A DNA stretch of 64,000 bases from Legionella cherrii (lineage in GTDB: Bacteria; Pseudomonadota; Gammaproteobacteria; Legionellales; Legionellaceae). The stretch's first letter is position 1, and every line of letters begins with the position of its first letter. The stretch spans positions 1,830,001 to 1,894,000 of the forward strand of contig NZ_LR134173.1 in NCBI RefSeq assembly GCF_900635815.1, in the 5' to 3' direction. This document shows, in pieces, positions 1 through 64,000 of the stretch. The position numbers and the translations under genes are program-made. The notes under the pieces were generated by a model. The model worked only from the letters and a program-made list of their open reading frames with translations, was not told where the DNA came from and made no database searches.

Positions 1-325
1 TTTCAGCTATATGTCTTCCAAATAGAATGTGCGCAGGGATTCTTTGTACTTCCATTCGATCCATCATTGATAAATAAGAATTATAAGGATTATTTCTTAT
101 TTTTTGTTTCATTTTATAGGCACGATAACTGCGCTGGATTATTGTTGCAGCTCTATTGGCTTTGAATTTTTGTTGTGCATCAGAAAGTTCTTCTTCGATT
201 CTTATGGATGCTTTTTCTTTCGCTGGTGAACTCTTTAAAGAAACTCCTTTTTCTTTGACATATTGAACCAAAGGAGTTAAAGACGAACTGGATTGAATAA
301 ATTCTTTCATACAAGGAGCATCCAA
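1..325 (-). CDS. Partial protein with a calmodulin-type IQ motif (N-terminal part only)
   Basis: The frame is open from about 325 down to the window edge, so only about 108 N-terminal residues are visible. I chose a TTG start at 323-325 because AGGGG lies seven bases upstream; the alternative ATG at 308-310 has no clear ribosome site. Around residues 60-78 there is IIQRSYRAYKMKQKI, which fits the eukaryotic IQ consensus (I-Q-x3-R-[GA]-x3-K-x2-I) that binds calmodulin. The flanks are basic and helical. Known: IQ motifs are rare in bacteria, and the Legionella effector SidJ uses one to bind host calmodulin. Inference: this is a candidate translocated effector. It lies 22 bp downstream of mutY on the same strand. 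I do not recognise the family. Confidence 0.6.
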   Translation of the reverse strand, partial: MDAPCMKEFIQSSSSLTPLVQYVKEKGVSLKSSPAKEKASIRIEEELSDAQQKFKANRAATIIQRSYRAYKMKQKIRNNPYNSYLSMMDRMEVQRIPAHILFGRHIAE

Positions 326-347
326 CGAAAAGCCCCTATTATATCCA

Positions 348-1424
348 TTATGAGCTTTGAATAAACATGTTGTAGTGCGAAGACAATATTTTGCTGGTAG
401 GTTGTGCTAATCCTAAAGAGTCAATTCGTTCTTTTTCAAACCATTGACCTTGTTGTTCAGCCAATTTGTTACCCAGGATTTTGGTTTTTATGCTGAGGGC
501 ATTGATTTCCAAATGAAAATGACTAAATCGGTGTTTAAAAGTAATGAGAGGTTGTGGTGTCTCTCCTGATAAGTCATAGTTGAGACGAATGAAATCAAGA
601 GGGCAATCCTCTTCATCCAAACTGGGTAAACACCATAATCCTCCCCATAATCCGGTAGGAGGTCTTTTTTCCAAATAAATATGCCCTTGCTCATTATACA
701 AAACCAGAAATTGTTGGCATTGAATGGGTATGGGTTTTTTTATTTTTTTCGTGGGATATAAGTGCTGTTCCTTAAATTTAAAGGCGAGGCAACTATTTTG
801 TAACGGACAATGAGTGCAATTTGGATTTTTAGAGGTACAACATAATGCACCTAAATCCATAATAGCTTGAGTGTAATTGGCACAGTTTTCATTGGGCATG
901 CATGAGTTCGCTAAATCCCACAGCGTTTTTTTTACTTGAGCTTGTTCTGGGTAACCTTTGATCATGAAAAAACGAGTTAAAACTCGTTTTACATTGCCAT
1001 CAAGAATAGCAACGGGTTGATTAAAAGCTTGTGATAAGATGGCTGCTGCAGTAGATGGACCGATTCCAGGGAGTTCTTTTAATAACTGATAATCATCAGG
1101 AACAACGCCATCATATTGATCCATCATTATTTTTGCCGTCTGATGAAGATTTCTGGCGCGACTGTAATAACCAAGTCCTGACCATAAAGAAAGTACTTCA
1201 TCTTCATTTGCTCGAGCCAAATCACTCAGGTTTGGAAATCGTTGCATAAAACGTTCGAAATAAGGAATAACTGTCTGTACTTGAGTTTGCTGCAGCATAA
1301 TTTCAGAAATCCAAACTCTGTAGGGCGTACGGGGGAGTTGCCAAGGCAGATTTTGACGCCCATTAACCGCAAACCACTGCAATAAGGGTTGACTAAATTG
1401 TTTGTATAAATTTTGCTTATCCAC
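348..1424 (-). CDS. mutY: A/G-specific adenine DNA glycosylase MutY
   Basis: MutY removes adenine mispaired with 8-oxoguanine or guanine in base-excision repair. At 358 residues it has the usual length. Visible landmarks are the catalytic Glu41 in SEIMLQQTQ, the helix-hairpin-helix LPGIGPSTAAAI at about 118-130, and the catalytic Asp142 in ILDGNV. The 4Fe-4S ligands are C196-x6-C203-x2-C206-x5-C212. The C-terminal part (about 230-350) is the NUDIX-like domain that recognises 8-oxoguanine, with EKRPPTGLWGGLWCLP. The same-strand IQ-motif gene follows 22 bp downstream and may be co-transcribed. Nothing is missing. Confidence 0.97.
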   Translation of the reverse strand: MDKQNLYKQFSQPLLQWFAVNGRQNLPWQLPRTPYRVWISEIMLQQTQVQTVIPYFERFMQRFPNLSDLARANEDEVLSLWSGLGYYSRARNLHQTAKIMMDQYDGVVPDDYQLLKELPGIGPSTAAAILSQAFNQPVAILDGNVKRVLTRFFMIKGYPEQAQVKKTLWDLANSCMPNENCANYTQAIMDLGALCCTSKNPNCTHCPLQNSCLAFKFKEQHLYPTKKIKKPIPIQCQQFLVLYNEQGHIYLEKRPPTGLWGGLWCLPSLDEEDCPLDFIRLNYDLSGETPQPLITFKHRFSHFHLEINALSIKTKILGNKLAEQQGQWFEKERIDSLGLAQPTSKILSSHYNMFIQSS

Positions 1425-1794
1425 GCTGTGATTCTTTGATACTTTATTGTTGGCGTACTGTAAAAAAAGTAATGGCCGAGGTCAATGAGCGAAGTTAATA
1501 ATTCATGACCCTAATTTATAATAAAAAAATTAAAATCGATTCGCTAAGTGTCGATATATAGTCTATCGTTAATAGGGGGCCTGTTGTACTCAGGATGAGT
1601 AAAAATCAAGCTGAATCATTTGCTAAAGATTGTCGCGAATGCACTTAATGCATTGACGATGGGAGTTTTTTAAAGATTTTTCAGGAAAGGTCAAAATACT
1701 AGAGTAAAAGTCTTAAAAAGCTTACAAACTGAATCATTATAGTGAGCGCAGTAAATCTGTTGGTGAGGGATTTAGGGAAATCAAGGAGAGAGAT
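1425..1794. other. Intergenic region between divergent mutY and a hypothetical gene
   Basis: This 370 bp stretch separates divergently transcribed genes and should hold both promoters. It is A+T-rich. A short inverted repeat (AATGCA / TGCATT) sits near 1638-1658. The ribosome site AAGGAGAG just before 1795 serves the plus-strand gene. I see no convincing ORF, RNA gene or promoter consensus beyond this. Confidence 0.4.
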
Positions 1795-2448
1795 ATGCGC
1801 CATAGCCAACACGAAATAGCAGTATTAAAACCTACGGCTGTTTTTTTATCATTTCTTACCTCACAATTGCCTGAGACTAAATTACCGGATCTTCGATTAT
1901 TGCAAATTGATAATACAGCTTATGTCCTGCAAAAACAAAATTCAGATGATGCAACTTTAAATGAAATAGAAAAATATTTTTCAAAAATGTTTCGCCATGA
2001 AATTGCTCGCTGGTTAGGGGACAAAGCACGTCATGCTATAGAAACCAATTTTCTTGATTTTCTTTGTTGTTTTAAATTTGAATTACATAATCATATTCTG
2101 TTAATGGAACCCTCCATAGAAAAAAGTCATCAATTACTGCTCATTAAACCTCGTATGGCCTTACTTAATTGGATTAAAGAAAGCTTAGAGGGCCAGGATG
2201 ATTTGGTCGATGTGATTGAAAAAGTTGAATTATCTCATCTAGAAGAAAATGCCACAGCCCTGGTTAAGAATTTTTCTAACTTGACTGAAATAAAACCTTT
2301 TATCAAAGAAAATTACATTTCAATTTTTTCAGCCGCTATGAGTCGAATGTCGAGTCAACCTGAGCAATGGCCATCAATCGACTCTTTTCAAGACTTTAGT
2401 CACTATTTTGCTATTGAAATACATACTCAATTGATTCATTTGTCTTAA
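1795..2448 (+). CDS. Hypothetical cytosolic protein, 217 aa
   Basis: I do not recognise this protein. It has no signal peptide or membrane segment and is rich in Leu, Glu, His and Phe with long predicted helices. The start is well supported by AAGGAGAG a few bases upstream. It ends 16 bp before the next gene, which has its own strong ribosome site, so the two probably form an operon and may work together. The partner is a membrane-anchored coiled-coil protein. No catalytic motif is visible. Confidence 0.75.
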   Translation: MRHSQHEIAVLKPTAVFLSFLTSQLPETKLPDLRLLQIDNTAYVLQKQNSDDATLNEIEKYFSKMFRHEIARWLGDKARHAIETNFLDFLCCFKFELHNHILLMEPSIEKSHQLLLIKPRMALLNWIKESLEGQDDLVDVIEKVELSHLEENATALVKNFSNLTEIKPFIKENYISIFSAAMSRMSSQPEQWPSIDSFQDFSHYFAIEIHTQLIHLS

Positions 2449-2464
2449 TTCAAGGAGTTTGACT

Positions 2465-3385
2465 ATGGAGCCGGTCAGTATAGCGCTTATCTGTGCAGCA
2501 GTATTAGGAACTGTTGTGGTTTTGGCTGCATTTATCCGACAAATCTTGTTAAGCCGAGACAAACAATTAAATGATGACGCACAAATAAGAGCATTGTCTC
2601 AAGAGGTCAAAGAGCTGGAGCAGATGCGGGAGCAAATGCAAAATGAGAAACGTTTTGACTCTCACTACCAAGTTCTTGGAGTAAATAAAGAAGCGATTAG
2701 GTACATTGATACGCAAATCGATGAGATTTTACGTAAAAAAACCGAGTTGATTGAACGGTACGCCCAGACTATTGTGAAAGAGTCTGGCTCAATAGTCAGT
2801 GGAGAAATCTCCCCCGATCGTAAAGGCGCTTGTGATCGATTAAGAGAGGAAATCGATCATAAAATCGCTTTTTATGAAAGCGAGCTCAAGCAATTACAAG
2901 AAAGAAGAGCATCTTTATGGGACGCTCATACTGATTTTCAAAGATATCTCCTGAATCAGGAAAAGACACGTAATGCCAGTTTGGATAACGTTTACAAACA
3001 GCATTCTGCTTTATTAGAAAAAGTCTATCTGCGTCATATTGATGATTCTGAAATTGTAGCAGTCAAAAGCATGGAGGCATCAACCATGACGTTTAAAGAT
3101 ATGTTTATGATCCCTATACAATTTCTGATGCAATATTTTGGGGTATCAGTAACACCTGGAATTTCACTAGTTCAAACACGAGTAGAACATATTGCACGTG
3201 CTGAGGTCGATAAAACCCAACGTGACATCAATGATTCAGCGCCTGAGAAAAAAGAAAATGTAACGCCTAAAGAGGATAAACAACAGAAACAGAGTGCCAT
3301 CCACCAAAATCAACCACCAGAGACCGTCCAGGATGAGGAAGAAGAAAAGGATTCAGCAAAAGCTCGATCAATGACATTTGCATGA
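2465..3385 (+). CDS. Membrane-anchored coiled-coil protein with acidic tail
   Basis: I chose the ATG at 2465 because AAGGAG at 2452-2457 is seven bases upstream; the in-frame TTG at 2459 is too close to it. The 306-residue protein begins with one hydrophobic segment (about 4-25, EPVSIALICAAVLGTVVVL). A long coiled coil follows at about 30-190, rich in Glu, Lys, Gln and Arg. A short hydrophobic stretch near 210-225 comes next, then a disordered tail with the acidic run DEEEEKD close to the C-terminus. The layout suggests an inner-membrane protein with a cytoplasmic coil. Acidic clusters near the C-terminus also occur in Dot/Icm substrates, so an effector role is possible but unproven. Confidence 0.75.
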   Translation: MEPVSIALICAAVLGTVVVLAAFIRQILLSRDKQLNDDAQIRALSQEVKELEQMREQMQNEKRFDSHYQVLGVNKEAIRYIDTQIDEILRKKTELIERYAQTIVKESGSIVSGEISPDRKGACDRLREEIDHKIAFYESELKQLQERRASLWDAHTDFQRYLLNQEKTRNASLDNVYKQHSALLEKVYLRHIDDSEIVAVKSMEASTMTFKDMFMIPIQFLMQYFGVSVTPGISLVQTRVEHIARAEVDKTQRDINDSAPEKKENVTPKEDKQQKQSAIHQNQPPETVQDEEEEKDSAKARSMTFA

Positions 3386-3492
3386 AAATTATTCTCCTAA
3401 GTCATTTAGTGACATTTTTGTTGGTATATATTACAATTCACTTGCATTGAGGAGAATGCAAGATTTGGAGTTAATTGGTGGAGATATATTGA

Positions 3493-4569
3493 ATGGCAAG
3501 ATATCGTTTTTTATGGTTTAGTACTTTTATGCTATGTTCTCTTCTGGCTTTGCCAGGACATAGTGCTGATGTGAACTCTCTTCTTCCTGATGAACAAAAC
3601 ACAGTCAAAGTTTTTCATGAAGCGTCACCTAAGGTGGTTTATGTTCACAGATTAGCAACCGTTACAAATAGAGCCGCTGCACGTAAAATGGAAGTACCAG
3701 ATGGGGCTGGATCAGGGATAGTCTGGAATAATAATGGGTACATAGTGACTAATTATCACGTGATCAAAGGAGCTGACAAGCTGGCTATTTCCTTGGGCAA
3801 ATTGACGGTTCCCGCGAAGGTAGTTGGATCAGAGCCTCGTAAGGATATTGCAGTACTCAAGATCGAATCACCACAGGCTTTGGCTTTACTCAAAGAGTTT
3901 AAGCCATTTGAAGTCGTACGTCTTAATGATCTCATGGTCGGACAAAAAGCGATTGCAATCGGCAATCCTTTTGGCCTTGATCACAGTCTGTCTAAAGGAG
4001 TGATTTCTGCTTTGGGTAGAAAAGTTCCCGGGATTGGCGGAGTAACAATTCGCAATATGATCCAAACAGACACACCAATCAATCCAGGTAACTCAGGTGG
4101 TCCATTATTGAATAGTGCTGGGCAGTTAATTGGGATGAATACAATGATCTTTTCTCATTCGGGCACGTCTGCTGGAATTGGTTTTGCTGTACCTGCTGAG
4201 GATATTGATCGAATTGTAACTCAAATTATTAAAAATGGTCGAGTAGTGTTGTCTGGTATCGGCATTCAAAGTGTTCCGCCCAGTATTGCCCGTCAATTAG
4301 GTATACGTAAAGGAATATTAATCGCTGACATTATACCGAATACTCCCGCAGCTAAAGCACATTTACGCGCGACTCACAGAGATGCTTGGGGTCGTATTGT
4401 ATTAGGTGATATTATTGTTGCACTTAATGGGCACGCAGTGCCTAACTACGATGTTTTGTATAATATGCTTACTGAAATAAAAGTAGGAGAGCAAGTAACC
4501 GTTACCATCCAACGTGGTAACAAGCAAATGGATGTAAAAATGAGAACCATAGATATTGCTGGTGTTTAA
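3493..4569 (+). CDS. HtrA/Deg-family periplasmic serine protease with one PDZ domain
   Basis: This is a trypsin-fold protease for envelope protein quality control. A cleavable signal peptide (about 1-25, ending GHSA) exports it. The catalytic triad is readable: His89 in NYHVI, Asp118 in RKDIAVLK and Ser201 in NPGNSGGPLL. A single PDZ domain follows at about 255-350, with GILIADIIPNTPAAKA and GDIIVALNGH. One PDZ and 358 residues resemble DegS more than two-PDZ DegP/DegQ, but the N-terminus looks like a signal peptide rather than a permanent anchor. The gene stands alone, with a hairpin 37 bp downstream. Confidence 0.93.
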   Translation: MARYRFLWFSTFMLCSLLALPGHSADVNSLLPDEQNTVKVFHEASPKVVYVHRLATVTNRAAARKMEVPDGAGSGIVWNNNGYIVTNYHVIKGADKLAISLGKLTVPAKVVGSEPRKDIAVLKIESPQALALLKEFKPFEVVRLNDLMVGQKAIAIGNPFGLDHSLSKGVISALGRKVPGIGGVTIRNMIQTDTPINPGNSGGPLLNSAGQLIGMNTMIFSHSGTSAGIGFAVPAEDIDRIVTQIIKNGRVVLSGIGIQSVPPSIARQLGIRKGILIADIIPNTPAAKAHLRATHRDAWGRIVLGDIIVALNGHAVPNYDVLYNMLTEIKVGEQVTVTIQRGNKQMDVKMRTIDIAGV

Positions 4570-4606
4570 GATTTAACAGAAAATCTTCTCTACTAATCTG
4601 CTGATG

Positions 4607-4635
4607 GCCTGGGTTGTACCTTCACTAATCCAGGC
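4607..4635. repeat. Imperfect inverted repeat of the GCCTGG family
   Basis: GCCTGGGTT (4607-4615) can pair with AATCCAGGC (4627-4635) around an 11-base loop, with one G-U pair. It lies just after the HtrA-type gene and may act as a transcription end. The same GCCTGG core recurs near 6201, 13449, 24363, 32660 and 32858, always between genes, so it belongs to a small dispersed repeat family. Confidence 0.55.
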
Positions 4636-4741
4636 TATAAGCTTTTATAAGAATTTAAATTTAAAGATCGCAAATGGGGTTTGTTTAAAATTCTACTGTC
4701 TTGGCTAAGATACTAGAATTTATCTGCTGAGGAGAATAAGG

Positions 4742-5284
4742 ATGTTACTTAATAAAGAGGATTCACTCTTACTGTTAGTTGATGTACAAGAAAAATTAAC
4801 ACCAGCTGTATTAAATAATGAAGTATTTATCGCGCGATGTGAATGGCTTTTAAAGTTGGCTCAACGCCTGAGTGTTCCAATTTTAGTAAGCGAACAATAT
4901 CCACAAGGTCTTGGTTCCACTTTAAAACAATTTCAAAAGTATTTTGATCCGCAAGAGTGTGTTGATAAAGTATCTTTTTCCTGTATGGGTGAACCCACCT
5001 ATGTTGAACGACTGAAGCAGTTGCATAAAAAACAATTAATCCTTATTGGTATTGAGACTCACGTTTGTGTGTTACAAACTGCATTGGAAATGCGAGAAGC
5101 AGGCTTTGACGTTTTTGTTGTTGTTGATGCTGTGAGCTGTCGTGGTGAGCAAAATATGAAATACGGATTGAAACGAATGAAACATGAAGGGGTACATTTA
5201 ATTACCTCCGAAATGGTATTTTTTGAATGGTTAAAAAAGGCCGGTACTCCTGAGTTCAAACAACTGAGTAAGGAATTTTTTTAG
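4742..5284 (+). CDS. Isochorismatase-fold cysteine hydrolase
   Basis: This 180-residue protein has the size and fold signature of the isochorismatase/nicotinamidase superfamily, close to the YcaC-like branch. The expected triad is present: Asp14 in LLLVDVQEK, Lys76 in VDKVSF and Cys109 in GIETHVCVLQ, followed by DVFVVVDAVSCR. The usual cis-peptide region precedes the cysteine. The substrate cannot be read from sequence. A good ribosome site (GAGGAG) precedes the ATG. It lies 155 bp upstream of the dehydrogenase gene on the same strand. Confidence 0.88.
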   Translation: MLLNKEDSLLLLVDVQEKLTPAVLNNEVFIARCEWLLKLAQRLSVPILVSEQYPQGLGSTLKQFQKYFDPQECVDKVSFSCMGEPTYVERLKQLHKKQLILIGIETHVCVLQTALEMREAGFDVFVVVDAVSCRGEQNMKYGLKRMKHEGVHLITSEMVFFEWLKKAGTPEFKQLSKEFF

Positions 5285-5439
5285 TAATAACCCGGGTATC
5301 TCGTAGCGGCTCCTCGCCATCCGAGCGTAGCCTAGCTCTCCCCTGTTACACGGTGCTGCAGGGTGGAGGTTCCTGGCTATCCTCTGGATCACGGAGTGGC
5401 GTTGCGCTTCAAACAGACTACAAATCATGGAGAGTAATA
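5285..5439. repeat. G+C-rich intergenic tract, probable repeat element
   Basis: The space between the hydrolase and the dehydrogenase is clearly richer in G+C than its surroundings. It has short complementary pieces such as GGCTCCTCGCC and GGATAGCC/GGCTATCC. A long reading frame crosses it in phase with the dehydrogenase, but it has no homology-like features. I read it as a dispersed intergenic element. It ends at the dehydrogenase ribosome site TGGAGAG. Confidence 0.35.
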
Positions 5440-6183
5440 GTGAATTTTAAAAATCAAATCGCATTAATTACCGGTGGTGCATCCGGTATGGGGAAAGCAT
5501 CTGTACACTACTTACAGAAGCGTGGAATGCGAGTTGTAGCATGGGATAAACAGGAAGATGCCCAGAACGAAGCTGATTTATTTATCACTTGTGATGTAAC
5601 CAGTGATGAATCAGTGGAAAAAGCAATGCAACAAACAATAGAACAATTGGGAACTCCAAGAGTTTGTATTAATTGTGCGGGAGTTGCTCCAGCAAAGCGG
5701 ATTGTTGGAAAAGAGGGGGCTATGCCTTTGGCGGCCTTTAAACAGGTGATTGATATAAATCTTGTAGGAACGTTTAATGTCATGCGCGTGGCAGCGCATG
5801 CGATGACTCGTTTGGAGTTGGACAGTGATTCACAGGAACGTGGAGTTATTGTTAATACAGCCTCTATCGCTGCATTTGAAGGACAAATTGGGCAAGCGGC
5901 ATATAGTGCGTCTAAGGGGGGAGTCGTTGCTATGACACTTCCAGCAGCACGTGAGTTAGCTCAGTGGGCGATTCGTATCAATACGATTGCTCCCGGATTA
6001 ATCGCTACACCAATGTTACTGAATATGCCGCAAGAGGTACAAGATAATTTAGTAGCAACTATGACTTTTCCCAAGCGTTTTGGCAGGCCGGAGGAATTTG
6101 CTTCATTAGTGGCACATATTATTGAAAATCAAATGATTAATGGGGAAGTGATACGTCTGGATGGTGCACTGCGCATGCGGTAA
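5440..6183 (+). CDS. Type-2 3-hydroxyacyl-CoA dehydrogenase (short-chain dehydrogenase)
   Basis: This is an NAD-dependent short-chain dehydrogenase of 247 residues from a GTG start. The start is set by TGGAGAG at 5428-5433 and the conserved opening NFKNQIALITGG. Visible are the cofactor motif TGGASGMG, NCAG, the catalytic Ser in NTASIAAFEGQ and the Y-x3-K motif YSASKGG. The ending NGEVIRLDGALRMR and the AAFEGQIGQAAYSASKGG block closely resemble human HSD17B10. That enzyme oxidises short-chain 3-hydroxyacyl-CoA in fatty-acid and branched amino-acid breakdown. In-frame sequence upstream of the GTG falls in a repeat-like tract and is unlikely to be coding. Confidence 0.92.
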   Translation: MNFKNQIALITGGASGMGKASVHYLQKRGMRVVAWDKQEDAQNEADLFITCDVTSDESVEKAMQQTIEQLGTPRVCINCAGVAPAKRIVGKEGAMPLAAFKQVIDINLVGTFNVMRVAAHAMTRLELDSDSQERGVIVNTASIAAFEGQIGQAAYSASKGGVVAMTLPAARELAQWAIRINTIAPGLIATPMLLNMPQEVQDNLVATMTFPKRFGRPEEFASLVAHIIENQMINGEVIRLDGALRMR

Positions 6184-6193
6184 TCAATCGATG

Positions 6194-6234
6194 CTGTGTA
6201 GCCTGGATTAGGCACGCTAATCCAGGCTACACAG
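6194..6234. terminator. Perfect 18-bp inverted repeat between convergent genes
   Basis: CTGTGTAGCCTGGATTAG (6194-6211) is followed by the five-base loop GCACG and then its exact reverse complement (6217-6234). It sits between the convergent dehydrogenase and flgN genes, where it can stop transcription from both sides. No long T-run follows, so it may be a REP-like palindrome rather than a standard intrinsic terminator. Its core is shared with other intergenic repeats in the window. Confidence 0.75.
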
Positions 6235-6289
6235 GACTTAGGCTACAGTCACTAAAAGTGTTTTTGCTTAAATTGAAGAGACTCTCTAT

Positions 6290-6778
6290 CTAGGCTTCTT
6301 GATGATGAGTATTTTCTTGAGATGATTGTATATTTCCATTGGCAGTGTAAACGCTGATCGCATTTCCTTTATTTCCCGACAGGGTATTGACAATTTCTTG
6401 ACGGATATAAAGGTTGTTGGTAATAATTTGTCCATTAACTGCATTTAATTCACGACAACGAGATAGAATTTCACCAAGTTTCGAATTTAATTGATTGATG
6501 AGCGCGGCTTCGTCCGCAGTAGAGTTTTTAAGAAATTCTGATAAAGCCAGATTCATAGGCTCATTGGGATTATTATGATGAATAAGCTGCATGCGTTGTT
6601 TGGCGCTTTCCTCCAATTTACTGGATAATTCCTGTTTTTTATTTGCAAACTCTTCAAGTCTATCGAATTGACGAGATGATAATATTTCTTTTTCTTCAGC
6701 CAACAATGAATTGAGTGACTCTATCCAATTAATTTCTTGTTCCAAATGATTACTTAAAGCGCTGATCTTATTATCCAT
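6290..6778 (-). CDS. flgN: Flagellar export chaperone FlgN
   Basis: FlgN-type chaperones bind hook-junction proteins FlgK and FlgL in the cytoplasm and deliver them to the flagellar export gate. The 162-residue protein is all helical with heptad-like spacing. It carries the typical LxxEKEILSSRQFDRLEEFANKK pattern in the N-terminal half and an Asn-rich end. The identity is secured mainly by its position 17 bp after flgM in the order flgA-flgM-flgN. The C-terminal tail is hydrophilic. Sequence alone would give only a general helical FlgN-like call. Confidence 0.85.
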   Translation of the reverse strand: MDNKISALSNHLEQEINWIESLNSLLAEEKEILSSRQFDRLEEFANKKQELSSKLEESAKQRMQLIHHNNPNEPMNLALSEFLKNSTADEAALINQLNSKLGEILSRCRELNAVNGQIITNNLYIRQEIVNTLSGNKGNAISVYTANGNIQSSQENTHHQEA

Positions 6779-6795
6779 ATAATTGCCCTTAGAAA

Positions 6796-7083
6796 TTAAG
6801 CAGGTTCTACATTTAACATTTTCATGGCAATTTTGTCACTATCAATTTGATAGTTTCCAAGTGCAATTTCTGATTTAAAATATAAAACACGAGCTTCATT
6901 GATTTCAGGAGCATCTTTAAGGGAATTTTTTATTGCTTCTAATTGTTTTGAGGTATCACTGATGCTGACAAGTGATGAGGGATCCTCAATCAAACGTTTA
7001 ATTTGATCTTGATGTTTCGTTTTTAGACGATTGTCTGAATCTATAGTTTTTACCGGAGCTGCATCACTGATTTGATTAAACAT
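6796..7083 (-). CDS. flgM: Anti-sigma-28 factor FlgM
   Basis: FlgM binds sigma-28 (FliA) and holds back late flagellar genes until it is exported through the finished hook-basal body. The protein is 95 residues, the usual size, with a disordered N-terminus and C-terminal helices matching FlgM (SKQLEAIKNSLKDAPEINEARV, then FKSEIALGNYQIDSDKIAMKML). A matching sigma-28 promoter lies upstream at 7116-7142, which implies feedback control of flgM by its own target sigma factor. flgN follows after 17 bp. Confidence 0.93.
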   Translation of the reverse strand: MFNQISDAAPVKTIDSDNRLKTKHQDQIKRLIEDPSSLVSISDTSKQLEAIKNSLKDAPEINEARVLYFKSEIALGNYQIDSDKIAMKMLNVEPA

Positions 7084-7115
7084 AATTTATCCTCAATCAC
7101 GTTCGACTTCTATAT

Positions 7116-7142
7116 GTATCGGCTCTGTTTTAAAAATCTTTA
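7116..7142 (-). promoter_or_regulatory. Sigma-28 (FliA) promoter of flgM
   Basis: Reading the minus strand, TAAAGATT (7142-7135) is followed by exactly 11 bases and then GCCGATAC (7123-7116). The sigma-28 consensus is TAAAGTTT-N11-GCCGATAA, so 14 of 16 positions agree. It lies 32 bp upstream of the flgM start and points at it. Confidence 0.85.
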
Positions 7143-7250
7143 GTAAATTTTTAATTTGAAGCTGTTTTCATTCTTATTGTCTTTCCACCGCAACACCGTG
7201 CTAACGTTGGAGATCCCTCGCTAGGCTCGTGACGACGTTATCTTAATTTA

Positions 7251-7952
7251 TTAAAGAATAACATTAACTTTCTTTGGACCTGAGATCTGGGCTTCAATAA
7301 TTTTTTTAGAGGATAAGTTGCGCACTTTAATGGTTTCGCCCAGTGAGCCCTCTTCCATAGCAACCCCATCCATACTAACCGTTAAATTGTTGTCATTTAC
7401 AACAATTGAAACACGCTCACCTTTATTAATCAATTTTGCTGCTTCAATATTATGTGGATTCAGTGGACTGTTTGGCGGAATATTTATTTTGCAAATTTGT
7501 CCTATTAGGAGATCTTTTTCAGTATAATATCCATGATTTAATTTTTGTACATCCATTTCTGTTTCATAAATATCATCTCGGCTAATTCGGGTTCCTTTGA
7601 TAAGCGCACGCTTTGCCACATATATTGTTTTTAATACAGTGATTTTAACAGGGACATACAAAGACCAGCGATTGTCATTTTCTTGGCATTTAATACCCAT
7701 AGTACTCGTATTTAAGATAGGAGACTGATAAGGATTAAAAACAACTAAGTGATCTTCAGCACAGGCCTTGAGGTTTAAACGGGAATCAATTTTATCTGCG
7801 ATTACCTGAATTTTTCCTTCTTTATATGAAGAAAGTTCATTACGAATATGTCGTTCTATCTTATTTGTTAATATTTCAGGCGACTGTATTGCATCAGAAT
7901 ACAATGCAGTGCTTGCAAAAAATAGTAAAACACTTAGTATGCATTTTTTCAC
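7251..7952 (-). CDS. flgA: Flagellar basal body P-ring chaperone FlgA
   Basis: FlgA is a periplasmic chaperone for assembly of the FlgI P-ring. The 233-residue protein starts at GTG, with AGAGGGA six bases upstream, and opens with a signal peptide (KKCILSVLLFFASTALYSDA). The C-terminal SAF-like region is typical: VAKRALIKGTRISRDDI, then LIGQICKINIPPNSPL, then NKGERVSIVVNDNNLTVSMDGVAMEEGSLGETIKVRN. The rest of the flagellar regulon is not in the window. A sigma-54 promoter (7986-8001) precedes it. Confidence 0.93.
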   Translation of the reverse strand: MKKCILSVLLFFASTALYSDAIQSPEILTNKIERHIRNELSSYKEGKIQVIADKIDSRLNLKACAEDHLVVFNPYQSPILNTSTMGIKCQENDNRWSLYVPVKITVLKTIYVAKRALIKGTRISRDDIYETEMDVQKLNHGYYTEKDLLIGQICKINIPPNSPLNPHNIEAAKLINKGERVSIVVNDNNLTVSMDGVAMEEGSLGETIKVRNLSSKKIIEAQISGPKKVNVIL

Positions 7953-7985
7953 AAAAAATCCCTCTTTGAGTAACTTGTTGTAATT

Positions 7986-8001
7986 AGCAAATACTATGCC
8001 A
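7986..8001 (-). promoter_or_regulatory. Sigma-54 promoter of flgA
   Basis: On the minus strand TGGCAT-AGTAT-TTGCT spans 8001-7986. The invariant GG and GC are separated by ten bases, as sigma-54 requires. It lies about 35 bp upstream of the flgA GTG. Known: RpoN with the activator FleQ drives early flagellar genes in Legionella. Use here is inferred from the match. Confidence 0.75.
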
Positions 8002-8018
8002 ATTTTCAGGAGTATTAC

Positions 8019-8384
8019 ATGATGATACGTTTTAGCATTTATGCTGTAGCCTTATTGATGGTCCAATTTCCTGTTTATGCAGACAGTCATCATCCTCAAG
8101 AATTTTTAAAATCAATTAGTGGTGCCAAAAATGAAGGGGAACAAATTTATCACCATTTTTGTGCCAATTGCCATGCAAGTAAACCATTAATTTCCTTAGG
8201 GGCACCAAGAATTGGCGAGGAAGCGGATTGGAAAGAACGTTTAAAGCAAGGAATGAAAGTACTTTTTGAGCATACTAATGAAGGTTTAAATGCAATGCCC
8301 CCTAGGGGAGGATGCTTTGAGTGTACTGATAAACAGTTAATGCGTGCGATTCACTATATGCTCCCAAAACAACCAAAAAAATAA
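8019..8384 (+). CDS. Secreted cytochrome c5-type protein
   Basis: This is a small periplasmic class I c-type cytochrome of 121 residues that carries electrons towards terminal oxidases or reductases. A signal peptide (about 1-21, ending VYA) is followed by the heme site C48-A-N-C51-H52. The distal Met lies in NAMPPRGG. The CFEC pair that follows is the two-cysteine signature typical of cytochrome c5. It is divergent from flgA and stands alone. Confidence 0.92.
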   Translation: MMIRFSIYAVALLMVQFPVYADSHHPQEFLKSISGAKNEGEQIYHHFCANCHASKPLISLGAPRIGEEADWKERLKQGMKVLFEHTNEGLNAMPPRGGCFECTDKQLMRAIHYMLPKQPKK

Positions 8385-8499
8385 TCATTAAATAGTCTTA
8401 AAGCTCACAAAAAAAGCATAATGTAAAAAAAATTTATAAAAAACCCTAAACCTATTTTTAAATCTCCCGATAAAGAAGAAAAAAAGAGGGAGAAATAAA

Positions 8500-9057
8500 G
8501 TGAAAAAATATCTAGTGTTAGTTCCAGTATGTGCTTTAGCTACATCCTGTGCTTCCATGGATAGATCAGTGCCTATAGTTGATGATGCGGGTTATACGCA
8601 TTACACAATGAGCATGCACTCTGACCATAAAGGGGCTAATTATTTTCCTATGAAAAGACCTGCAACTGGGAAAAAGGTGATCGTATTTGATCCTAAAGCC
8701 ACTGCCTGGGCAGCTTACGATAGAGATGGTAACAGGGTTAATACAGGTAGTGCTTCCGGGGGTAAAGATTTCTGCGAAGATGCAGGTAAACCATGCCGTA
8801 CTGTCACCGGAACATATAGTATTTATTCTAAAAAAGGGGAAGATTGTACTTCCAGTATTTATCCCTTGGAAACACATGGTGGCGCAAGAATGCCTTATTG
8901 TATGCATTTCCATGGTGGTTACTCCATCCATGCAGCATATGAAGTACCCAACTACAACGCAAGCCATGGTTGTATCCGGGTTTTACCTAGCGCAGCAAAA
9001 TGGTTAAACGAGGATTTCGCTGATATTGGTACTACAGTGATTGTTAAACCATACTAA
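8500..9057 (+). CDS. L,D-transpeptidase (YkuD family), probable lipoprotein
   Basis: YkuD enzymes make 3-3 cross-links in peptidoglycan or attach proteins to it in the periplasm. The 185-residue protein starts at GTG after AGGGAGA. Its N-terminal signal ends in LATSC17, an atypical lipobox. The catalytic motif is clear: H156-G-C158-I-R160, with the preceding HFHGGYSIHAAYEVP. The domain starts near residue 55. Its partner substrate is unknown. A strong terminator follows at 9132-9157. Confidence 0.9.
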   Translation: MKKYLVLVPVCALATSCASMDRSVPIVDDAGYTHYTMSMHSDHKGANYFPMKRPATGKKVIVFDPKATAWAAYDRDGNRVNTGSASGGKDFCEDAGKPCRTVTGTYSIYSKKGEDCTSSIYPLETHGGARMPYCMHFHGGYSIHAAYEVPNYNASHGCIRVLPSAAKWLNEDFADIGTTVIVKPY

Positions 9058-9131
9058 TCCGTTTGACAGCAGAAAGCGTTTTCAGCTTGTGTCAAATTAA
9101 CGTTAATAAAAACATATCAATCTCCACAACT

Positions 9132-9157
9132 GCCCTGCATAAGCAGGGCTTTTTTTA
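9132..9157 (+). terminator. Rho-independent terminator of the L,D-transpeptidase gene
   Basis: GCCCTGC (9132-9138) pairs perfectly with GCAGGGC (9143-9149) around the loop ATAA and is followed at once by seven T residues. It lies 74 bp after the transpeptidase stop codon. Confidence 0.93.
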
Positions 9158-9390
9158 TTGGATCTGCTTATGATTCTACTTCCTTTCATTTTTAGTTACT
9201 CCCATCATCTCAAGTGCAACAAGGGATCTCCAAGTAACATAGCACTAAAACGAGCAGACCCTCGTTGCATTCGGGATTGGCAAGATGACGATGTGTAAAC
9301 AGACCTAGTAGTCGTTTTTTCAAATAACACCTTGCTAATCAGAGAATCACAATTTACTATCCTATTTTTTAAAAACAGACATGTGGCATT

Positions 9391-10158
9391 ATGATTCTTT
9401 GTATTGATGTTGGAAATTCTCATATCTATGGTGGCGTCTTTGATGGAGAAGAAATAAAGCTTCGTTTTCGCCATACGTCTAAAGTAACTACATCAGATGA
9501 ACTGGGAATTTTTTTAAAAAGTGTATTAAGGGAGAATAATTGCTCGCCTGAAGCCATTAAACAAATTGGTATCTGTTCTGTAGTTCCTCAAGTTGATTAT
9601 TCACTACGCGCGGCATGTGTTAAATATTTTTCTTTAGAGCCCTTTTTGTTACAAGCAGGGGTTAAAACAGGGCTGAATATCAAATATCGTAACCCTATAG
9701 AAGTGGGAGCTGACCGAATTGCTAATGCAATTGCTGCGACACATACCTATCCAAATCAAAACGTGATTGTGATTGATTTTGGTACCGCAACTACCTTTTG
9801 TGTCATTTCTGCGCAAAAAGCATATATGGGAGGGGCTATTTTGCCAGGGGTTAGACTTTCAGTAGACGCTTTATCAAAAAATACAGCAAAGCTCCCTGCC
9901 GTGGAAATAATAAAAATTGAAAATGCAGTTGGGCGTTCAACGATAGAGAGTATTCAGTCTGGTGTGTTTTACGGTGCGATTGGTGCATGCCGAGAATTGA
10001 TTCAACGTCTGAAACAGGAAGCCTTTGGGAAAGAAAAAGCTCTGGTATTAGCTACGGGGGGATTTGCTTCTTTATTTGAAAAACAAGAGTTGTATGATCA
10101 TCTCGTTCCTGATTTGGTTCTGCAAGGCATAAGATTAGCTGCGTTGATGAACAATTAA
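9391..10158 (+). CDS. coaX: Type III pantothenate kinase CoaX
   Basis: CoaX phosphorylates pantothenate, the first step of coenzyme A synthesis, in the cytoplasm. The 255-residue protein shows the ASKHA-fold motifs of the type III class. These are an N-terminal MILCIDVGNSHIYGGVF phosphate loop, the Asp-containing VGADRIANAIAA, then VIDFGTATTFCVIS and GGAILPGV. The start coincides with the conserved first residues. No birA is adjacent. The 233 bp before it, after the terminator, hold no gene that I can support. Confidence 0.95.
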   Translation: MILCIDVGNSHIYGGVFDGEEIKLRFRHTSKVTTSDELGIFLKSVLRENNCSPEAIKQIGICSVVPQVDYSLRAACVKYFSLEPFLLQAGVKTGLNIKYRNPIEVGADRIANAIAATHTYPNQNVIVIDFGTATTFCVISAQKAYMGGAILPGVRLSVDALSKNTAKLPAVEIIKIENAVGRSTIESIQSGVFYGAIGACRELIQRLKQEAFGKEKALVLATGGFASLFEKQELYDHLVPDLVLQGIRLAALMNN

Positions 10159-10277
10159 TTAAGGGGACTTACCCTAATTAGGTCACTAAAAAATAACCGT
10201 GCAGCAATTACCATTTAATTTGAACTCATAATTTAGCAAATTATCCTAAGGGACCACCTGAGAAGCTGGATTAATTA

Positions 10278-11209
10278 TTAAAATGAAGATTTATAAACTG
10301 TGTTAGCACGGTATTCTTGTTGGTTTACTTTAAAATATAGTTTTAAACTCTCCGGCATACTTTCTTTAATGTCTTCATGCAGCTCAAGAAATTTAGCTAA
10401 ATTGCCATGCTCACCTTCAGGGGGGGCTTTTCCTTCTAAAAATTTTCCTAATAATTTGCCAAGCTGACTTCTTCTACCAAATAATTCTGAATCAAGAATT
10501 TTATTATGAACGAGGGCAGCAGCTTGAACTCGAATCAGCTCATCACAGTCCTTGTGCTCTGACAGTCGATTTAAAAATTTAATTTCTTGAGCTCTGTCGC
10601 TGTTTCGAAAAAGTTTTTTTATCCATGCCCAATCACCCCAAGATTGTGTGTATGCATCTTCATATAAAGAAGCAATAGATTTAATCGAGATTTCATTATG
10701 CTTGCCAAGGGAATTTATAATCTTTTTTTCAAACAGCGAACAAATTTCAGTTTTATAGGAGTCTATTTCCTGTTCCAAAAACTTATATTGCTCATTTAAA
10801 TACTTAATTTGTTCCTGAAATTGCCCTCCAAGAAATCGACCAGCGGAAGCTAAATCAGAAGCCAATAGTTCTTGACAGTCTTTAAGAGTTTCTAGAGCTT
10901 GATAATAGTTTTTTACTGCTCTCTCGAATGTACCTTATTATCTACTTGCAATAACTTTGTTACCGCTTCGGTGAACTGTTTTTTTAATTGGTTAAATTCG
11001 AGTAAAACTACTTCGTATAACTGTATTTTGTCTTCCCACTTAGTTTTCTGGGTAATTTGATAGGGAACATGGCCGATGCCAATTCGCTCATTAACACGCT
11101 CCATCTCTGAAGAGTTTTGATATGGGTTACATTCAGCAAGGGATTCCCATATTGTTTCGAGTTTTTTTGTTAGGAGTTGAACTTGTGTTAGATTTTCGTT
11201 TTGACTCAC
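10278..11209 (-). pseudogene. Frameshifted coiled-coil protein gene (about 309 codons if repaired)
   Basis: Two minus-strand frames abut. The first (11209-10913, 98 aa, MSQNENLTQVQLLTKKLE) stops at TAA 10915-10913. The second stays open to 10278 but has no good start; TTG 10865 is the first candidate. Its frame reads sensibly (AVKNYYQALETLKDCQELL) upstream of that point, to about 10919. Removing one GA from the GAGAGA run at 10919-10925 joins them smoothly (KVHSR-AVKNYYQALE). The joined product would be helical and coiled-coil, with no signal peptide. I do not recognise the family. It could be a decaying effector gene, a slippage variant or a sequencing error. Confidence 0.65.
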
Positions 11210-11545
11210 TTTTTTGCTCCGGCTTCAAAAAGTAGTTTTTTAAAATCTTTATCTTATTAAATCTTATTCTCTATTGATTTTGTATATAAATTACCTGTTA
11301 TGATTACATTTAACTCACCTAGATCATTAGTGCTTGTTCAATGAATTTTGTTGAATCTTTGCGGTTTGTCTTTACTTTTGTCCAGAGACATTTGGTTTAA
11401 ATAAATCAATAACAGAAACTATAAAAGTGTATTCAATCCCGTCGTCTCAGCTGTACCTTAATACCACTGCTTTTGATCAAAAATTCCATACAACGCCCTG
11501 TTTTTGTTCATCTATTTTATAATTCCCAAATAAATTAATTAAAAA
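11210..11545. other. Intergenic region upstream of the mraZ promoter
   Basis: This A+T-rich stretch separates the minus-strand frameshifted gene from the mraZ promoter. It should hold the former's promoter near 11230-11290. I see no ORF, RNA gene or strong repeat in it. Confidence 0.4.
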
Positions 11546-11558
11546 GTGGGTTTTTATC

Positions 11559-11588
11559 TTGACGCATGGAGAAATGTGTTTCTATAGT
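11559..11588 (+). promoter_or_regulatory. Sigma-70 promoter of the mraZ cluster
   Basis: TTGACG (11559-11564) and TATAGT (11583-11588) form a good -35/-10 pair with an 18-base spacer. They lie about 65 bp upstream of the mraZ start and just before the GTGG repeats. Confidence 0.75.
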
Positions 11589-11596
11589 GTATAAAA

Positions 11597-11635
11597 GTGG
11601 GGTAAAATAATAAAAAAGTGGAGAATTGTGGAGGG
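11597..11635 (+). promoter_or_regulatory. MraZ operator-like GTGGRG repeats
   Basis: GTGGGG at 11597, GTGGAG at 11618 and GTGGAG at 11628 are spaced 21 and 10 bases apart, so they lie on one face of the helix. A further GTGGG lies at 11546. MraZ is known to bind TGGG-type direct repeats near its own promoter, and autoregulation is inferred. The last repeat runs into the GGAGGG that precedes mraZ. Confidence 0.65.
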
Positions 11636-11653
11636 AAAAAAACTTCCGCATAA

Positions 11654-12121
11654 ATGAAAGCCATGTTTCGTGGAATAAATGCCATCACCATTGATACTAA
11701 AGGGCGCTTAGCTATCCCTACGCGTTATCGTTCCGCGTTGGGTGCTGAAGAAAAAACGCCTTTGGTGGTGACTATCGACACCGAGGAAACATGTTTGCTG
11801 CTCTACACGGCGAGTCAATGGCAAATAATTGAAAATAATTTGCAGAAATTACCCAGTTTTAATGCAGCAGCACGACGAATTCAGCGTCTATTGATTGGTC
11901 ATGCGACTGATGTTGAGCTTGATGCAAATGGAAGGGTGTTGTTACCTACAGTTTTAAGAACTTATGCGCAGTTGGAAAAAGATGTAGTGATGATAGGCCA
12001 AGGAAATAAATTTGAAGTATGGAATAAGGATCTTTGGGAAACCCGGCGTGAACAGTGGTTGGCTGAGGAAAGCTCTGGAACTGGTGGGTTACCTGATGAA
12101 ATGAAAACGTTTTCTTTGTAA
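11654..12121 (+). CDS. mraZ: Transcriptional regulator MraZ
   Basis: MraZ is the ring-forming AbrB-like regulator at the head of the division and cell-wall cluster. The protein has two SpoVT-AbrB repeats, one beginning MFRGINAITIDTKGRLAIPTRYR and one ATDVELDANGRVLLPTVLR, each with the DxxGR motif. The second ATG at 11663 would give the more usual MFRG start, so the N-terminus may be three residues shorter. The GTGG repeats upstream suggest that it controls its own operon. rsmH follows after 13 bp. Confidence 0.95.
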   Translation: MKAMFRGINAITIDTKGRLAIPTRYRSALGAEEKTPLVVTIDTEETCLLLYTASQWQIIENNLQKLPSFNAAARRIQRLLIGHATDVELDANGRVLLPTVLRTYAQLEKDVVMIGQGNKFEVWNKDLWETRREQWLAEESSGTGGLPDEMKTFSL

Positions 12122-12134
12122 TGGAAACAATTAA

Positions 12135-13061
12135 ATGGCAATGCATCAATCAGTATTACTTCATGAGTCAATAAAAGGCTTGGCCATTAAAAGTAGTGGC
12201 ATCTATTTTGATGGTACGTTTGGTCGAGGTGGCCATAGTAGAGAAATTTTACGTCATTTAAATGACGAAGGTCGTTTGTATGCCATAGATAAAGACATAG
12301 ATGCAATTGCGTATGCCACAGATCATTTGGGTCAAGATAAAAGGTTCCATATATTCCAAGGCTCATTTGCACGAATTGAGGAATTTGCTCGCGAAGCAGA
12401 CGTGTTGGGAAAAGTGGATGGCATTTTGTTGGACCTAGGGGTGTCGTCACCGCAGCTGGATAATCCTGAAAGAGGTTTCAGCTTTATGCAGCAAGGGCCA
12501 TTAGATATGCGCATGGACCTATCTCAACCTATGAGTGCTGCTCGATTTGTTAATGAGGCAGAAGCAGAAGAAATGGCTTCGGTGTTCAGGTTATACGGAG
12601 AAGAGCGTTTTGCAGGCCGTATTGCAAAGGCGATTGTGGCTGCTCGAAGTATTGCTCCCATTTCTACAACCTTGCAATTAGCGGAAATTGTGAAGGAAGC
12701 AAATCCAAAATGGGAAAAGCACAAGCATCCCGCAACTCGTGTGTTCCAGGCGATACGAATTCATATCAATCAAGAGCTAAACGATTTAAAGAGTTGTTTG
12801 GAGCAATGCATCAATGTTTTGGCACCCAAAGGTAGATTGGCAGTGATTAGCTTTCATTCTCTTGAAGATCGCATCGTGAAACAATTTATGCGTGATAAAG
12901 AACAAGGGGAAAAACCACCTCCGGAAGTACCTATCCGTCATGAAGAATTAATTACAAATTTTAAAAGAATAGGTAAGGCGATTATGCCACAAGAAAGTGA
13001 AGTAAAAGAGAACGTCAGGGCTCGAAGTGCTGTATTGAGAATAGGGGAGAAATTAGCATGA
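12135..13061 (+). CDS. rsmH: 16S rRNA m4C1402 methyltransferase RsmH (MraW)
   Basis: RsmH methylates N4 of C1402 in the ribosomal P-site using S-adenosylmethionine. The 308-residue protein has [13 protein letters not shown], the SAM-binding loop [38 protein letters not shown] and [12 protein letters not shown], all diagnostic. A start at ATG 12141 (MHQSVLL) is also possible. Its stop codon overlaps the ftsL start as ATGA, so translation is probably coupled. Confidence 0.97.
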
Positions 13062-13399
13062 ATGCTGCAGCGAGAGTAATCAATCAAGGGACTTTATTTA
13101 ATGGTCAACTGGCAGATATGCAAATGTCGAAATCATTATACATGCTGATTATATTATTAATTGCTGTATTAGTGAGTGCTTTGGCGGTGGTATACAGTAC
13201 CAATTCATATCGAGTGACTTTAAACAAAGTGGAGCAACAGGAACAATTAACACACTATTTGCAGTTGCAATGGGGACAGTTGCTTCTCGAACAGGCCAGC
13301 CTGGCTACCCCCGCACGAGTAGAGGAATTGGCTACCGAAAAATTACAAATGGTTTTACCAACCGCTAAAAATACTTACTGGTTACAAGCCCAGCAGTAG
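13058..13399 (+). CDS. ftsL: Cell division protein FtsL
   Basis: FtsL is a bitopic divisome protein that works with FtsB and FtsQ to activate septal peptidoglycan synthesis. The 113-residue protein has a short cytoplasmic N-terminus, one membrane helix at about 27-47 ([19 protein letters not shown]) and a periplasmic coiled coil. It ends close to the usual length. Sequence identity across FtsL is low, so the call rests on architecture plus position between rsmH and ftsI. The gap to ftsI is unusually long (282 bp). Confidence 0.9.
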
Positions 13400-13445
13400 A
13401 AGTTTTTGTTTTAAACGAGTACCATTGGCTTTTAGTTTGAATAAC

Positions 13446-13665
13446 GTAGCCTGGGCGTAATCCGGGAATTTTAGTGCAATAAAACCTGGGGTTTGGGACT
13501 GCACTTCATCGAGTTAATGGAAATTTCCCTTCTCCCTTCCTGGGAGAAGGTGCCTGTCAGGGCGATGAGGGGAGTATGGTGGCAATCTCCAGCTTTATCT
13601 CTCTCCATGGGGAGGGCGGGATTTCATTTAACTTAATGAAGATGCGGTTAATTTACCTAGGCTAC
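13446..13665. repeat. MITE-like intergenic element inserted between ftsL and ftsI
   Basis: The element is bounded by GTAGCCTGGG (13446-13455) and, inverted, CCTAGGCTAC (13656-13665). Inside is the hairpin CCTTCTCCC-TTCCT-GGGAGAAGG with the following GTGCCTGTCAGGGCGATGAGGG. That last motif resembles short palindromic repeats scattered through many proteobacterial genomes. It has no coding capacity. It separates genes that are normally nearly contiguous. Confidence 0.6.
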
Positions 13666-13681
13666 AGATGGATAAATATCC

Positions 13682-15352
13682 ATGAAAAACTCAACTCATT
13701 TAAATAGACTGATTGTAGTATCTTCCTTTTTTTCTCTGCTTTTGCTCGTTTTGATTTGGCGTATGGTTGATTTAACGGTACTTCATCGACAATTTCTACA
13801 AGGTCAAGGTAATGCGCGTAGCTTACGTGTTGTAGATATTCCTGCCCATAGAGGAATGATCATGGATAGGAATGGTACTCCATTGGCAATTAGTACACCG
13901 GTGGAATCTGTCTGGGTTAATCCTAAAGAATTTTCACCTGACAAAGAACAATTTATGTCTTTGGCTGAATACTTGAATTTGACTCCCAAACAATTAAGCA
14001 AAAAAATAGTAGATGCAGAAAATAAAGAATTAGAATTTCTCTACTTACAAAGGCAATTACCGCCTCCTTTAGCTAAAAAAATAAAGACATTAAAAATCCC
14101 TGGTGTTAATTTTCAGAAAGAATTCAAACGTTATTATCCTGACTCAGATAGCATCTCTCAATTGATTGGATTCACTAATGTGGATGATCAAGGTTTAGAG
14201 GGAATAGAGCTTGCATATCAAGATTGGTTGAAAGGTGTTGTTGGAAAAAAAAGAGTCATTAAAGATCGCTTAGGCCGAATTATCGAAGAGTTAGGGGTCA
14301 TCAAAGAACCACGTCCTGGACGTGATATGGCTTTAAGTATTGATCGACGATTACAATATTTAGCGTACAGTGAATTAAACAAAACAGTTGAAGAGTTTGC
14401 CGCAAAATCCGGTTCTGTAGTCGTTGTTGATACAGAAAACGGTGAGATTTTAGCGATGGCTAATGTTCCTTCTTATAACCCTAATTCACGTGGACGTTAC
14501 GATAAAGATACTTATAGGAACAGAGCAGTCACTGATACATTTGAACCTGGATCAGTGATTAAGACGTTTAGTATTGCCAGTGCTTTGGAAACCGGTTTGT
14601 TTTCACCAACAACAATTATTGACACGAATCCCAGTTGGATGATTGTTCATGGTCACACCGTTCGAGATATCCATAATTATGGTGTTCTGGATGTAACGGG
14701 TATTTTGCAGCACTCGAGTAACGTTGGGGTAACGAAAATGGTTTTAGCAAGTCCCCCAGAACAATTAATTGGCTTGTTGCAACGTTGTGGTTTTGGACAA
14801 AGAACTGAAAGTACTTATCCAGGCGAAAGTGAAGGGGGCATTGTTAGTGTCAAAGATGCGAATCCTTTTGTATTAGCTACTTTGAGTTTTGGTTATGGTT
14901 TGTCGGTTACTGCTTTGCAGCTCGCGAAAGCCAATATGGTTTTTGCAAATCAAGGGAAATTGATTCCTGTCACGTTACTGCATAATGATCCACCGACTCC
15001 AGGTATCCAGGTAATGAAACCAGAGACAGCGCATCAGGTTCTTTCCATGATGGAAGCTGTTTTGGGTAAAGATGGTACCGGGAGAGCAGCAAGGGTACCA
15101 GGTTATCGAGTAGCAGGTAAAACAGGAACAGCGCGTGTAGCAGGAAAAGATGGTTACAAAGATAGAAGATATACTGCGAGTTTTATAGGTATTGCTCCAG
15201 TTTCAAAACCCAAATTTGTTGTCGTTGTAATCATTCATGAACCTTCTCGTAAGGGTTATTATGCTGCAGCAGTTGCCGCTCCTTTGTTTGCTAAAGTCAT
15301 GTCGGGAGCCTTGCGATTATTTAATATACCTACTGATGAGTTGGTTGGGTGA
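13682..15352 (+). CDS. ftsI: Penicillin-binding protein 3, septal transpeptidase FtsI
   Basis: FtsI cross-links septal peptidoglycan together with FtsW. The 556-residue protein has a short cytoplasmic tail and one membrane anchor (about 9-29). The class B dimerisation domain opens with RSLRVVDIPAHRGMIMDRNG, and a transpeptidase domain follows. The active-site motifs are S291-V-I-K294, S345-S-N347 and K480-T-G482. Length and motif spacing are normal. No promoter is obvious in the repeat element just upstream, so it probably depends on read-through from mraZ. Confidence 0.97.
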   Translation: MKNSTHLNRLIVVSSFFSLLLLVLIWRMVDLTVLHRQFLQGQGNARSLRVVDIPAHRGMIMDRNGTPLAISTPVESVWVNPKEFSPDKEQFMSLAEYLNLTPKQLSKKIVDAENKELEFLYLQRQLPPPLAKKIKTLKIPGVNFQKEFKRYYPDSDSISQLIGFTNVDDQGLEGIELAYQDWLKGVVGKKRVIKDRLGRIIEELGVIKEPRPGRDMALSIDRRLQYLAYSELNKTVEEFAAKSGSVVVVDTENGEILAMANVPSYNPNSRGRYDKDTYRNRAVTDTFEPGSVIKTFSIASALETGLFSPTTIIDTNPSWMIVHGHTVRDIHNYGVLDVTGILQHSSNVGVTKMVLASPPEQLIGLLQRCGFGQRTESTYPGESEGGIVSVKDANPFVLATLSFGYGLSVTALQLAKANMVFANQGKLIPVTLLHNDPPTPGIQVMKPETAHQVLSMMEAVLGKDGTGRAARVPGYRVAGKTGTARVAGKDGYKDRRYTASFIGIAPVSKPKFVVVVIIHEPSRKGYYAAAVAAPLFAKVMSGALRLFNIPTDELVG

Positions 15353-15408
15353 TTTGATCTTGGGATAAGATTGTAATGTAGGCTACTTTAGAACAATTAG
15401 GAATAGTG

Positions 15409-16860
15409 ATGAAACTTTCACAATTATTAAAACCATGGATGCCTCATATAAAATCGGATTGTACTATTACTGGTCTTGAAAATGACAGCCGTCGCATCCA
15501 GCCAGGTGATTTATTTATTGCTTATCCTGGGGCAGCCGCTGATGGTCGATTATTTATAGATAAAGCCGTGTCAGCAGGTGCAGTTGCGATTGCCTATGAT
15601 CCTGCTCATTTTCCCGCGGGTTGCGTTTTACCTGAGACAATCCCATGTATTCCTGTTCCTGAATTAGCGACACAACTCGCAATAATTGCAAAACTGTTTT
15701 ATGAGGATCCGGGTCGTTTTCTGTCAATAACTGGCGTAACCGGAACTAATGGTAAAACAACGATTGCTTATCAATTAGCTCAGGCCCATCATTTACTGGG
15801 GCAGGGAGCTGCATATATTGGCACTATTGGTCAAGGTAATGTAAATAAACTTCAACTTTTGGATAACACAACACCGGACTCCCTTTGTTTGCAAAAATTA
15901 TTAAACCAATACAAAAATCAAGGTATAAGACAGGTTTGTATGGAAGTGTCTTCTCATGCGTTGGCACAACATCGTGTCGATGCTGTTGAGTTTAAACAGG
16001 CTGTATTTACCAATCTAACCCTGGATCATTTGGACTTTCATCTCAACATGGAAAATTATGCAATGGCAAAAGCACTGTTATTTGCTAGAGAGTCATTGCA
16101 ATGGGCGATAATTAATCAAGATGATGCCTATCAACAAAGAATGGCAGCGGCGCTCAGGCCACATGTTAAAAAGTTGACCTATGGAATTCAACACGATTGT
16201 GATGTAAAAGCGGTAAATTGGTCTATGGATATTAATGGTACTGAAATTGAAGTGCATTCTCCTTGGGGACAGCATCAATTAAGGATAAAAGCTCTAGGAC
16301 AATTTAATATATATAATAGTTTAGCCATATGGAGCAGCTTATTAGCTTCTGATTATGCACCTAAACAAATAATTGACGTCATGGCGCAATTAAAAGCTGC
16401 TCCAGGCCGCATGGAAATTGTTGCGAATGCACCTTATGTCCTTGTGGATTACGCACATACTCCAGATGCTTTGGAGAATGCTTTAACTACCTTAAATCAA
16501 TTAAAAAAAGGACGTTTGTGGGTTGTATTTGGCTGCGGGGGAGATCGGGATAAAACTAAAAGACCTGTGATGGGCAGGGTTGCGAGTAAACTTGCAGATC
16601 AAATTGTAATTACCAGTGATAATCCGCGCACAGAAGATCCACAAGTAATAGTCAATGAGATAGCAGATGGAATTTCAAACCCATCAAATGTCATTCAACT
16701 CCTTAATCGTGAAGAAGCAATTGCATATGCCTTAAATGAGGCAGATGAGCATGATGTCATTTTGATTGCAGGGAAAGGGCATGAGGCTTATCAGCAAATT
16801 GGTAAGGTAAAACATACTTTTTCGGATCAGGATGTAGTGAAAAGATTAATCCAAAAATAA
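15409..16860 (+). CDS. murE: UDP-MurNAc-tripeptide ligase MurE (meso-diaminopimelate adding)
   Basis: MurE adds meso-diaminopimelate to UDP-MurNAc-L-Ala-D-Glu in the cytoplasm. I prefer ATG 15409 over GTG 15406 because TAGGAA is at the better distance. The 483-residue protein shows the ATP loop GVTGTNGKTT, EVSSHAL, and the DNPRTEDP motif that selects meso-DAP over lysine. The cluster ends here: murF and mraY do not follow, and a hairpin and minus-strand genes come next. The cluster is therefore split in this genome. Confidence 0.97.
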   Translation: MKLSQLLKPWMPHIKSDCTITGLENDSRRIQPGDLFIAYPGAAADGRLFIDKAVSAGAVAIAYDPAHFPAGCVLPETIPCIPVPELATQLAIIAKLFYEDPGRFLSITGVTGTNGKTTIAYQLAQAHHLLGQGAAYIGTIGQGNVNKLQLLDNTTPDSLCLQKLLNQYKNQGIRQVCMEVSSHALAQHRVDAVEFKQAVFTNLTLDHLDFHLNMENYAMAKALLFARESLQWAIINQDDAYQQRMAAALRPHVKKLTYGIQHDCDVKAVNWSMDINGTEIEVHSPWGQHQLRIKALGQFNIYNSLAIWSSLLASDYAPKQIIDVMAQLKAAPGRMEIVANAPYVLVDYAHTPDALENALTTLNQLKKGRLWVVFGCGGDRDKTKRPVMGRVASKLADQIVITSDNPRTEDPQVIVNEIADGISNPSNVIQLLNREEAIAYALNEADEHDVILIAGKGHEAYQQIGKVKHTFSDQDVVKRLIQK

Positions 16861-16951
16861 ATATAAAAACCTAAATGGGTACTATAGAAACCGTAGATTG
16901 TAAAGCCCAGAATTTAACATTGTCGGATTAATTAAAAATTAACTCACCAGC

Positions 16952-16971
16952 GCTGGGCTTAACAGCCCAGC
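16952..16971. terminator. Hairpin between convergent murE and a secreted-protein gene
   Basis: GCTGGGCT (16952-16959) pairs perfectly with AGCCCAGC (16964-16971) around TAAC. It lies between convergent genes. On the minus strand a T-rich stretch follows, so it suits the small secreted-protein gene best, but it may serve both. Confidence 0.65.
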
Positions 16972-16981
16972 CTAAGTTTTC

Positions 16982-17395
16982 TTAGTGTTTGTGGATGTAT
17001 TGCTTAAACTTCATTGGTGACATATCTACATAGTCTTTAATTGCGATTGCAAAAAGATTGGGATCACCTGTTTCGTAGAAGCACACTAACTCACCGTTTT
17101 TACCATGCTCGGGAATTCCTTGCGCAGTCAACTGGTCTAAAATGTCGTTAGTTATCTCGATGGTTTCTTCTTCAGATTCTGCTTCTACAGGGCCAATAGC
17201 AAATCCCCAGCTTGAAGAGGTGTTGTAGTTATTGATTGAATAACCAATAAAATAATTATAAGCCAGTTGGGAAGCCATTTCGATTCCTACTGACTGAATC
17301 TCATTGAGTTTAGGGCAAACTGCTTCCTCTGCAAAAGCAGATCCGGTAAGAACTAAAGCAGCTGCTAAAGTGGTTAATTTTGCTCTTAAAGACAT
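16982..17395 (-). CDS. Small secreted protein, paralogue A (DUF4949-like)
   Basis: This 137-residue protein has a clear signal peptide (MSLRAKLTTLAAALVLTGSAFA). The mature domain has two Cys residues (VCPKL and LVCFYETG) that could form a disulphide. The core YFIGYSINNYNTSSSWGFAIGPV is shared with its upstream neighbour. I believe this matches a Legionella family known only as DUF4949, from memory. Its function is unknown and location is probably periplasmic or secreted. The tail MSPMKFKQYIHKH is also shared. It lies 87 bp downstream of paralogue B. Confidence 0.85.
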   Translation of the reverse strand: MSLRAKLTTLAAALVLTGSAFAEEAVCPKLNEIQSVGIEMASQLAYNYFIGYSINNYNTSSSWGFAIGPVEAESEEETIEITNDILDQLTAQGIPEHGKNGELVCFYETGDPNLFAIAIKDYVDMSPMKFKQYIHKH

Positions 17396-17482
17396 AGTTT
17401 ACTCCTTATTAAATCCAATTATTCCAATTTACTCCAGGTTCAATTCACCTATCGAACCTGGAGAGGTACCGCGTTGGTGATT

Positions 17483-17899
17483 TTACTTGTGGGCTTTTAA
17501 CAAGTATTGCTTTAACTTCATTGGACTAATTGCATAACCTCTAACAGCAATAGAATAAACATAAGGATTGCCTGTATCATATAAACAAACTAATACATTT
17601 TCATCGAGTTCCAAAGGAAATCCAGGAGTAGTCATATTATTTAGAATTTGATTTGAAGCATCTACAGCATCTTCATCTGCATCAGCTTGTACTGGTCCAA
17701 TAGCAAAACCCCATTCAGCAGATGAACCGAAGTTACTCATTGAATAACCGATGTAATAGTCATTACCAATTTGCTCAGCCATGGAGATTCCTTCTGCCTG
17801 AAGAGCACTCAGATCAGGACAACTTGCATCAATTGCAAAAGCAGACCCAGCCAGAACTAATGCTGCTGCAAAAGTAGATAATTTTACTCCTAAAGACAT
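17483..17899 (-). CDS. Small secreted protein, paralogue B (DUF4949-like)
   Basis: I set the start at ATG 17897-17899 because AAAGGAG lies just upstream and the protein then opens with a signal peptide (MSLGVKLSTFAAALVLAGSAFA). The longer in-frame version to 17956 would bury that signal. The 138-residue product aligns with paralogue A along its whole length: SCPDL, YYIGYSMSNFGSSAEWGFAIGPV, LVCLYDTGNPY and ISPMKLKQYL. Codon choice differs enough that the duplication is not recent. It may share a transcript with paralogue A. Confidence 0.87.
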   Translation of the reverse strand: MSLGVKLSTFAAALVLAGSAFAIDASCPDLSALQAEGISMAEQIGNDYYIGYSMSNFGSSAEWGFAIGPVQADADEDAVDASNQILNNMTTPGFPLELDENVLVCLYDTGNPYVYSIAVRGYAISPMKLKQYLLKAHK

Positions 17900-18031
17900 A
17901 ACACATACTCCTTTGTTTTTTTTAAAAATCGCAAAAAGAGTATCATTTGATTTCATAATTTACAATGGACAATTTTTAGATTTATCCGTACCTATGAAGT
18001 CACTAATTAGTGATATTTATTGCCTTATTTT

Positions 18032-19102
18032 TCACTTTCCAAGCAATAACTTGGTTTCATTGTCCATAATCGATGGTATAGGATACCGAGAAAAATCATG
18101 ACGCATTTGATGCTGTTTCCGCAAATTTAAGAAGGCGCTTTTTTGATCTAAAGCCTGTTTTAAGAAAAATGTTTCTTTAAGAGGGTTGTAAATAGTCAAT
18201 ATCGATTCGTACCAGAGTTCATTTTTTTCCAAATTTAAGCTCTGAGGTAACTCAGGTGCTGCAAATTGTGGAAGAGGTAGTCCTGCTATTTTATGTAATG
18301 TTGAGCTGACCATAGAAACCGCAGCATATTTTGCTTCGAGACTGTGGCCTGCGATATGAGGTGTACAAATGGTGGCTTTATCAATAATGCGTTTGTCTAT
18401 CTCAGGCTCATTGAGGTATACATCAGTACAATAAATAAGTGGTTGTGAGGCGCGAAGGAGATCTTCTTCATTGACAATTCCACCACGTGCCGCATTGATA
18501 ATGATGCAGCCTGGTTTTAAGTGGTTAAAAAAATCCAGATTAATTAAATTGGCACTTGGATAGGGTGGATTATGGTGTAATTCTGCATGGATGCATAAGA
18601 GGTCAGCCTGATATAATTCTTCTAAACTGCAACTATGAAAGTGCTCACGTGCAGCTTTAGGTGGATCATAGCTGAGAATTCGAAAACCAGCTGCCTGAAA
18701 ACGAGCAGCCACCTGAGAACCTACCTTTCCAAGACCAATAATACCGGCAGTATTTCCATGTATAAGATGTTGTTGTTTTAATACGGCAAGACAGGCAACA
18801 ACATAATCAGCAACCGCTCGTGCATTAGAGCCTTTAGCATCGATTATTTGAATGTTTTGGGAATTAAGCCAAAGATGATCGAGATGATCGGTACCGCTGC
18901 TCGCTGTAGCAACATAACGCACCGAATGATTTTTTAATAACGACTGATTTACTTTTAGCGTAGCACGGCATAAGAGCACATCTTTCCCAGCAAGTAATTG
19001 ATTCACTTCCTCAGGATGATGATATTTCGTTAAATGAAAGGGTTTGGGAAAAGCTCGCTCCAACCCCGGAAGAGAGGCATCAGCAAGAATATTTATAGTC
19101 AT
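18032..19102 (-). CDS. pdxB: Erythronate-4-phosphate dehydrogenase PdxB
   Basis: PdxB oxidises 4-phosphoerythronate in the DXP-dependent route to pyridoxal phosphate. The 356-residue protein begins [18 protein letters not shown], as the family does. It has the NAD-binding [20 protein letters not shown], then [14 protein letters not shown] and the His-containing [15 protein letters not shown]-terminal extension of about 70 residues is the PdxB dimerisation domain, which sets it apart from other D-2-hydroxyacid dehydrogenases. It stands alone. Confidence 0.95.
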
Positions 19103-19219
19103 TGCTTACTCCGCATCAAAAAACGTACCTCTTCTTTTTTTATCCGTTAGCTGCAAAAACAGTGTGTAGGGATATGAGTATTACCACACTGCTTCTATAT
19201 CATTTTGTCTACTATCCAT

Positions 19220-19879
19220 TCATATTTGAAAAATGGCACTTAGGGTGATTAGTCCCAGATTAATCAGTGGAGTCAATATCATACCAAGAACCCCAGTAAA
19301 TACTAAAAGGATTAAGATAAAAAAACCGTAAGGTTCAATTTTTGCATAGGCAATAGCTTGTCTGGGAGGTAAAAGACTCATGACTACTCGACTGCCATCA
19401 AGTGGTGGGATAGGGAGAATATTTAATGCAGCTAAAATCAAATTAATGAATACTCCAGCTTGTGCAGTAGCATAAAGAAAGAGTACCGCCATCGAGGTGT
19501 TGGGGTTTAAGATTAGAGCAATTTTATCACAGGCAGCCCATAAAAAAGCCATTAAAATGTTTGAAAAAGGTCCGGCAAGTGTTACCAGGATCATATCTCG
19601 CCGAGGATGACGAAATTGGTTCCAATTAATGGGGACAGGTTTTGCGTAACCAATTACAAAGTTAAATTGAGTTAAAATACCAACCAATAAAGGTATAAAT
19701 ACTGTGCCTATTGGATCAATATGTCGAAGAGGATTTAAACTTAAACGACCAAACATTTTTGCAGTTGTGTCGCCACAACGATAGGCGACATAAGCATGAG
19801 CCGCTTCATGCAGGGTGATGGCGAGTAAAATGGGAAGAGCCCAAATACATATTTTTTGGATCAAAGTAAATTCTATCAT
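19220..19879 (-). CDS. Site-2 protease-like M50 zinc metalloprotease
   Basis: This is a polytopic inner-membrane protease of 219 residues. The zinc motif H24-E-A-A-H28 lies in the first membrane segment. The third ligand region NILPIPPLDGSRV lies near residue 155-167. About five or six hydrophobic helices are present. There is no PDZ or CBS domain, so it belongs to the small YwhC/SpoIVFB-like branch rather than RseP. Its substrate is unknown. pdxB lies downstream on the same strand with a 117 bp gap. Confidence 0.92.
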   Translation of the reverse strand: MIEFTLIQKICIWALPILLAITLHEAAHAYVAYRCGDTTAKMFGRLSLNPLRHIDPIGTVFIPLLVGILTQFNFVIGYAKPVPINWNQFRHPRRDMILVTLAGPFSNILMAFLWAACDKIALILNPNTSMAVLFLYATAQAGVFINLILAALNILPIPPLDGSRVVMSLLPPRQAIAYAKIEPYGFFILILLVFTGVLGMILTPLINLGLITLSAIFQI

Positions 19880-20119
19880 TAAAAAAAACCTGTAATAAAG
19901 ATATTCTGATTCTATCGAATAGTGGCTTTCAATAACAAGTATGGAAAGATATCAAAATATTCATCTTAGCTTATATACCTCATTTTTAAATCAATTTTCG
20001 AATTTGCATGCATCAAAATATTTTCCTTAAGTTACTGATTAAATTGAAGTCAGAAAGTTGATTGCTTGATCTGCCCGTGATAATATTCTGTCCGAAATTT
20101 AACTAGTCTAGGAGACAAA

Positions 20120-20626
20120 ATGCCAACATTAAAAAAATTAACGCCGGAAGTGAAAAATGCCTTAGGTAACAAATATGATTTTCAAGCTCGATATGAAGGC
20201 TTAATTCAAAAAAGTAATGAGGGCCAACTGAAAGGCAATGAGGATGCAATTCAATATATTGATGACGTTGTGAAAAGATATAATATGATTAAAGGAACAT
20301 CACCAAGCTCATCAGATTTACAAGCTAAAAAAGAGGCATATTTACCTTTACTCAGAGCACATGCAGCGGAAGTGGGTATCCATACTTTTTCTAAACCAGG
20401 AGATTTAGCATCTCGACTCAAAGAGCTGGATTTTGAACCGAGTAAAATCGAGGAAATTAGCAAAGGATTAGAGCAGGCCGGCGATGATGACTTACTCGCG
20501 ATTCTCTCGTCATTGATCATAACCAGCGCCACCTGTGAAGAGGGTCAACACCACCACCATCATCACCATCGATCTGAAGTAATAGTATCAACTCCGGGTT
20601 ATGGCTCTCATCATCACTATCACTGA
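20120..20626 (+). CDS. Hypothetical helical protein with natural poly-His C-terminus
   Basis: I do not recognise this 168-residue protein. It is soluble and mostly helical up to about residue 140 (DLASRLKELDFEPSKIEEISKGLE). It then ends in a tail with seven consecutive His (20549-20569) and a second His cluster at the very end (GSHHHYH). The His codons alternate CAC and CAT, so the run is maintained rather than a simple repeat slip. GGAG lies just upstream of the ATG. The large downstream gene starts 24 bp later. A metal-binding role of the tail is inference; it could serve storage, sensing or delivery. Confidence 0.8.
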   Translation: MPTLKKLTPEVKNALGNKYDFQARYEGLIQKSNEGQLKGNEDAIQYIDDVVKRYNMIKGTSPSSSDLQAKKEAYLPLLRAHAAEVGIHTFSKPGDLASRLKELDFEPSKIEEISKGLEQAGDDDLLAILSSLIITSATCEEGQHHHHHHHRSEVIVSTPGYGSHHHYH

Positions 20627-20650
20627 TAATTAAATCTTAGGAGAGCGGTC

Positions 20651-23488
20651 ATGTTAGTGATGCAGGATTGCGCTATTGAGCCAGGCGATATTGTGTTTGT
20701 GGTCTCAAACAGCAGTAAACCTTTTATACGCTTTAAACAGGCCGCTCAATCACTAACGACCCCGGGCAACAAACATGGACATAGAGAAGTAGTTACAGTA
20801 TTTGTTTGTACCGGTAAAAATAAATATGGTGTCATTTGTCATAATTACGAACGACAGCTATCTGTAACCACTGAAACTTTTAGTGCAAAACTTCAAGAAA
20901 AAACCATAGAGGAATTAACCACACTCCTTCTAAAGTATTGTGATAAAGAATTCACCTCAATCCAAATAAAGGAAGCCCTTTCACGCGGTACTATGTGGAT
21001 GAGGAAATTGGCTGCTAAGATGACTGGAAGTGAGGATCCTGAACAATTAATTGAACAATTCCTTGCTGCATCCAAAGAGAATAAAGAGAGACTGATTCAG
21101 TTAGTGCTAGTATTCTGGCGAGCCTCAGGACAAGCAGAAATTCTTCCAGTGGTGAATTCAAGTCTTTTAGTATTTAAGCATACTGACACGAAACAACGGC
21201 AACAATTTCTAAGTGCTTATCAGCAACAAGTTGAAGTGACCAAACGATTTCATGAGCAAGGAAAAAGCCGTACCAGTTTCTGGGCCGTGCTCAAATCGTT
21301 GTTTCAATGGTCAAATAAGCAGGATCAACAAGACAGAGAACACCTTGCTCCTTCGGATGCAACCTTTTGTTCAAGTAACGTAATGCAAGTTTTAAACCAG
21401 GTTAATCCCGATCTTGTACACCGAGGAAGATATGTTTTACCAAAAACTTTGGAAGCAGGTCTTCGTGAAGCAACAAAAAGTAAAACGCGACCTGAAAAAG
21501 AATCACAGGATCAGTTCGATGATCTTGAAGAGATGATTGCAGCACAAGAACAATTTATCCCCCCATTTAAATTACAAATTTTACCTGTATCAGGCAAAAA
21601 ATTGATGAGCACCTTACTCGCAACGGTAGATAAGGAAATTCAGCGCATTGAATCCAAATGGTGGATCAATCAGACGGATAGAGAAAAAGCGAGTGATTTG
21701 AAAACCCTTCTGTTGCCTTTTCGTAATCCCAAATATCAGGCTTATTGTGTTGAGTTACAGGTTGATATTGCTCTAGAGCTTATTGCAACGGTACTACCTA
21801 CCCTGCAAAAAAAGACAGGCCTCCTGGGGGAATGGTTTCCATCAACTGCTTATTCCAATGTACGGGCATTTTTGCGTACTCAGGGTATTTTTGATGGAGA
21901 TATCCGGGAGGCAGTAGAGAAGCTAAAAACGCATCCTTCAATCATATCGCAAGAAGAAATTCCAGAAGAGGTAGTGCAAGAACCATTGCCTACAGGTCAG
22001 ATTTATATTTTTTCTGATTGGTCTTTTGCCAGCTGGCCAACAGATAAGCGTGCACAGTTGCTACAGTATATGAACCAATTAATTGCTAAAGGACATGCTT
22101 TATATACCTGGGAAAATGGCCAATTAGTCAAAATGAACAAAGAGTCCTTAAAAAGTGCGATTAATGGAGAGGATTTTGATGACTTGCTGGCTTCTAAATT
22201 AAAACCGGCAACACGAGCTGCCGTGCTTAAGCAAGCAGAGTATCAGCAGCTGAATACTGCTCAAGTCCACTTTCTTGATTATAAAGTTTGTCAAAAACTA
22301 GCAGATGATCATCAATCCATTGAAGCTCATCTTAATGTCGCGTCAATATTTTCTTCGAAACAGGATGAGTATCATTTGAATCAAACGAAGCTTGCACTCA
22401 TTGATATTGAAATCGCCAATACTCAGGATGAAAATGAACAACTTAAATTGCAAGAACTGAAAAAGCGAATTGCAACATTAAACGATATAAAGCATAAAAC
22501 ATATCAAAGTGGTGTTGATACTAAGGCTTTTGTGACGCAACCACGATATAGAAAGCCAATATTTAAACCCGTTGATTTACTGACTTTTACACCTTCCACT
22601 AAGTATTATCGTGATGAGGTCTATTCCGATTTGGTGATTAACGAAAACCCATCCTCTCCATTCCAATATTATGAATTAGTAGGAATGAATGCCACTGAAA
22701 ACCTGGCTGATTGTGACTATGAGTTTCACCCCGAGGGATTAAGTGAAGAACTCATCAAAAAAAGGAAGGATGAAGCAAATCTGGTTCTCTTAAAAGGAAA
22801 AAAAAGATTAAGTTTGACTTCTGATTGGCAGCCATTTCCTTCTGTGCATCCTGCTGAAACCTTGTTAGATATTGCCATTAACGGATTAAAAAGAGATGAT
22901 TTTGAAATAAAGTACTCTAAAGAAAATCGTTTGCACTACATTCGCTTACTGAAACCAACTACAGAGCCTAGGGAAGCCAAAATCAATTTTTTGTTACGGA
23001 TGCCCAAGCAGTATCGAGCACATCCTGTTTTTAATACATTAACCGCTCATCCAGAGCATCAAGAGATACATCGCTTATTAATGAAGTACCTTAAGTTTGG
23101 CAAAGATCATGGAAAATTAAGAAATGCCAAAGTTCATAATGGCAATGAATATCTTGATGAGGCCAGAGGATTGGCTGTTGGAAGTTGTCGTTTAAGAGCT
23201 ATTGCCTTTAAAGAGGAAATGCAACGTTTGTATCCTGAAGTTCCTGTTTCTATTGTAGGCAACCCGGATCATTGTTTTATTGAAATGGAACTGGATGGTC
23301 AATGGGATAAATATTGTTTGGGTGGATATAGGGATACTCCGAGTTTGATTGAATCCTTCAAAGAGGATACCTTGACCTCGATGAACTCCGATGCGAAAAA
23401 CCACCGATTCTTTGCTGAAAATGCGAAAACTCAATTGCCAGTGCAGGTTCCTGTTGCAGAAGAGGTGTTTGTTAAACGTTTTGCGTAG
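20651..23488 (+). CDS. Large protein with transglutaminase-like C-terminal domain, candidate effector
   Basis: This 945-residue protein has no signal peptide or membrane helix. The start is set by AGGAG eight bases upstream. The N-terminus (CAIEPGDIVFVV, then HGHREVVTVFVC) faintly resembles NlpC/P60-type papain-like folds, though I cannot confirm a full triad. The middle is long and charged. The C-terminus has Cys846 in VGSCRLRAIAF and His874 in PDHCFIEMELDGQW, then CLGGY. This is the order and spacing of a transglutaminase-like Cys-His core; Asp882 or Asp886 could be the third residue. Size, lack of export signal and genus suggest a Dot/Icm substrate. It probably forms an operon with the poly-His gene. 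Confidence 0.7.
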   Translation: MLVMQDCAIEPGDIVFVVSNSSKPFIRFKQAAQSLTTPGNKHGHREVVTVFVCTGKNKYGVICHNYERQLSVTTETFSAKLQEKTIEELTTLLLKYCDKEFTSIQIKEALSRGTMWMRKLAAKMTGSEDPEQLIEQFLAASKENKERLIQLVLVFWRASGQAEILPVVNSSLLVFKHTDTKQRQQFLSAYQQQVEVTKRFHEQGKSRTSFWAVLKSLFQWSNKQDQQDREHLAPSDATFCSSNVMQVLNQVNPDLVHRGRYVLPKTLEAGLREATKSKTRPEKESQDQFDDLEEMIAAQEQFIPPFKLQILPVSGKKLMSTLLATVDKEIQRIESKWWINQTDREKASDLKTLLLPFRNPKYQAYCVELQVDIALELIATVLPTLQKKTGLLGEWFPSTAYSNVRAFLRTQGIFDGDIREAVEKLKTHPSIISQEEIPEEVVQEPLPTGQIYIFSDWSFASWPTDKRAQLLQYMNQLIAKGHALYTWENGQLVKMNKESLKSAINGEDFDDLLASKLKPATRAAVLKQAEYQQLNTAQVHFLDYKVCQKLADDHQSIEAHLNVASIFSSKQDEYHLNQTKLALIDIEIANTQDENEQLKLQELKKRIATLNDIKHKTYQSGVDTKAFVTQPRYRKPIFKPVDLLTFTPSTKYYRDEVYSDLVINENPSSPFQYYELVGMNATENLADCDYEFHPEGLSEELIKKRKDEANLVLLKGKKRLSLTSDWQPFPSVHPAETLLDIAINGLKRDDFEIKYSKENRLHYIRLLKPTTEPREAKINFLLRMPKQYRAHPVFNTLTAHPEHQEIHRLLMKYLKFGKDHGKLRNAKVHNGNEYLDEARGLAVGSCRLRAIAFKEEMQRLYPEVPVSIVGNPDHCFIEMELDGQWDKYCLGGYRDTPSLIESFKEDTLTSMNSDAKNHRFFAENAKTQLPVQVPVAEEVFVKRFA

Positions 23489-23611
23489 TGCGGTTGTGGC
23501 ATTGTGGAAGCGAGGATCTGGTGATGAGTTCGCTCCGAGCTACAAAGCATCTAGACTATTACGTACAAAAGTTTAAACTAAAATAAAGTTCATTCCCAAA
23601 ATAGAACATCA

Positions 23612-24364
23612 ATGATTAACGTATTTGATGCACATTTCCATATTATCGATTATCGTTTTCCCCTGGTTGCTAACCACTCCTATCTACCTAATGCATTTAC
23701 TGTTACTGATTACCTTGAAATTGCAAACCCGTTGCATATTGTTGGAGGGGCTGTTGTATCTGGTTCTTTTCAAGCGTTTGACCAAACCTATCTCGTTCAT
23801 GCTTTGCAAACCTTAGGTCCAAATTTTGTTGGAGTGACCCAATTACCTGCGTCAGTAAGCGATGAACAAATTATTGAATTAAATGAACAAGGGATTCGCG
23901 GTATACGATTTAATCTAAAACGTGGTGGTTCAGAAACAATCGAACATTTAAAGGACATGGCGCATCGAGTTTATGAGATCGCTCACTGGCATGTTGAATT
24001 ATATGTCGATTCTACAGAGCTTACTGGATTAACCGATCTCTTACTTCGTTTACCTGTTCTGAGTATTGACCATATAGGGCTGTCCAAAAGAGGACTTTCT
24101 GAATTATTTAGCCTTGTAGAGCAAGGCGTCAAAGTCAAAGCATCTGGATTTGGGCGAGTTGATTTTGATGTGGCTAAAATTTTAAAAATGATTGCTTCGA
24201 TTAATCCTGACGCTTTGATGTTTGGTACTGATCTTCCCTCAACACGTGCGCCACAGCCTTTTAAAAAAGAAGACATTACCCTTATTTTGGATGCATTTGA
24301 TGAGCGCATGGCAAAAAAAATTTTATTAACTAATGCGATTGAGTTTTATCGTCTGCAACTATAG
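23612..24364 (+). CDS. Metal-dependent amidohydrolase, TIM-barrel (amidohydrolase 2) family
   Basis: This 250-residue protein has the compact amidohydrolase-2 layout. The N-terminal metal site is FDAHFHI. Later come ISGIRFNLKRGG-type strand ends, LSIDHIGL with a central His, and MFGTDLPSTRAP with the terminal Asp. Members act as decarboxylases or lactonases on small cyclic acids; the substrate is unknown here. It follows the 945-residue gene by 123 bp and appears to be a separate unit. A GCCTGGG repeat half lies right after the stop. Confidence 0.85.
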   Translation: MINVFDAHFHIIDYRFPLVANHSYLPNAFTVTDYLEIANPLHIVGGAVVSGSFQAFDQTYLVHALQTLGPNFVGVTQLPASVSDEQIIELNEQGIRGIRFNLKRGGSETIEHLKDMAHRVYEIAHWHVELYVDSTELTGLTDLLLRLPVLSIDHIGLSKRGLSELFSLVEQGVKVKASGFGRVDFDVAKILKMIASINPDALMFGTDLPSTRAPQPFKKEDITLILDAFDERMAKKILLTNAIEFYRLQL

Positions 24365-24497
24365 CCTGGGTAAAGCGTACTGCCATTAAGTTTAGATTTT
24401 TAATCTTAAGCCCCGAGACGGCGGGTGATTTTCTCTAACTTAAGGTCAGTGGTTCTTCACCCAGACGACATTTGAAAATTTTTTCATTGTTTCTCGG

Positions 24498-25580
24498 CTA
24501 TATCGAAGCTCGAGAAAATCGGGTTATATCATAAGCTAATAATTTAAAATAATCATAAGACATATAGAATTCGCCATAATCTCCTACCGAGGTTCCCCAT
24601 GAGTTGCGTAAGAACAATAATCCTTTATGCTTTACTCCGTTATTATCAACTGCAACCGCATCATCATCATACCCGGTAATGACCATTTCATGAGCCGATT
24701 CTACTGTGTCGACACCTGCTAAAATTTCTGGAGTTAATACCCATGTATCTTTGTAGATCCAGGTCTTATATTTAGCAACTGCTCCAACAAACCCTAAATC
24801 AGTACGTGGAAGAAGTACTGCAAAAGCCAATCTATCACCAGCATTCAGCGCCTGTTTGACACTGTTTAAATTTTTCTCAGGAGCATTTCTTTGGTATAGA
24901 TCAGACCAATTAACCTCTTTCCCCAAAATAGGTTCACTGAGTGAACTAAATTTTTCAGGTGCCATAAAAGACTCAGGATCATGTTCTGAGTATGTGGGAT
25001 ATTGGGTTAGGCCGCCGCAACCAAATTTTAGTTGTTTGACCTTATTAACGATTCCATAATATTCCATTTGGGCTATCACGTAATTTGCATAACTTCCATC
25101 CCAGCCACTTGGACCGTAACCGTAGCTTTCCAAATAACTGCCTAACTGTAAGTTACACAATTGGCTAATATAATCACCTTTGTTCATCGTGGCATCAAGT
25201 GCGGCAGTTACTGCAAATGTCACACAGGTTCCATGTATTCCTTGATCCAATACAGGCACATTATTCATACCCAGTTTAATATTATTGGGCATCGGTGAGC
25301 TATTGGATGAGGTATAGGCAAATTGATGCGTATGTTCCAAAGCATTTTTAGCATTGTTGCTCAGAAGATTTTTGGCTTCGTCTGATAACTGCACGTGCAG
25401 TAATTGAATGATTTTTTCATCTTTTACAGGAGCATCTTGCAACACACTTGCGTTCCCTTGTTTTATAGTCTGCTGTAATGTTCCAACAACCGTAATATCC
25501 TCAGCAAAAGCACTCTGGATGACTAATAATGTAAAAATTAACCCTTTGATTGAGCCAATGGACCGCTTTGTTAAATCCAT
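24498..25580 (-). CDS. Secreted papain-like (C1 family) cysteine protease
   Basis: This 360-residue protein has a signal peptide (cleavage near SAFA, about residue 26) and a propeptide-like region to about 105. The papain fold follows. The catalytic residues are Cys119 in DQGIHGTCVTFA, His297 in AHEMVITGYDDD and Asn326 in LRNSWGTSVGDYGEFY; an oxyanion Gln113 is also present. It therefore looks active and exported, probably through the Sec and then type II route. It is divergent from the APC permease. Host or environmental substrates are unknown. Confidence 0.9.
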   Translation of the reverse strand: MDLTKRSIGSIKGLIFTLLVIQSAFAEDITVVGTLQQTIKQGNASVLQDAPVKDEKIIQLLHVQLSDEAKNLLSNNAKNALEHTHQFAYTSSNSSPMPNNIKLGMNNVPVLDQGIHGTCVTFAVTAALDATMNKGDYISQLCNLQLGSYLESYGYGPSGWDGSYANYVIAQMEYYGIVNKVKQLKFGCGGLTQYPTYSEHDPESFMAPEKFSSLSEPILGKEVNWSDLYQRNAPEKNLNSVKQALNAGDRLAFAVLLPRTDLGFVGAVAKYKTWIYKDTWVLTPEILAGVDTVESAHEMVITGYDDDAVAVDNNGVKHKGLLFLRNSWGTSVGDYGEFYMSYDYFKLLAYDITRFSRASI

Positions 25581-25769
25581 AATAATCTATTTCCCAAATT
25601 AAAATTTGAAGTCGAATTGTTGTTCTTTTTGATCTTATTGTCAACAAATCAAAGGGTTCATATTTTTTACTTTTATCAACAAATCTTCGCGGATTACTCG
25701 GTGGAAGAGATCTTTATTAAGTTTTATTGAATAGCTACAATAGATGAAAAATTCTGTGGCTATAGGGAC

Positions 25770-27644
25770 ATGTCAATAATTGATAAAATCTTAGGAAAAC
25801 CGCTCTCTTTAAGATCCAGGAAAAGGCAAGAGCTGTCGGTATTCACAGGGGTTCCAGCCCTCGGATTAGATGCATTGTCTTCAACAGCTTATGGTCCCGA
25901 AGCAGCGTTAGCCGTTCTATTGCCGGCAGGGGTAATCGGGTTGCAGCATTTTTTTACTATTTGCCTATTAGTCGTTCTTGTGCTTATGTCTTTGTATTTT
26001 TCATATTTACAAACAACAGCGGCATATCCCCAAGGAGGAGGGGCTTACATTGTTGCCAGTGACAATTTAGGTAAAAAATATGGTGTTGGAGCTGCGATTT
26101 CCTTAATACTTGATTATTTATTAAATGTTACCGTCGGTATATCAGCGGGCGTTGGTGCCATAGTTTCGGCAATTCCTGCTTTGCAACCTTATACACTTAC
26201 ATTGTGTCTTGTCATTTTACTCATGCTTACGGTAATCAATTTACGTGGAATCCGTGAAACGGGAAGACTTTTAGTTGTTCCAGTATTTGTTTTTATATTG
26301 TGTATGTTAATAGCGCTGTTTGTAGGATTAGTCGATGTTTGGACTCATGGCGGACATCCACAACCTCTACAAGACTTAACACAAAATCAAACAAACTTGA
26401 CTGAAACATTAACCTTGTGGATGTTGCTAACTGCTTTCGCTAATGGTTTAACCGCGATGACAGGAGTAGAAGCAGTCAGTAATGCAGTGCCGTTGTTTCG
26501 TAAACCGACTATTCGAAATGCACAATGGACATTGACTCTAATTGTTGGCACGCTCGCTCTATTTTTAATCTTCATTGGCTATCTTTGCCCAGCTTATCAT
26601 ATTGTAGCCATGGATCAGAATAAACCTGGGTATCGAACCATACTGTCCCAACTCGTTGAAGCGTCTACAGGTAAGGGTGTTTTTTACTATATTTCGATTG
26701 CCAGTATTTTTACTGTTCTTGCCTATTCAGCGCAAACCAGTTTTTCAGCTTTTCCGAGGGTATGTCGCTTCCTTGCTGAGGATAATTATTTACCTCATTT
26801 TTTTGCTGAGCGAGGTAGACGTTTGGTGTTCTCTGTCGGAATTATTATTTTGGCCTTTTTTTCTGGAATCATTCTGATTGCTTTTAAAGGAATTACGAAT
26901 AATCTGATTCCATTATTTGCTGTGGGTGCCTTTAGTGCCTTTCTTTTTTCCCAGACTGGGATGGTAGTCTATTGGTTACGTCAGGAAAATCGAAAAGTAC
27001 GATACAAATTAGTCATCAATGCATTGGGGGCTGTAGTTACTGGCATTGCACTTTTTATTATTATTGTTACAAAATTTATCCAAGGTGCTTGGATAATTGT
27101 TGTTCTTGCCCCTGTGCTTGCTTTATTAATGCACCGGATTAAACATCATTACGAACGAATTGCTCAGGAAATTGAAAATCCAATCAAAATAGATTCTCTT
27201 TCTCTAAAACCTCCTGTTGTCATTATTCCAATTCATGGTGTGGATTTAATCGCAGAAAAAGCAATTCAATTTGGAATGTTGCTCTCAGATGATATTACGG
27301 CTGTTTATATTGATGCAGGATATGATGATGTGGAGCGCCTGCAGCAGCTTTGGCATGAAAAAATTGAAATACCTGCCAGAAAGACGGATAAGGGGATTCC
27401 TAAACTGGAAATCATTAAATCACCTTATCGCCGTATTTATAAACCATTATTAAATTTTGTGAATAAGGTGAGAAAAGAGAGGAAAAATAGACTGATTGCT
27501 CTTATTATACCTGAGTTAGTAGAACCTAAATGGTATGAGTACTTATTACATAATATTCATGCGCCAGGATTACGTGCTTTGCTATTTTTAGAGCGCGATC
27601 CCCGCATGATTGTTATTACAATACCTTGGTATTTACGTGAATAA
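25770..27644 (+). CDS. APC-superfamily amino-acid/cation permease
   Basis: This is a 624-residue inner-membrane transporter with about twelve hydrophobic helices between residues 40 and 460. A cytoplasmic C-terminal domain of about 160 residues follows. The first-helix signature GVPALGLDALSSTAYGPEAAL and the PQGGGAYIVAS loop are typical of this bacterial branch, distantly related to KUP potassium carriers and amino-acid permeases. The tail (PPVVIIPIHGVDLIAEKAIQ) resembles a USP-like nucleotide fold. The substrate is not readable from sequence. The PAP2 gene follows after 18 bp and may be co-transcribed. Confidence 0.88.
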   Translation: MSIIDKILGKPLSLRSRKRQELSVFTGVPALGLDALSSTAYGPEAALAVLLPAGVIGLQHFFTICLLVVLVLMSLYFSYLQTTAAYPQGGGAYIVASDNLGKKYGVGAAISLILDYLLNVTVGISAGVGAIVSAIPALQPYTLTLCLVILLMLTVINLRGIRETGRLLVVPVFVFILCMLIALFVGLVDVWTHGGHPQPLQDLTQNQTNLTETLTLWMLLTAFANGLTAMTGVEAVSNAVPLFRKPTIRNAQWTLTLIVGTLALFLIFIGYLCPAYHIVAMDQNKPGYRTILSQLVEASTGKGVFYYISIASIFTVLAYSAQTSFSAFPRVCRFLAEDNYLPHFFAERGRRLVFSVGIIILAFFSGIILIAFKGITNNLIPLFAVGAFSAFLFSQTGMVVYWLRQENRKVRYKLVINALGAVVTGIALFIIIVTKFIQGAWIIVVLAPVLALLMHRIKHHYERIAQEIENPIKIDSLSLKPPVVIIPIHGVDLIAEKAIQFGMLLSDDITAVYIDAGYDDVERLQQLWHEKIEIPARKTDKGIPKLEIIKSPYRRIYKPLLNFVNKVRKERKNRLIALIIPELVEPKWYEYLLHNIHAPGLRALLFLERDPRMIVITIPWYLRE

Positions 27645-27662
27645 TAAAATAAGGATTGATTG

Positions 27663-28310
27663 ATGACACAATTTGAAACGTTATTTCATTTTATGAAAAA
27701 ACCCTGGGTTATAATTATTTATGCAATTTTGGTTATTTTGGCCTATCATTTTGTAGATAAAGCTGTGGCAACTTACTTTTATCAATTAGCTCTTGGAACC
27801 AAGCTGCCATTTTTAGAACTACTGACTGCTTTAGGAAAATGGGTTGCTTATATCATTTTGTTTCTTATTGCGGGATTGTATTTCCGATATATTCAAGTGA
27901 ATGCTGTATATGAAGCGCGATCTTGGTATCTGTTAGGTTGTGTATTTTTAGCCAATTTAGTGTGTTTGATTTTAAAAGTTACATTAAGCCGAGCTCGTCC
28001 TGAGTTATTATTTTCAAGTAATGAATTTGGTTTTTATTGGTTTAAATTAAGTTCAAACTATTGGTCTTTACCTTCAGGACATACAACGACAGTTATTAGT
28101 TTGGCCGCGGGATTGGGTACAGTCTTTTCTCGATATTTTTATGTTTTACTTGTTATTGCGCTATTCGTTGTGGCATCTAGAGTCTTGCTATGTTTTCATT
28201 ATTTGAGTGATGTGATGAGCGCATTTTATATTACTCTGTTGGTTGTTGGCTTTTTTACAGAATATCTTAAACGGAAAAATTGGTTTAAAAAGATGGATTG
28301 TACTGTTTGA
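27663..28310 (+). CDS. PAP2-family membrane phosphatase
   Basis: The ATG at 27663 is preferred to the TTG at 27660, with AAGGA upstream. The 215-residue protein has about five or six membrane helices. All three PAP2 phosphatase motifs are present: K-x6-RP in KVTLSRARP, PSGH in LPSGHTTT and SR-x5-H-x3-D in SRVLLCFHYLSD. It could dephosphorylate undecaprenyl pyrophosphate, phosphatidic acid or phosphatidylglycerol phosphate. The sequence does not decide among these. Confidence 0.92.
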   Translation: MTQFETLFHFMKKPWVIIIYAILVILAYHFVDKAVATYFYQLALGTKLPFLELLTALGKWVAYIILFLIAGLYFRYIQVNAVYEARSWYLLGCVFLANLVCLILKVTLSRARPELLFSSNEFGFYWFKLSSNYWSLPSGHTTTVISLAAGLGTVFSRYFYVLLVIALFVVASRVLLCFHYLSDVMSAFYITLLVVGFFTEYLKRKNWFKKMDCTV

Positions 28311-28384
28311 TAACTCGGGATCCCAGATCTCGAAGTTGACTGAGTTTTTACCGGTATCGATCCTAGCCAATCTAGGGAGAGGTT

Positions 28385-29632
28385 ATGACTATAGAGACTG
28401 AATTAAAAACTCTGGTTAGTGTTTATGCCAGTTTTGATGAAGAAAACAAATGTTATATCAGTGATTTGAATCAAGAGGCCCTTTTACGTCTGGATGCTGA
28501 TTTTATTAAGTTAATTAATAAATTATTGCTAAAAGAGGGCCCAGAAAAAGCAAAAATCAAAAAAAATTATAAAAATTTATCTTTGTTTTTTCATCCGGAT
28601 CTTATATCAAAATTCTGTCCAGAAGCTAAATGGCTCGAAAAGAATTTATCTGAAAATCGTAACGATGGGGCTTGTTTTAAAACATTAAGTCTCTGCTATG
28701 AGAAATTAATGTCTCCTCAGGATTTTAAACCGCTTAAATTTGAAGACATTTCAAGTCGAGAAGATCTTAAAAAATGGTTAGAACACTTAAAAAATACTTC
28801 CAGAACATTTACTGAACGTAATTTATACGTGGGCCTTTTGGGTTTGTTCGATCAATCTACGGGTTATTTTGATGAAGTAGGTAAGATAAAACCCAAAGGC
28901 GTACGGGCGTTAATTTCATTTTTACCGATGGTTTTCATCAGTTTTGGTACCTTTGTTTTTGCTGAAGAACTATTTGCTGTTTACGCACTTTATTTTGCTT
29001 TATTGAAGAGCGGACAATATATGGAGAGTAGCAATTCAAAAGAATTACAGAGTCTTGGCAGTACCTTGCAAAAAATTACTATGGTCTCGGCTACGGCTAC
29101 GACAACTTTATTGGTACGCCTCGTTGAAATGACCTTTTGGGCATCACGACAGTGTTATGAGATGAGTTTGCATATAGGTTCTAGTCTTTTGACCCCACTA
29201 ATTTCTTCTTCTGAAGATCAATTTGATGGCACAATGGCAGATGAAAACTTATGTCGGGAATTAATTCTTGCCAGCCAAAATCAAAGTATCAGCGATAATT
29301 TTAAAACACCACAATTAAAAATGATCGCAGCACCTATCGAATCCTATCTCGGATTATTGGAACAACAATTTTTTAGAAATTGGAGGGCCGGAGGAGAGAA
29401 GTATCGAGCCTTAGACTCGTTTTTGCTCACTATGCGTGTATTGGATAAAGATGATGACTTATTGGTTGAACAAAAAATAGCGAAGGCACATGAGGCATTA
29501 GAAAAAGTTAAAAAAAAACCTAATGTTTATACTGAGGGAGGAAAAACTGCTTTAGCTGTCGATAGAGCGGAACGTGTAATTAGTCTGCTTCAAGATAATT
29601 TTGAGATGCAGCCTGCTTTAAGTAAGTCCTAA
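28385..29632 (+). CDS. J-domain-like membrane protein, candidate effector
   Basis: This 415-residue protein is unfamiliar as a whole. Residues about 45-110 look like a divergent J-domain: KIKKNYKNLSLFFHPDL, with the HPD tripeptide at 70-72, and a second helix ACFKTLSLCYEKLMSP. HPD is what J-proteins use to stimulate Hsp70. A hydrophobic hairpin follows at about 172-206 (LISFLPMVFISFGTFVFAEELFAVYALYFALL), then helices and a charged C-terminal tail. The first J-domain helix is weak. There is no signal peptide. A ribosome site (AGGGAGAGG) precedes the start. A host Hsp70 co-opting effector is possible; this is inference. Confidence 0.7.
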   Translation: MTIETELKTLVSVYASFDEENKCYISDLNQEALLRLDADFIKLINKLLLKEGPEKAKIKKNYKNLSLFFHPDLISKFCPEAKWLEKNLSENRNDGACFKTLSLCYEKLMSPQDFKPLKFEDISSREDLKKWLEHLKNTSRTFTERNLYVGLLGLFDQSTGYFDEVGKIKPKGVRALISFLPMVFISFGTFVFAEELFAVYALYFALLKSGQYMESSNSKELQSLGSTLQKITMVSATATTTLLVRLVEMTFWASRQCYEMSLHIGSSLLTPLISSSEDQFDGTMADENLCRELILASQNQSISDNFKTPQLKMIAAPIESYLGLLEQQFFRNWRAGGEKYRALDSFLLTMRVLDKDDDLLVEQKIAKAHEALEKVKKKPNVYTEGGKTALAVDRAERVISLLQDNFEMQPALSKS

Positions 29633-29795
29633 TTTTTTTATAATGAATATATTTTTACCGCCAGTAGACTCAACTTTTAATCGTTATCTCAGCAACGATG
29701 AAGGGATCAAATTCAGCTTAAATAGAAATACCCACTTGAATTTGGCACAGTATCTCTGGCAAGATGCGTTTGTTTTGATTATCCAGTGAGGAATT

Positions 29796-30545
29796 ATGAA
29801 AATTCTCGTGGCAGTGAAGCGTGTAATCGATCCTTATGTGAAAATTCGGGTCAAGTCGGACCATTCCGGAGTTGAAACACAAAATATTAAAATGGCAATG
29901 AATCCATTTGATGAAATTGCTGTAGAGGAAGCGTTACGTTTACGCGAAAAAAATTGGGCGACCGAAGTGATTGCAGTGAGTATCGGCGGCGACAGCTCAC
30001 AGGAAACTCTAAGACATGCTTTGGCCTTAGGGGTAGATAAAGGAATATTGGTTCAAACCCACGAGTCATTGGAAAGCCTTAATATCGCCAAAATATTAAA
30101 AAAGATTGTCGATGATGAAAAGCCTGATTTAGTATTGATGGGTAAACAAGCTATTGATGGGGATAATAATCAAACCCCACAAATGTTAGCTGCCCTATTA
30201 AATTGGTCACAGGCTACCTATGCTTCCAAAATTGAAGCACATGCGGACCACCTTGAGGTAACTCGTGAGATTGATGGCGGACTCGAAACAATCAGCGTGC
30301 ATTTGCCAGCTGTAGTGAGTACGGATTTACGTTTAAATGAGCCACGATATGCCAGCCTACCCAATATTATGAAAGCCAAAAAGAAACCTTTGGATGTTTT
30401 AGAATTAGATAGCCTTGGATTGTCACTTAAAAAACATGTTGAGATATTAAAAGTTACTGCACCTGCAGTTCGCAGTGCTGGAGTGAAAGTTGAATCAGTG
30501 ACTGAGTTATTGGATAAATTACAGCATGAAGCCAAAGTGCTTTAA
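29796..30545 (+). CDS. etfB: Electron transfer flavoprotein beta subunit
   Basis: EtfB binds AMP and, with EtfA, accepts electrons from acyl-CoA dehydrogenases and passes them to ETF-ubiquinone oxidoreductase. The 249-residue protein has the family opening MKILVAVKRVIDPYVKIRVK. The signature region VLMGKQAIDGDNNQTPQMLAALL and the following GLETISVHLPAVVSTDLRLNEPRYASLPNIMKAKKK are typical. It leads the etfB-etfA-ald unit, with 9 to 12 bp between genes. Confidence 0.97.
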   Translation: MKILVAVKRVIDPYVKIRVKSDHSGVETQNIKMAMNPFDEIAVEEALRLREKNWATEVIAVSIGGDSSQETLRHALALGVDKGILVQTHESLESLNIAKILKKIVDDEKPDLVLMGKQAIDGDNNQTPQMLAALLNWSQATYASKIEAHADHLEVTREIDGGLETISVHLPAVVSTDLRLNEPRYASLPNIMKAKKKPLDVLELDSLGLSLKKHVEILKVTAPAVRSAGVKVESVTELLDKLQHEAKVL

Positions 30546-30557
30546 TAAGGGGACGTG

Positions 30558-31496
30558 ATGAGCACTTTAATACTCGTTGAACATGATAACCAAAGCATAC
30601 ACCCATCTACCCGTAATACTTTAGCTGCGGCATTAGAATTGGGTGATGATCCGACCTTACTGGTTATAGGACATCAATGCAAGAAAGTCGCTGAACAAGC
30701 TGCAATTCTTGCAGGGGCACATGCTGTTTGGTGCGTTGATAAACCATGTTATGAGCATCCTTTAGCAGAGCAAATCAGTGAGTTAGTTCTTTCTTTTGCA
30801 CATTCATTTAAAGCCATATTAGTGGCAGCAAGTACTTTTGGTAAAAATATTGCACCACGTATTGCAGCACGATTAGATGTGGCTCAAGTTTCTGATGTCA
30901 GTAAAATTATTGATAAAGATACTTTTGAACATCCAATCTATGCCGGTAATGCTATAGAAACAGTACGTGTCCTTGATCCTATTAAAGTTCTTACGATTCG
31001 CTCTACGGCGTTTAATCCTATTACAGAAAGTCAAACAAGTTGTTGCATTGAGCAAATTGATAAAGAATGTATTGCAAAAGGTAGCCAATTCGTTAAACAT
31101 GAACTCAGTAAATCGGAACGTCCTGATTTAGGCAGCGCTAAAATTGTAATCTCAGGTGGAAGAGGACTGCAAAGCGCTGAAAAGTTTCAATTGATTGAAG
31201 AGTTAGCCGATGTTCTTGGTGCTGCTGTGGGAGCATCCCGTGCTGCTGTTGATGCGGGATTTGTTCCTAATGATTATCAGGTGGGGCAAACCGGAAGGAT
31301 CGTTGCACCAATGCTCTATATTGCTGTAGGAATTTCAGGAGCTGTACAGCATTTGGCAGGGATGAAAGATTCCAAGATTATAGTAGCAATTAATAAGGAT
31401 GAAGATGCCCCTATTTTTCAAATCGCTGATTATGGTTTGGTTGGTGATTTATTTGAACTCGTGCCACAGTTAATTGCACAATTAAAAAACCGTTAG
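30558..31496 (+). CDS. etfA: Electron transfer flavoprotein alpha subunit
   Basis: EtfA carries the FAD. The ATG at 30558 is preferred to the GTG three bases earlier, with AAGGGGA upstream. The 312-residue protein has an N-terminal adenine-nucleotide-alpha fold. The C-terminal FAD domain carries [20 protein letters not shown], then [20 protein letters not shown] and [21 protein letters not shown], all diagnostic. It partners EtfB directly upstream. Its likely donors, acyl-CoA dehydrogenases, are not in this window. Confidence 0.97.
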
Positions 31497-31507
31497 AGGG
31501 AGAAAGT

Positions 31508-32629
31508 ATGTTAGTAGGTGTTCCAAAAGAAATTAAACCTCAAGAAAATCGTGTAGGTCTTGTTCCTTCTAGTATCAGAGAAATTATTAGAGTAGGAAGC
31601 TCTGCTATAGTTGAGAAGGGTGCTGGATTGGGGATTGGTATTTCCGATGATGATTATCGACATGCCGGAGCAGAAGTTGTTGATAGCGCGGATGAAGTGT
31701 TTTCCAGAGCGGATCTCATAGTCAAAGTAAAAGAACCGCAACCCATTGAGTGCAAGCGTCTACGTGAAGGCCAAACATTATTTACCTATTTGCATTTGGC
31801 TCCAGATCCTCATCAAGCACGTATGCTTAAAGAATCTGGTGTCACTGCAATTGCTTATGAAACGGTAACAGAAGAGGGTGGTGGTTTACCATTACTGGCT
31901 CCTATGTCACAAGTTGCAGGGCGGATGTCTATTCAAGCCGGGGCACATTGCTTGGAGATGGCTCAAGGCGGTAGTGGTATTTTACTAGGTGGCGTTCCTG
32001 GAGTCGCTGCGGCAAACGTTGTGGTTATTGGTGGGGGTGTAGTCGGTACTAATGCGGTGCGCATGGCCATGGGTATGGAAGCACGAGTTACCGTACTGGA
32101 TCGTTCTTTACAACGTTTAAACGAATTAGATTTCCAATTTGGTTCTAAGCTCAATACTGTGTATTCTACAGCTGATGCTATAGAAAAATATGTTGCTAGT
32201 GCTGATTTAGTGATTGGTGCGGTATTGGTACCTGGCGCAGCAGCTCCAAAATTAATGACTCGCTCCATGCTTAAATCAATGCGACCTGGTTCGGTTTTAG
32301 TGGATGTGGCCATTGATCAGGGTGGCTGTTTTGAGACAAGTCGCCCCACAACACATCAAGAACCTACCTATGTTGTTGATAATGTAGTTCATTATTGTGT
32401 TGCGAATATGCCTGGTGCAGTACCTAGAACATCCACTTTTGCTTTAAATAATGCAACATTACCTTTTGTGTTAAGTATCGTAACCAAAGGCGTGAAGCTC
32501 GCCTTATTAAATGATAAGCATTTACTCAATGGCTTGAACGTTCATCAAGGGAAAATTACTTTTGATGCGGTTGCTCGTGACTTAGGCTATGAGTATACAC
32601 CTGCTGCGATTGCATTAGCTGGTCGATAA
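31508..32629 (+). CDS. ald: Alanine dehydrogenase
   Basis: Ald interconverts L-alanine and pyruvate plus ammonia with NAD in the cytoplasm, letting the cell use alanine as carbon and nitrogen. The 373-residue protein starts [20 protein letters not shown]. It carries the substrate residues in VKVKEPQ and FTYLHLAPD, and the NAD loop [36 protein letters not shown] follows. It lies 11 bp after etfA and probably shares its transcript, which fits a genus that lives on amino acids. Confidence 0.97.
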
Positions 32630-32659
32630 GGTTTTATTGAACTCTCTATAAATCTATAA

Positions 32660-32890
32660 CCTGGGTGAAGGCGAAGCCTAACCCAGGATTTCAAAAATTA
32701 GTCAATCGCTCAGGGTCATAAAAATTACCTTATCCTGAGGAGTTTTCGACGAAGGATCTCCCCAAATAGTACATCCTATTTATCTATAAGGTTATGTCTC
32801 ATTCAGGAAATCTTTTTACTTGGATCAGGATGATCTAGCTGACTTTTATGGTTGTAGCCTGGGTGAAGGCGAAGCTGTAGCCCAGGCTAT
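32660..32890. repeat. Two copies of a CCTGGGTGAAGGCGAAGC repeat around a further palindrome
   Basis: The 18-mer CCTGGGTGAAGGCGAAGC occurs at 32660-32677 and again at 32858-32875. Each copy ends in an inverted arm (ACCCAGG at 32681-32687, CCCAGGCTA at 32881-32889), so each folds as a hairpin. Between them is the palindrome-like ATCCTGAGGAGTTTTCGACGA with AGGATCTCC near 32733-32760, a type of repeat scattered in many bacterial genomes. The block fills the 283 bp between convergent ald and mrcA and may end both transcripts. Confidence 0.65.
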
Positions 32891-32912
32891 AAAACAGGAC
32901 AACGCGAATTGA

Positions 32913-35279
32913 TTAAAACAAACTGTCTTCGCCAGTTGTAAGTTGTTGTTGCTCATTACTCGCATTATAAACGGGAGTTGGATCTTCTTCCGCAGGAACT
33001 TCTTTATTACGAAAATACTCAATGATTCCATTGGCCTGATTAGGACGTGCCAGTAAGCCGCTATTCGGATCGATACGAACAGCGACTACATTCTCGGGCT
33101 GTTTCATTTCACTTTCAGGTTTCCCTTTCAAAGCAACTTTCATAAAGTCTATCCATAAAGGCAGTGCAAGTCCTGCAGCGTATTCATGTAAGGATTTGGG
33201 ATTATCAAAACCGATCCAGGTGGTTACAACAAGATCGGCATTAAACCCAGCAAACCAGGAATCTACTTGATCATTGGTTGTGCCGGTTTTACCTGCTATA
33301 TCTTGACGATTGAGCACTCGAGCCGCACGCGCGGTACCATGCTGAATCACATCTTTTAATGCAGTGTTCATTAAAAAGGTAATGTCTTCAGGAATGACGC
33401 GAGGCGCTAGCGTGGAATGATCTACATTAGTACAATTATTGCAAACAACGGTTGGTTTGGCTTGCAGTAAAATTTTACCATCCGTATCAGTAATATGATC
33501 GATAAGGTAGGGTTCAACTTTATAACCACCATTTGCGAAAATAGCATAAGCAGCAGTAAGTTCCATAGGGCTAACGGATAAACTACCTAAAGCCAGAGAA
33601 AGACCTTTGGGAAGCGTTTTCTTATTAAATCCAAATCGAGTTAAAAAATCGATAGTGTAATTGATGCCTATGTCATCAAGAATGCGTATGGATACCAAAT
33701 TTTTAGATTGAACTAAAGCTTTTTTCAATCGTGTAGGCCCATTGAATTTCAGATTCACATTATGAGGACGCCATAGGTTGGGTTGGCTTGGATCATCAAC
33801 AACAATCGGTGCGTCGTTAATCAATGTTGCCAGGGTATAACCGTTATTTAACGCTGCGGCATAGACAAAAGGTTTAAAGCTGGATCCTGGTTGTCTGCTT
33901 GATTGCGTGGCGCGGTTAAATTTGCTTTTTTGGAAATTGAATCCGCCAACAAGCACTTCAATAGCACCATTTTTAGGATCAAGTGCTACCATCGCTGATT
34001 CAGCTTCAGGAATTTGCGCTAATTCCCAATGGTCTTTGGTCGAATGTACATAAATAATATCGCCGACAGCAACAACTTGCATGGCTTTGGAAGGCGCTTT
34101 TCCAACCCAACCATTTTTAAGTGCTGGTCTGGCCCAAGACATACCGGCCCAAGGGATAAGAACAGTTCGACCACTTTGTAATGTGGCTGTAGCTTCTTTT
34201 TCCCGAACTTCAGTAACAACGGCAGGTATCAGGTGATTAAGTTCCGGATACTTTTCTAAATTCTTTTGAATTGAATGCAAGGACTTACTGTCATTTTCCC
34301 CAATGGTAGCAACAGGTCCCCGATAACCATGTCGATGATCGTAGGCTATTAAATTTTTTTCAACTACATCATTGGCAGTGTTTTGTAATTTCCCATCAAT
34401 AGTGGTGTACACTTTGTAGCCTTTAGTATAGGCATCCGGGCCAAAATTGTCGTATAGGGATTGACGAATCATTTCAGCAACATAAGGCGCTTTTACTTCA
34501 ATATGAGTGCCATGATACCTGGCAGTAATCGGTTGATTGATGGCATTCTGATACTGTTCTTCATTAATGTAATGTTCTTCCAGCAGGCGCTCTAATACGT
34601 GATCGCGGCGTTTTTTGGCGGCAAGCGGATTTGCAATGGGGTTTTGTGTTGAAGGGGCTTGAGGAAGACCCGCAATCATCGCTAATTCTGCCAGATTTAA
34701 TTCTTTAAGTGGCTTGCCAAAATACACCATTGCTGCGGCGCCAACTCCATAAGCACGATTACCTAAATAGATTCGATTCAGATAGAGTTCGAGAATTTTT
34801 TCTTTGCTTAATTCCCTATCTATTTTTATGGCAAGCATAATCTCATTAAATTTGCGTAGGAAAGTCTTTTTGCGGCTTAAGAAAAAATTACGTGCCACTT
34901 GCATGGTAATGGTACTACCGCCTTGCGATTTTGTTCCTGTTTTCACCATACGCACAGCAGCACGGCCAAGGCCCAAAATATCGACACCAGGATGTTCGAA
35001 AAAACGTTGATCTTCGGTGGCAATCAAAGCATGAATCAGCATAGGTGGTATTTCATCATAGGTGACAGGAATTCGTTTCTTTTCACCATATTCCTGAATC
35101 AGCAAACCTTCTTTGCTGAAGATTTGTAAAGGTACTTGCAGTTGTACTGTCTTTAACGAATCGACATTAGGGAGTTGGCTTTCAAGGTAGAGATATAAGA
35201 AACTACCTGCTACGATTAAAATAAAAAACAGGCTCATCAGCGCCCATAGACCTTTACGCCAGAAGTATGCCATTTTCAT
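32913..35279 (-). CDS. mrcA: Penicillin-binding protein 1A, bifunctional peptidoglycan synthase
   Basis: PBP1A polymerises glycan strands and cross-links them on the outer face of the inner membrane. The 788-residue protein has an N-terminal anchor (about 11-31). The glycosyltransferase domain has the catalytic Glu in ATEDQRFFEHPGVD and GGSTITMQVARNFFL. An OB-like insert and a transpeptidase domain follow, with SSFK in RQPGSSFKPF, SKN in VQSKNLVS and KTG in AGKTGTTND. Length is slightly below that of the E. coli protein. Gene order mrcA, then divergent pilMNOPQ-aroKB, is the conserved gamma-proteobacterial one, but with an extra gene between. Confidence 0.96.
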   Translation of the reverse strand: MKMAYFWRKGLWALMSLFFILIVAGSFLYLYLESQLPNVDSLKTVQLQVPLQIFSKEGLLIQEYGEKKRIPVTYDEIPPMLIHALIATEDQRFFEHPGVDILGLGRAAVRMVKTGTKSQGGSTITMQVARNFFLSRKKTFLRKFNEIMLAIKIDRELSKEKILELYLNRIYLGNRAYGVGAAAMVYFGKPLKELNLAELAMIAGLPQAPSTQNPIANPLAAKKRRDHVLERLLEEHYINEEQYQNAINQPITARYHGTHIEVKAPYVAEMIRQSLYDNFGPDAYTKGYKVYTTIDGKLQNTANDVVEKNLIAYDHRHGYRGPVATIGENDSKSLHSIQKNLEKYPELNHLIPAVVTEVREKEATATLQSGRTVLIPWAGMSWARPALKNGWVGKAPSKAMQVVAVGDIIYVHSTKDHWELAQIPEAESAMVALDPKNGAIEVLVGGFNFQKSKFNRATQSSRQPGSSFKPFVYAAALNNGYTLATLINDAPIVVDDPSQPNLWRPHNVNLKFNGPTRLKKALVQSKNLVSIRILDDIGINYTIDFLTRFGFNKKTLPKGLSLALGSLSVSPMELTAAYAIFANGGYKVEPYLIDHITDTDGKILLQAKPTVVCNNCTNVDHSTLAPRVIPEDITFLMNTALKDVIQHGTARAARVLNRQDIAGKTGTTNDQVDSWFAGFNADLVVTTWIGFDNPKSLHEYAAGLALPLWIDFMKVALKGKPESEMKQPENVVAVRIDPNSGLLARPNQANGIIEYFRNKEVPAEEDPTPVYNASNEQQQLTTGEDSLF

Positions 35280-35347
35280 AGAGTCATGCGTTTTTAATGA
35301 AATTTGGCGGATATTATACAGTGATTCTCTGTAAGATTGCGAGTTTT

Positions 35348-35420
35348 GTGCAAAAAATAGGGAAATTTTGCACTGTTTTTTAATGTTTCACTGAATTTTG
35401 CAGAAAAAATTCAATGAAAC
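35348..35420. repeat. Two tandem hairpins upstream of mrcA
   Basis: GTGCAAAA (35348-35355) pairs with TTTTGCAC (35366-35373). GTTTCACTGAATTTT (35385-35399) pairs with AAAATTCAATGAAAC (35406-35420) with one mismatch. They fill the gap between the coiled-coil gene and mrcA, both on the minus strand. They may end the first transcript or shape the mrcA leader. Neither hairpin is followed by a T-run on the minus strand. Confidence 0.6.
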
Positions 35421-35470
35421 ACAATGAGTTGTTTATATAAGTCATCAAATAGCGATGAATTTTTTTATCT

Positions 35471-36550
35471 TTACTCTATTGTACTACCATGACGACTTTC
35501 CTCCGCCTCTTGATCGGTTGATAAAGTTTGTGATGGAGAATTAGTAGGCTGAATAGATGGAAAAAACCGATTCGTACCTGTTTGCGGATTAGTTCCTTGT
35601 CTTTGCAGCATCTGTAATCCAGCAAGGCCAAATAAAGGATTATAAGTAGGATAACGTCTTATTAGTGCCTCTGTTTGTGCTTTTTGTAACTCTGTTTTGG
35701 TTTTTTCTAGTTCTTGTGTTAATTGCTCAATAGTCACAAGTTGTTTTTTATTTGTTTCTTGTAACTCCAATATGTGAGCTTCTGATTCAGATTTATGCAT
35801 TTCCAATGATTCTTTTAATTTTTCAATTTCTAATCGTTGGGCTTCTGACTCAGATTTTTGTACCTCTGATGAAGTTTTCAGTTTGTCTAATTCTGATTTA
35901 TTAATTTCTTTTTCTGAGTCTTCATTAGCTTTCTTCAATTTTTCTCTTTGATTTTCTAATTGAGTCTGATGTTCTAAACAAATGTTTGAAGCAATTTCTT
36001 TCAGTTCAGCATTAGAGTCTTCTGTGGTCATATGCAGTACAAACAGTACTTCCTCAATCAGTAATTGACCGGAATTACAATATTTGCCACCAATCATACG
36101 ATCATTCAATAAACCAGACAATTCCTGGGTCTTAGCGCCTTTGGAACTGTTTAAGGTAGCTGAATGTTTAAACCCTTTTTTAATATTTAATAATTGTCGA
36201 AAATCAATAAATAGTTGAGTTAATTGTTCGTGAAACGTTTGTAATTCTTTTTCTTCAAAAGGGGTTTTTCTATCGAGCTGTTCTTTAAGAAAACGGATTT
36301 CATTTAAAACGAAGAAAAGGAATTCTTCTCGACCATGATAACCTTTTGTACATGCAGAGATTCTGCCTTCTAAGTATGGAAAATAATCAATCTTTGTATC
36401 TTGAATTATTTCTATTGCACGTTCGTGAGATTTTTTTTTGAGTGCTGTGGGGTCAACTGCAACAACAAGTTTATCCCTAATGTCTTGACTGTCGTGATAA
36501 CGAACTATAACTGTTGCGAGTGAATATATGAGTTCTTCTAATCGAGTCAT
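35471..36550 (-). CDS. Coiled-coil protein of unknown function, candidate effector
   Basis: This 359-residue protein is not recognised. Residues 1-175 are helical and globular-looking. Residues about 180-295 are a long coiled coil with an internal near-repeat (KSESEAQRLEIEKLKESLE, then KSESEAHILELQETNKK). The last 65 residues are Pro/Thr/Gln-rich and end with EAEESRHGSTIE, an acidic cluster near the C-terminus of the kind seen in many Dot/Icm substrates. There is no signal peptide or membrane segment. It interrupts the usual mrcA-pilM neighbourhood on the mrcA strand, so it looks like an accessory insertion. Confidence 0.75.
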   Translation of the reverse strand: MTRLEELIYSLATVIVRYHDSQDIRDKLVVAVDPTALKKKSHERAIEIIQDTKIDYFPYLEGRISACTKGYHGREEFLFFVLNEIRFLKEQLDRKTPFEEKELQTFHEQLTQLFIDFRQLLNIKKGFKHSATLNSSKGAKTQELSGLLNDRMIGGKYCNSGQLLIEEVLFVLHMTTEDSNAELKEIASNICLEHQTQLENQREKLKKANEDSEKEINKSELDKLKTSSEVQKSESEAQRLEIEKLKESLEMHKSESEAHILELQETNKKQLVTIEQLTQELEKTKTELQKAQTEALIRRYPTYNPLFGLAGLQMLQRQGTNPQTGTNRFFPSIQPTNSPSQTLSTDQEAEESRHGSTIE

Positions 36551-36762
36551 GCAAATCTCCTTTTAAAGCATAAATGTGAAATCCCCTTACAAGTTGGTCT
36601 TTCACTATATTAAATGTTTTTGAGGAGTGCAAGTTGTTATAGTGAAATGGTCAAAATGACAAAATCTAATCACTTATTTATCAATGAATGAAGCAGAAAA
36701 CAGTGTAATTTTTTAAGAGCTTACGTTAACATCAATAAATGATCCTAAAGGAGTTTTTTTGA

Positions 36763-37857
36763 ATGCATGGAAGATTCAAGGGAATAAGAAACTTGCTCAA
36801 ATTGTTTCAGCCCAAACATCGTTCAATTCTCGGAATAGACATTACATCAACGTCGGTTAAAGTATTGGAAATTTCAGGCCAAGAAGGTGCGCTTGTTGTG
36901 GAAAACTATGGACGTGAGGTATTACCATCAAACGCCATGGATGGGAACACAATTAAGGATATTGATGTGGTTTCCCGTTGTATTAAGAAAGTAATTGATC
37001 GCTTGCATACATCATGCAAGCAGGTTGCCTTAGCCGTTCCTGATGCGGCAATAATTAGCAAGGTCATACAAATCAATGAGGGTTTAAATGATGAGGAAAT
37101 GGAGGAACTGATTGTTACTGAGGCTGATAAATACATTCCCTATCCAATCGACGAAATCAATCTTGATTTTGAAATTTTAGGCCAGTCTGAAAAAAATCCA
37201 CATATGTTAGATGTTCTTATTGTTGCATCACGAGCGGAAAATGTGAATCAGCGTGTTGAGACTGCAGTTCGTGCAGGCTTAGATGCAATAGTGATTGACG
37301 TAGAGTCTTATGCTGTCGAACGAGCGGCTCAACAGATTGCTAAAGATTTACCTGCATCAGGACAAGATAAAACAATAGCGATCATTGATGTTGGTGCGAG
37401 TTATACCCACTTATTTGTATTACAGGGAATGAAGTTAGTGTACTCCAGGGAGGAAAAATTTGGGGGTAAACAATTAATAGAGTCGATCGCGGAACATTAT
37501 AAAATGACTTTAGAACAAGCGACATTAGCAAAAGAGAATGGAGAATTACCTGAAGACTATGAAAAGGAAGTTTTAGAACCTTTTAAAGAGGATATATTGT
37601 TGCAAATCAAGCGTACCTTGCAGTTTTTTTATTCTACAAGTCAAGATGGGGATGTAGATCATATACTATTGGCTGGAGGACTAGCCAAACTTCCAGGCTT
37701 GGTTTCATTAGTTCAAGAGCGATTAGGAATGAGTACAACCATTGCGAATCCATTTTCATATATGACTCCAGGGAAAATGATGAACTTGGATGCGGTAAAT
37801 AATGATGCTCCATCACTTATGGTCGCTTGTGGTCTGGCATTAAGGAATATTAGGTGA
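36763..37857 (+). CDS. pilM: Type IV pilus inner-membrane platform protein PilM
   Basis: PilM is an actin-like cytoplasmic protein that binds the N-terminal tail of PilN and helps power pilus assembly. The 364-residue protein shows the ASKHA elements: SILGIDITSTSVKVLEI near the start, then IAIIDVGASYTHLFVLQG and ILLAGGLAKLPGLVSLVQERLG. Its start is fixed by AAAGGAG. It opens the pilMNOPQ operon, with pilN 6 bp later. Confidence 0.96.
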   Translation: MHGRFKGIRNLLKLFQPKHRSILGIDITSTSVKVLEISGQEGALVVENYGREVLPSNAMDGNTIKDIDVVSRCIKKVIDRLHTSCKQVALAVPDAAIISKVIQINEGLNDEEMEELIVTEADKYIPYPIDEINLDFEILGQSEKNPHMLDVLIVASRAENVNQRVETAVRAGLDAIVIDVESYAVERAAQQIAKDLPASGQDKTIAIIDVGASYTHLFVLQGMKLVYSREEKFGGKQLIESIAEHYKMTLEQATLAKENGELPEDYEKEVLEPFKEDILLQIKRTLQFFYSTSQDGDVDHILLAGGLAKLPGLVSLVQERLGMSTTIANPFSYMTPGKMMNLDAVNNDAPSLMVACGLALRNIR

Positions 37858-37863
37858 GGCTCT

Positions 37864-38451
37864 ATGACGCAGATTAACCTACTTCCCTGGCGAGAATTAA
37901 AGCGGGAACAGGAAAAAAAACTGTTTACGATCATGCTGCTTGTGTGCGTTGTGGCTGCTGCTTTCATTGTATTTTTAATTAACTCCTATGCTTCAGGCTT
38001 AGTGAGTAATCAAATTACGCGAAATCAAATGCTTCAAAAAGAAATTAATGCGATGGATGCACAATTAAAAGAAATTAAAAATTTGGAAAAAACTAGAGAA
38101 ATGCTCATTTCTAGAATGTCTATAGTACAGCATTTACAATCTACGCGAACATTAATGGTTCATTTATTTGATGAGCTAATTAATATTACGCCATCCGGTG
38201 TCTACCTTACTCAGGTGGAAGGCAAAAATGATATCATTTCAGTCTTAGGATATACGGAGTCGAATACATTTGTTTCTATGTTAATGAGAAACATAGAAAA
38301 TAATGATTGGCTCCATAATCCTGTCCTTAGTGAAATCAAGAGGGAAGAAAACGATAAAGATAAGGATAAAGAGAAACAGCAATCTACTGAAAATGAATTT
38401 AAATTAACTTTTGTACTTTCCCCTCAATTCCAGATTGGAATTATATTATGA
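37864..38451 (+). CDS. pilN: Type IV pilus assembly protein PilN
   Basis: PilN is a bitopic inner-membrane protein of the alignment subcomplex. The N-terminus MTQINLLPWRELKREQEKK contains the INLLPWR motif that docks into PilM. One membrane helix follows (about 23-43), then a periplasmic coiled coil and a ferredoxin-like domain. The 195-residue length is normal. There is a Lys/Asp-rich stretch near 160-172 (ENDKDKDKEKQ). Its end overlaps the start of pilO by four bases. Confidence 0.95.
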   Translation: MTQINLLPWRELKREQEKKLFTIMLLVCVVAAAFIVFLINSYASGLVSNQITRNQMLQKEINAMDAQLKEIKNLEKTREMLISRMSIVQHLQSTRTLMVHLFDELINITPSGVYLTQVEGKNDIISVLGYTESNTFVSMLMRNIENNDWLHNPVLSEIKREENDKDKDKEKQQSTENEFKLTFVLSPQFQIGIIL

Positions 38452-39047
38452 ACAATGTCAACCTAAATGAATTAACTCTGGAAAATGTCGGACAATGGCC
38501 ATTGGTGGTCAAAATCTGTGTTCTTTTGGGTGTTAGTTTTCTAATTATTGCTTTAGGATATTGGTTGATCATTCAAGATAATTTCACTCAGTACAGTAAA
38601 TTGGAGGGGCAAGAAGCCACTTTAAAAACAGATTTTCAAAACAAGCAACGGCAATTATATAATTTACCTGCCTTTCGTGAACAACTGCAGATTATGAAAG
38701 AGCGTTTTGTGCTAATGCTCAAGCAGCTTCCTGAAAAAAATGAGATGCCTGGCTTGTTGGAAGAAATTTCTAAAACAGGGGTGGCCTCAGGATTAAGGTT
38801 TGAGTTATTTGCCCCACAACCAGAAGTAATGCATGATTTTTATGTTGAATTACCTATAAAAATTTCAGTTGTAGGAACTTATTTTCAATTGGCTATGTTT
38901 ATAAGTCGAGTGGCTGAAATGAATCGAATTGTAACGTTACATGATTTTACTATTGAAAGGGTGTCTTCCAAGGATCATAAAACAGTCTCGGAAGATGAGT
39001 TGGTAATGAGCATTACTGCCAAAATATATCGATATCGCACACAATGA
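38448..39047 (+). CDS. pilO: Type IV pilus assembly protein PilO
   Basis: PilO pairs with PilN in the periplasm. The 199-residue protein has a short cytoplasmic tail, one membrane helix (about 23-43, VKICVLLGVSFLIIALGYWL) and a coiled coil. The C-terminal domain has the typical pattern ELPIKISVVGTYFQLAMFISRVAEMNRIVTLHDF. It overlaps pilN and pilP at ATGA-type junctions, so translation is coupled. Confidence 0.95.
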   Translation: MNNVNLNELTLENVGQWPLVVKICVLLGVSFLIIALGYWLIIQDNFTQYSKLEGQEATLKTDFQNKQRQLYNLPAFREQLQIMKERFVLMLKQLPEKNEMPGLLEEISKTGVASGLRFELFAPQPEVMHDFYVELPIKISVVGTYFQLAMFISRVAEMNRIVTLHDFTIERVSSKDHKTVSEDELVMSITAKIYRYRTQ

Positions 39048-39574
39048 TGAGCCGAAGACAAAGGATTGGTTATATACCCAGAATAATGGGGTTTATTTGC
39101 TCCATATTTCTGGTTGCTTGCTCCAGTGACAATGATGATCTGAGGCGATACATCAATGAAGTGAAACACAGAAAAACACGGGAGGTAGCACCAATTCCTA
39201 CATTTTCACCTTTACCGACTTTTAAATTCCCTGATAATGGTGACAGACGTAATCCATTTAAGCCCATAACTCAAAAAAAAGAACAAGTTGATTTAAATGC
39301 CCCAGATAAAAATAGACGTAAAGAGCCTTTGGAAGCTTATCCATTGGATGCCTTGAAATTTGTAGGAACTTTAAGACAGGGAAATGAATTGTGGGCATTG
39401 ATTAAATTACCGAGCTCAGATATTACTCATGTTCGAATTGGTAATTATATAGGGCAGAATTATGGTCGTATTGTGTCGATTAAAAATGATTCAATTCAAT
39501 TAATAGAAACAACACAAACCTCAGGAAAGTGGGAGAAACGTAGAACCACGATTGAATTATATACCGGGAAGTAG
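39044..39574 (+). CDS. pilP: Type IV pilus lipoprotein PilP
   Basis: PilP is an inner-membrane lipoprotein that connects the PilNO complex to the PilQ secretin. The 176-residue protein has a signal with lipobox FLVACSS. An unstructured Pro-rich linker (TFSPLPTFKFPD) follows, then a beta-sandwich domain with RRNPFKP and YPLDALKFVGTLRQGNELWALIK. The second Met of the MM start is equally possible. pilQ follows after 8 bp. Confidence 0.95.
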   Translation: MMSRRQRIGYIPRIMGFICSIFLVACSSDNDDLRRYINEVKHRKTREVAPIPTFSPLPTFKFPDNGDRRNPFKPITQKKEQVDLNAPDKNRRKEPLEAYPLDALKFVGTLRQGNELWALIKLPSSDITHVRIGNYIGQNYGRIVSIKNDSIQLIETTQTSGKWEKRRTTIELYTGK

Positions 39575-39582
39575 GAGCAAAA

Positions 39583-41688
39583 GTGCGGAGAATAACTGCT
39601 TTATTCATTTTTATTGGCATGAGCTTATGTATGATGGCTTTTGCCCAAAATAATCCTCTTGAATCGGTAAAGGTAGTTCCTTTGCCTGAGGAAAAGTTGC
39701 GTTTGGATTTCCAATTTGCGAAACCTCTTAAGCAAGAACCTGCAAGTTTTGTGACGCAAAAACCGGCACGTATCGTTCTAGATTTCATTGATTCCAACCT
39801 GCAATTACCTCCAGAGCAGAGGACGAAAGAAATTAAATTAGGTTCACTAAATACCTATACTATTGTGGCCGTGGGGTCGCGTGTTCGAGCTATATTGGAT
39901 TTAAATTTCCCTGTACCTTATTCCGGTACAATTTCTGGAAAAGTTTATACACTGATTTTGAATGGCAAAAGCAACGAGTTATTTCAACCTCCTAAAGAAA
40001 TTTTAATCACCAATAAACCGGTCAAGACAAGTTATGAAATCAATCATTTTGACTTTCGTGGGATTGAGAGACAAGGCGGCCGTGCAATAGTCAATGTTTC
40101 CAATAGCAGTGTTCCAATTGAGGTAGAGGAACATGGTAAAGAAATTCTAGTAAAATTTTTAAATACAAATATTCCACAGAATCTAAGGAAACGTTTTGAT
40201 GTTTCCGATTTCCGCAGCCCAGTCCAACTAGTTGCTTTTCAGCAAGCCGGTAAAAACGCGCACATGATTTTGTCTAACAAGGGTAATTTTGGTCAATATG
40301 TTTATCAAATTAATAAACAATTCATGATTGATGTCTTTCCCTTAACTCAAGAAGAAGCGCAACAGGCTAAATTGAAAAAGAAGGTATTTTCTGGAAGAAG
40401 AATTTCTTTGAATTTTCAGAATATCAGCATACGCGCTGTTTTACAGTTATTGGCTGATTTTACCGGAATTAATATTGTCGTAAGCGATAAAGTTCAGGGA
40501 AATATCACTCTAAGATTAAATAACATTCCCTGGGATCAGGCTTTAGATATTATTTTAACTACGCAAGGACTCGCTAAGCGTCAGACAGGTAATGTGATGT
40601 TGATCGATTATAAAGCTTCTTTTGATAAAATGGAGGCAGAAGAGCTTAAAAGTCAGCATATTATTCAGAAACTTGAACCGGTGCGTTCCGAACTGATTCA
40701 GATTAATTATGCAAAAGCTACTGATCTTGCGATTTTAATTAAAGACAAACAAAATTCACTTCTATCTGAAAAGGGTAAAATAAGTGTTGATACACGAACA
40801 AATACCATTTGGATTCAAGACAGCGGAACCAAAATCGATGAAGTCAGGGATTTGATAAAACAGTTGGATGTACCGGTTAAACAAGTACTTATTGAGGCAC
40901 GTATTGTCGAAGTCACTAAAGATTTTGCGCAAGACTTGGGAATACGTTGGGGTGTTTCCAAACCACCTCATTTAAGTGGTACTTTAGCTGGGGCGAACCA
41001 ACTGGAGCAGGGGGTTGCTCCTGCAAATGTCGTACCGTTTACAGACCGATTAAACTTGGATTTGGTTGCTGCTCCTGTGACAGGAGCAGTCCCTGCCTCC
41101 GTTGGTATTGCATTGGCTCAGCTTGGCGATAATATTTTACTTGATCTTGAGTTATCAGCTTTGGAAAGTGAAGGGCTTGCTGAATTGATATCCAGTCCGA
41201 GACTTATTACTGCGAATCAACAGCCTGCAGTAATTGATTCAGGACAGGAGATACCTTATCAGGAAGCCACTTCAAGTGGTGCGACTGCTGTAGCGTTCAA
41301 AAAAGCGGTATTAAGTTTAAAGGTTACTCCGCAAATTACTCCTGATAGTAAAATACTTATGGAGTTAAAAATTAATCAGGATACGGCCTCACCCCAATTA
41401 TTTAACGGTGTGCCTGCTATTTTGACTAAGGAAATTCAGACTAATGTCCTTGTTAGTAATGGACAGACTATAGTTCTAGGGGGAATCTATCAGCAAGACA
41501 AGAGTAAAACGATAACCAGAGTACCTTTTTTTGGTCAGTTGCCTGTAGTCGGAAATTTATTTAAAAATACCCAAATTGCTCTTAAAAACGATGAATTACT
41601 TATTTTTATTACACCAAAAATAATAACCAATTCATTATCGATTACGACAATTGAAGGCAGAAAACCGATTCGTTTTGATGAAAAATAA
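39583..41688 (+). CDS. pilQ: Type IV pilus secretin PilQ
   Basis: PilQ forms the outer-membrane pore for the pilus. The 701-residue protein starts at GTG, with GTAGGAG just upstream and a signal peptide (RRITALFIFIGMSLCMMAFA). AMIN domains come first (about 25-250). An N0/STN domain follows (ISLNFQNISIRAVLQLLADFTGINIVVSD), then the N1 domain. The secretin core has VLIEARIVEVTKDFAQDLGIRWG, LELSALESEGLAELISSPRLITA and VLVSNGQTIVLGGIYQ. No C-terminal pilotin tail is obvious. Confidence 0.97.
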   Translation: MRRITALFIFIGMSLCMMAFAQNNPLESVKVVPLPEEKLRLDFQFAKPLKQEPASFVTQKPARIVLDFIDSNLQLPPEQRTKEIKLGSLNTYTIVAVGSRVRAILDLNFPVPYSGTISGKVYTLILNGKSNELFQPPKEILITNKPVKTSYEINHFDFRGIERQGGRAIVNVSNSSVPIEVEEHGKEILVKFLNTNIPQNLRKRFDVSDFRSPVQLVAFQQAGKNAHMILSNKGNFGQYVYQINKQFMIDVFPLTQEEAQQAKLKKKVFSGRRISLNFQNISIRAVLQLLADFTGINIVVSDKVQGNITLRLNNIPWDQALDIILTTQGLAKRQTGNVMLIDYKASFDKMEAEELKSQHIIQKLEPVRSELIQINYAKATDLAILIKDKQNSLLSEKGKISVDTRTNTIWIQDSGTKIDEVRDLIKQLDVPVKQVLIEARIVEVTKDFAQDLGIRWGVSKPPHLSGTLAGANQLEQGVAPANVVPFTDRLNLDLVAAPVTGAVPASVGIALAQLGDNILLDLELSALESEGLAELISSPRLITANQQPAVIDSGQEIPYQEATSSGATAVAFKKAVLSLKVTPQITPDSKILMELKINQDTASPQLFNGVPAILTKEIQTNVLVSNGQTIVLGGIYQQDKSKTITRVPFFGQLPVVGNLFKNTQIALKNDELLIFITPKIITNSLSITTIEGRKPIRFDEK

Positions 41689-42375
41689 AGTTGATTAGCA
41701 CAGCGTTAATGAGCGCGTTTTGTTGCGTTTATGGGCGATTTAGAATGAATGTTTTGAGTTGCACCAGGTTTTTCATTCAACATAAACAAATTGAGGCTGG
41801 GTTGTCTAGCCCAGCATTTGTTAAACAATTGTTGCTCTAAGAACTAATTTGTAAATGTGATGTAACGCGGGGCTGAATAAACCAGCTTAAACTGGTTTTA
41901 TGCTGGAGACTAACGGCGTGCAACGGCGCAGTCTCATGAACGCGAACTGTGCATGCTCCACTTTGCGGATTAAATTTTGAGCAGAATGTGTGCTGTTTTA
42001 GTTCGATGTTATAGATTAGCTGAGACCATGTTTTTTCCAGCTCAGTTCAGGGGCAGGCTTATATTCACGTAAAAAGGGTTCAGATTATAGGTTTTTTCCA
42101 ATTTAAATTAGTTTTATGATGTACTTACTCCATAAAAGTACACCAAGAAGTGATATAATATAAATGATTCAGAGTAAATAGTTATAAAATATGCTCATTT
42201 GTTGTAGAATAATGAGCGGGAATTTCTAACTGCGAAAAATACAGTTAGGATTGAGCCCCAAATATCCCCCACTTTGGCCACTGATCGTATTTTTAGTTTC
42301 ATGCTAAAATGGGAAGTTATTTCGGACTCGATCTTTAATTAATGACATTTCAGTTAAAGAGGTATGTAATAAAAA
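41689..42375 (+). promoter_or_regulatory. Long structured leader and promoter region upstream of aroK
   Basis: This 687 bp gap has no ORF that I can support. It contains an AAACCAG/CTGGTTT hairpin (41879-41898) after pilQ and GAGACT/AGTCTC with an inner GGCG/CGCC-type stem near 41905-41933. A candidate extended -10 promoter TGATATAAT lies at 42151-42159. Two perfect 7-bp hairpins then follow in the presumed leader: GCTCATT/AATGAGC (42193-42217) and CTAACTG/CAGTTAG (42226-42248). A regulatory leader or a small RNA is possible. The promoter has no good -35, so it is tentative. Confidence 0.4.
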
Positions 42376-42903
42376 ATGAGCATAGTTAAAGTACGAAATA
42401 TTTTTCTCATCGGACCCATGGGTGCAGGTAAAAGCACTATAGGTCGTGCTTTGGCAAAGGAGCTCAAGTTAGAATTTTTTGATTCAGATGAAGTGATTGA
42501 AGAACGTGCTGGTGCTGATATTTCTTGGATATTTGATATTGAGGGTGAAGAGGGATTCAGACGCCGTGAACAGAAAGTTATTGAAGAATTAACTCAAAAG
42601 ACCAACATTGTTTTGGCAACTGGTGGTGGAGTTGTAATCACTCCTGAAAACAGAAATGCATTAGCAGGGCGTGGAACCGTAATTTATCTTAAAACCTCAT
42701 TACAACAACAGTTCGAAAGAACTAAGCGCGATACAAAACGACCTTTGCTACAGACGAATGATCTTGAAGGAAGATTGGAATTATTGAGAGACGAGCGCGA
42801 GCCATTCTATAATGAATTAGCTGATGTTAGTTTTGAAACAGATAAATTAACAGTCAAAGCAGTTGCAAATAATATAATAAAATATATTTATGGCGAACTT
42901 TGA
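42376..42903 (+). CDS. aroK: Shikimate kinase AroK
   Basis: AroK phosphorylates shikimate at the 3-OH in chorismate synthesis. The 175-residue protein has the Walker A loop GPMGAGKS (13-20). It also has the shikimate-binding [32 protein letters not shown], the ATGGGVV loop and the lid KRDTKRPLL. aroB begins 14 bp before its stop codon. The pair follows pilQ in the order conserved in Pseudomonas. Confidence 0.97.
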
Positions 42904-43993
42904 GGTTTATGAGCACGTTGATGTTTCTTTAAGTGAGCATCAATATTCTATCATTATTTGTCGCAATGGTTTGCAAAACCTAGATTTTCTGCGAACCATC
43001 GTTACGTCTTCACAGATTCTAATTGTTACTAACCAAACGATAGCTCCTTTCTATTTAAAGCAGGTGCAGACTGCTTTTGCGAATATTCAGTGTGATGTGT
43101 TGATTTTAAAAGATGGAGAGCAATATAAAAATCAGCAAACTTTATTTTCTATCTACGATGCCTTAATCCAACACAAACATCATAGAGACACAACACTGAT
43201 CGCTTTAGGTGGAGGGGTAATTGGTGATATCACTGGATTTGCAGCATCAACTTACCAACGCGGGGTAAAATTTGTTCAAATCCCTACTACTTTACTAGCC
43301 CAGATTGATGCTTCTATTGGCGGAAAAACTGGAATTAATCATGCCTTGGGTAAAAATATGATTGGTAGTTTTTATCAACCTCAAGCAGTGATTATTGATT
43401 TGGCTACATTAAACACACTTCCTGAAAGAGAGTTTCGTGCGGGCTTAGCAGAAATGATCAAATATGCTCTACTTGCTGGTGGTGATTTCTTCCAATTTTT
43501 AAGTGAAACCCTTGAGCAGGGGCTAACGGCTGAAAGCCCACAGCTACCTCAATTAATTGCTGAGTGTTGCCGTATTAAAGCCCAATTTGTTGAAGTTGAT
43601 GAACGAGAAGCAGGACAGCGAGCCTTACTGAACCTTGGTCATACTTTTGCACACGCATTGGAAACTTATACGCAGTATAAACAATGGCTGCATGGTGAAG
43701 CGGTGGCAATCGGTTTATATTGTGCCACAGTTTTGTCGCATGAAATGCATTTAGTTGATAAACAATTGGTGGAGCAAGTTGAGCGAATTCTGCATCAAGC
43801 ACATTTACCCCATAAAATTCCAAGTTCAGTAGACTTGAAAAAACTCATCGAATTAATGCAATCAGATAAAAAAATTAAAAATAACTGCTTAAGGTTTGTG
43901 GTACTTAAAAAACCTGGTGATTGTTATCTTGAATCTGGAATCACTGAGGATTGTTTGTATAATGCACTTGTTGCAGCTGTAAGAGGAGAATAA
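42890..43993 (+). CDS. aroB: 3-dehydroquinate synthase AroB
   Basis: AroB converts DAHP to 3-dehydroquinate with NAD and a metal ion. The 367-residue protein contains [22 protein letters not shown] and [19 protein letters not shown]. Further on are [12 protein letters not shown] and the metal-ligand segments [11 protein letters not shown] and [10 protein letters not shown]. The start overlaps the aroK end by 14 bases, which couples translation. Confidence 0.97.
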
Positions 43994-43995
43994 AA

Positions 43996-45435
43996 ATGAA
44001 AGAGGGAATGATTCAGTCTGATGTAGCGGCTGTAATTCAACCAAGAGTATTGTTTAAACCAGGGTCTTGGCTCGCTAAGATTGACTTCATTAATCATTTG
44101 GTTCTTTTTAACAATGTGCTCATTACAGTTTTATCTGAGAAAGAGGGCGGTAAAACTTCTTTTAATACTTTGTTGCAAAGTAATTTAGATCAACAAATTA
44201 AATCAGTATCTATGACGGTTAAGGCGCCTTGCAATAGAGAAAGTATAATTCGGGAGATTGCAACTCAGCTGCATCTTAATCATGATGAACATACAGACAT
44301 TAGTGCATTAGTAGCTCAAATTAATGAGCGTAAAGCTCATGTCTTGCTCTTAATTGATGATGCACAACATTTACCAGAGGCTTTAATTAAAGAAGCAATG
44401 TTGGCGATCAAGAACCAGGAGAATTTTAGTTTTTTCCATCTTTGCCTTATATCGGATTATTCAATCGTAGCAACGCTGAACAATTTAGTCGCTTCGTTTT
44501 TTGAAAACTTAGTACATACCATAGAATTGGGTTCATTGAATGAAAGTGAAACAAGAACCTATGTTTTACAACGTGCTATGGCGGCACATTTGATAAGTAA
44601 ACCATTAACTGATGCTCAGTTTAAGCAATTTTATCAGTTGACCAAAGGTAATGTAGCAAAAATAAACAACAATCTCGAAGCATTTGTCTTTAAATGTGCG
44701 ACACAAAAGAAAAAAGAACCACTGAAATGGGTAAAAAAAGCAAGTGTCGCAGTGAGCGTAGCTTTAATTGCAGGGTTTGTGGGTTTTTACTTTGCTCAAA
44801 ACTACGATCTTTCGTCATTAGACAACTTGAGCAAGGGAAGTGCCGTGACGCAGGAAGCACAGCCTGAAGTGTTGGTCAGTCGAATTGCTTCTTGGCAGGA
44901 TTCCTCAATTCGACAATTGGTATATGCCTCTTTACCCAAAAAACAAGATTTAGATGAATTTAGCGATGAAACACCCAATGAAACAGTGGCAATTGTGGAT
45001 AAGGTGGTTGTGATTCCTAAATTGCAAATAAATAATCCAACAGAGCCAGAAGCAAGAGTTCCCGAATCTGAATTTAAACGTGAGAGCCCTGAATCAGATC
45101 TCACGCGCGAATCAAAAATAGTTGAGATTCCAACAGCAAAACAAAATAAAATAGAACCATCTCAAGCTCCCAGTTCGAAAAATAATACGAATCTGTATAC
45201 GATACAAGTTGCTGCCAGCCACAATAAATCAGACATTGAACGTTTTCAGCAGAACAATAAATTATTTGCCCAAGATGTCAAAATAAGACACTTTACGAAT
45301 GCAAAAGGCATTTGGTACATACTGACTGTAGGTGAGTATACAAGCAGGGTTGAAGCACAGCGCAGTATCAGCAAGTTGCCAACAAAGTTAACTAAATTAA
45401 AACCTTGGGTTCGACCTGTATCCAATCTTGGCTAA
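43996..45435 (+). CDS. damX: DamX-like SPOR-domain protein with ExeA-type ATPase domain
   Basis: DamX-like proteins bind denuded glycan at the division septum through the SPOR domain. The 479-residue protein starts with an ExeA-like AAA region, with a P-loop near 46-54 (SEKEGGKTS) and LLIDDAQHLP near 117. One membrane helix (about 252-268) precedes a Pro/Glu-rich linker. The C-terminal SPOR domain (about 400-475) has LYTIQVAASHNKSDIERF and GIWYILTVGEY. It starts 2 bp after aroB, as in many gamma-proteobacteria. Confidence 0.9.
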   Translation: MKEGMIQSDVAAVIQPRVLFKPGSWLAKIDFINHLVLFNNVLITVLSEKEGGKTSFNTLLQSNLDQQIKSVSMTVKAPCNRESIIREIATQLHLNHDEHTDISALVAQINERKAHVLLLIDDAQHLPEALIKEAMLAIKNQENFSFFHLCLISDYSIVATLNNLVASFFENLVHTIELGSLNESETRTYVLQRAMAAHLISKPLTDAQFKQFYQLTKGNVAKINNNLEAFVFKCATQKKKEPLKWVKKASVAVSVALIAGFVGFYFAQNYDLSSLDNLSKGSAVTQEAQPEVLVSRIASWQDSSIRQLVYASLPKKQDLDEFSDETPNETVAIVDKVVVIPKLQINNPTEPEARVPESEFKRESPESDLTRESKIVEIPTAKQNKIEPSQAPSSKNNTNLYTIQVAASHNKSDIERFQQNNKLFAQDVKIRHFTNAKGIWYILTVGEYTSRVEAQRSISKLPTKLTKLKPWVRPVSNLG

Positions 45436-45469
45436 ATTTGGGAGTTACTATCCATGTTTTCAAAAGCAG

Positions 45470-45635
45470 GTTGGGCCTTGGCCCAACAATAGTTGCTCCG
45501 AAGCCAGTTTGCTTCGGATATCAGCAGAACCATTTTTTATTTTCGTAACAGTATTACCCCATTTTTATCTTAACTCCTAAGAGGTTGTCGGGCAGGCCGA
45601 CCTACGCCGGAATGTAGGCAAAGGGATAGCCCGAC
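45470..45635. repeat. Cluster of hairpins between convergent damX and proC
   Basis: Three inverted repeats occur in series. GTTGGGCC/GGCCCAAC lies at 45470-45487. CCGAAGC/GCTTCGG lies at 45498-45517. GTCGGGC (45587-45593) pairs with GCCCGAC (45629-45635) and encloses CCTAC/GTAGG. They fill the 239 bp between convergent genes and probably end transcription from both sides. The third has a REP-like nested form. Confidence 0.6.
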
Positions 45636-45674
45636 TTCCGCCATAAGCTGAAGGCAGATTACAGCTGTTTCATC

Positions 45675-46511
45675 TTATACATCGGTATTTAATGATTGGG
45701 TTATTTGTTCTATACGTTCTTCAGCGGCCGCAAAGATTTGCTTAAAGAGGTCAAAAAAATCAGTAAAAGATAGTTTTTCTAAAGAATGAGCCGTCACACC
45801 ATGAGGAGTAGTCACACCTGTGCGTAATTGAGCAAAAGAACGCCCAGATTTTTTGGCTAACTCAGCGGCACCTAATACGGATTCTAAGGCAATTTTTTCC
45901 GAAAGCTCCTCAGGAATCCCTCTACTTATTGCTGCCTCTTGTAATGCTTCGAGGAAAAGAAAAACATAGGCTGGTGCACAGCCAACGGGAGCTGTAAGGG
46001 AGTCGATCAGTGATTCTTGATTTACCCAAAATGTATATCCCACTTCATTAAAAATAGTTTCAACCAATTGCTGTTGCTCAGGAGTTACTGAAGGACATGC
46101 AAACAAGGCGGAGGTTCCTTTACAAAACTCGATTGGAGTATTGGTCATGACCCGAGTAATCGCCAGATCTTTGTTATTAAGCCATTTCTTCATACTGGCG
46201 ATGCTGATTACGCCGGCCAAAGAAATGATTATAGGTTGTGTATGTTGGATGCTGGGAGCAATTTCCCTACATACATCCTGCATATATTGAGGTTTTACAG
46301 CAAGAATAAGAATCTCTGCATTCATAATCGCCTGGGTATTGGTTTTTGCTGATAGAACACCTAATTCTTTAACCAATCGCTCGGTTTTACTGGGATCACG
46401 ATTACTGAATGTTATCGAGCGGGCTGGATGACCACTTTTAATGAGACCTCGTGCCAAAGCACTACCCAAATGACCTGCCCCAATGATAGTAATGGATTTA
46501 TTTTTAAACAT
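45675..46511 (-). CDS. proC: Pyrroline-5-carboxylate reductase ProC
   Basis: ProC makes proline from 1-pyrroline-5-carboxylate with NAD(P)H. The 278-residue protein begins KSITIIGAGHLGSALARGLI, the nucleotide loop. It has EILILAVKPQYM, then RVMTNTPIEFCKGTSALFA and the signature GSAPAYVF-like segment (VGCAPAYVFLFLEALQEAA). The C-terminal LRTGVTTPHGVTAHSLEKL is the expected LRxxVxSPGGTT block with slight variation. It is divergent from bcsG. Confidence 0.95.
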   Translation of the reverse strand: MFKNKSITIIGAGHLGSALARGLIKSGHPARSITFSNRDPSKTERLVKELGVLSAKTNTQAIMNAEILILAVKPQYMQDVCREIAPSIQHTQPIIISLAGVISIASMKKWLNNKDLAITRVMTNTPIEFCKGTSALFACPSVTPEQQQLVETIFNEVGYTFWVNQESLIDSLTAPVGCAPAYVFLFLEALQEAAISRGIPEELSEKIALESVLGAAELAKKSGRSFAQLRTGVTTPHGVTAHSLEKLSFTDFFDLFKQIFAAAEERIEQITQSLNTDV

Positions 46512-46731
46512 ATTGTCTTATAATTTGAATTTTCTACAAAATACCAAGATGCATAGGCTAATGTCAATAAACGAGAAGAAATCGGTTTTAAAAAATATAT
46601 ATAATACATTGAATATATTATGTATCCTGTTACACTGAAAATTAAAAAAATCAATTCTCCTTTCAGTATTGGCAGGGTATTGATGCTCAAGATTATGAAA
46701 CCATAGTGATCATTACGGACAAGAAATAATA

Positions 46732-48375
46732 ATGACGGACAGGGTACAAAAACAACAAAAAGCTTTTTTGATGTGGCGAGATATTGATGGCTGGAACTAT
46801 TATTTTTTGGTGAAATTCGCACTTTTGTGGGCTGGATATTTAAACTTTCATCCCTTTATTAATTTAGTTTTTTTAGCTTTTTTACTTTTTCCTTTGTCCT
46901 CAAATTTTCTTCATCGCTGTCGTAACTGGATCGCCATTCCACTAGGTTTTGTGGTGTTTTATCATGATACCTGGCTGCCTGGAATAAGTACCATTACTAG
47001 CCAAGGCACTAATCTTTTTGCATTTAGCTCTGGCTATCTTCTTGAGTTAGTCAATCGATTTCTTAATTGGGAACTCATAGGTATGGCTTTTGTAATATTA
47101 GTGGCATATCTGTTTCTTTCGCAATGGATTCGAATAACCACCTTTACAGTGATTGCACTCACTTGGTTAAACATCATCACACTAATGGGGCCGTCTATTA
47201 ATCTTCTACCCGTACAAAATAAAATGGTTGCAAATAATCAACAAACTAAGGTGGAGACTAATTCAAGTGCAATCGAGCCGAACAGTAATTTGCCGCCAAC
47301 TAATGAGAATCTTAATGCTTATCTGAATCAGTTTTATGAACAGCAAAAAGGTTTGCGAACTATTTTTCCCAGCGCTCTTTCGGCTGATGCACAGCCTTTT
47401 GATATCCTATTTATTCAAATTTGTTCGCTTGCCTGGGCAGATATCGATGCGTCACATTTAAGAAATCATCCCATATGGAGCAAATTTGATATTTTGTTTA
47501 ATGATTTCAATTCAGCCGCATCATACAGTGGTCCTGCAGCGATTCGTTTATTACGAGCCAGCTGCGGCCAAACACCCCATACTGATCTTTATAAGCCCGT
47601 ACCTCCTTATTGTTATATTTTGGATAACCTGGCTAAACTTGGATTTTCTCCGGAGTTTATGCTTGACCACGAGGGATTATTTGGCGATTTTATCGGCGAG
47701 ATTAAAAAATATGGTGGCTTAGATGATGTATCGATGCTACCGAGATCAGGTATTTCTCCTGATCTCGTTTCATTTGATGGAAAATTGCTTTCAGATGATG
47801 GGCAGTTACTCGAACGCTGGCTTAAACAAAGAGATACGTCAGAACAAAAACGCAGTGTTACTTATTACAATGAAATTTCGCTCCATGATGGCAATACTTA
47901 TATTGGCAATAATACACCTGCACCTTATGCACCGCGTGCACAAAAACTTTTAGATCAAACAATGAACTTCTTCACTGCATTAGAGAAAGCTGGACGTAAA
48001 GCCGTTGTTGTTTTTATTCCTGAACATGGAGCTAATCTTGTTGGTGATAAATTGCAAATGCCAGGCTTACGTGATATCCCCAGCCCGAGTATTACCCACA
48101 TTCCTGTTGGAATTAAATTTATTGGTTTGAAAGCAAAGCCTGCCCCAATACAAATAAATGAACCCAGTAGCTATTTAGCTGTTTCAGAGTTAATGGCTCG
48201 CTTGGTTGATGGAAAGTTATTTAATCAGGATCATGTTAATTTAGAAACAATAACTAAAAATTTACCCCAAACAGCCTTTGTTTCATCGAATGATGGGGTT
48301 ACGGTAATGAAATATCAAGGTAAATTTTATATTTTATTAAAAGGTGACAGCAATTGGGTGCCTTATCCTGAGTGA
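46732..48375 (+). CDS. bcsG: Cellulose phosphoethanolamine transferase BcsG
   Basis: BcsG is an inner-membrane enzyme that moves phosphoethanolamine from phosphatidylethanolamine onto cellulose. The 547-residue protein has about four or five N-terminal membrane helices (to about 155). A periplasmic alkaline-phosphatase-like domain follows. Residues match those known in E. coli BcsG at a constant offset of 11-12: Cys231 (QICSLAW), Tyr265 and Ser266 in SYSGPAAIRLLRASCGQ, and Glu431-His432 in IPEHGANLVGD. It therefore looks catalytically complete. It lies away from bcsAB, next to bcsC in convergent orientation. No bcsE or bcsF is visible beside it. Confidence 0.92.
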   Translation: MTDRVQKQQKAFLMWRDIDGWNYYFLVKFALLWAGYLNFHPFINLVFLAFLLFPLSSNFLHRCRNWIAIPLGFVVFYHDTWLPGISTITSQGTNLFAFSSGYLLELVNRFLNWELIGMAFVILVAYLFLSQWIRITTFTVIALTWLNIITLMGPSINLLPVQNKMVANNQQTKVETNSSAIEPNSNLPPTNENLNAYLNQFYEQQKGLRTIFPSALSADAQPFDILFIQICSLAWADIDASHLRNHPIWSKFDILFNDFNSAASYSGPAAIRLLRASCGQTPHTDLYKPVPPYCYILDNLAKLGFSPEFMLDHEGLFGDFIGEIKKYGGLDDVSMLPRSGISPDLVSFDGKLLSDDGQLLERWLKQRDTSEQKRSVTYYNEISLHDGNTYIGNNTPAPYAPRAQKLLDQTMNFFTALEKAGRKAVVVFIPEHGANLVGDKLQMPGLRDIPSPSITHIPVGIKFIGLKAKPAPIQINEPSSYLAVSELMARLVDGKLFNQDHVNLETITKNLPQTAFVSSNDGVTVMKYQGKFYILLKGDSNWVPYPE

Positions 48376-48477
48376 TTTTCTAATATCAATGTGTTTCTTT
48401 GACGTGAACGTAGGTGCTGATTATTTTGCATGGCAGCAATTTAGCGATCTCGTAAAATGACCTCAGATGTACTTAAT

Positions 48478-51400
48478 TTATCTGAAATTAGAATAGGGTA
48501 CTAAGGGGATGATAGGCATGTCCATATCCCCCATCCATCCTTCAAATGAGTAACGAAGGAACAGAGAGAGATGGCTCGGAGTATAGTCTGTTGAGCGTTG
48601 AATATCTACCATTCCTCCGACTATAAAATGTGAACCAAGTCGACGTTCTATCAATGCAAGAAAAGAATAACCATAGCCCGTACCATTACCACCTGTTTGG
48701 ATGGAGTTTTGTGAACTGTTAAAATTTGGAATAAGGTTTGGTAATGGGTATGCCAATAGATTTTTAGTAGTATCATACGACCATGTTACAGTGCCACCCA
48801 ATTCATAAGACCAGTTTGCTGTTCGTTTGCGGTAATCAATTGGAATGGTGAACGACAGGTAGAAATCTGGGCTAAAATATCCTGCTTGCCCAAGATTAAA
48901 ACCGTATAGGTTTTTATCATAGTGCCAAACCATATTATTGAGTCCAATGATAAAACGGCGATTGTCTTCATTGATGAGTTTGTAATAATAACCGTCGATA
49001 AGCAGAATGCGCTGATTCGACGGTACATTTTTCCCAGTTAATTCACTGCCAATGATATTAGCCCACAAACCGTTTGCTTCACCCCGATCATAACTTAGTG
49101 ATAAGGTAAGTCCTGTTGCTACAACTCCTCCCCATACGACTCCTGTATTTGGATCTTTTGCACCTGCAAAAGAGAGTAACGAGTTAGTCATGGGGCGTTG
49201 TGACGCTGTGATTGTCCAGCCAATATGATTTATTTCACCGCTGTAATTGATACCACCAATGAAATTATTCACAGGGAATCCTATGGGGGTGGCGCCCACA
49301 TCAAATCCCCAAAGCCGATTTTGCCATCCTCCATCAAAGCTGACTCCGTTTGTTTTTTGCGCTATGCCGGTTGAGCAGCCGTTAATGTTACACGTTCCAA
49401 AGTCGTCAAAATACAAGCCATTAACTGTAGTAAAACTTCCTGCACCCAAACTAACCGTATCCGTTCTAAAAAATGCGCGTCCGTTTGCGTACCCCCAATC
49501 TGCTTGTGCTATAGTATCTTCTGCGCGTAAATCAGAGGTTCCAGCGTTACCTGTTAGCCGCCAGTAATCTTGATCGATTGTAATGCGTGTTTCTTGTTGT
49601 TGATAAAGAAGGCCTGCATCAGACCTAATGCTGCGTTTAAGCCAATCGTCTCCTGCTTGATTGCGGGTCAATAAAGTATAATAATCATTGCTGGCAGGCC
49701 AAACCGATGTAATATCACTTTCAACCATCGCTTTTTTGTAATCTTCTTGCGCCAGTTTAGGCATACGAAGTTCGGTTTCTAAACGTGCCGCATCACGAAA
49801 TATAAGGGCGCTATCTTGACTGGGAGCCGCATTGACATTTTCTTGTTTCAGCCGATTAAAAATGGGTAATGCTTTTTGTGGATAGCCTACAGCATTCCAT
49901 GCATTTGCTAATCTTCTTTGCATATTATAATTGTACGTTAATTTTATTTTTTGCTGTTCTTCCAGCAATTGATGCGCTTTTTTCTTGTTTCCCATAGCAA
50001 TAAGCGATTCAATAACCCCCAAGTTGGCATCAGTATTAAGTGGTTCATGGGTTTTGACGTCTTGATAATAATTCAGGGCTGCTGCAAATACCCCGTCATT
50101 AAAAGCCCAATCAGCTAAGGTGAGTTTGATGGGTGTAGTTTGGGTTTGATGCATTAAATAGGCGATTGCAGCTTGTTTATCTCCAGCATCTCGCAATTTT
50201 TGTGCATGTTTTAAAATCAATTCGGTAGTCAGACGTTGTGCCATTTGACGCATGCCTTCATTCCATTGTTTTTGCGGAATGGTATGAAGTTGGTCCAGTG
50301 CTTGTTGTAGCTTGTCTATACTTGATAAGTAAAGCGCATAAGCGTATGCTCCAGTTGGGTCTTTTTTTTGTTTCGAGAGCAACTTCTGAAAGAGCTCATT
50401 TGCTTTTTTAAATTTACCTACATGATTCAATGCTAATGCGAAGTGATAAGTTAACCATACATCGTTGGGATCCAGGTTTTCTGCCTGGCTGTATTTTTCG
50501 ATTGCTCTTTCCCATTGGTTTTTTCTGACAAATTGGTCGGCTTGCTCTTGTAGCATGGAACTTTCTAAACTGCGTCGCGCATCATTAAATTTAATTTTCA
50601 AATCCTCAGGTAAACTATTGAGGTAATCCAGTGCTTTCTTCAAGGATTGAAGTTTATAGATTCCTATAAGTCCATAAACGGCGCTACTTTTACCAGGACT
50701 AACGAGCAAAGCTTGTTTGTATGCTTTTTCAGCATCAACAAAGTTTTTGCGCGCAAATGCTACTTCACCTATTCCAACCCAGGCATAATAATTTGTGTGA
50801 TCCAGGAGGATGGCCTGCTGATATTTTTTTTGCGCCAAATCCATATTACCCGTTCGAAATGCAGCATCTCCACTGGCCACCCATAATCCTGAAAGCCTTT
50901 CTTTGAGTCCATAAGTCCAATTATCTTGATTGTTATTGTTAGAATAAATTTTATGAAGATTTAAAAAATTATAGAGCGTTTGCAAATGGTTGAATGCATT
51001 TTGACGCTCTGTAGGAATGTAGGAAACGAGGCGCCAATATTCAGAACTTAATTCCAGGGTGGGGAAATCACCATGGAAAAGCGCATCATATTGAGCTTTT
51101 GCTGAATCCAGATGTCCAGACAGCGCCATTATTCTTGCTTGCTGGAGTTTTTGTTTGGCTAAAGGCTGAGTGAGAAATAAACTCATAATAGCCTGTTTGT
51201 AAGCTTCTGAATTAGGTGCTTTTTGTTTTAATTCATCAAGCAATTCTTTCGCTAAAACCAAATTTTTTTGTCTTATTGCAAGCCTAATTCGTGCAGCAAG
51301 AACATCGGGATCATCAGGAGCGATTAATTGTAATCGCTCGAGTGAATTCTTAACAAAATCATCGCGGTAATAGGTTTCGCCCCAAATGACCTGATCTAAT

Positions 51401-51486
51401 AACATTTGTTTCGGGTTAAAATCGTCAGCAACAGCTTTAAAAGCTATCAAGCTAAACAATAATAAACCGAATCTGCCTCTAGACAT
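48478..51486 (-). CDS. bcsC: Cellulose synthase export subunit BcsC (TPR and outer-membrane barrel)
   Basis: BcsC carries the polymer through the periplasm and outer membrane. I set the start at ATG 51484-51486, which overlaps the pgi stop as TAATG. The 1002-residue protein then opens with a signal peptide (SRGRFGLLLFSLIAFKAVADD). Many TPR units follow from about 30 to 620, for example AWVGIGEVAFARKNFVDAEKAYKQAL. A C-terminal beta-barrel of about 340 residues ends DMPIIPLVPYSNFR. It is somewhat shorter than E. coli BcsC, with fewer TPRs. Gene order bcsC after pgi suggests joint expression. Confidence 0.92.
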   Translation of the reverse strand: MSRGRFGLLLFSLIAFKAVADDFNPKQMLLDQVIWGETYYRDDFVKNSLERLQLIAPDDPDVLAARIRLAIRQKNLVLAKELLDELKQKAPNSEAYKQAIMSLFLTQPLAKQKLQQARIMALSGHLDSAKAQYDALFHGDFPTLELSSEYWRLVSYIPTERQNAFNHLQTLYNFLNLHKIYSNNNNQDNWTYGLKERLSGLWVASGDAAFRTGNMDLAQKKYQQAILLDHTNYYAWVGIGEVAFARKNFVDAEKAYKQALLVSPGKSSAVYGLIGIYKLQSLKKALDYLNSLPEDLKIKFNDARRSLESSMLQEQADQFVRKNQWERAIEKYSQAENLDPNDVWLTYHFALALNHVGKFKKANELFQKLLSKQKKDPTGAYAYALYLSSIDKLQQALDQLHTIPQKQWNEGMRQMAQRLTTELILKHAQKLRDAGDKQAAIAYLMHQTQTTPIKLTLADWAFNDGVFAAALNYYQDVKTHEPLNTDANLGVIESLIAMGNKKKAHQLLEEQQKIKLTYNYNMQRRLANAWNAVGYPQKALPIFNRLKQENVNAAPSQDSALIFRDAARLETELRMPKLAQEDYKKAMVESDITSVWPASNDYYTLLTRNQAGDDWLKRSIRSDAGLLYQQQETRITIDQDYWRLTGNAGTSDLRAEDTIAQADWGYANGRAFFRTDTVSLGAGSFTTVNGLYFDDFGTCNINGCSTGIAQKTNGVSFDGGWQNRLWGFDVGATPIGFPVNNFIGGINYSGEINHIGWTITASQRPMTNSLLSFAGAKDPNTGVVWGGVVATGLTLSLSYDRGEANGLWANIIGSELTGKNVPSNQRILLIDGYYYKLINEDNRRFIIGLNNMVWHYDKNLYGFNLGQAGYFSPDFYLSFTIPIDYRKRTANWSYELGGTVTWSYDTTKNLLAYPLPNLIPNFNSSQNSIQTGGNGTGYGYSFLALIERRLGSHFIVGGMVDIQRSTDYTPSHLSLFLRYSFEGWMGDMDMPIIPLVPYSNFR

Positions 51487-52937
51487 TAGGTAATCCAATT
51501 ATTTTGTCGAATTATTTCTTTAGAACTCTCAACCCCAGGCTGATCAAATGAGTTAATATTCCAAATCACACCTTGGACAAAAATTTTATGCTCGTATAAA
51601 GCAATCAATGAGCCAAGAGTTCTTGGCGAGCAATCGTTCAAGCAGAGAAGATTTACGGGTATTTCCCCAGCAATATAACTGTGAGGATTCTCGCTATGAT
51701 TTCCACCTTTTGTTAAAACTTCCTTGTGGGCACGACATATTTTATTGATTACATCGTCATCAAAACTACGAAGACAAATTAAATCAGCTGCAATTTTATG
51801 AGTTCCTTGGCATAACAGCTGATAGTAACTGTGTTGCGCGTGATTACCTAGTCCCCCCCAGATAATGGGGCCTGTTGCATAATCTACTCTTCGGCCTTGT
51901 TTGTTTATGGACTTTCCATTACTTTCCATGTCCAGTTGCTGAAGATAAGGAACAAAGTGTTGTAAATCCTGGGAATAAGTCATAACCAGCAAATTATTAA
52001 TGTTTAAAAAATTAATATTCCATATACCTAATAGTGCCATGAGAACCGGTAGGTTTTTTTCAAAATGTTCCGTGCAAAAATGCACATCCATGTTGTATGC
52101 CCCGTTAAGGATTTCTGAAAAATTATCAAAACCAACGGCAATGCAGGAAATTAAATTAATCGCTGAGCAGAAAGAGTAACGCCCTCCAACCCAATCCCAG
52201 ATGGGGAGAATCGTTTCAAAACCCATTTCTTGCGCTTTTTTAACCTGTGACGTGATTGCAATAAAATGCTGATTAAAATATTGATCCTGGTTAATCCACG
52301 ACAAAGCCTTTTGGAAATGAGATAAGGTTTCTGGAGTGGTAAACGATTTCGAGGAAATAATAAATAAAGTAGTCTCAGGATTGAGTTTCGCCGTAGCGCG
52401 TGAAAATGCATTCGGGTCAATATCGGAGATAAAATGAAAGCCTAATGTGTCAGTGACGTAATCGCTTAATGCATTAATACAAAAGAAAGGGCCAAGCATA
52501 GAACCACCAATCCCTATATTAACGATATCAGTAATAGGCTTTCCAGAATAACCCAGCCATTCTCCGTTTCTAATTTTTTCGGAGATATCCTTCATTGTAT
52601 TACGAACCTTCACTACATCAGGAATAACGTTATGTTCATTAACCCATATGGCTTTATTTTCTGGGGCACGAAGAGCTGTATGTAAGACTGGCCTATTTTC
52701 TGTGTTGTTAATCGATTTTCCACTCATCATGGCATTAATATGTTCATGCAGATTACATTCATTGGCAAGCTCAAGAAGTGAATCCATAATCTGGGAATTA
52801 ACATGTTGCCCGCCGTAATCCAGGGTAATATTGTCATTTGATATAGAATAATTTTTTATTTCTGGAGTATGACGAACGAATGTTTTGGCAAATTTTTCGA
52901 GTTTTTTCCAGGTATTCATTTTTGTAAGGTGTTCCAT
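51486..52937 (-). CDS. pgi: Glucose-6-phosphate isomerase Pgi
   Basis: Pgi interconverts fructose-6-phosphate and glucose-6-phosphate. The 483-residue version from ATG 52935-52937 has GAGAA nine bases upstream; a TTG start 15 bases earlier is in frame but less likely. Landmarks are IGIGGSMLGPFF, the ISSKSFTTPET phosphate loop, GGRYSFCSAI and the catalytic His in NPHSYIAGE or GLGNHAQHSYYQLL. The length is shorter than E. coli Pgi. It overlaps bcsC by one base, which implies that its product feeds sugar to the cellulose pathway. Some deviations at the C-terminus (VESSKEI) are within family range. Confidence 0.93.
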   Translation of the reverse strand: MEHLTKMNTWKKLEKFAKTFVRHTPEIKNYSISNDNITLDYGGQHVNSQIMDSLLELANECNLHEHINAMMSGKSINNTENRPVLHTALRAPENKAIWVNEHNVIPDVVKVRNTMKDISEKIRNGEWLGYSGKPITDIVNIGIGGSMLGPFFCINALSDYVTDTLGFHFISDIDPNAFSRATAKLNPETTLFIISSKSFTTPETLSHFQKALSWINQDQYFNQHFIAITSQVKKAQEMGFETILPIWDWVGGRYSFCSAINLISCIAVGFDNFSEILNGAYNMDVHFCTEHFEKNLPVLMALLGIWNINFLNINNLLVMTYSQDLQHFVPYLQQLDMESNGKSINKQGRRVDYATGPIIWGGLGNHAQHSYYQLLCQGTHKIAADLICLRSFDDDVINKICRAHKEVLTKGGNHSENPHSYIAGEIPVNLLCLNDCSPRTLGSLIALYEHKIFVQGVIWNINSFDQPGVESSKEIIRQNNWIT

Positions 52938-52952
52938 ATATATAGTTCTCAA

Positions 52953-53104
52953 TCAAAAAATTAGGGTACGGTTTCCCTTTCTAATACCTTGGCCAAACGG
53001 TCCTGATTATTTTCCGATGCTCACTACTGGGGTGTTTGCTGCGCTTCGGTATTCGAAAATCAATCCATTTGGGTTCAAGCTAACGAAAAGTAAACAAGCC
53101 CTGT
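52953..53104. repeat. Intergenic repeat-like tract between galU and pgi
   Basis: This 150 bp gap separates galU and pgi on the minus strand. It is less A+T-rich than the rest and has a stretch TGCGCTTCGGTATTCGAAAA plus a Cys/Gly-poor open frame that I reject as coding. Its look suggests a dispersed intergenic element rather than a gene. No terminator with a T-run is seen, so galU, pgi and bcsC may share a transcript. Confidence 0.3.
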
Positions 53105-53992
53105 CTAGGCTAAAAGCCATTTGGAAAATTTTTCTCCCTCAGTTGGATGCTCTTTTCCTAAAGCTACATTAGCTTTTAGAAAACCGAGAACGCTCCCGCA
53201 GTCGTAGCGTTTTCCATCATAGGGTAGAGCCAATACGGTTTCTTTTTTTAGCAAACCATTAATTGCATCAGTCAATTGAATTTCTTTATGCTCCACATGA
53301 GGTAATTTTCTGATTTGTTCAAAAATACCTGGGGTAAGAACATAACGACCTACAATGGCAATATTTGATGCAGCAAGATGCGGTTTAGGTTTTTCTTCTA
53401 AATGATGAATACTTAAAAGGTTCTTATCCCACTCTGCACCTTGAATAATACCATAACATTCTGTTAATTCCTGAGGGATACTTTCTACCGCAACAATACT
53501 ATGACCATATTGCTCATACATGTTCGTTAATTGTTGAATCACTGGCGTAGTGCTCGACATTAAATCATCGGCAAGAATGACAGCAAATGCTTCATTGCAA
53601 ACGATTTTTTCAACACATAAAACCGCATGTCCTAATCCAAGAGGTTTTGCCTGGCGTACATAAAAACATTCCATGTCAGGAGGTGTAACTGATTGTACAA
53701 TGGATAATAATTCATTTTTATCATGGAGGCGCAGTTCATTCTCCAATTGATAAGCTAAATCAAAATGATCTTCAATAGCACGTTTGTTATGGCAGGTTAC
53801 GAAAATCATTTGTCGAATGCCTGCTGCATAAGCCTCTTCAACCGCATATTGAATCAATGGTTTATTAACTACAGTGAGCATTTCTTTGGGGGCTGTTTTT
53901 GTAGCCGGTAAAAATCGAGTGCCTAAACCGGCAACGGGAAATACTGCTTTACGTATTGGTGGAAAGGTTGCATTCATTGTTAATCTATCCAT
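53105..53992 (-). CDS. galU: UTP-glucose-1-phosphate uridylyltransferase GalU
   Basis: GalU makes UDP-glucose, the direct substrate of cellulose synthase. The 295-residue protein has the nucleotidyltransferase opening KAVFPVAGLGTRFLPATKTAPKEML. VILADDLM, FVRQAKPLGLGHAV-type sequence and EKPKPHLAASNIAIVGRYVLTP follow, and YDCGSVLGFLKANVAL comes near the end. A start at the second Met (53977) is possible. It lies upstream of pgi and bcsC on the same strand. It is transcribed away from truD. Confidence 0.96.
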   Translation of the reverse strand: MDRLTMNATFPPIRKAVFPVAGLGTRFLPATKTAPKEMLTVVNKPLIQYAVEEAYAAGIRQMIFVTCHNKRAIEDHFDLAYQLENELRLHDKNELLSIVQSVTPPDMECFYVRQAKPLGLGHAVLCVEKIVCNEAFAVILADDLMSSTTPVIQQLTNMYEQYGHSIVAVESIPQELTECYGIIQGAEWDKNLLSIHHLEEKPKPHLAASNIAIVGRYVLTPGIFEQIRKLPHVEHKEIQLTDAINGLLKKETVLALPYDGKRYDCGSVLGFLKANVALGKEHPTEGEKFSKWLLA

Positions 53993-54115
53993 TTAGTAAC
54001 AATTAATATAGATTCTACAAATTAATTTTAAGTATGCACTTAAATTTATTTGAATTATATAGTTTTTTATCAATTTTTTGATAAAAGTATTTATGGATTT
54101 AGAAAAGGTTGATGT

Positions 54116-55138
54116 ATGTATTCTCTCGATTGGTTATATGCTTATGGATTACCAAAATCTACGGCTTATTTTAAATTTACTCCTGAAGATTTCCAGGTCA
54201 ATGAATTTTTTGATAGCCCATTCTCTGGGACAGGGGAACATATTCTTCTTAAAATTGAGAAAAAAGGGGTAACAACCCTAGAAGTAGTTAAATCAGTAGC
54301 AAGACTATTGAAAAAGCCAATCAAGTCAATTGGCTATGCGGGATTAAAAGACAGACAAGCATTAACAACTCAATGGTTGAGTATCCATGCTCCTGGTGAA
54401 GAAATTCCAGGAGTTGCGCAACTTGCAGGGCCTGGTTGGTGTGTTTTAGAGTGCATTCGTCATCATAAAAAATTAAGGCCAGGCTTTCTTACGGGGAATC
54501 ATTTTCTTGTACGTTTGCGCGAAATTTCCCACAAAGAAGACTTGTTAGAACGTATTGAACGCATCAAAGAGAATGGGGTTCCTAATTATTTTGGCGAGCA
54601 ACGATTTGGTCGAGATGCAGGTAATTTGATAAAAGCAGAAGAAATGCTTGTTCATGGCTATAAAGTTAAGGATCGATTTCTACGAGGGATGTATTGTTCT
54701 GCTGCACGTTCATGGATTTATAACTTAATTTTATCTCGTCGTATTATGGAGCAATGTTGGGATATACCCTTGCCTGGTGATGTGATGCAGCTCCAAGGAT
54801 CCAACAGTATTTTTTTTATTGATAATGTAGACAATGAACTATTACAAAGGATTAAAAATAAAGATATTTCACCCGCAAGTCCTTTACCTGGGAAAAGCAA
54901 ACATAAAGTAAAAGATGAGGCCTTGCATTTAATTAATAAAATTTATCATGAGTGGCAGCCATGGATAACAGGGTTAGCACAGTATGGTTTGGAGGAAGAT
55001 TGGCGCGCCAATATCTTGCATCTAGAACAGTTTACTTGCCTCATTAAGGAAAATACCGCTGAACTGTCTTTTAGTTTGCCCGCAGGCTCTTATGCTACTG
55101 CTGTTTTACGTGAGCTAATTCGCTATCAAAACGGATAA
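54116..55138 (+). CDS. truD: tRNA pseudouridine synthase TruD
   Basis: TruD makes pseudouridine 13 in tRNA-Glu. The 340-residue protein shows the catalytic motif [13 protein letters not shown] with Asp79. It also has the N-terminal [13 protein letters not shown], then [18 protein letters not shown] and the late [13 protein letters not shown]. All three conserved TruD boxes are present. It is followed by a strong terminator. It has no evident link to the cellulose genes around it. Confidence 0.96.
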
Positions 55139-55174
55139 TTTAGGGTTGCGATTTAAGAAAAATCCATAAAATAT

Positions 55175-55213
55175 CGTCTTTACTTCATTTCATTTGTAAA
55201 GACGTTTTTTTTT
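55175..55213 (+). terminator. Rho-independent terminator of truD
   Basis: CGTCTTTAC (55175-55183) pairs perfectly with GTAAAGACG (55196-55204) around a 12-base loop and is followed by nine T residues. It lies 37 bp after the truD stop codon. Confidence 0.93.
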
Positions 55214-55310
55214 CATCATGTAACAAAAAGTCTGTAGTCCAATAAGTACGAATTTTATGTAGGTTCTTTCGATACCAACTATACTTTTCTTTATAGAAAG
55301 ATAGATTCGG

Positions 55311-57944
55311 ATGTCTTCAATGATTGATGAACGATTAAAAACTGCGATAAAGCAGGGGAATCTGGAGCAATTTAAAAAATTAATATCGAATTTAGAAGAT
55401 GAGAATTTTCTAATCTTTGATGAAGAGGGCAATACGCTAGCACATCTTGCAGCAATCTACGATCAACCTGAAATTCTACAAGTACTTATCAACAGGGCTG
55501 AGGAACTGAATAGCCCCATTTTGAGTACTCCTAATGACAATGGGTTCACTCCTCTAGAATGTTCCCATATCTATTCATCATCAAAGGCCAAGCCTTTATT
55601 AGAATCTAATCCCCATTTAAGTACCTCAACTAGGTTGGTTGTTGAAAAAAATTATGAAGAATTAAAGAAAGTATCTCCAAGTGGCTTTCGTAGAGAAGGG
55701 CTTAATAAAATCACTATGGTTGCGAGCGCATTGGATGCAACCGCTTTAACCATTCTTTTGGGCATAGCAAGAATTCCTGAGTTTTTACTTCGTCATCAAA
55801 CTAAAAATGGTTGGTCCGGCGTCCATTTTGCCGCATACAATGATCGATCAGATGTAATTCAATTATTTCCTGAACAATTCGCAATTGAAGTCACCGATAA
55901 TCAAGGCAATACTCCTTTGATGATTGCCGCAGCGAGAGGAAATTCAAAAACTATTGACTTCTTGCTTGCAATAGGTGGGAATCTGCATCAAAAAAACAAG
56001 CAGGGGGAAAATGCAGTTTTTCTTGCCGCGGAACAGGGACATTTAGACACACTTAAATTTTTGGATAAAGAGGGTGTTGATCTCATGGTTGTTAATGACA
56101 AGGGGGAGAATGCCTTAATGGTGGCTGCTCGCAATGGACATGCCGATTGCGTGGAGTATCTTTTGGCACGAGATGTTGCTGCCGAACTTCACAATAAGCA
56201 AGGTAAAACAGCGTTCCAATTCGCATTGGAAGCAAAGCGATTCGATATAGGCGATTTGCTGGTCACTCATAGCACTGCACAGGAACAGCAACTGGCTTTG
56301 TTTGATGCCGTAAGACGAGGGGATTTAGCGACGGTACAATGGCTAGTAGCGCATGGTGCTTCTCTATCTGCGACAGATGAAAATAAAATGACCCCAATGC
56401 TGTTGGCAGCAAGTTTGGGTTATGTATCATGTGTTGATTACTTTATGAATCAGGGTCCTGCTTCGATTCATGATAAGGACAGTGAAGGAGATAACCTGTT
56501 TTTTGTGGCCATAAAATACCGCAATATATCTCTTGTGAAACATCTGATTGCTCGAGGTTTATTTTCACCAGAAGATAAAAATGCTAAAAGGAAGACTCCT
56601 TTATTAGTAGCAGCTGAAGTGAACTACGGTAAACTCGTCGAGTTTTTCCATCAAAAGGGTTGCGCATTGGATGCCCGCGATGAAGAGGGAAATACTGCTT
56701 TTCATTTGTTAGTGGCTAAAGGGTATATAGGAAATGCGATGGAATACCTACTTACCCATAGCCCAGCCTTGATTTTAGAAAAAAATAGTAAAGGTGAATC
56801 CCCCCTACATACAGCAATTAGGCTTAAGCAAAATGATGGATTAGTGGAAATGCTGCGTTTAGTTACCTCTCAGCCACACTTAAAAATGCAGTTGATTGAA
56901 GCCCGAAATGATCAAGGTAATACGGCCTTATTGTCGGCTATTGAATATCAAAATTCAGTAGCAATACCTGTGCTTATGGCGGCAAAGGCTGATGTTTTGG
57001 CCAAAAACAATAAAGGTCAAACAGTGATTTCTATTGCATACTTGAATGCACTTCCTCAAGAATCCGTAACACGTTTTTTTGAAGCATACAAGATTGATTA
57101 TAGCGAGTATTACCTTCGACGCCGGCTTTATTTTATCTTTGGCGGAGAAAAACTAAACCAGGTTCTTCAATTTCCTAATGCAGAGGTCAAATTTGGTTCA
57201 GGTTTATTCGATGAAGGAGTAGCGGTTCTTAATGAGTATTTAAAGAATTTTATCCAGGAGAAACATCCGGAATATTCTGAGCGGTTTGGACAACTATTAA
57301 TTGCATTGAGTAAACTTCAATCGGACTCCACAGCATTTGATATATTAAGTCGTTTGGAGCATGAAGATATGGCTTTTCAGGCAACTGGTTTTGCGGGGCA
57401 TAGTGTACTTGCCACTTTAAAAAATATGGCGGATGGAAGTATGAAGTTATCCCTTGCTGAACGTGGTGCGCGGGTAGGGGGGGCTCCTTTTTTAAATGAT
57501 GAAAACAAGAAATTTGCGGCTATCCGATCAATTATTGTCCCCGAAGAAAAACGTCAAGGGGTGATTGAGCTTTTGGCTCAAGCAAAAAATGAACCCCAGG
57601 CAAAGGGAGTCGATATCTTATTTAAACAAATACCCGAGTTTGTGGGCGAACCCTATCAGTTTTCGAATATTTACCAAAAGAAATTTTTAGATATTTGTTT
57701 TTACAGTAACCCCAAAACAGGTTTATATGAACAATTTATTGAGATTCTAGGAGAAGAAGGTGGAAAAGCGTTTTACAAAGAATTTGAGCTTTATATGCGT
57801 GAACAAGAATTAAAGAAATATACAGAGTTTCGCCAGCGAAATCATCCCGATGAAAGCGTACAAGAAAATCCAATTATTGTTACTGCGCAGGAACTTATTG
57901 ACAAAAGGCAGGCAGCATTGCCTGCTTCACCAAGGTCTGGTTAA
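55311..57944 (+). CDS. Ankyrin-repeat protein, candidate Dot/Icm effector
   Basis: This 877-residue protein has about 14 ankyrin repeats between residues 35 and 590. Good copies are NQGNTPLMIAAARGNSKTIDFLL, QGENAVFLAAEQGHLDTLKFL, KGENALMVAARNGHADCVEYLL and EGNTAFHLLVAKGYIGNAMEYLL. The last 280 residues are a separate domain (GFAGHSVLATLKNMADG, then LAERGARVGGAPFLNDENKKF and a helical end) that I do not recognise. There is no signal peptide or membrane helix. Ankyrin proteins are common translocated effectors in Legionella, but translocation is not shown by sequence. It lies between truD and the bcs operon on their strand. Confidence 0.85.
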   Translation: MSSMIDERLKTAIKQGNLEQFKKLISNLEDENFLIFDEEGNTLAHLAAIYDQPEILQVLINRAEELNSPILSTPNDNGFTPLECSHIYSSSKAKPLLESNPHLSTSTRLVVEKNYEELKKVSPSGFRREGLNKITMVASALDATALTILLGIARIPEFLLRHQTKNGWSGVHFAAYNDRSDVIQLFPEQFAIEVTDNQGNTPLMIAAARGNSKTIDFLLAIGGNLHQKNKQGENAVFLAAEQGHLDTLKFLDKEGVDLMVVNDKGENALMVAARNGHADCVEYLLARDVAAELHNKQGKTAFQFALEAKRFDIGDLLVTHSTAQEQQLALFDAVRRGDLATVQWLVAHGASLSATDENKMTPMLLAASLGYVSCVDYFMNQGPASIHDKDSEGDNLFFVAIKYRNISLVKHLIARGLFSPEDKNAKRKTPLLVAAEVNYGKLVEFFHQKGCALDARDEEGNTAFHLLVAKGYIGNAMEYLLTHSPALILEKNSKGESPLHTAIRLKQNDGLVEMLRLVTSQPHLKMQLIEARNDQGNTALLSAIEYQNSVAIPVLMAAKADVLAKNNKGQTVISIAYLNALPQESVTRFFEAYKIDYSEYYLRRRLYFIFGGEKLNQVLQFPNAEVKFGSGLFDEGVAVLNEYLKNFIQEKHPEYSERFGQLLIALSKLQSDSTAFDILSRLEHEDMAFQATGFAGHSVLATLKNMADGSMKLSLAERGARVGGAPFLNDENKKFAAIRSIIVPEEKRQGVIELLAQAKNEPQAKGVDILFKQIPEFVGEPYQFSNIYQKKFLDICFYSNPKTGLYEQFIEILGEEGGKAFYKEFELYMREQELKKYTEFRQRNHPDESVQENPIIVTAQELIDKRQAALPASPRSG

Positions 57945-57970
57945 CAAAAGCAGGTATTTTTCCATTTTAA

Positions 57971-58105
57971 GCTGAATTCCGAGGCATTATTAATAATCAA
58001 AAATCAGCTGATGAATTAGAGCGTTATGCTAGAGATAAAATTGATTTTTTAGCCAAAGCAAGCTATCTTTTAAATAGGTGGGTCCAATTTATACACAGTT
58101 TGTAG
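57971..58105 (+). pseudogene. Possible gene remnant, 44 codons without a start
   Basis: A frame opens right after a stop at 57968-57970 and runs to TAG 58103-58105. It encodes a charged, helical-looking segment (NNQKSADELERYARDKIDF, then LLNRWVQFIHSL). There is no start codon or ribosome site. The composition looks like the C-terminus of a larger protein, so it may be a relic of a lost gene or of an earlier, longer ankyrin-protein tail. This is a weak call. Confidence 0.3.
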
Positions 58106-58115
58106 AAGGTATAAC

Positions 58116-58307
58116 ATGAAGAATCAGATATCAGATCTTCATGGACTGAAATCTGTTAGGCTTCAGGATGATTTGCTCGTACTGAGTCGAATATATTCTT
58201 TACCTCAGTTAGGTTATGTAGATATTTCAAAGCAAGAAATTATTACGGAAATAATAGAACGTTGGTTTATATTAAAAGAATTTAGTGACATCAGCTCAAA
58301 AAAATAA
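58116..58307 (+). CDS. bcsR: Cellulose biosynthesis regulator BcsR
   Basis: BcsR is a small cytoplasmic protein that pairs with BcsQ and is needed for cellulose secretion. The 63-residue protein matches the E. coli BcsR pattern, from memory: LQDDLLVLSRIYSLPQLGYVDIS, then EIITEIIERWFILKEF. Position 14 bp upstream of bcsQ supports the call. It is the first gene of the bcsRQAB run. The ribosome site is weak (GAAGG). Confidence 0.85.
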   Translation: MKNQISDLHGLKSVRLQDDLLVLSRIYSLPQLGYVDISKQEIITEIIERWFILKEFSDISSKK

Positions 58308-58321
58308 TATAGGACAAAAGC

Positions 58322-59056
58322 ATGCCAGTAATTGCGCTACAAGGACTCCGCGGCGGAGTAGGTGTGACTTCGATTGCTGCAGGGTTGGCTTGGGCTTTAC
58401 AACAGTTGAATGAATCAGTATTAGTAATTGATTTTACAACAGATAATTTGTTGCGCTTGCATTTTAATATGCTATTTGAACAAAAAGAGGGGTGGGTACG
58501 TTCCTATCTGGAGAAACATGACTGGAAAGAAAGTATCTACTCTTATAACCGTCGGTTGAGTTATTTGCCTTTTGGGAAAATAACTCAAGCTGAGCGAGTT
58601 GAATTGGAAAATAAACTGCAGGAAAATCCATTTTTTTGGCAAAAAAATATAGAGGATGTATTGGCTAAAAATGAGTATCGTTGGATTTTGCTTGATCTGC
58701 CATCTGACGATACATTATTGACCCAGCAGGGCTTGGAGAGCGCCGATTTTGTATTCTTGTTGTTAACCCCAGATATTAATTGTCATACGCGTTTGCATCA
58801 ACAAAAAATTCCGAAGCATTGTTATTTTTTAATCAATCATTATTCACCCGCCAAGCCATTACAAAAAGACTTGTATCAATTGTGGCAGCGGGTATTACCC
58901 AATTTTTTACCAATAATACTACATAGTGATGAAGCAATTGCAGAGTCACTTGCTGCCAAAAAGCCAATTGGCGAATTTCATGCTCATAGTCTTATTGCCA
59001 ATGATATCAGTGAATTAGCCAATTGGTGTATGAACAATGACTCTAGGGATGCATAA
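58322..59056 (+). CDS. bcsQ: Cellulose biosynthesis SIMIBI-type ATPase BcsQ
   Basis: BcsQ is a MinD/ParA-related protein needed for assembly or polar placement of the cellulose secretion complex. The 244-residue protein opens MPVIALQGLRGGVGVTSIAAGLAWAL. The P-loop (residues 8-17) lacks the second Lys of the deviant Walker A motif (GLRGGVGVTS instead of KGGVGKT), as is typical of BcsQ/YhjQ. SVLVIDFTTDN and the DLPSDDT segment follow. The stop overlaps the bcsA start as TAATG. E. coli BcsQ works as a complex with BcsR. Confidence 0.93.
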   Translation: MPVIALQGLRGGVGVTSIAAGLAWALQQLNESVLVIDFTTDNLLRLHFNMLFEQKEGWVRSYLEKHDWKESIYSYNRRLSYLPFGKITQAERVELENKLQENPFFWQKNIEDVLAKNEYRWILLDLPSDDTLLTQQGLESADFVFLLLTPDINCHTRLHQQKIPKHCYFLINHYSPAKPLQKDLYQLWQRVLPNFLPIILHSDEAIAESLAAKKPIGEFHAHSLIANDISELANWCMNNDSRDA

Positions 59057-61626
59057 TGAGTAAAATCTTACATTTGCTCTTATCACATGATGGATACAAA
59101 AAAATTGAGAAAACTTATTATCATTTTCATCAGCATAATACCTCACTGTTGACTACGATAAGTATTATTTTATTTCAAATAACCAGCTGGACTTTTTTAA
59201 GGTTGGAGTCTCCCAGTTGGCAATGGGTACGTAATAACCATCATTTTTGGTTCCCTCATATTTCAAGAAAACATCCACGACCCGGAGATATCGTTCGTTA
59301 TTTAATTCAAGGTTTATGGCTTATTTTTTTCTATTCAGAACGCAAAATAAAGACCCATCTTTTACAGCGTGGCCTTGATTATTATTATTCCTGGATAGAA
59401 AAGCTTCCTTATAAGATAGAAAGCAACCGAATAGCGAAACAAACAGCTATGAATTTTGAACGCACAAGTAGAATTGTACGGCGTATTTTGTTTATCATAC
59501 TAAGTATTTTTTCAGCCATACTGTTGTTGATTTGTATTACCCAGCCTTTTAAACCCATTGCTCAATTTATCTTTGTAGTCCTGCTCTGGGTCATGGCGAT
59601 GAGCATTCGTAAGGCGCCTGGACATGTATGTACCATTATGTTGGTTGTTCTTTCTGTAATTGTTTCATGTCGTTATCTATGGTGGCGTTATGCTTATACC
59701 TTAGTATGGGATGATGTACCCAGCATGGTATTCGGAAGCTTACTTATCTTTGCAGAAACCTATATTTGGTTGGTTATGATATTAGGATATTTTCAAAGTA
59801 TTTGGCCATTACATCGTAAGCCTGTGCCTTTGCCTTCTGATCATTCTGTGTGGCCCAGTGTCGATATCATGATCACTACTTACAATGAAGATTTGAGTAT
59901 ATTAAAACCAGGAGTTTATTCCGCTTTAGGCCTAGATTGGCCTAAAGCAAAGCTGAACATCTATATTTTGGATGATGGCAATCGTCCTGCATTCAAAGCA
60001 TTTGCTGAGGAAGTAGGGGTACACTATATAGCACGTCCTACCCACGAACATGCAAAAGCAGGCAATATTAATTATGCTTTAAAACGTACAAGTGGCGACT
60101 TAGTGGCAATTTTTGATTGTGACTATGTCATTACCCATCCTTTTTTGCAGTTAACCGTTGGGTGGTTTTTAAAAGATCCTAATCTCGCTATTTTACAAAC
60201 GCCGCATCATTTTTTCTCACCTGATCCTTTCGAACGTAATTTGAAATCCTTTCGAAAAACCCCAAATGAAAGTTCGTTATTTTACGGTGTGGTACAGGAT
60301 GGGAACGATACCTGGAACGCAACTTATTTTTGTGGCTCAAGCGGTCTCATGCGACGTGCTGCTTTAGAAAAAATTGGTGGTTTGGCAGTAGAAAGCGTTA
60401 CTGAAGATGCTCATACCTCATTGCGACTTCAACGTCTTGGCTATAACTCAGCTTATATTCGTATCCCTTTAGCAGCGGGCTTGGCAACAGAAAGCCTTGC
60501 AAACCATGTTGCCCAACGTATCCGTTGGGCACGCGGCATGGTACAAATTTTACGTATGGATAATCCTTTATTAGGTAAAGGATTATCCTTAGGACAACGT
60601 CTTTGTTATTTTAATGCGATGTTGCATTTTCTTTCTGGGGTTCCCCGTTTAATTTTCTTCATTACCCCTGCGGCATTTTTGGTTTTGAATGCATATGTAG
60701 TCTATGCTTCTGGAGTGATGATTTTGCTTTACGCCATACCTCATATCGTACATGCAGTTTTAACCAATGATCGCATTCAAGGCCGATTCCGTCATTTTTT
60801 ATGGAATGAAATTTATGAAACGGTAATGGCCTGGTACATTGCTGTCCCTACCACCATGGCTTTAATTAACCCACGTAAAGGAAAGTTTAACGTGACGCCT
60901 AAAGGGGATATCAATGAAGAAGAGCATGTAGACTGGATGACAGCAAGACCCTATATCGTCTTATTATGCATTAATATTGCAGGTCTAATCGCGGCTGCCT
61001 TTCGTTTGTCAGTTGATCCTGCCGCAACAATTCTTGCGGTGCTTATTACTTCCATCTGGTCTGTATATAACATTGCTATTCTTGGTGGCGCGTTGGGTGT
61101 AAGTATTGAAGCCAGGCAAAGACGGAGAGCACCTCGGGTAACATTTGTTATGCCAGCAGCAATTATGCGAGCTGATGGTCATGTGTATCAATGTACCCTG
61201 CGAAATTATTCTGATAAAGGGGTAGGAATACAAATGGAAACTGAAGGTTTGTTTCAATCTGGTGATGAGATAACCCTGTTACTCAGACGTGGTCAGGATG
61301 AATTTGCCTTCCCAGGGACTATTGCTTATACATTTCATCATAATGCAGGAATTCAATTACATGAGTTCTCCCTGAGACAAAATATCGATTTCATTCAATG
61401 TACATTTGCTCGCGCAGATGTTTGGACATTATGGCAGCAAGAGTTTAGTCAGGATAAGCCTCTGAAAAGTATGCGTGATGTATTTGTTCTGGACTTGCGT
61501 GGTTATTACGATATCATAGAACATACACCAGCTAGAGTTCGTAAGATGCTCCTAAGCTTTACTAACGCAATTATTTGGATGGGAACATTTCTCCCTCACA
61601 GGCCTAAATTAAAGAACTATCCTTAA
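59056..61626 (+). CDS. bcsA: Cellulose synthase catalytic subunit BcsA (UDP-forming)
   Basis: BcsA is the inner-membrane GT2 enzyme that polymerises glucose from UDP-glucose and pushes the chain out. The 856-residue protein has N-terminal helices, then the GT2 domain with D306-D307-G, D354-C-D356, T449-E450-D451 and Q487-R-I-R-W491. Further helices follow. The C-terminal PilZ domain has R690-R-A-P-R694 and NYSDKGVG, the c-di-GMP binding residues. It is therefore expected to be switched on by c-di-GMP. The long N-terminal extension (about 140 residues before the first helices) is like E. coli BcsA. It overlaps bcsQ by one base. Confidence 0.97.
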   Translation: MSKILHLLLSHDGYKKIEKTYYHFHQHNTSLLTTISIILFQITSWTFLRLESPSWQWVRNNHHFWFPHISRKHPRPGDIVRYLIQGLWLIFFYSERKIKTHLLQRGLDYYYSWIEKLPYKIESNRIAKQTAMNFERTSRIVRRILFIILSIFSAILLLICITQPFKPIAQFIFVVLLWVMAMSIRKAPGHVCTIMLVVLSVIVSCRYLWWRYAYTLVWDDVPSMVFGSLLIFAETYIWLVMILGYFQSIWPLHRKPVPLPSDHSVWPSVDIMITTYNEDLSILKPGVYSALGLDWPKAKLNIYILDDGNRPAFKAFAEEVGVHYIARPTHEHAKAGNINYALKRTSGDLVAIFDCDYVITHPFLQLTVGWFLKDPNLAILQTPHHFFSPDPFERNLKSFRKTPNESSLFYGVVQDGNDTWNATYFCGSSGLMRRAALEKIGGLAVESVTEDAHTSLRLQRLGYNSAYIRIPLAAGLATESLANHVAQRIRWARGMVQILRMDNPLLGKGLSLGQRLCYFNAMLHFLSGVPRLIFFITPAAFLVLNAYVVYASGVMILLYAIPHIVHAVLTNDRIQGRFRHFLWNEIYETVMAWYIAVPTTMALINPRKGKFNVTPKGDINEEEHVDWMTARPYIVLLCINIAGLIAAAFRLSVDPAATILAVLITSIWSVYNIAILGGALGVSIEARQRRRAPRVTFVMPAAIMRADGHVYQCTLRNYSDKGVGIQMETEGLFQSGDEITLLLRRGQDEFAFPGTIAYTFHHNAGIQLHEFSLRQNIDFIQCTFARADVWTLWQQEFSQDKPLKSMRDVFVLDLRGYYDIIEHTPARVRKMLLSFTNAIIWMGTFLPHRPKLKNYP

Positions 61627-61658
61627 GCATGGGTTATTGGAATAAAATATAAAAACTA

Positions 61659-63926
61659 ATGGATGAGATAATGATAAGAAAAATAATCTGGATTGCTTTA
61701 CTGATCATGGCGGGGGCTAGTATTTCTTCGCAAGCTGCTTCTGCGGCATCAGCAAATTCCATGCAAGCGGCGCAGCCCATATTATCAACTACCGCCAACA
61801 CTCCAACACGTACAATCCATTTATATTTTAATAATTTAAATCAGCAACAAGGCAACTTTACTTTAGGTAATTTTACTACTGGAAAAAATATAGAATTTAC
61901 GGTGCGTAAGGATGAGCTGATATCTCAAGCGGTATTACATCTGCAGTTTATTCCTTCGCCGGCGCTTATTCCGTTATTATCGCAACTCAAAATATATTTA
62001 AATGATGAGTTAGTCAATGTTATTGCAATTAGTGACGAACAACTGGGTAAATTAAATTCTGTGGATATCCCTATAGATCCTCGTTATGTCAGTGATTTCA
62101 ATCGCCTGAGACTGGAGTTTATTGGCCACTACAAATCAATTTGTGAGAATCCAGCACACAGCTCAATATGGTTAGATATTGATAAACTCAGCTCTCTTGA
62201 ATTGACCTATCAAACATTACTCGTGAAAAATGATCTATCCCATTTTCCAGAACCTTTCTTTGATCCATTAGATAGTAATCCATTAAATCTTCCTATCGTG
62301 TTTACTAACCAACCCAGCTTGATGCAACAACGAGCCGCAGCAATTTTAAGCTCATGGTTCGGCAGTAAGGCCTTATGGCGTGGAGCCTCTTTTCCTGTCT
62401 TATTGAATCAACTCCCTACAAGGAATGCTGTAGTATTATTCACAAACCAACAAAGACCTGATTTCTTGAAAGACTATAAGACTGTAAATGCGCCTACCGT
62501 CGAAATGATAAGTCATCCCAATAATCCTTATATCAAATTACTGTTGATTTCTGGGCGTGATGAACGCGATTTATTGACTGCTATTCAGGGTCTAGTGCAA
62601 GGTAACGTGCTTTTTAGAGGAGCTCGTGTTACGGTTGATAACGTAAAAATGCTAGAACATCGACAGCCTTATGACGCACCCAACTGGATTCCTACGAATA
62701 AACCAGTAACTTTTGCCAAATTAGAGGAATTTGAAGGACAATTGCAAACAAAAGGATTTACCCCTTATCCAGTTTCACTTCGATTTAATGTGCCTCCTGA
62801 TTTGTTTGTTAATCAAGGCAGAGGCATTAATTTAAGTTTAAAGTACCGTTACTCAATTCCCCCAGCTGCCAGCATGTCACAATTGAATATTGGCTTGAAT
62901 GGTTCTTTTGTGAAAAGTTATCAGTTGGAGTCGCATCAGGAACATCCTTTTGCTGATAATATGGCTGAAACAAGTCAAACACTCTATATTCCAGCACATT
63001 TAGGAGCACACAACCAATTCACTTTTGATTTTGCATATGGGACTCAAATTGCTGGAGGAATGCAAAATGATCAATGCATTACCTATCAGGTTGTTAACAA
63101 TTCAGGGCTTATTGATCGTTCTTCCACTTTGAATTTATCTAATTATTCTCATTTCATCACGATGCCTAATTTAAATGCTTTTATGAGTTCAGGCTATCCT
63201 TTCAGTATCCTGGCTGATCTCTCGCAAACAATAGTATACATTGATCCGCAATCACAGCCTGAAGCTCTAAGTACCTTATTAAATGTTATGGGCAATATTG
63301 GTGCAGCAACAGGTTATCCTGTTCTATCGATGACTTTGACAGATGATTGGTCTCAGGTTCAAAATAAAGATGCAGATCTTTTAATTATCGGGTCTTTACC
63401 CAAAGAGCTTAAAAATAATGAAGATCTCAATTTGTTGATCAATAAAACACAGGATTGGATTAAAAAACCTCTAAATAACAATACGATGCCTGATATACAT
63501 CGCGAGACTCCTTTCAGCATTGCTGAGAGTAAAACTACGATTACTGCCATGGGTTCTTTGGCAGCAATTCTCGGCATTCAATCTCCCTTTAACAATAAGC
63601 GCAGTATTATTATTCTATTGGCAGAAAATCAGCAGGGCTTTGAATTACTCAATAATGCACTATCTAACAATAAAAATGTTGATAAAGTCTTTGGTTCGCT
63701 CGCTGTAATTCGTAATTCTGGAATTGATAGTTTCAGAGTAGGCAAGATCTACCATCTCGGTTATTTACCATGGGTGGAGCGTTTTTGGTTATCATTGCAA
63801 AAACATCCTATCAATTTGGCGCTTTTGTCTCTTTTAGCTGCGATAGTAGTGACCTTTTTGATTTGGAATGGTTTAGCAGTTATTAATCGTCGTCGATTAA
63901 AAGGTAGTCAACAGGATAAAGCGTGA
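61659..63926 (+). CDS. bcsB: Cellulose synthase periplasmic subunit BcsB
   Basis: BcsB sits in the periplasm with a C-terminal membrane anchor and completes the BcsA channel. The 755-residue protein has a signal peptide (IIWIALLIMAGASISSQAAS). Alternating carbohydrate-binding-like and flavodoxin-like domains follow. The C-terminal helix is at about 722-744 (INLALLSLLAAIVVTFLIW), with a basic end. A start at the fifth codon (MIRKI) is equally possible. It follows bcsA by 32 bp. The next gene overlaps its stop as GTGA. Confidence 0.94.
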   Translation: MDEIMIRKIIWIALLIMAGASISSQAASAASANSMQAAQPILSTTANTPTRTIHLYFNNLNQQQGNFTLGNFTTGKNIEFTVRKDELISQAVLHLQFIPSPALIPLLSQLKIYLNDELVNVIAISDEQLGKLNSVDIPIDPRYVSDFNRLRLEFIGHYKSICENPAHSSIWLDIDKLSSLELTYQTLLVKNDLSHFPEPFFDPLDSNPLNLPIVFTNQPSLMQQRAAAILSSWFGSKALWRGASFPVLLNQLPTRNAVVLFTNQQRPDFLKDYKTVNAPTVEMISHPNNPYIKLLLISGRDERDLLTAIQGLVQGNVLFRGARVTVDNVKMLEHRQPYDAPNWIPTNKPVTFAKLEEFEGQLQTKGFTPYPVSLRFNVPPDLFVNQGRGINLSLKYRYSIPPAASMSQLNIGLNGSFVKSYQLESHQEHPFADNMAETSQTLYIPAHLGAHNQFTFDFAYGTQIAGGMQNDQCITYQVVNNSGLIDRSSTLNLSNYSHFITMPNLNAFMSSGYPFSILADLSQTIVYIDPQSQPEALSTLLNVMGNIGAATGYPVLSMTLTDDWSQVQNKDADLLIIGSLPKELKNNEDLNLLINKTQDWIKKPLNNNTMPDIHRETPFSIAESKTTITAMGSLAAILGIQSPFNNKRSIIILLAENQQGFELLNNALSNNKNVDKVFGSLAVIRNSGIDSFRVGKIYHLGYLPWVERFWLSLQKHPINLALLSLLAAIVVTFLIWNGLAVINRRRLKGSQQDKA

Positions 63927-64000
63927 TTTCTAAATCAAAAAATAAAAAATTTTTGTTGTTATGGATCCTGTCTACAATGTCTATTTCAAATGCCATTGCA
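63923..64000 (+). CDS. Start of an exported protein, probably BcsZ cellulase, cut by the window edge
   Basis: A GTG at 63923 overlaps the bcsB stop (GTGA) and opens a frame of 26 visible codons: VISKSKNKKFLLLWILSTMS, then ISNAIA. That is a signal peptide. In standard operons bcsB is followed by bcsZ, a periplasmic family 8 endoglucanase, and bcsC. Since bcsC lies elsewhere in this window, bcsZ is the best guess. No catalytic part is visible. Confidence 0.6.
   Translation, partial: MISKSKNKKFLLLWILSTMSISNAIA

What the first reader, a model, noticed from the sequence alone, without database searches (positions are those of the whole stretch)
46732..48375. Complete cellulose phosphoethanolamine transferase in a Legionella-like genome
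All catalytic positions known from E. coli BcsG (Cys, Tyr-Ser, Glu-His) are kept at constant offset. Phosphoethanolamine cellulose has been studied mainly in enteric biofilms. Its presence beside bcsC, without bcsE or bcsF in view, suggests a reduced or altered version of the modification system in an amoeba-associated bacterium.
Basis: partly seen in the sequence, partly recalled or inferred. Interest (0 to 1): 0.7.

Follow-up and report, generated by a model that had tools for sequence, protein, structure and literature searches.

The report
Cellulose-modifying enzyme with trimmed partner set
This Legionella gene looks like an intact enzyme that attaches phosphoethanolamine to cellulose, in a genome with a full cellulose-making machine that lacks two regulatory parts; related loci in other Legionella were reported in 2014, so it is mostly a known thing with a useful evolutionary twist.

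Summary
Observation confirmed: 46732-48375 (+) encodes a complete BcsG, 53% identical to E. coli BcsG, with seven mutation-tested positions kept. bcsE and bcsF are absent genome-wide at curated cut-offs. I add a survey of the 45 genomes held for the genus: BcsG in 20, exactly those with a full BcsB; BcsE and BcsF together in 4; BcsQ missing from 6 of the 20. bcsG stays under purifying selection without E/F (dN/dS 0.09-0.15). Fluoribacter gormanii BcsG has lost its zinc ligands. Most likely BcsG is recruited by the BcsA N-terminal domain and works without BcsE/F, although the published BcsE-F-G signalling model says otherwise. The product is unproven.

The parts
46732..48375 (+). bcsG, cellulose phosphoethanolamine transferase, 547 aa
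   Evidence: PF11658 684.6 bits, TIGR03368 672 bits; 53.4% identical to E. coli BcsG
47422..47424 (+). codon of C231 (E. coli C243, zinc ligand)
   Evidence: alignment; role from PMC10525099 passages
47524..47529 (+). codons of Y265-S266 (E. coli Y277-S278; S278 nucleophile)
47884..47886 (+). codon of H385 (E. coli H396)
48022..48027 (+). codons of E431-H432 (E. coli E442-H443, zinc ligands)
48070..48072 (+). codon of R447 (Salmonella R458)
48478..51486 (-). bcsC, outer-membrane export subunit, 1002 aa from ATG at 51486 (the 1006-aa TTG form to 51498 is less likely)
   Evidence: NF008520 1199 bits; TAATG overlap with the pgi stop; 1000-1003 aa in 10 of the 12 other layout-B regions, 1037 in two
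51486..52952 (-). pgi, glucose-6-phosphate isomerase (precursor supply)
   Evidence: NF001211 547 bits; only match in this genome at E 1e-30
53105..53992 (-). galU, UTP-glucose-1-phosphate uridylyltransferase (makes UDP-glucose)
   Evidence: TIGR01099 349 bits
58116..58307 (+). bcsR, 63 aa
   Evidence: NF040717 55.4 bits over cut-off 46; PF10945 26.3 bits
58322..59056 (+). bcsQ, 244 aa
   Evidence: PF06564 283 bits; TIGR03371 238 bits
59056..61626 (+). bcsA, cellulose synthase, 856 aa, with E. coli-type N-terminal domain and PilZ domain
   Evidence: NF008558 1287 bits over 1-853; PilZ 41 bits; 144 of 150 N-terminal positions aligned
61659..63926 (+). bcsB, 755 aa
   Evidence: PF03170 663.5 bits
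63923..64000 (+). start of bcsZ (365 aa, GTG start), continuing past the window end to 65020
   Evidence: ORF at L003 6923-8020; 52.9% identical to E. coli BcsZ

Best explanation
The gene encodes a working BcsG: an inner-membrane, zinc-dependent enzyme that takes phosphoethanolamine from phosphatidylethanolamine onto Ser266 and passes it to the C6 hydroxyl of glucose in the cellulose emerging from BcsA-BcsB. It belongs to a complete E. coli-type synthase (bcsRQABZ about 10-17 kb downstream, bcsC next door behind pgi and galU). BcsG is held on the synthase by the BcsA N-terminal domain, so modification should not need BcsE or BcsF. The absent BcsE/BcsF pair is the part that in E. coli anchors BcsRQ and adds a second c-di-GMP sensor; here c-di-GMP control would run through the BcsA PilZ domain alone. 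Shown here: gene content, catalytic positions, the BcsA N-terminal domain, selection, absence of E/F. Inferred from E. coli: recruitment, donor, acceptor, product and regulation.
For: Family scores and residues. Full synthase with N-terminal and PilZ domains in the same window. The 20 of 45 genus genomes with BcsG are exactly the 20 with a BcsB above 600 bits. BcsE over the cut-off in 4 of 45 and BcsF in the same 4. dN/dS of bcsG in the window against 12 relatives that all lack E/F is 0.094-0.149, in the range of proC (0.061-0.203), a little above truD (0.070-0.114). In E. coli the BcsA N-terminal domain suffices to bind BcsG (PMC11379886, passages), and BcsE/F have no direct contact with BcsG in the cryo-EM structure (PMC11470070, passages).
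Against: Published descriptions have BcsG activated by c-di-GMP through a BcsE-BcsF-BcsG pathway (PMC10525099; PMC8576532) and a BcsF-BcsG interaction in vivo (cited in PMC11379886); on that model BcsG without E/F would be idle or unregulated. In E. coli BcsRQ are not stably retained without BcsEFG or the BcsE N-terminal domain (PMC11470070), so an E/F-less machine may make little polymer. BcsR has higher dN/dS than the other genes (0.26-0.66, only 63 aa) and BcsQ is missing in 6 of 20 relatives. In G042 BcsG sits beside a BcsA without the N-terminal domain, which the recruitment model does not explain. No product has been measured.
Confidence: 0.7

Rival explanations
1. BcsG is kept mainly as a structural partner that stabilises BcsA, and pEtN transfer is secondary or already idle.
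For: In E. coli BcsG affects BcsA integrity and in some strains is essential for secretion (PMC11470070; PMC5727187). Fluoribacter gormanii keeps a full-length BcsG although three zinc ligands are replaced (C231D, E431N, H432Q), and L. qingyii has E431D, H432Q. If E/F are needed to activate BcsG, catalysis would be idle in all E/F-less genomes.
Against: In 18 of 19 genus regions examined, window included, all seven positions are kept. In gormanii, where three are lost, bcsG has the highest dN/dS of the ten genes compared with its sister G043 (0.198 against 0.072-0.139), about twice the bcsG value of bozemanae or anisa against G043 (0.097, 0.095). This suggests that catalysis is what selection normally preserves; part of the excess comes from a low dS (0.52), but dN is also raised (0.103 against 0.074 and 0.081).
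Confidence: 0.15
2. The bcs genes of this group are a decaying relic: E/F were lost first, then R/Q, and little or no cellulose is made.
For: Graded loss across the genus: E/F missing in 16 of 20 BcsG genomes, Q missing in 6 of 20, bcsG split in G014. L. pneumophila was calcofluor-negative in PMC4256840.
Against: In the window every remaining gene (G, C, R, Q, A, B, Z) is an open frame of normal length, and G, C, A, B, Z have dN/dS 0.08-0.19 against relatives, like neighbouring core genes.
Confidence: 0.2
3. Another, unrecognised protein takes the place of BcsE/BcsF in this group.
For: BcsR keeps D21, L25, L31 and Y36, four of the five positions changed in E. coli BcsR mutants (F29 is Y), and residue 14 of BcsQ is G as in E. 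coli (read against residues named), so BcsRQ still seem to act on BcsA and might need a tether.
Against: In the window there is no extra gene inside bcsRQAB(Z) or between bcsG and bcsC. The 877-aa ankyrin ORF before bcsR also lies beside truD in G042, which has no R/Q. I did not search for a replacement genome-wide, nor look into the wider bcsG-bcsC gaps of some relatives.
Confidence: 0.1

Closest known systems
BcsG (YhjU) of E. coli and Salmonella, pEtN transferase of the type II Bcs system
   Same: Full-length match, 53.4% identity to E. coli, all seven mutation-tested positions
   Different: Encoded alone beside proC instead of in bcsEFG; no bcsE or bcsF in the genome
Legionella fallonii bcs genes (PMC4256840; calcofluor-positive)
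   Same: Same synthase genes, same order bcsG >< bcsC-pgi-galU ... bcsRQABZ (G019 taken as L. fallonii because its contig length, 4181563, equals that given for P0021)
   Different: L. fallonii has bcsE-bcsF before bcsG, and the pgi beside bcsC is only 57% identical to the window's, with a further copy elsewhere
L. anisa and L. dumoffii bcs genes, described as lacking bcsE and bcsF (PMC4256840)
   Same: Same gene content statement; the L. anisa locus has the window's layout damX-proC-bcsG><bcsC-pgi-galU-truD-ank-bcsR. L. dumoffii itself was not examined here beyond its BcsG protein
   Different: In the L. anisa genome here only the first 50 and last 25 codons of bcsQ were matched; the window's bcsQ is whole

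Membership tests
BcsG (TIGR03368 / PF11658) | Score above the curated equivalog cut-off over the full model | tested here: met
   672 bits against 410; 684.6 bits over 1-516 of 516
BcsG (TIGR03368 / PF11658) | Zinc ligands and nucleophile (C243, S278, E442, H443), plus Y277, H396, R458 | tested here: met
   All seven kept; roles from PMC10525099
[quoted passage not shown]
   Aligned to E. coli BcsG (9b8v) from residue 11 to the end with few, short gaps, the larger ones in the linker; no separate topology prediction was made
BcsG (TIGR03368 / PF11658) | Transfers phosphoethanolamine to cellulose | not testable with these tools
   Needs chemistry of the polymer
Type II (E. coli-like) Bcs secretion system | BcsA with the ~140-residue N-terminal domain | tested here: met
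   NF008558 over residues 1-853; 144 of 150 positions aligned, 42 identical
Type II (E. coli-like) Bcs secretion system | BcsR, BcsQ, BcsB, BcsC and BcsZ | tested here: met
Type II (E. [quoted passage not shown]
   Best match 12.5 bits, cut-off 25; E. coli control positive
Type II (E. coli-like) Bcs secretion system | BcsF, membrane anchor of BcsE | tested here: not met
   Best match 20.4 bits across three stops, cut-off 23; E. coli control positive

The most novel reading that the evidence does not exclude
Within one genus the pEtN-cellulose machine has been taken apart step by step: E and F are lost together, then R and Q, and in one genome (G042) the synthase beside bcsG lacks even the N-terminal domain that recruits BcsG; yet BcsG is still there, split in one, in all 20 genomes that have a full BcsB. 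This would mean that polymer modification is independent of the BcsEF-RQ activation arm, against the BcsE-F-G signalling model, and that F. gormanii carries a BcsG whose zinc site is gone and which survives, if at all, as a structural subunit.
Probability: 0.4. Interest if true: 0.55.

Novelty: new member of a known kind. Interest (0 to 1): 0.35.

Why it matters
Phosphoethanolamine cellulose has been shown chemically in E. coli and Salmonella (PMC10525099). A Legionella lineage that keeps BcsG and BcsRQ but has lost BcsE and BcsF separates two questions that are entangled in E. coli: what BcsE/F do for polymer output, and what BcsG needs to modify it. The genus offers natural deletions of E/F, of R/Q and of the BcsG zinc site against an otherwise intact synthase.

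Tried and rejected
Rejected: that bcsG stands alone with bcsC (bcsRQAB are in the window). Rejected: that a divergent bcsE lies elsewhere in the genome. The weak matches (12.5-21.3 bits in own and related genomes) fall in other open frames, mostly of 1,000-3,800 aa, and cover only about positions 40-204 of the model. Rejected: a bcsF at 1020703-1020819, whose match runs through three stops (sequence looked at). Between proC and bcsG the only small plus-strand ORFs are of 28-51 aa, the 51-aa one overlapping proC, and none gave a BcsF match. Rejected: two bcsG copies in Legionella sp. WA2022007384; P0007 and P0008 are the same protein with different starts. The promoter scan found fewer promoter-like sites than shuffles and was not used. 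GC of bcsG, C, Q, A, B (0.378-0.403) does not stand out from six neighbours (0.372-0.410), so composition gives no sign of recent import.

Rows dropped or poor: the first ORF extraction gave nonsense lengths for bcsC in seven genomes; redone, where G014, G019 and G046 gave short frames although one search had given 1020-1021 aa; neither was used for dN/dS. truD of G036 was dropped from the dN/dS table because its match covered 66%. G014, whose bcsG is split, was left out of the tree. G023 was judged from its short contig L020 only. bcsR and bcsZ were not searched genome-wide in relatives, nor a second BcsA in G042.

Not available: PMC4676712 and PMC7020665, which may discuss the phyletic spread of bcsG.

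Full report
WHAT IS THERE. The window is bases 1830001-1894000 of a 3,729,541-base single-contig genome. Of 2143 BcsG relatives found (best 120 listed), all named ones from 94% down to 62% identity are Legionella or Fluoribacter; Serratia follows at 58%. So the organism is a Legionella in the broad sense. The ORF 46732-48375 (+, ATG, 547 aa) is BcsG: PF11658 684.6 bits over the whole model, TIGR03368 672 bits against a cut-off of 410; all four PDB matches are BcsG chains. It is the only PF11658 match in the genome at E 0.001. Against E. coli BcsG (NC_000913) identity is 291 of 545 aligned positions, and C243, Y277, S278, H396, E442, H443 and R458 are all kept. Substitutions at these positions impaired cellulose or pellicle phenotypes in E. 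coli or Salmonella (PMC10525099, passages).

THE REST OF THE MACHINE. Downstream of bcsG, tail to tail, lies bcsC (NF008520 1199 bits), then pgi and galU on the same strand. The stop codon of pgi and the start of bcsC overlap as TAATG, so bcsC most likely starts at 51486 (1002 aa); 10 of the 12 other layout-B regions have 1000-1003 aa. Further on, after truD and an ankyrin-repeat ORF, the window holds bcsR, bcsQ, bcsA and bcsB at 58116-63926, and bcsZ begins at 63923 and runs past the window. BcsA has the long N-terminal region of E. coli-type synthases (NF008558 over residues 1-853; 144 of 150 N-terminal positions aligned), a PilZ domain (41 bits), and the motifs TED, QRIRW and, in PilZ, RQRRR and NYSDKG (motif patterns recalled). 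The finding 'beside bcsC' is therefore a view of one end of a complete synthase locus.

BCSE AND BCSF. Neither is in the own genome: BcsE best 12.5 bits (cut-off 25), BcsF best 20.4 bits across stop codons (cut-off 23); of the 14 control genomes E. coli alone is over the cut-off in both.

GENUS SURVEY. Among the 45 genomes held for the genus, own included, BcsG is over the cut-off in 20. A BcsB match is found in 24, of which 20 score over 600 bits; these are the same 20. BcsE is over the cut-off in 4 (9 have a match at E 0.001; the other 5 score 18.9-21.3 bits), and BcsF in the same 4 of 45. BcsQ at E 1e-20 is in 14 of 45, all among the 20; it is missing in G013 (L. anisa locus; only the first 50 and last 25 codons were matched), G020 (F. 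gormanii locus), G023 (an 81% complete genome), G042, G052 (L. steigerwaltii locus) and G054. Names of G handles are inferred from equal coordinates or contig lengths.

THREE LAYOUTS. A, 4 genomes: bcsE-bcsF-bcsG >< bcsC-pgi-galU, bcsRQA, and bcsB and bcsZ where the stretch reaches. B, 13 genomes including the window, and G023 as far as its short contig L020 shows: damX-proC-bcsG >< bcsC-pgi-galU-truD-ank-bcsRQABZ, without E/F, and with R/Q missing or broken in three. C, 2 genomes (G042, G054): bcsA, B, C and G near the same core genes without E, F, R, Q, or Z in the fetched stretch. In A the pgi beside bcsC is a more distant gene (57-58% to the window's); G019 and G046 have a further full copy elsewhere, G014 pieces of one, G025 none. 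The 12 other layout-B genomes fetched have one pgi, 82-96% identical to the window's. So in B the cluster sits around the single pgi of the genome. A plausible but untested account is that the cluster recombined into the core pgi-galU region and left bcsE-bcsF behind; galU was not searched genome-wide.

TREE. In a maximum-likelihood tree of 36 BcsG proteins the 19 Legionella rows form one group (100/99), and layouts A (3 rows) and B (14 rows) are each one group (100/100, 100/99); the two C rows are unresolved. As the enterobacterial outgroups have bcsEFG, loss of E/F in the genus once or twice is the simplest reading. bcsG without E/F nearby is not confined to Legionella: with profiles seeded from E. 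coli and the four Legionella, both were found in 45 of the 80 genome-contig loci, BcsE alone in 4, neither in 31, of which 20 are outside Legionella, including two Proteus; several of those contigs are short and the profiles may miss distant forms.

SELECTION. dN/dS of bcsG between the window and 12 layout-B relatives is 0.094-0.149; bcsA 0.078-0.174, bcsB 0.109-0.189, bcsZ 0.107-0.187, bcsQ 0.108-0.183 (9 comparisons), proC 0.061-0.203, truD 0.070-0.114 (11), pgi 0.075-0.102, galU 0.036-0.072; bcsR, only 63 aa, 0.263-0.662 (9). bcsG is thus about as constrained as its neighbours in genomes without E/F. Many synonymous distances exceed 1 and are only rough.

ZINC-SITE LOSS. Of 22 BcsG proteins aligned (the nearest), five depart from the window at the zinc ligands: P0013 (F. 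gormanii) C231D, E431N, H432Q; P0012 (L. qingyii) E431D, H432Q; P0016 (metagenome) H432N; P0023 and P0024 E431D. In the 19 genus regions all seven positions are kept in 18; G020 is the exception. G020 has also lost bcsQ genome-wide and shows no bcsR in the locus. Against its sister G043 its bcsG has dN/dS 0.198, the highest of ten genes (others 0.072-0.139), while bozemanae and anisa against G043 give 0.097 and 0.095; dS is low there (0.52) but dN is raised too (0.103 against 0.074 and 0.081). Its branch is 0.18 against 0.054 for G043. This looks like relaxed selection after loss of catalysis.

MECHANISM. In E. coli the BcsA N-terminal domain recruits three BcsG copies and is sufficient for binding. 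A chimeric synthase carrying it, with BcsG, produced modified cellulose in vitro; BcsF was co-expressed but not found in the purified complex, and a faint product also appeared with the synthase lacking the domain (PMC11379886, passages). BcsF and BcsE recruit BcsRQ and make no direct contact with BcsG in the structure (PMC11470070, passages). BcsQ, BcsR and BcsG were essential for secretion in strain 1094, BcsE needed for maximal output (PMC5727187, passages). Transferred to the window, modification should work without E/F, with polymer output less stimulated. This is inference. Against it stand the published view that c-di-GMP reaches BcsG through BcsE and BcsF (PMC10525099; PMC8576532), a BcsF-BcsG interaction in vivo cited in PMC11379886, the need for E/F to keep BcsRQ on the E. 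coli complex, and G042, where an intact BcsG (TIGR03368 631 bits) stands beside a 704-aa synthase without the N-terminal domain and with a PilZ match just under its cut-off. Another BcsA elsewhere in G042 was not searched for.

PRIOR ART. PMC4256840 (passages) reported calcofluor-positive L. fallonii and the same genes without bcsE and bcsF in L. anisa and L. dumoffii. PMC8528123 (passages) lists a BcsG-like gene interrupted by an insertion sequence in L. antarctica, genome 3.75 Mbp; G014, with a split bcsG and a main contig of 3,750,805 bases, may be that strain. I found no passage on phosphoethanolamine cellulose in Legionella in the papers opened; not every hit was opened.

VERDICT. Observation confirmed; interpretation partly supported; the locus is a new member of a known kind. 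The graded loss across the genus is the part worth keeping.

Noticed in passing
P0013 / L019 (G020), P0012: BcsG of Fluoribacter gormanii (C231D, E431N, H432Q) and L. qingyii (E431D, H432Q) have lost zinc ligands while the nucleophile, H385 and R447 stay.
   Followed up: partly
L169 6012-15749 (G042): An intact BcsG beside an E. coli-like BcsB and BcsC but a 704-aa diverged BcsA without the N-terminal domain and with a weak PilZ match.
   Followed up: partly
L171 (G014): bcsG is split into two pieces about 1.5 kb apart, while bcsE and bcsF are kept; possibly the insertion-sequence case printed for L. antarctica.
   Followed up: no
window 51484-51488: pgi stop and bcsC start overlap as TAATG, suggesting coupled translation of precursor supply and export.
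   Followed up: partly
G019:C1:3266724-3268469, G046:C66:15013-16791: Two genomes that keep bcsE/F carry a second full-length bcsB at another place.
   Followed up: no
L003 8126-10039 (just past the window, - strand): A 637-aa ORF, not assigned to a family here, lies between bcsZ and a RecQ-like helicase ORF (helicase named by resemblance to the one scanned in G042).
   Followed up: no
window 55311-57944: 877-aa ankyrin-repeat ORF between truD and bcsR, present in all 13 layout-B regions and in G042, with dN/dS 0.16-0.23, higher than the neighbouring truD and galU.
   Followed up: no
window 37864-45435: pilN-pilO-pilP-secretin genes followed by aroK, aroB and a DamX-like gene.
   Followed up: no
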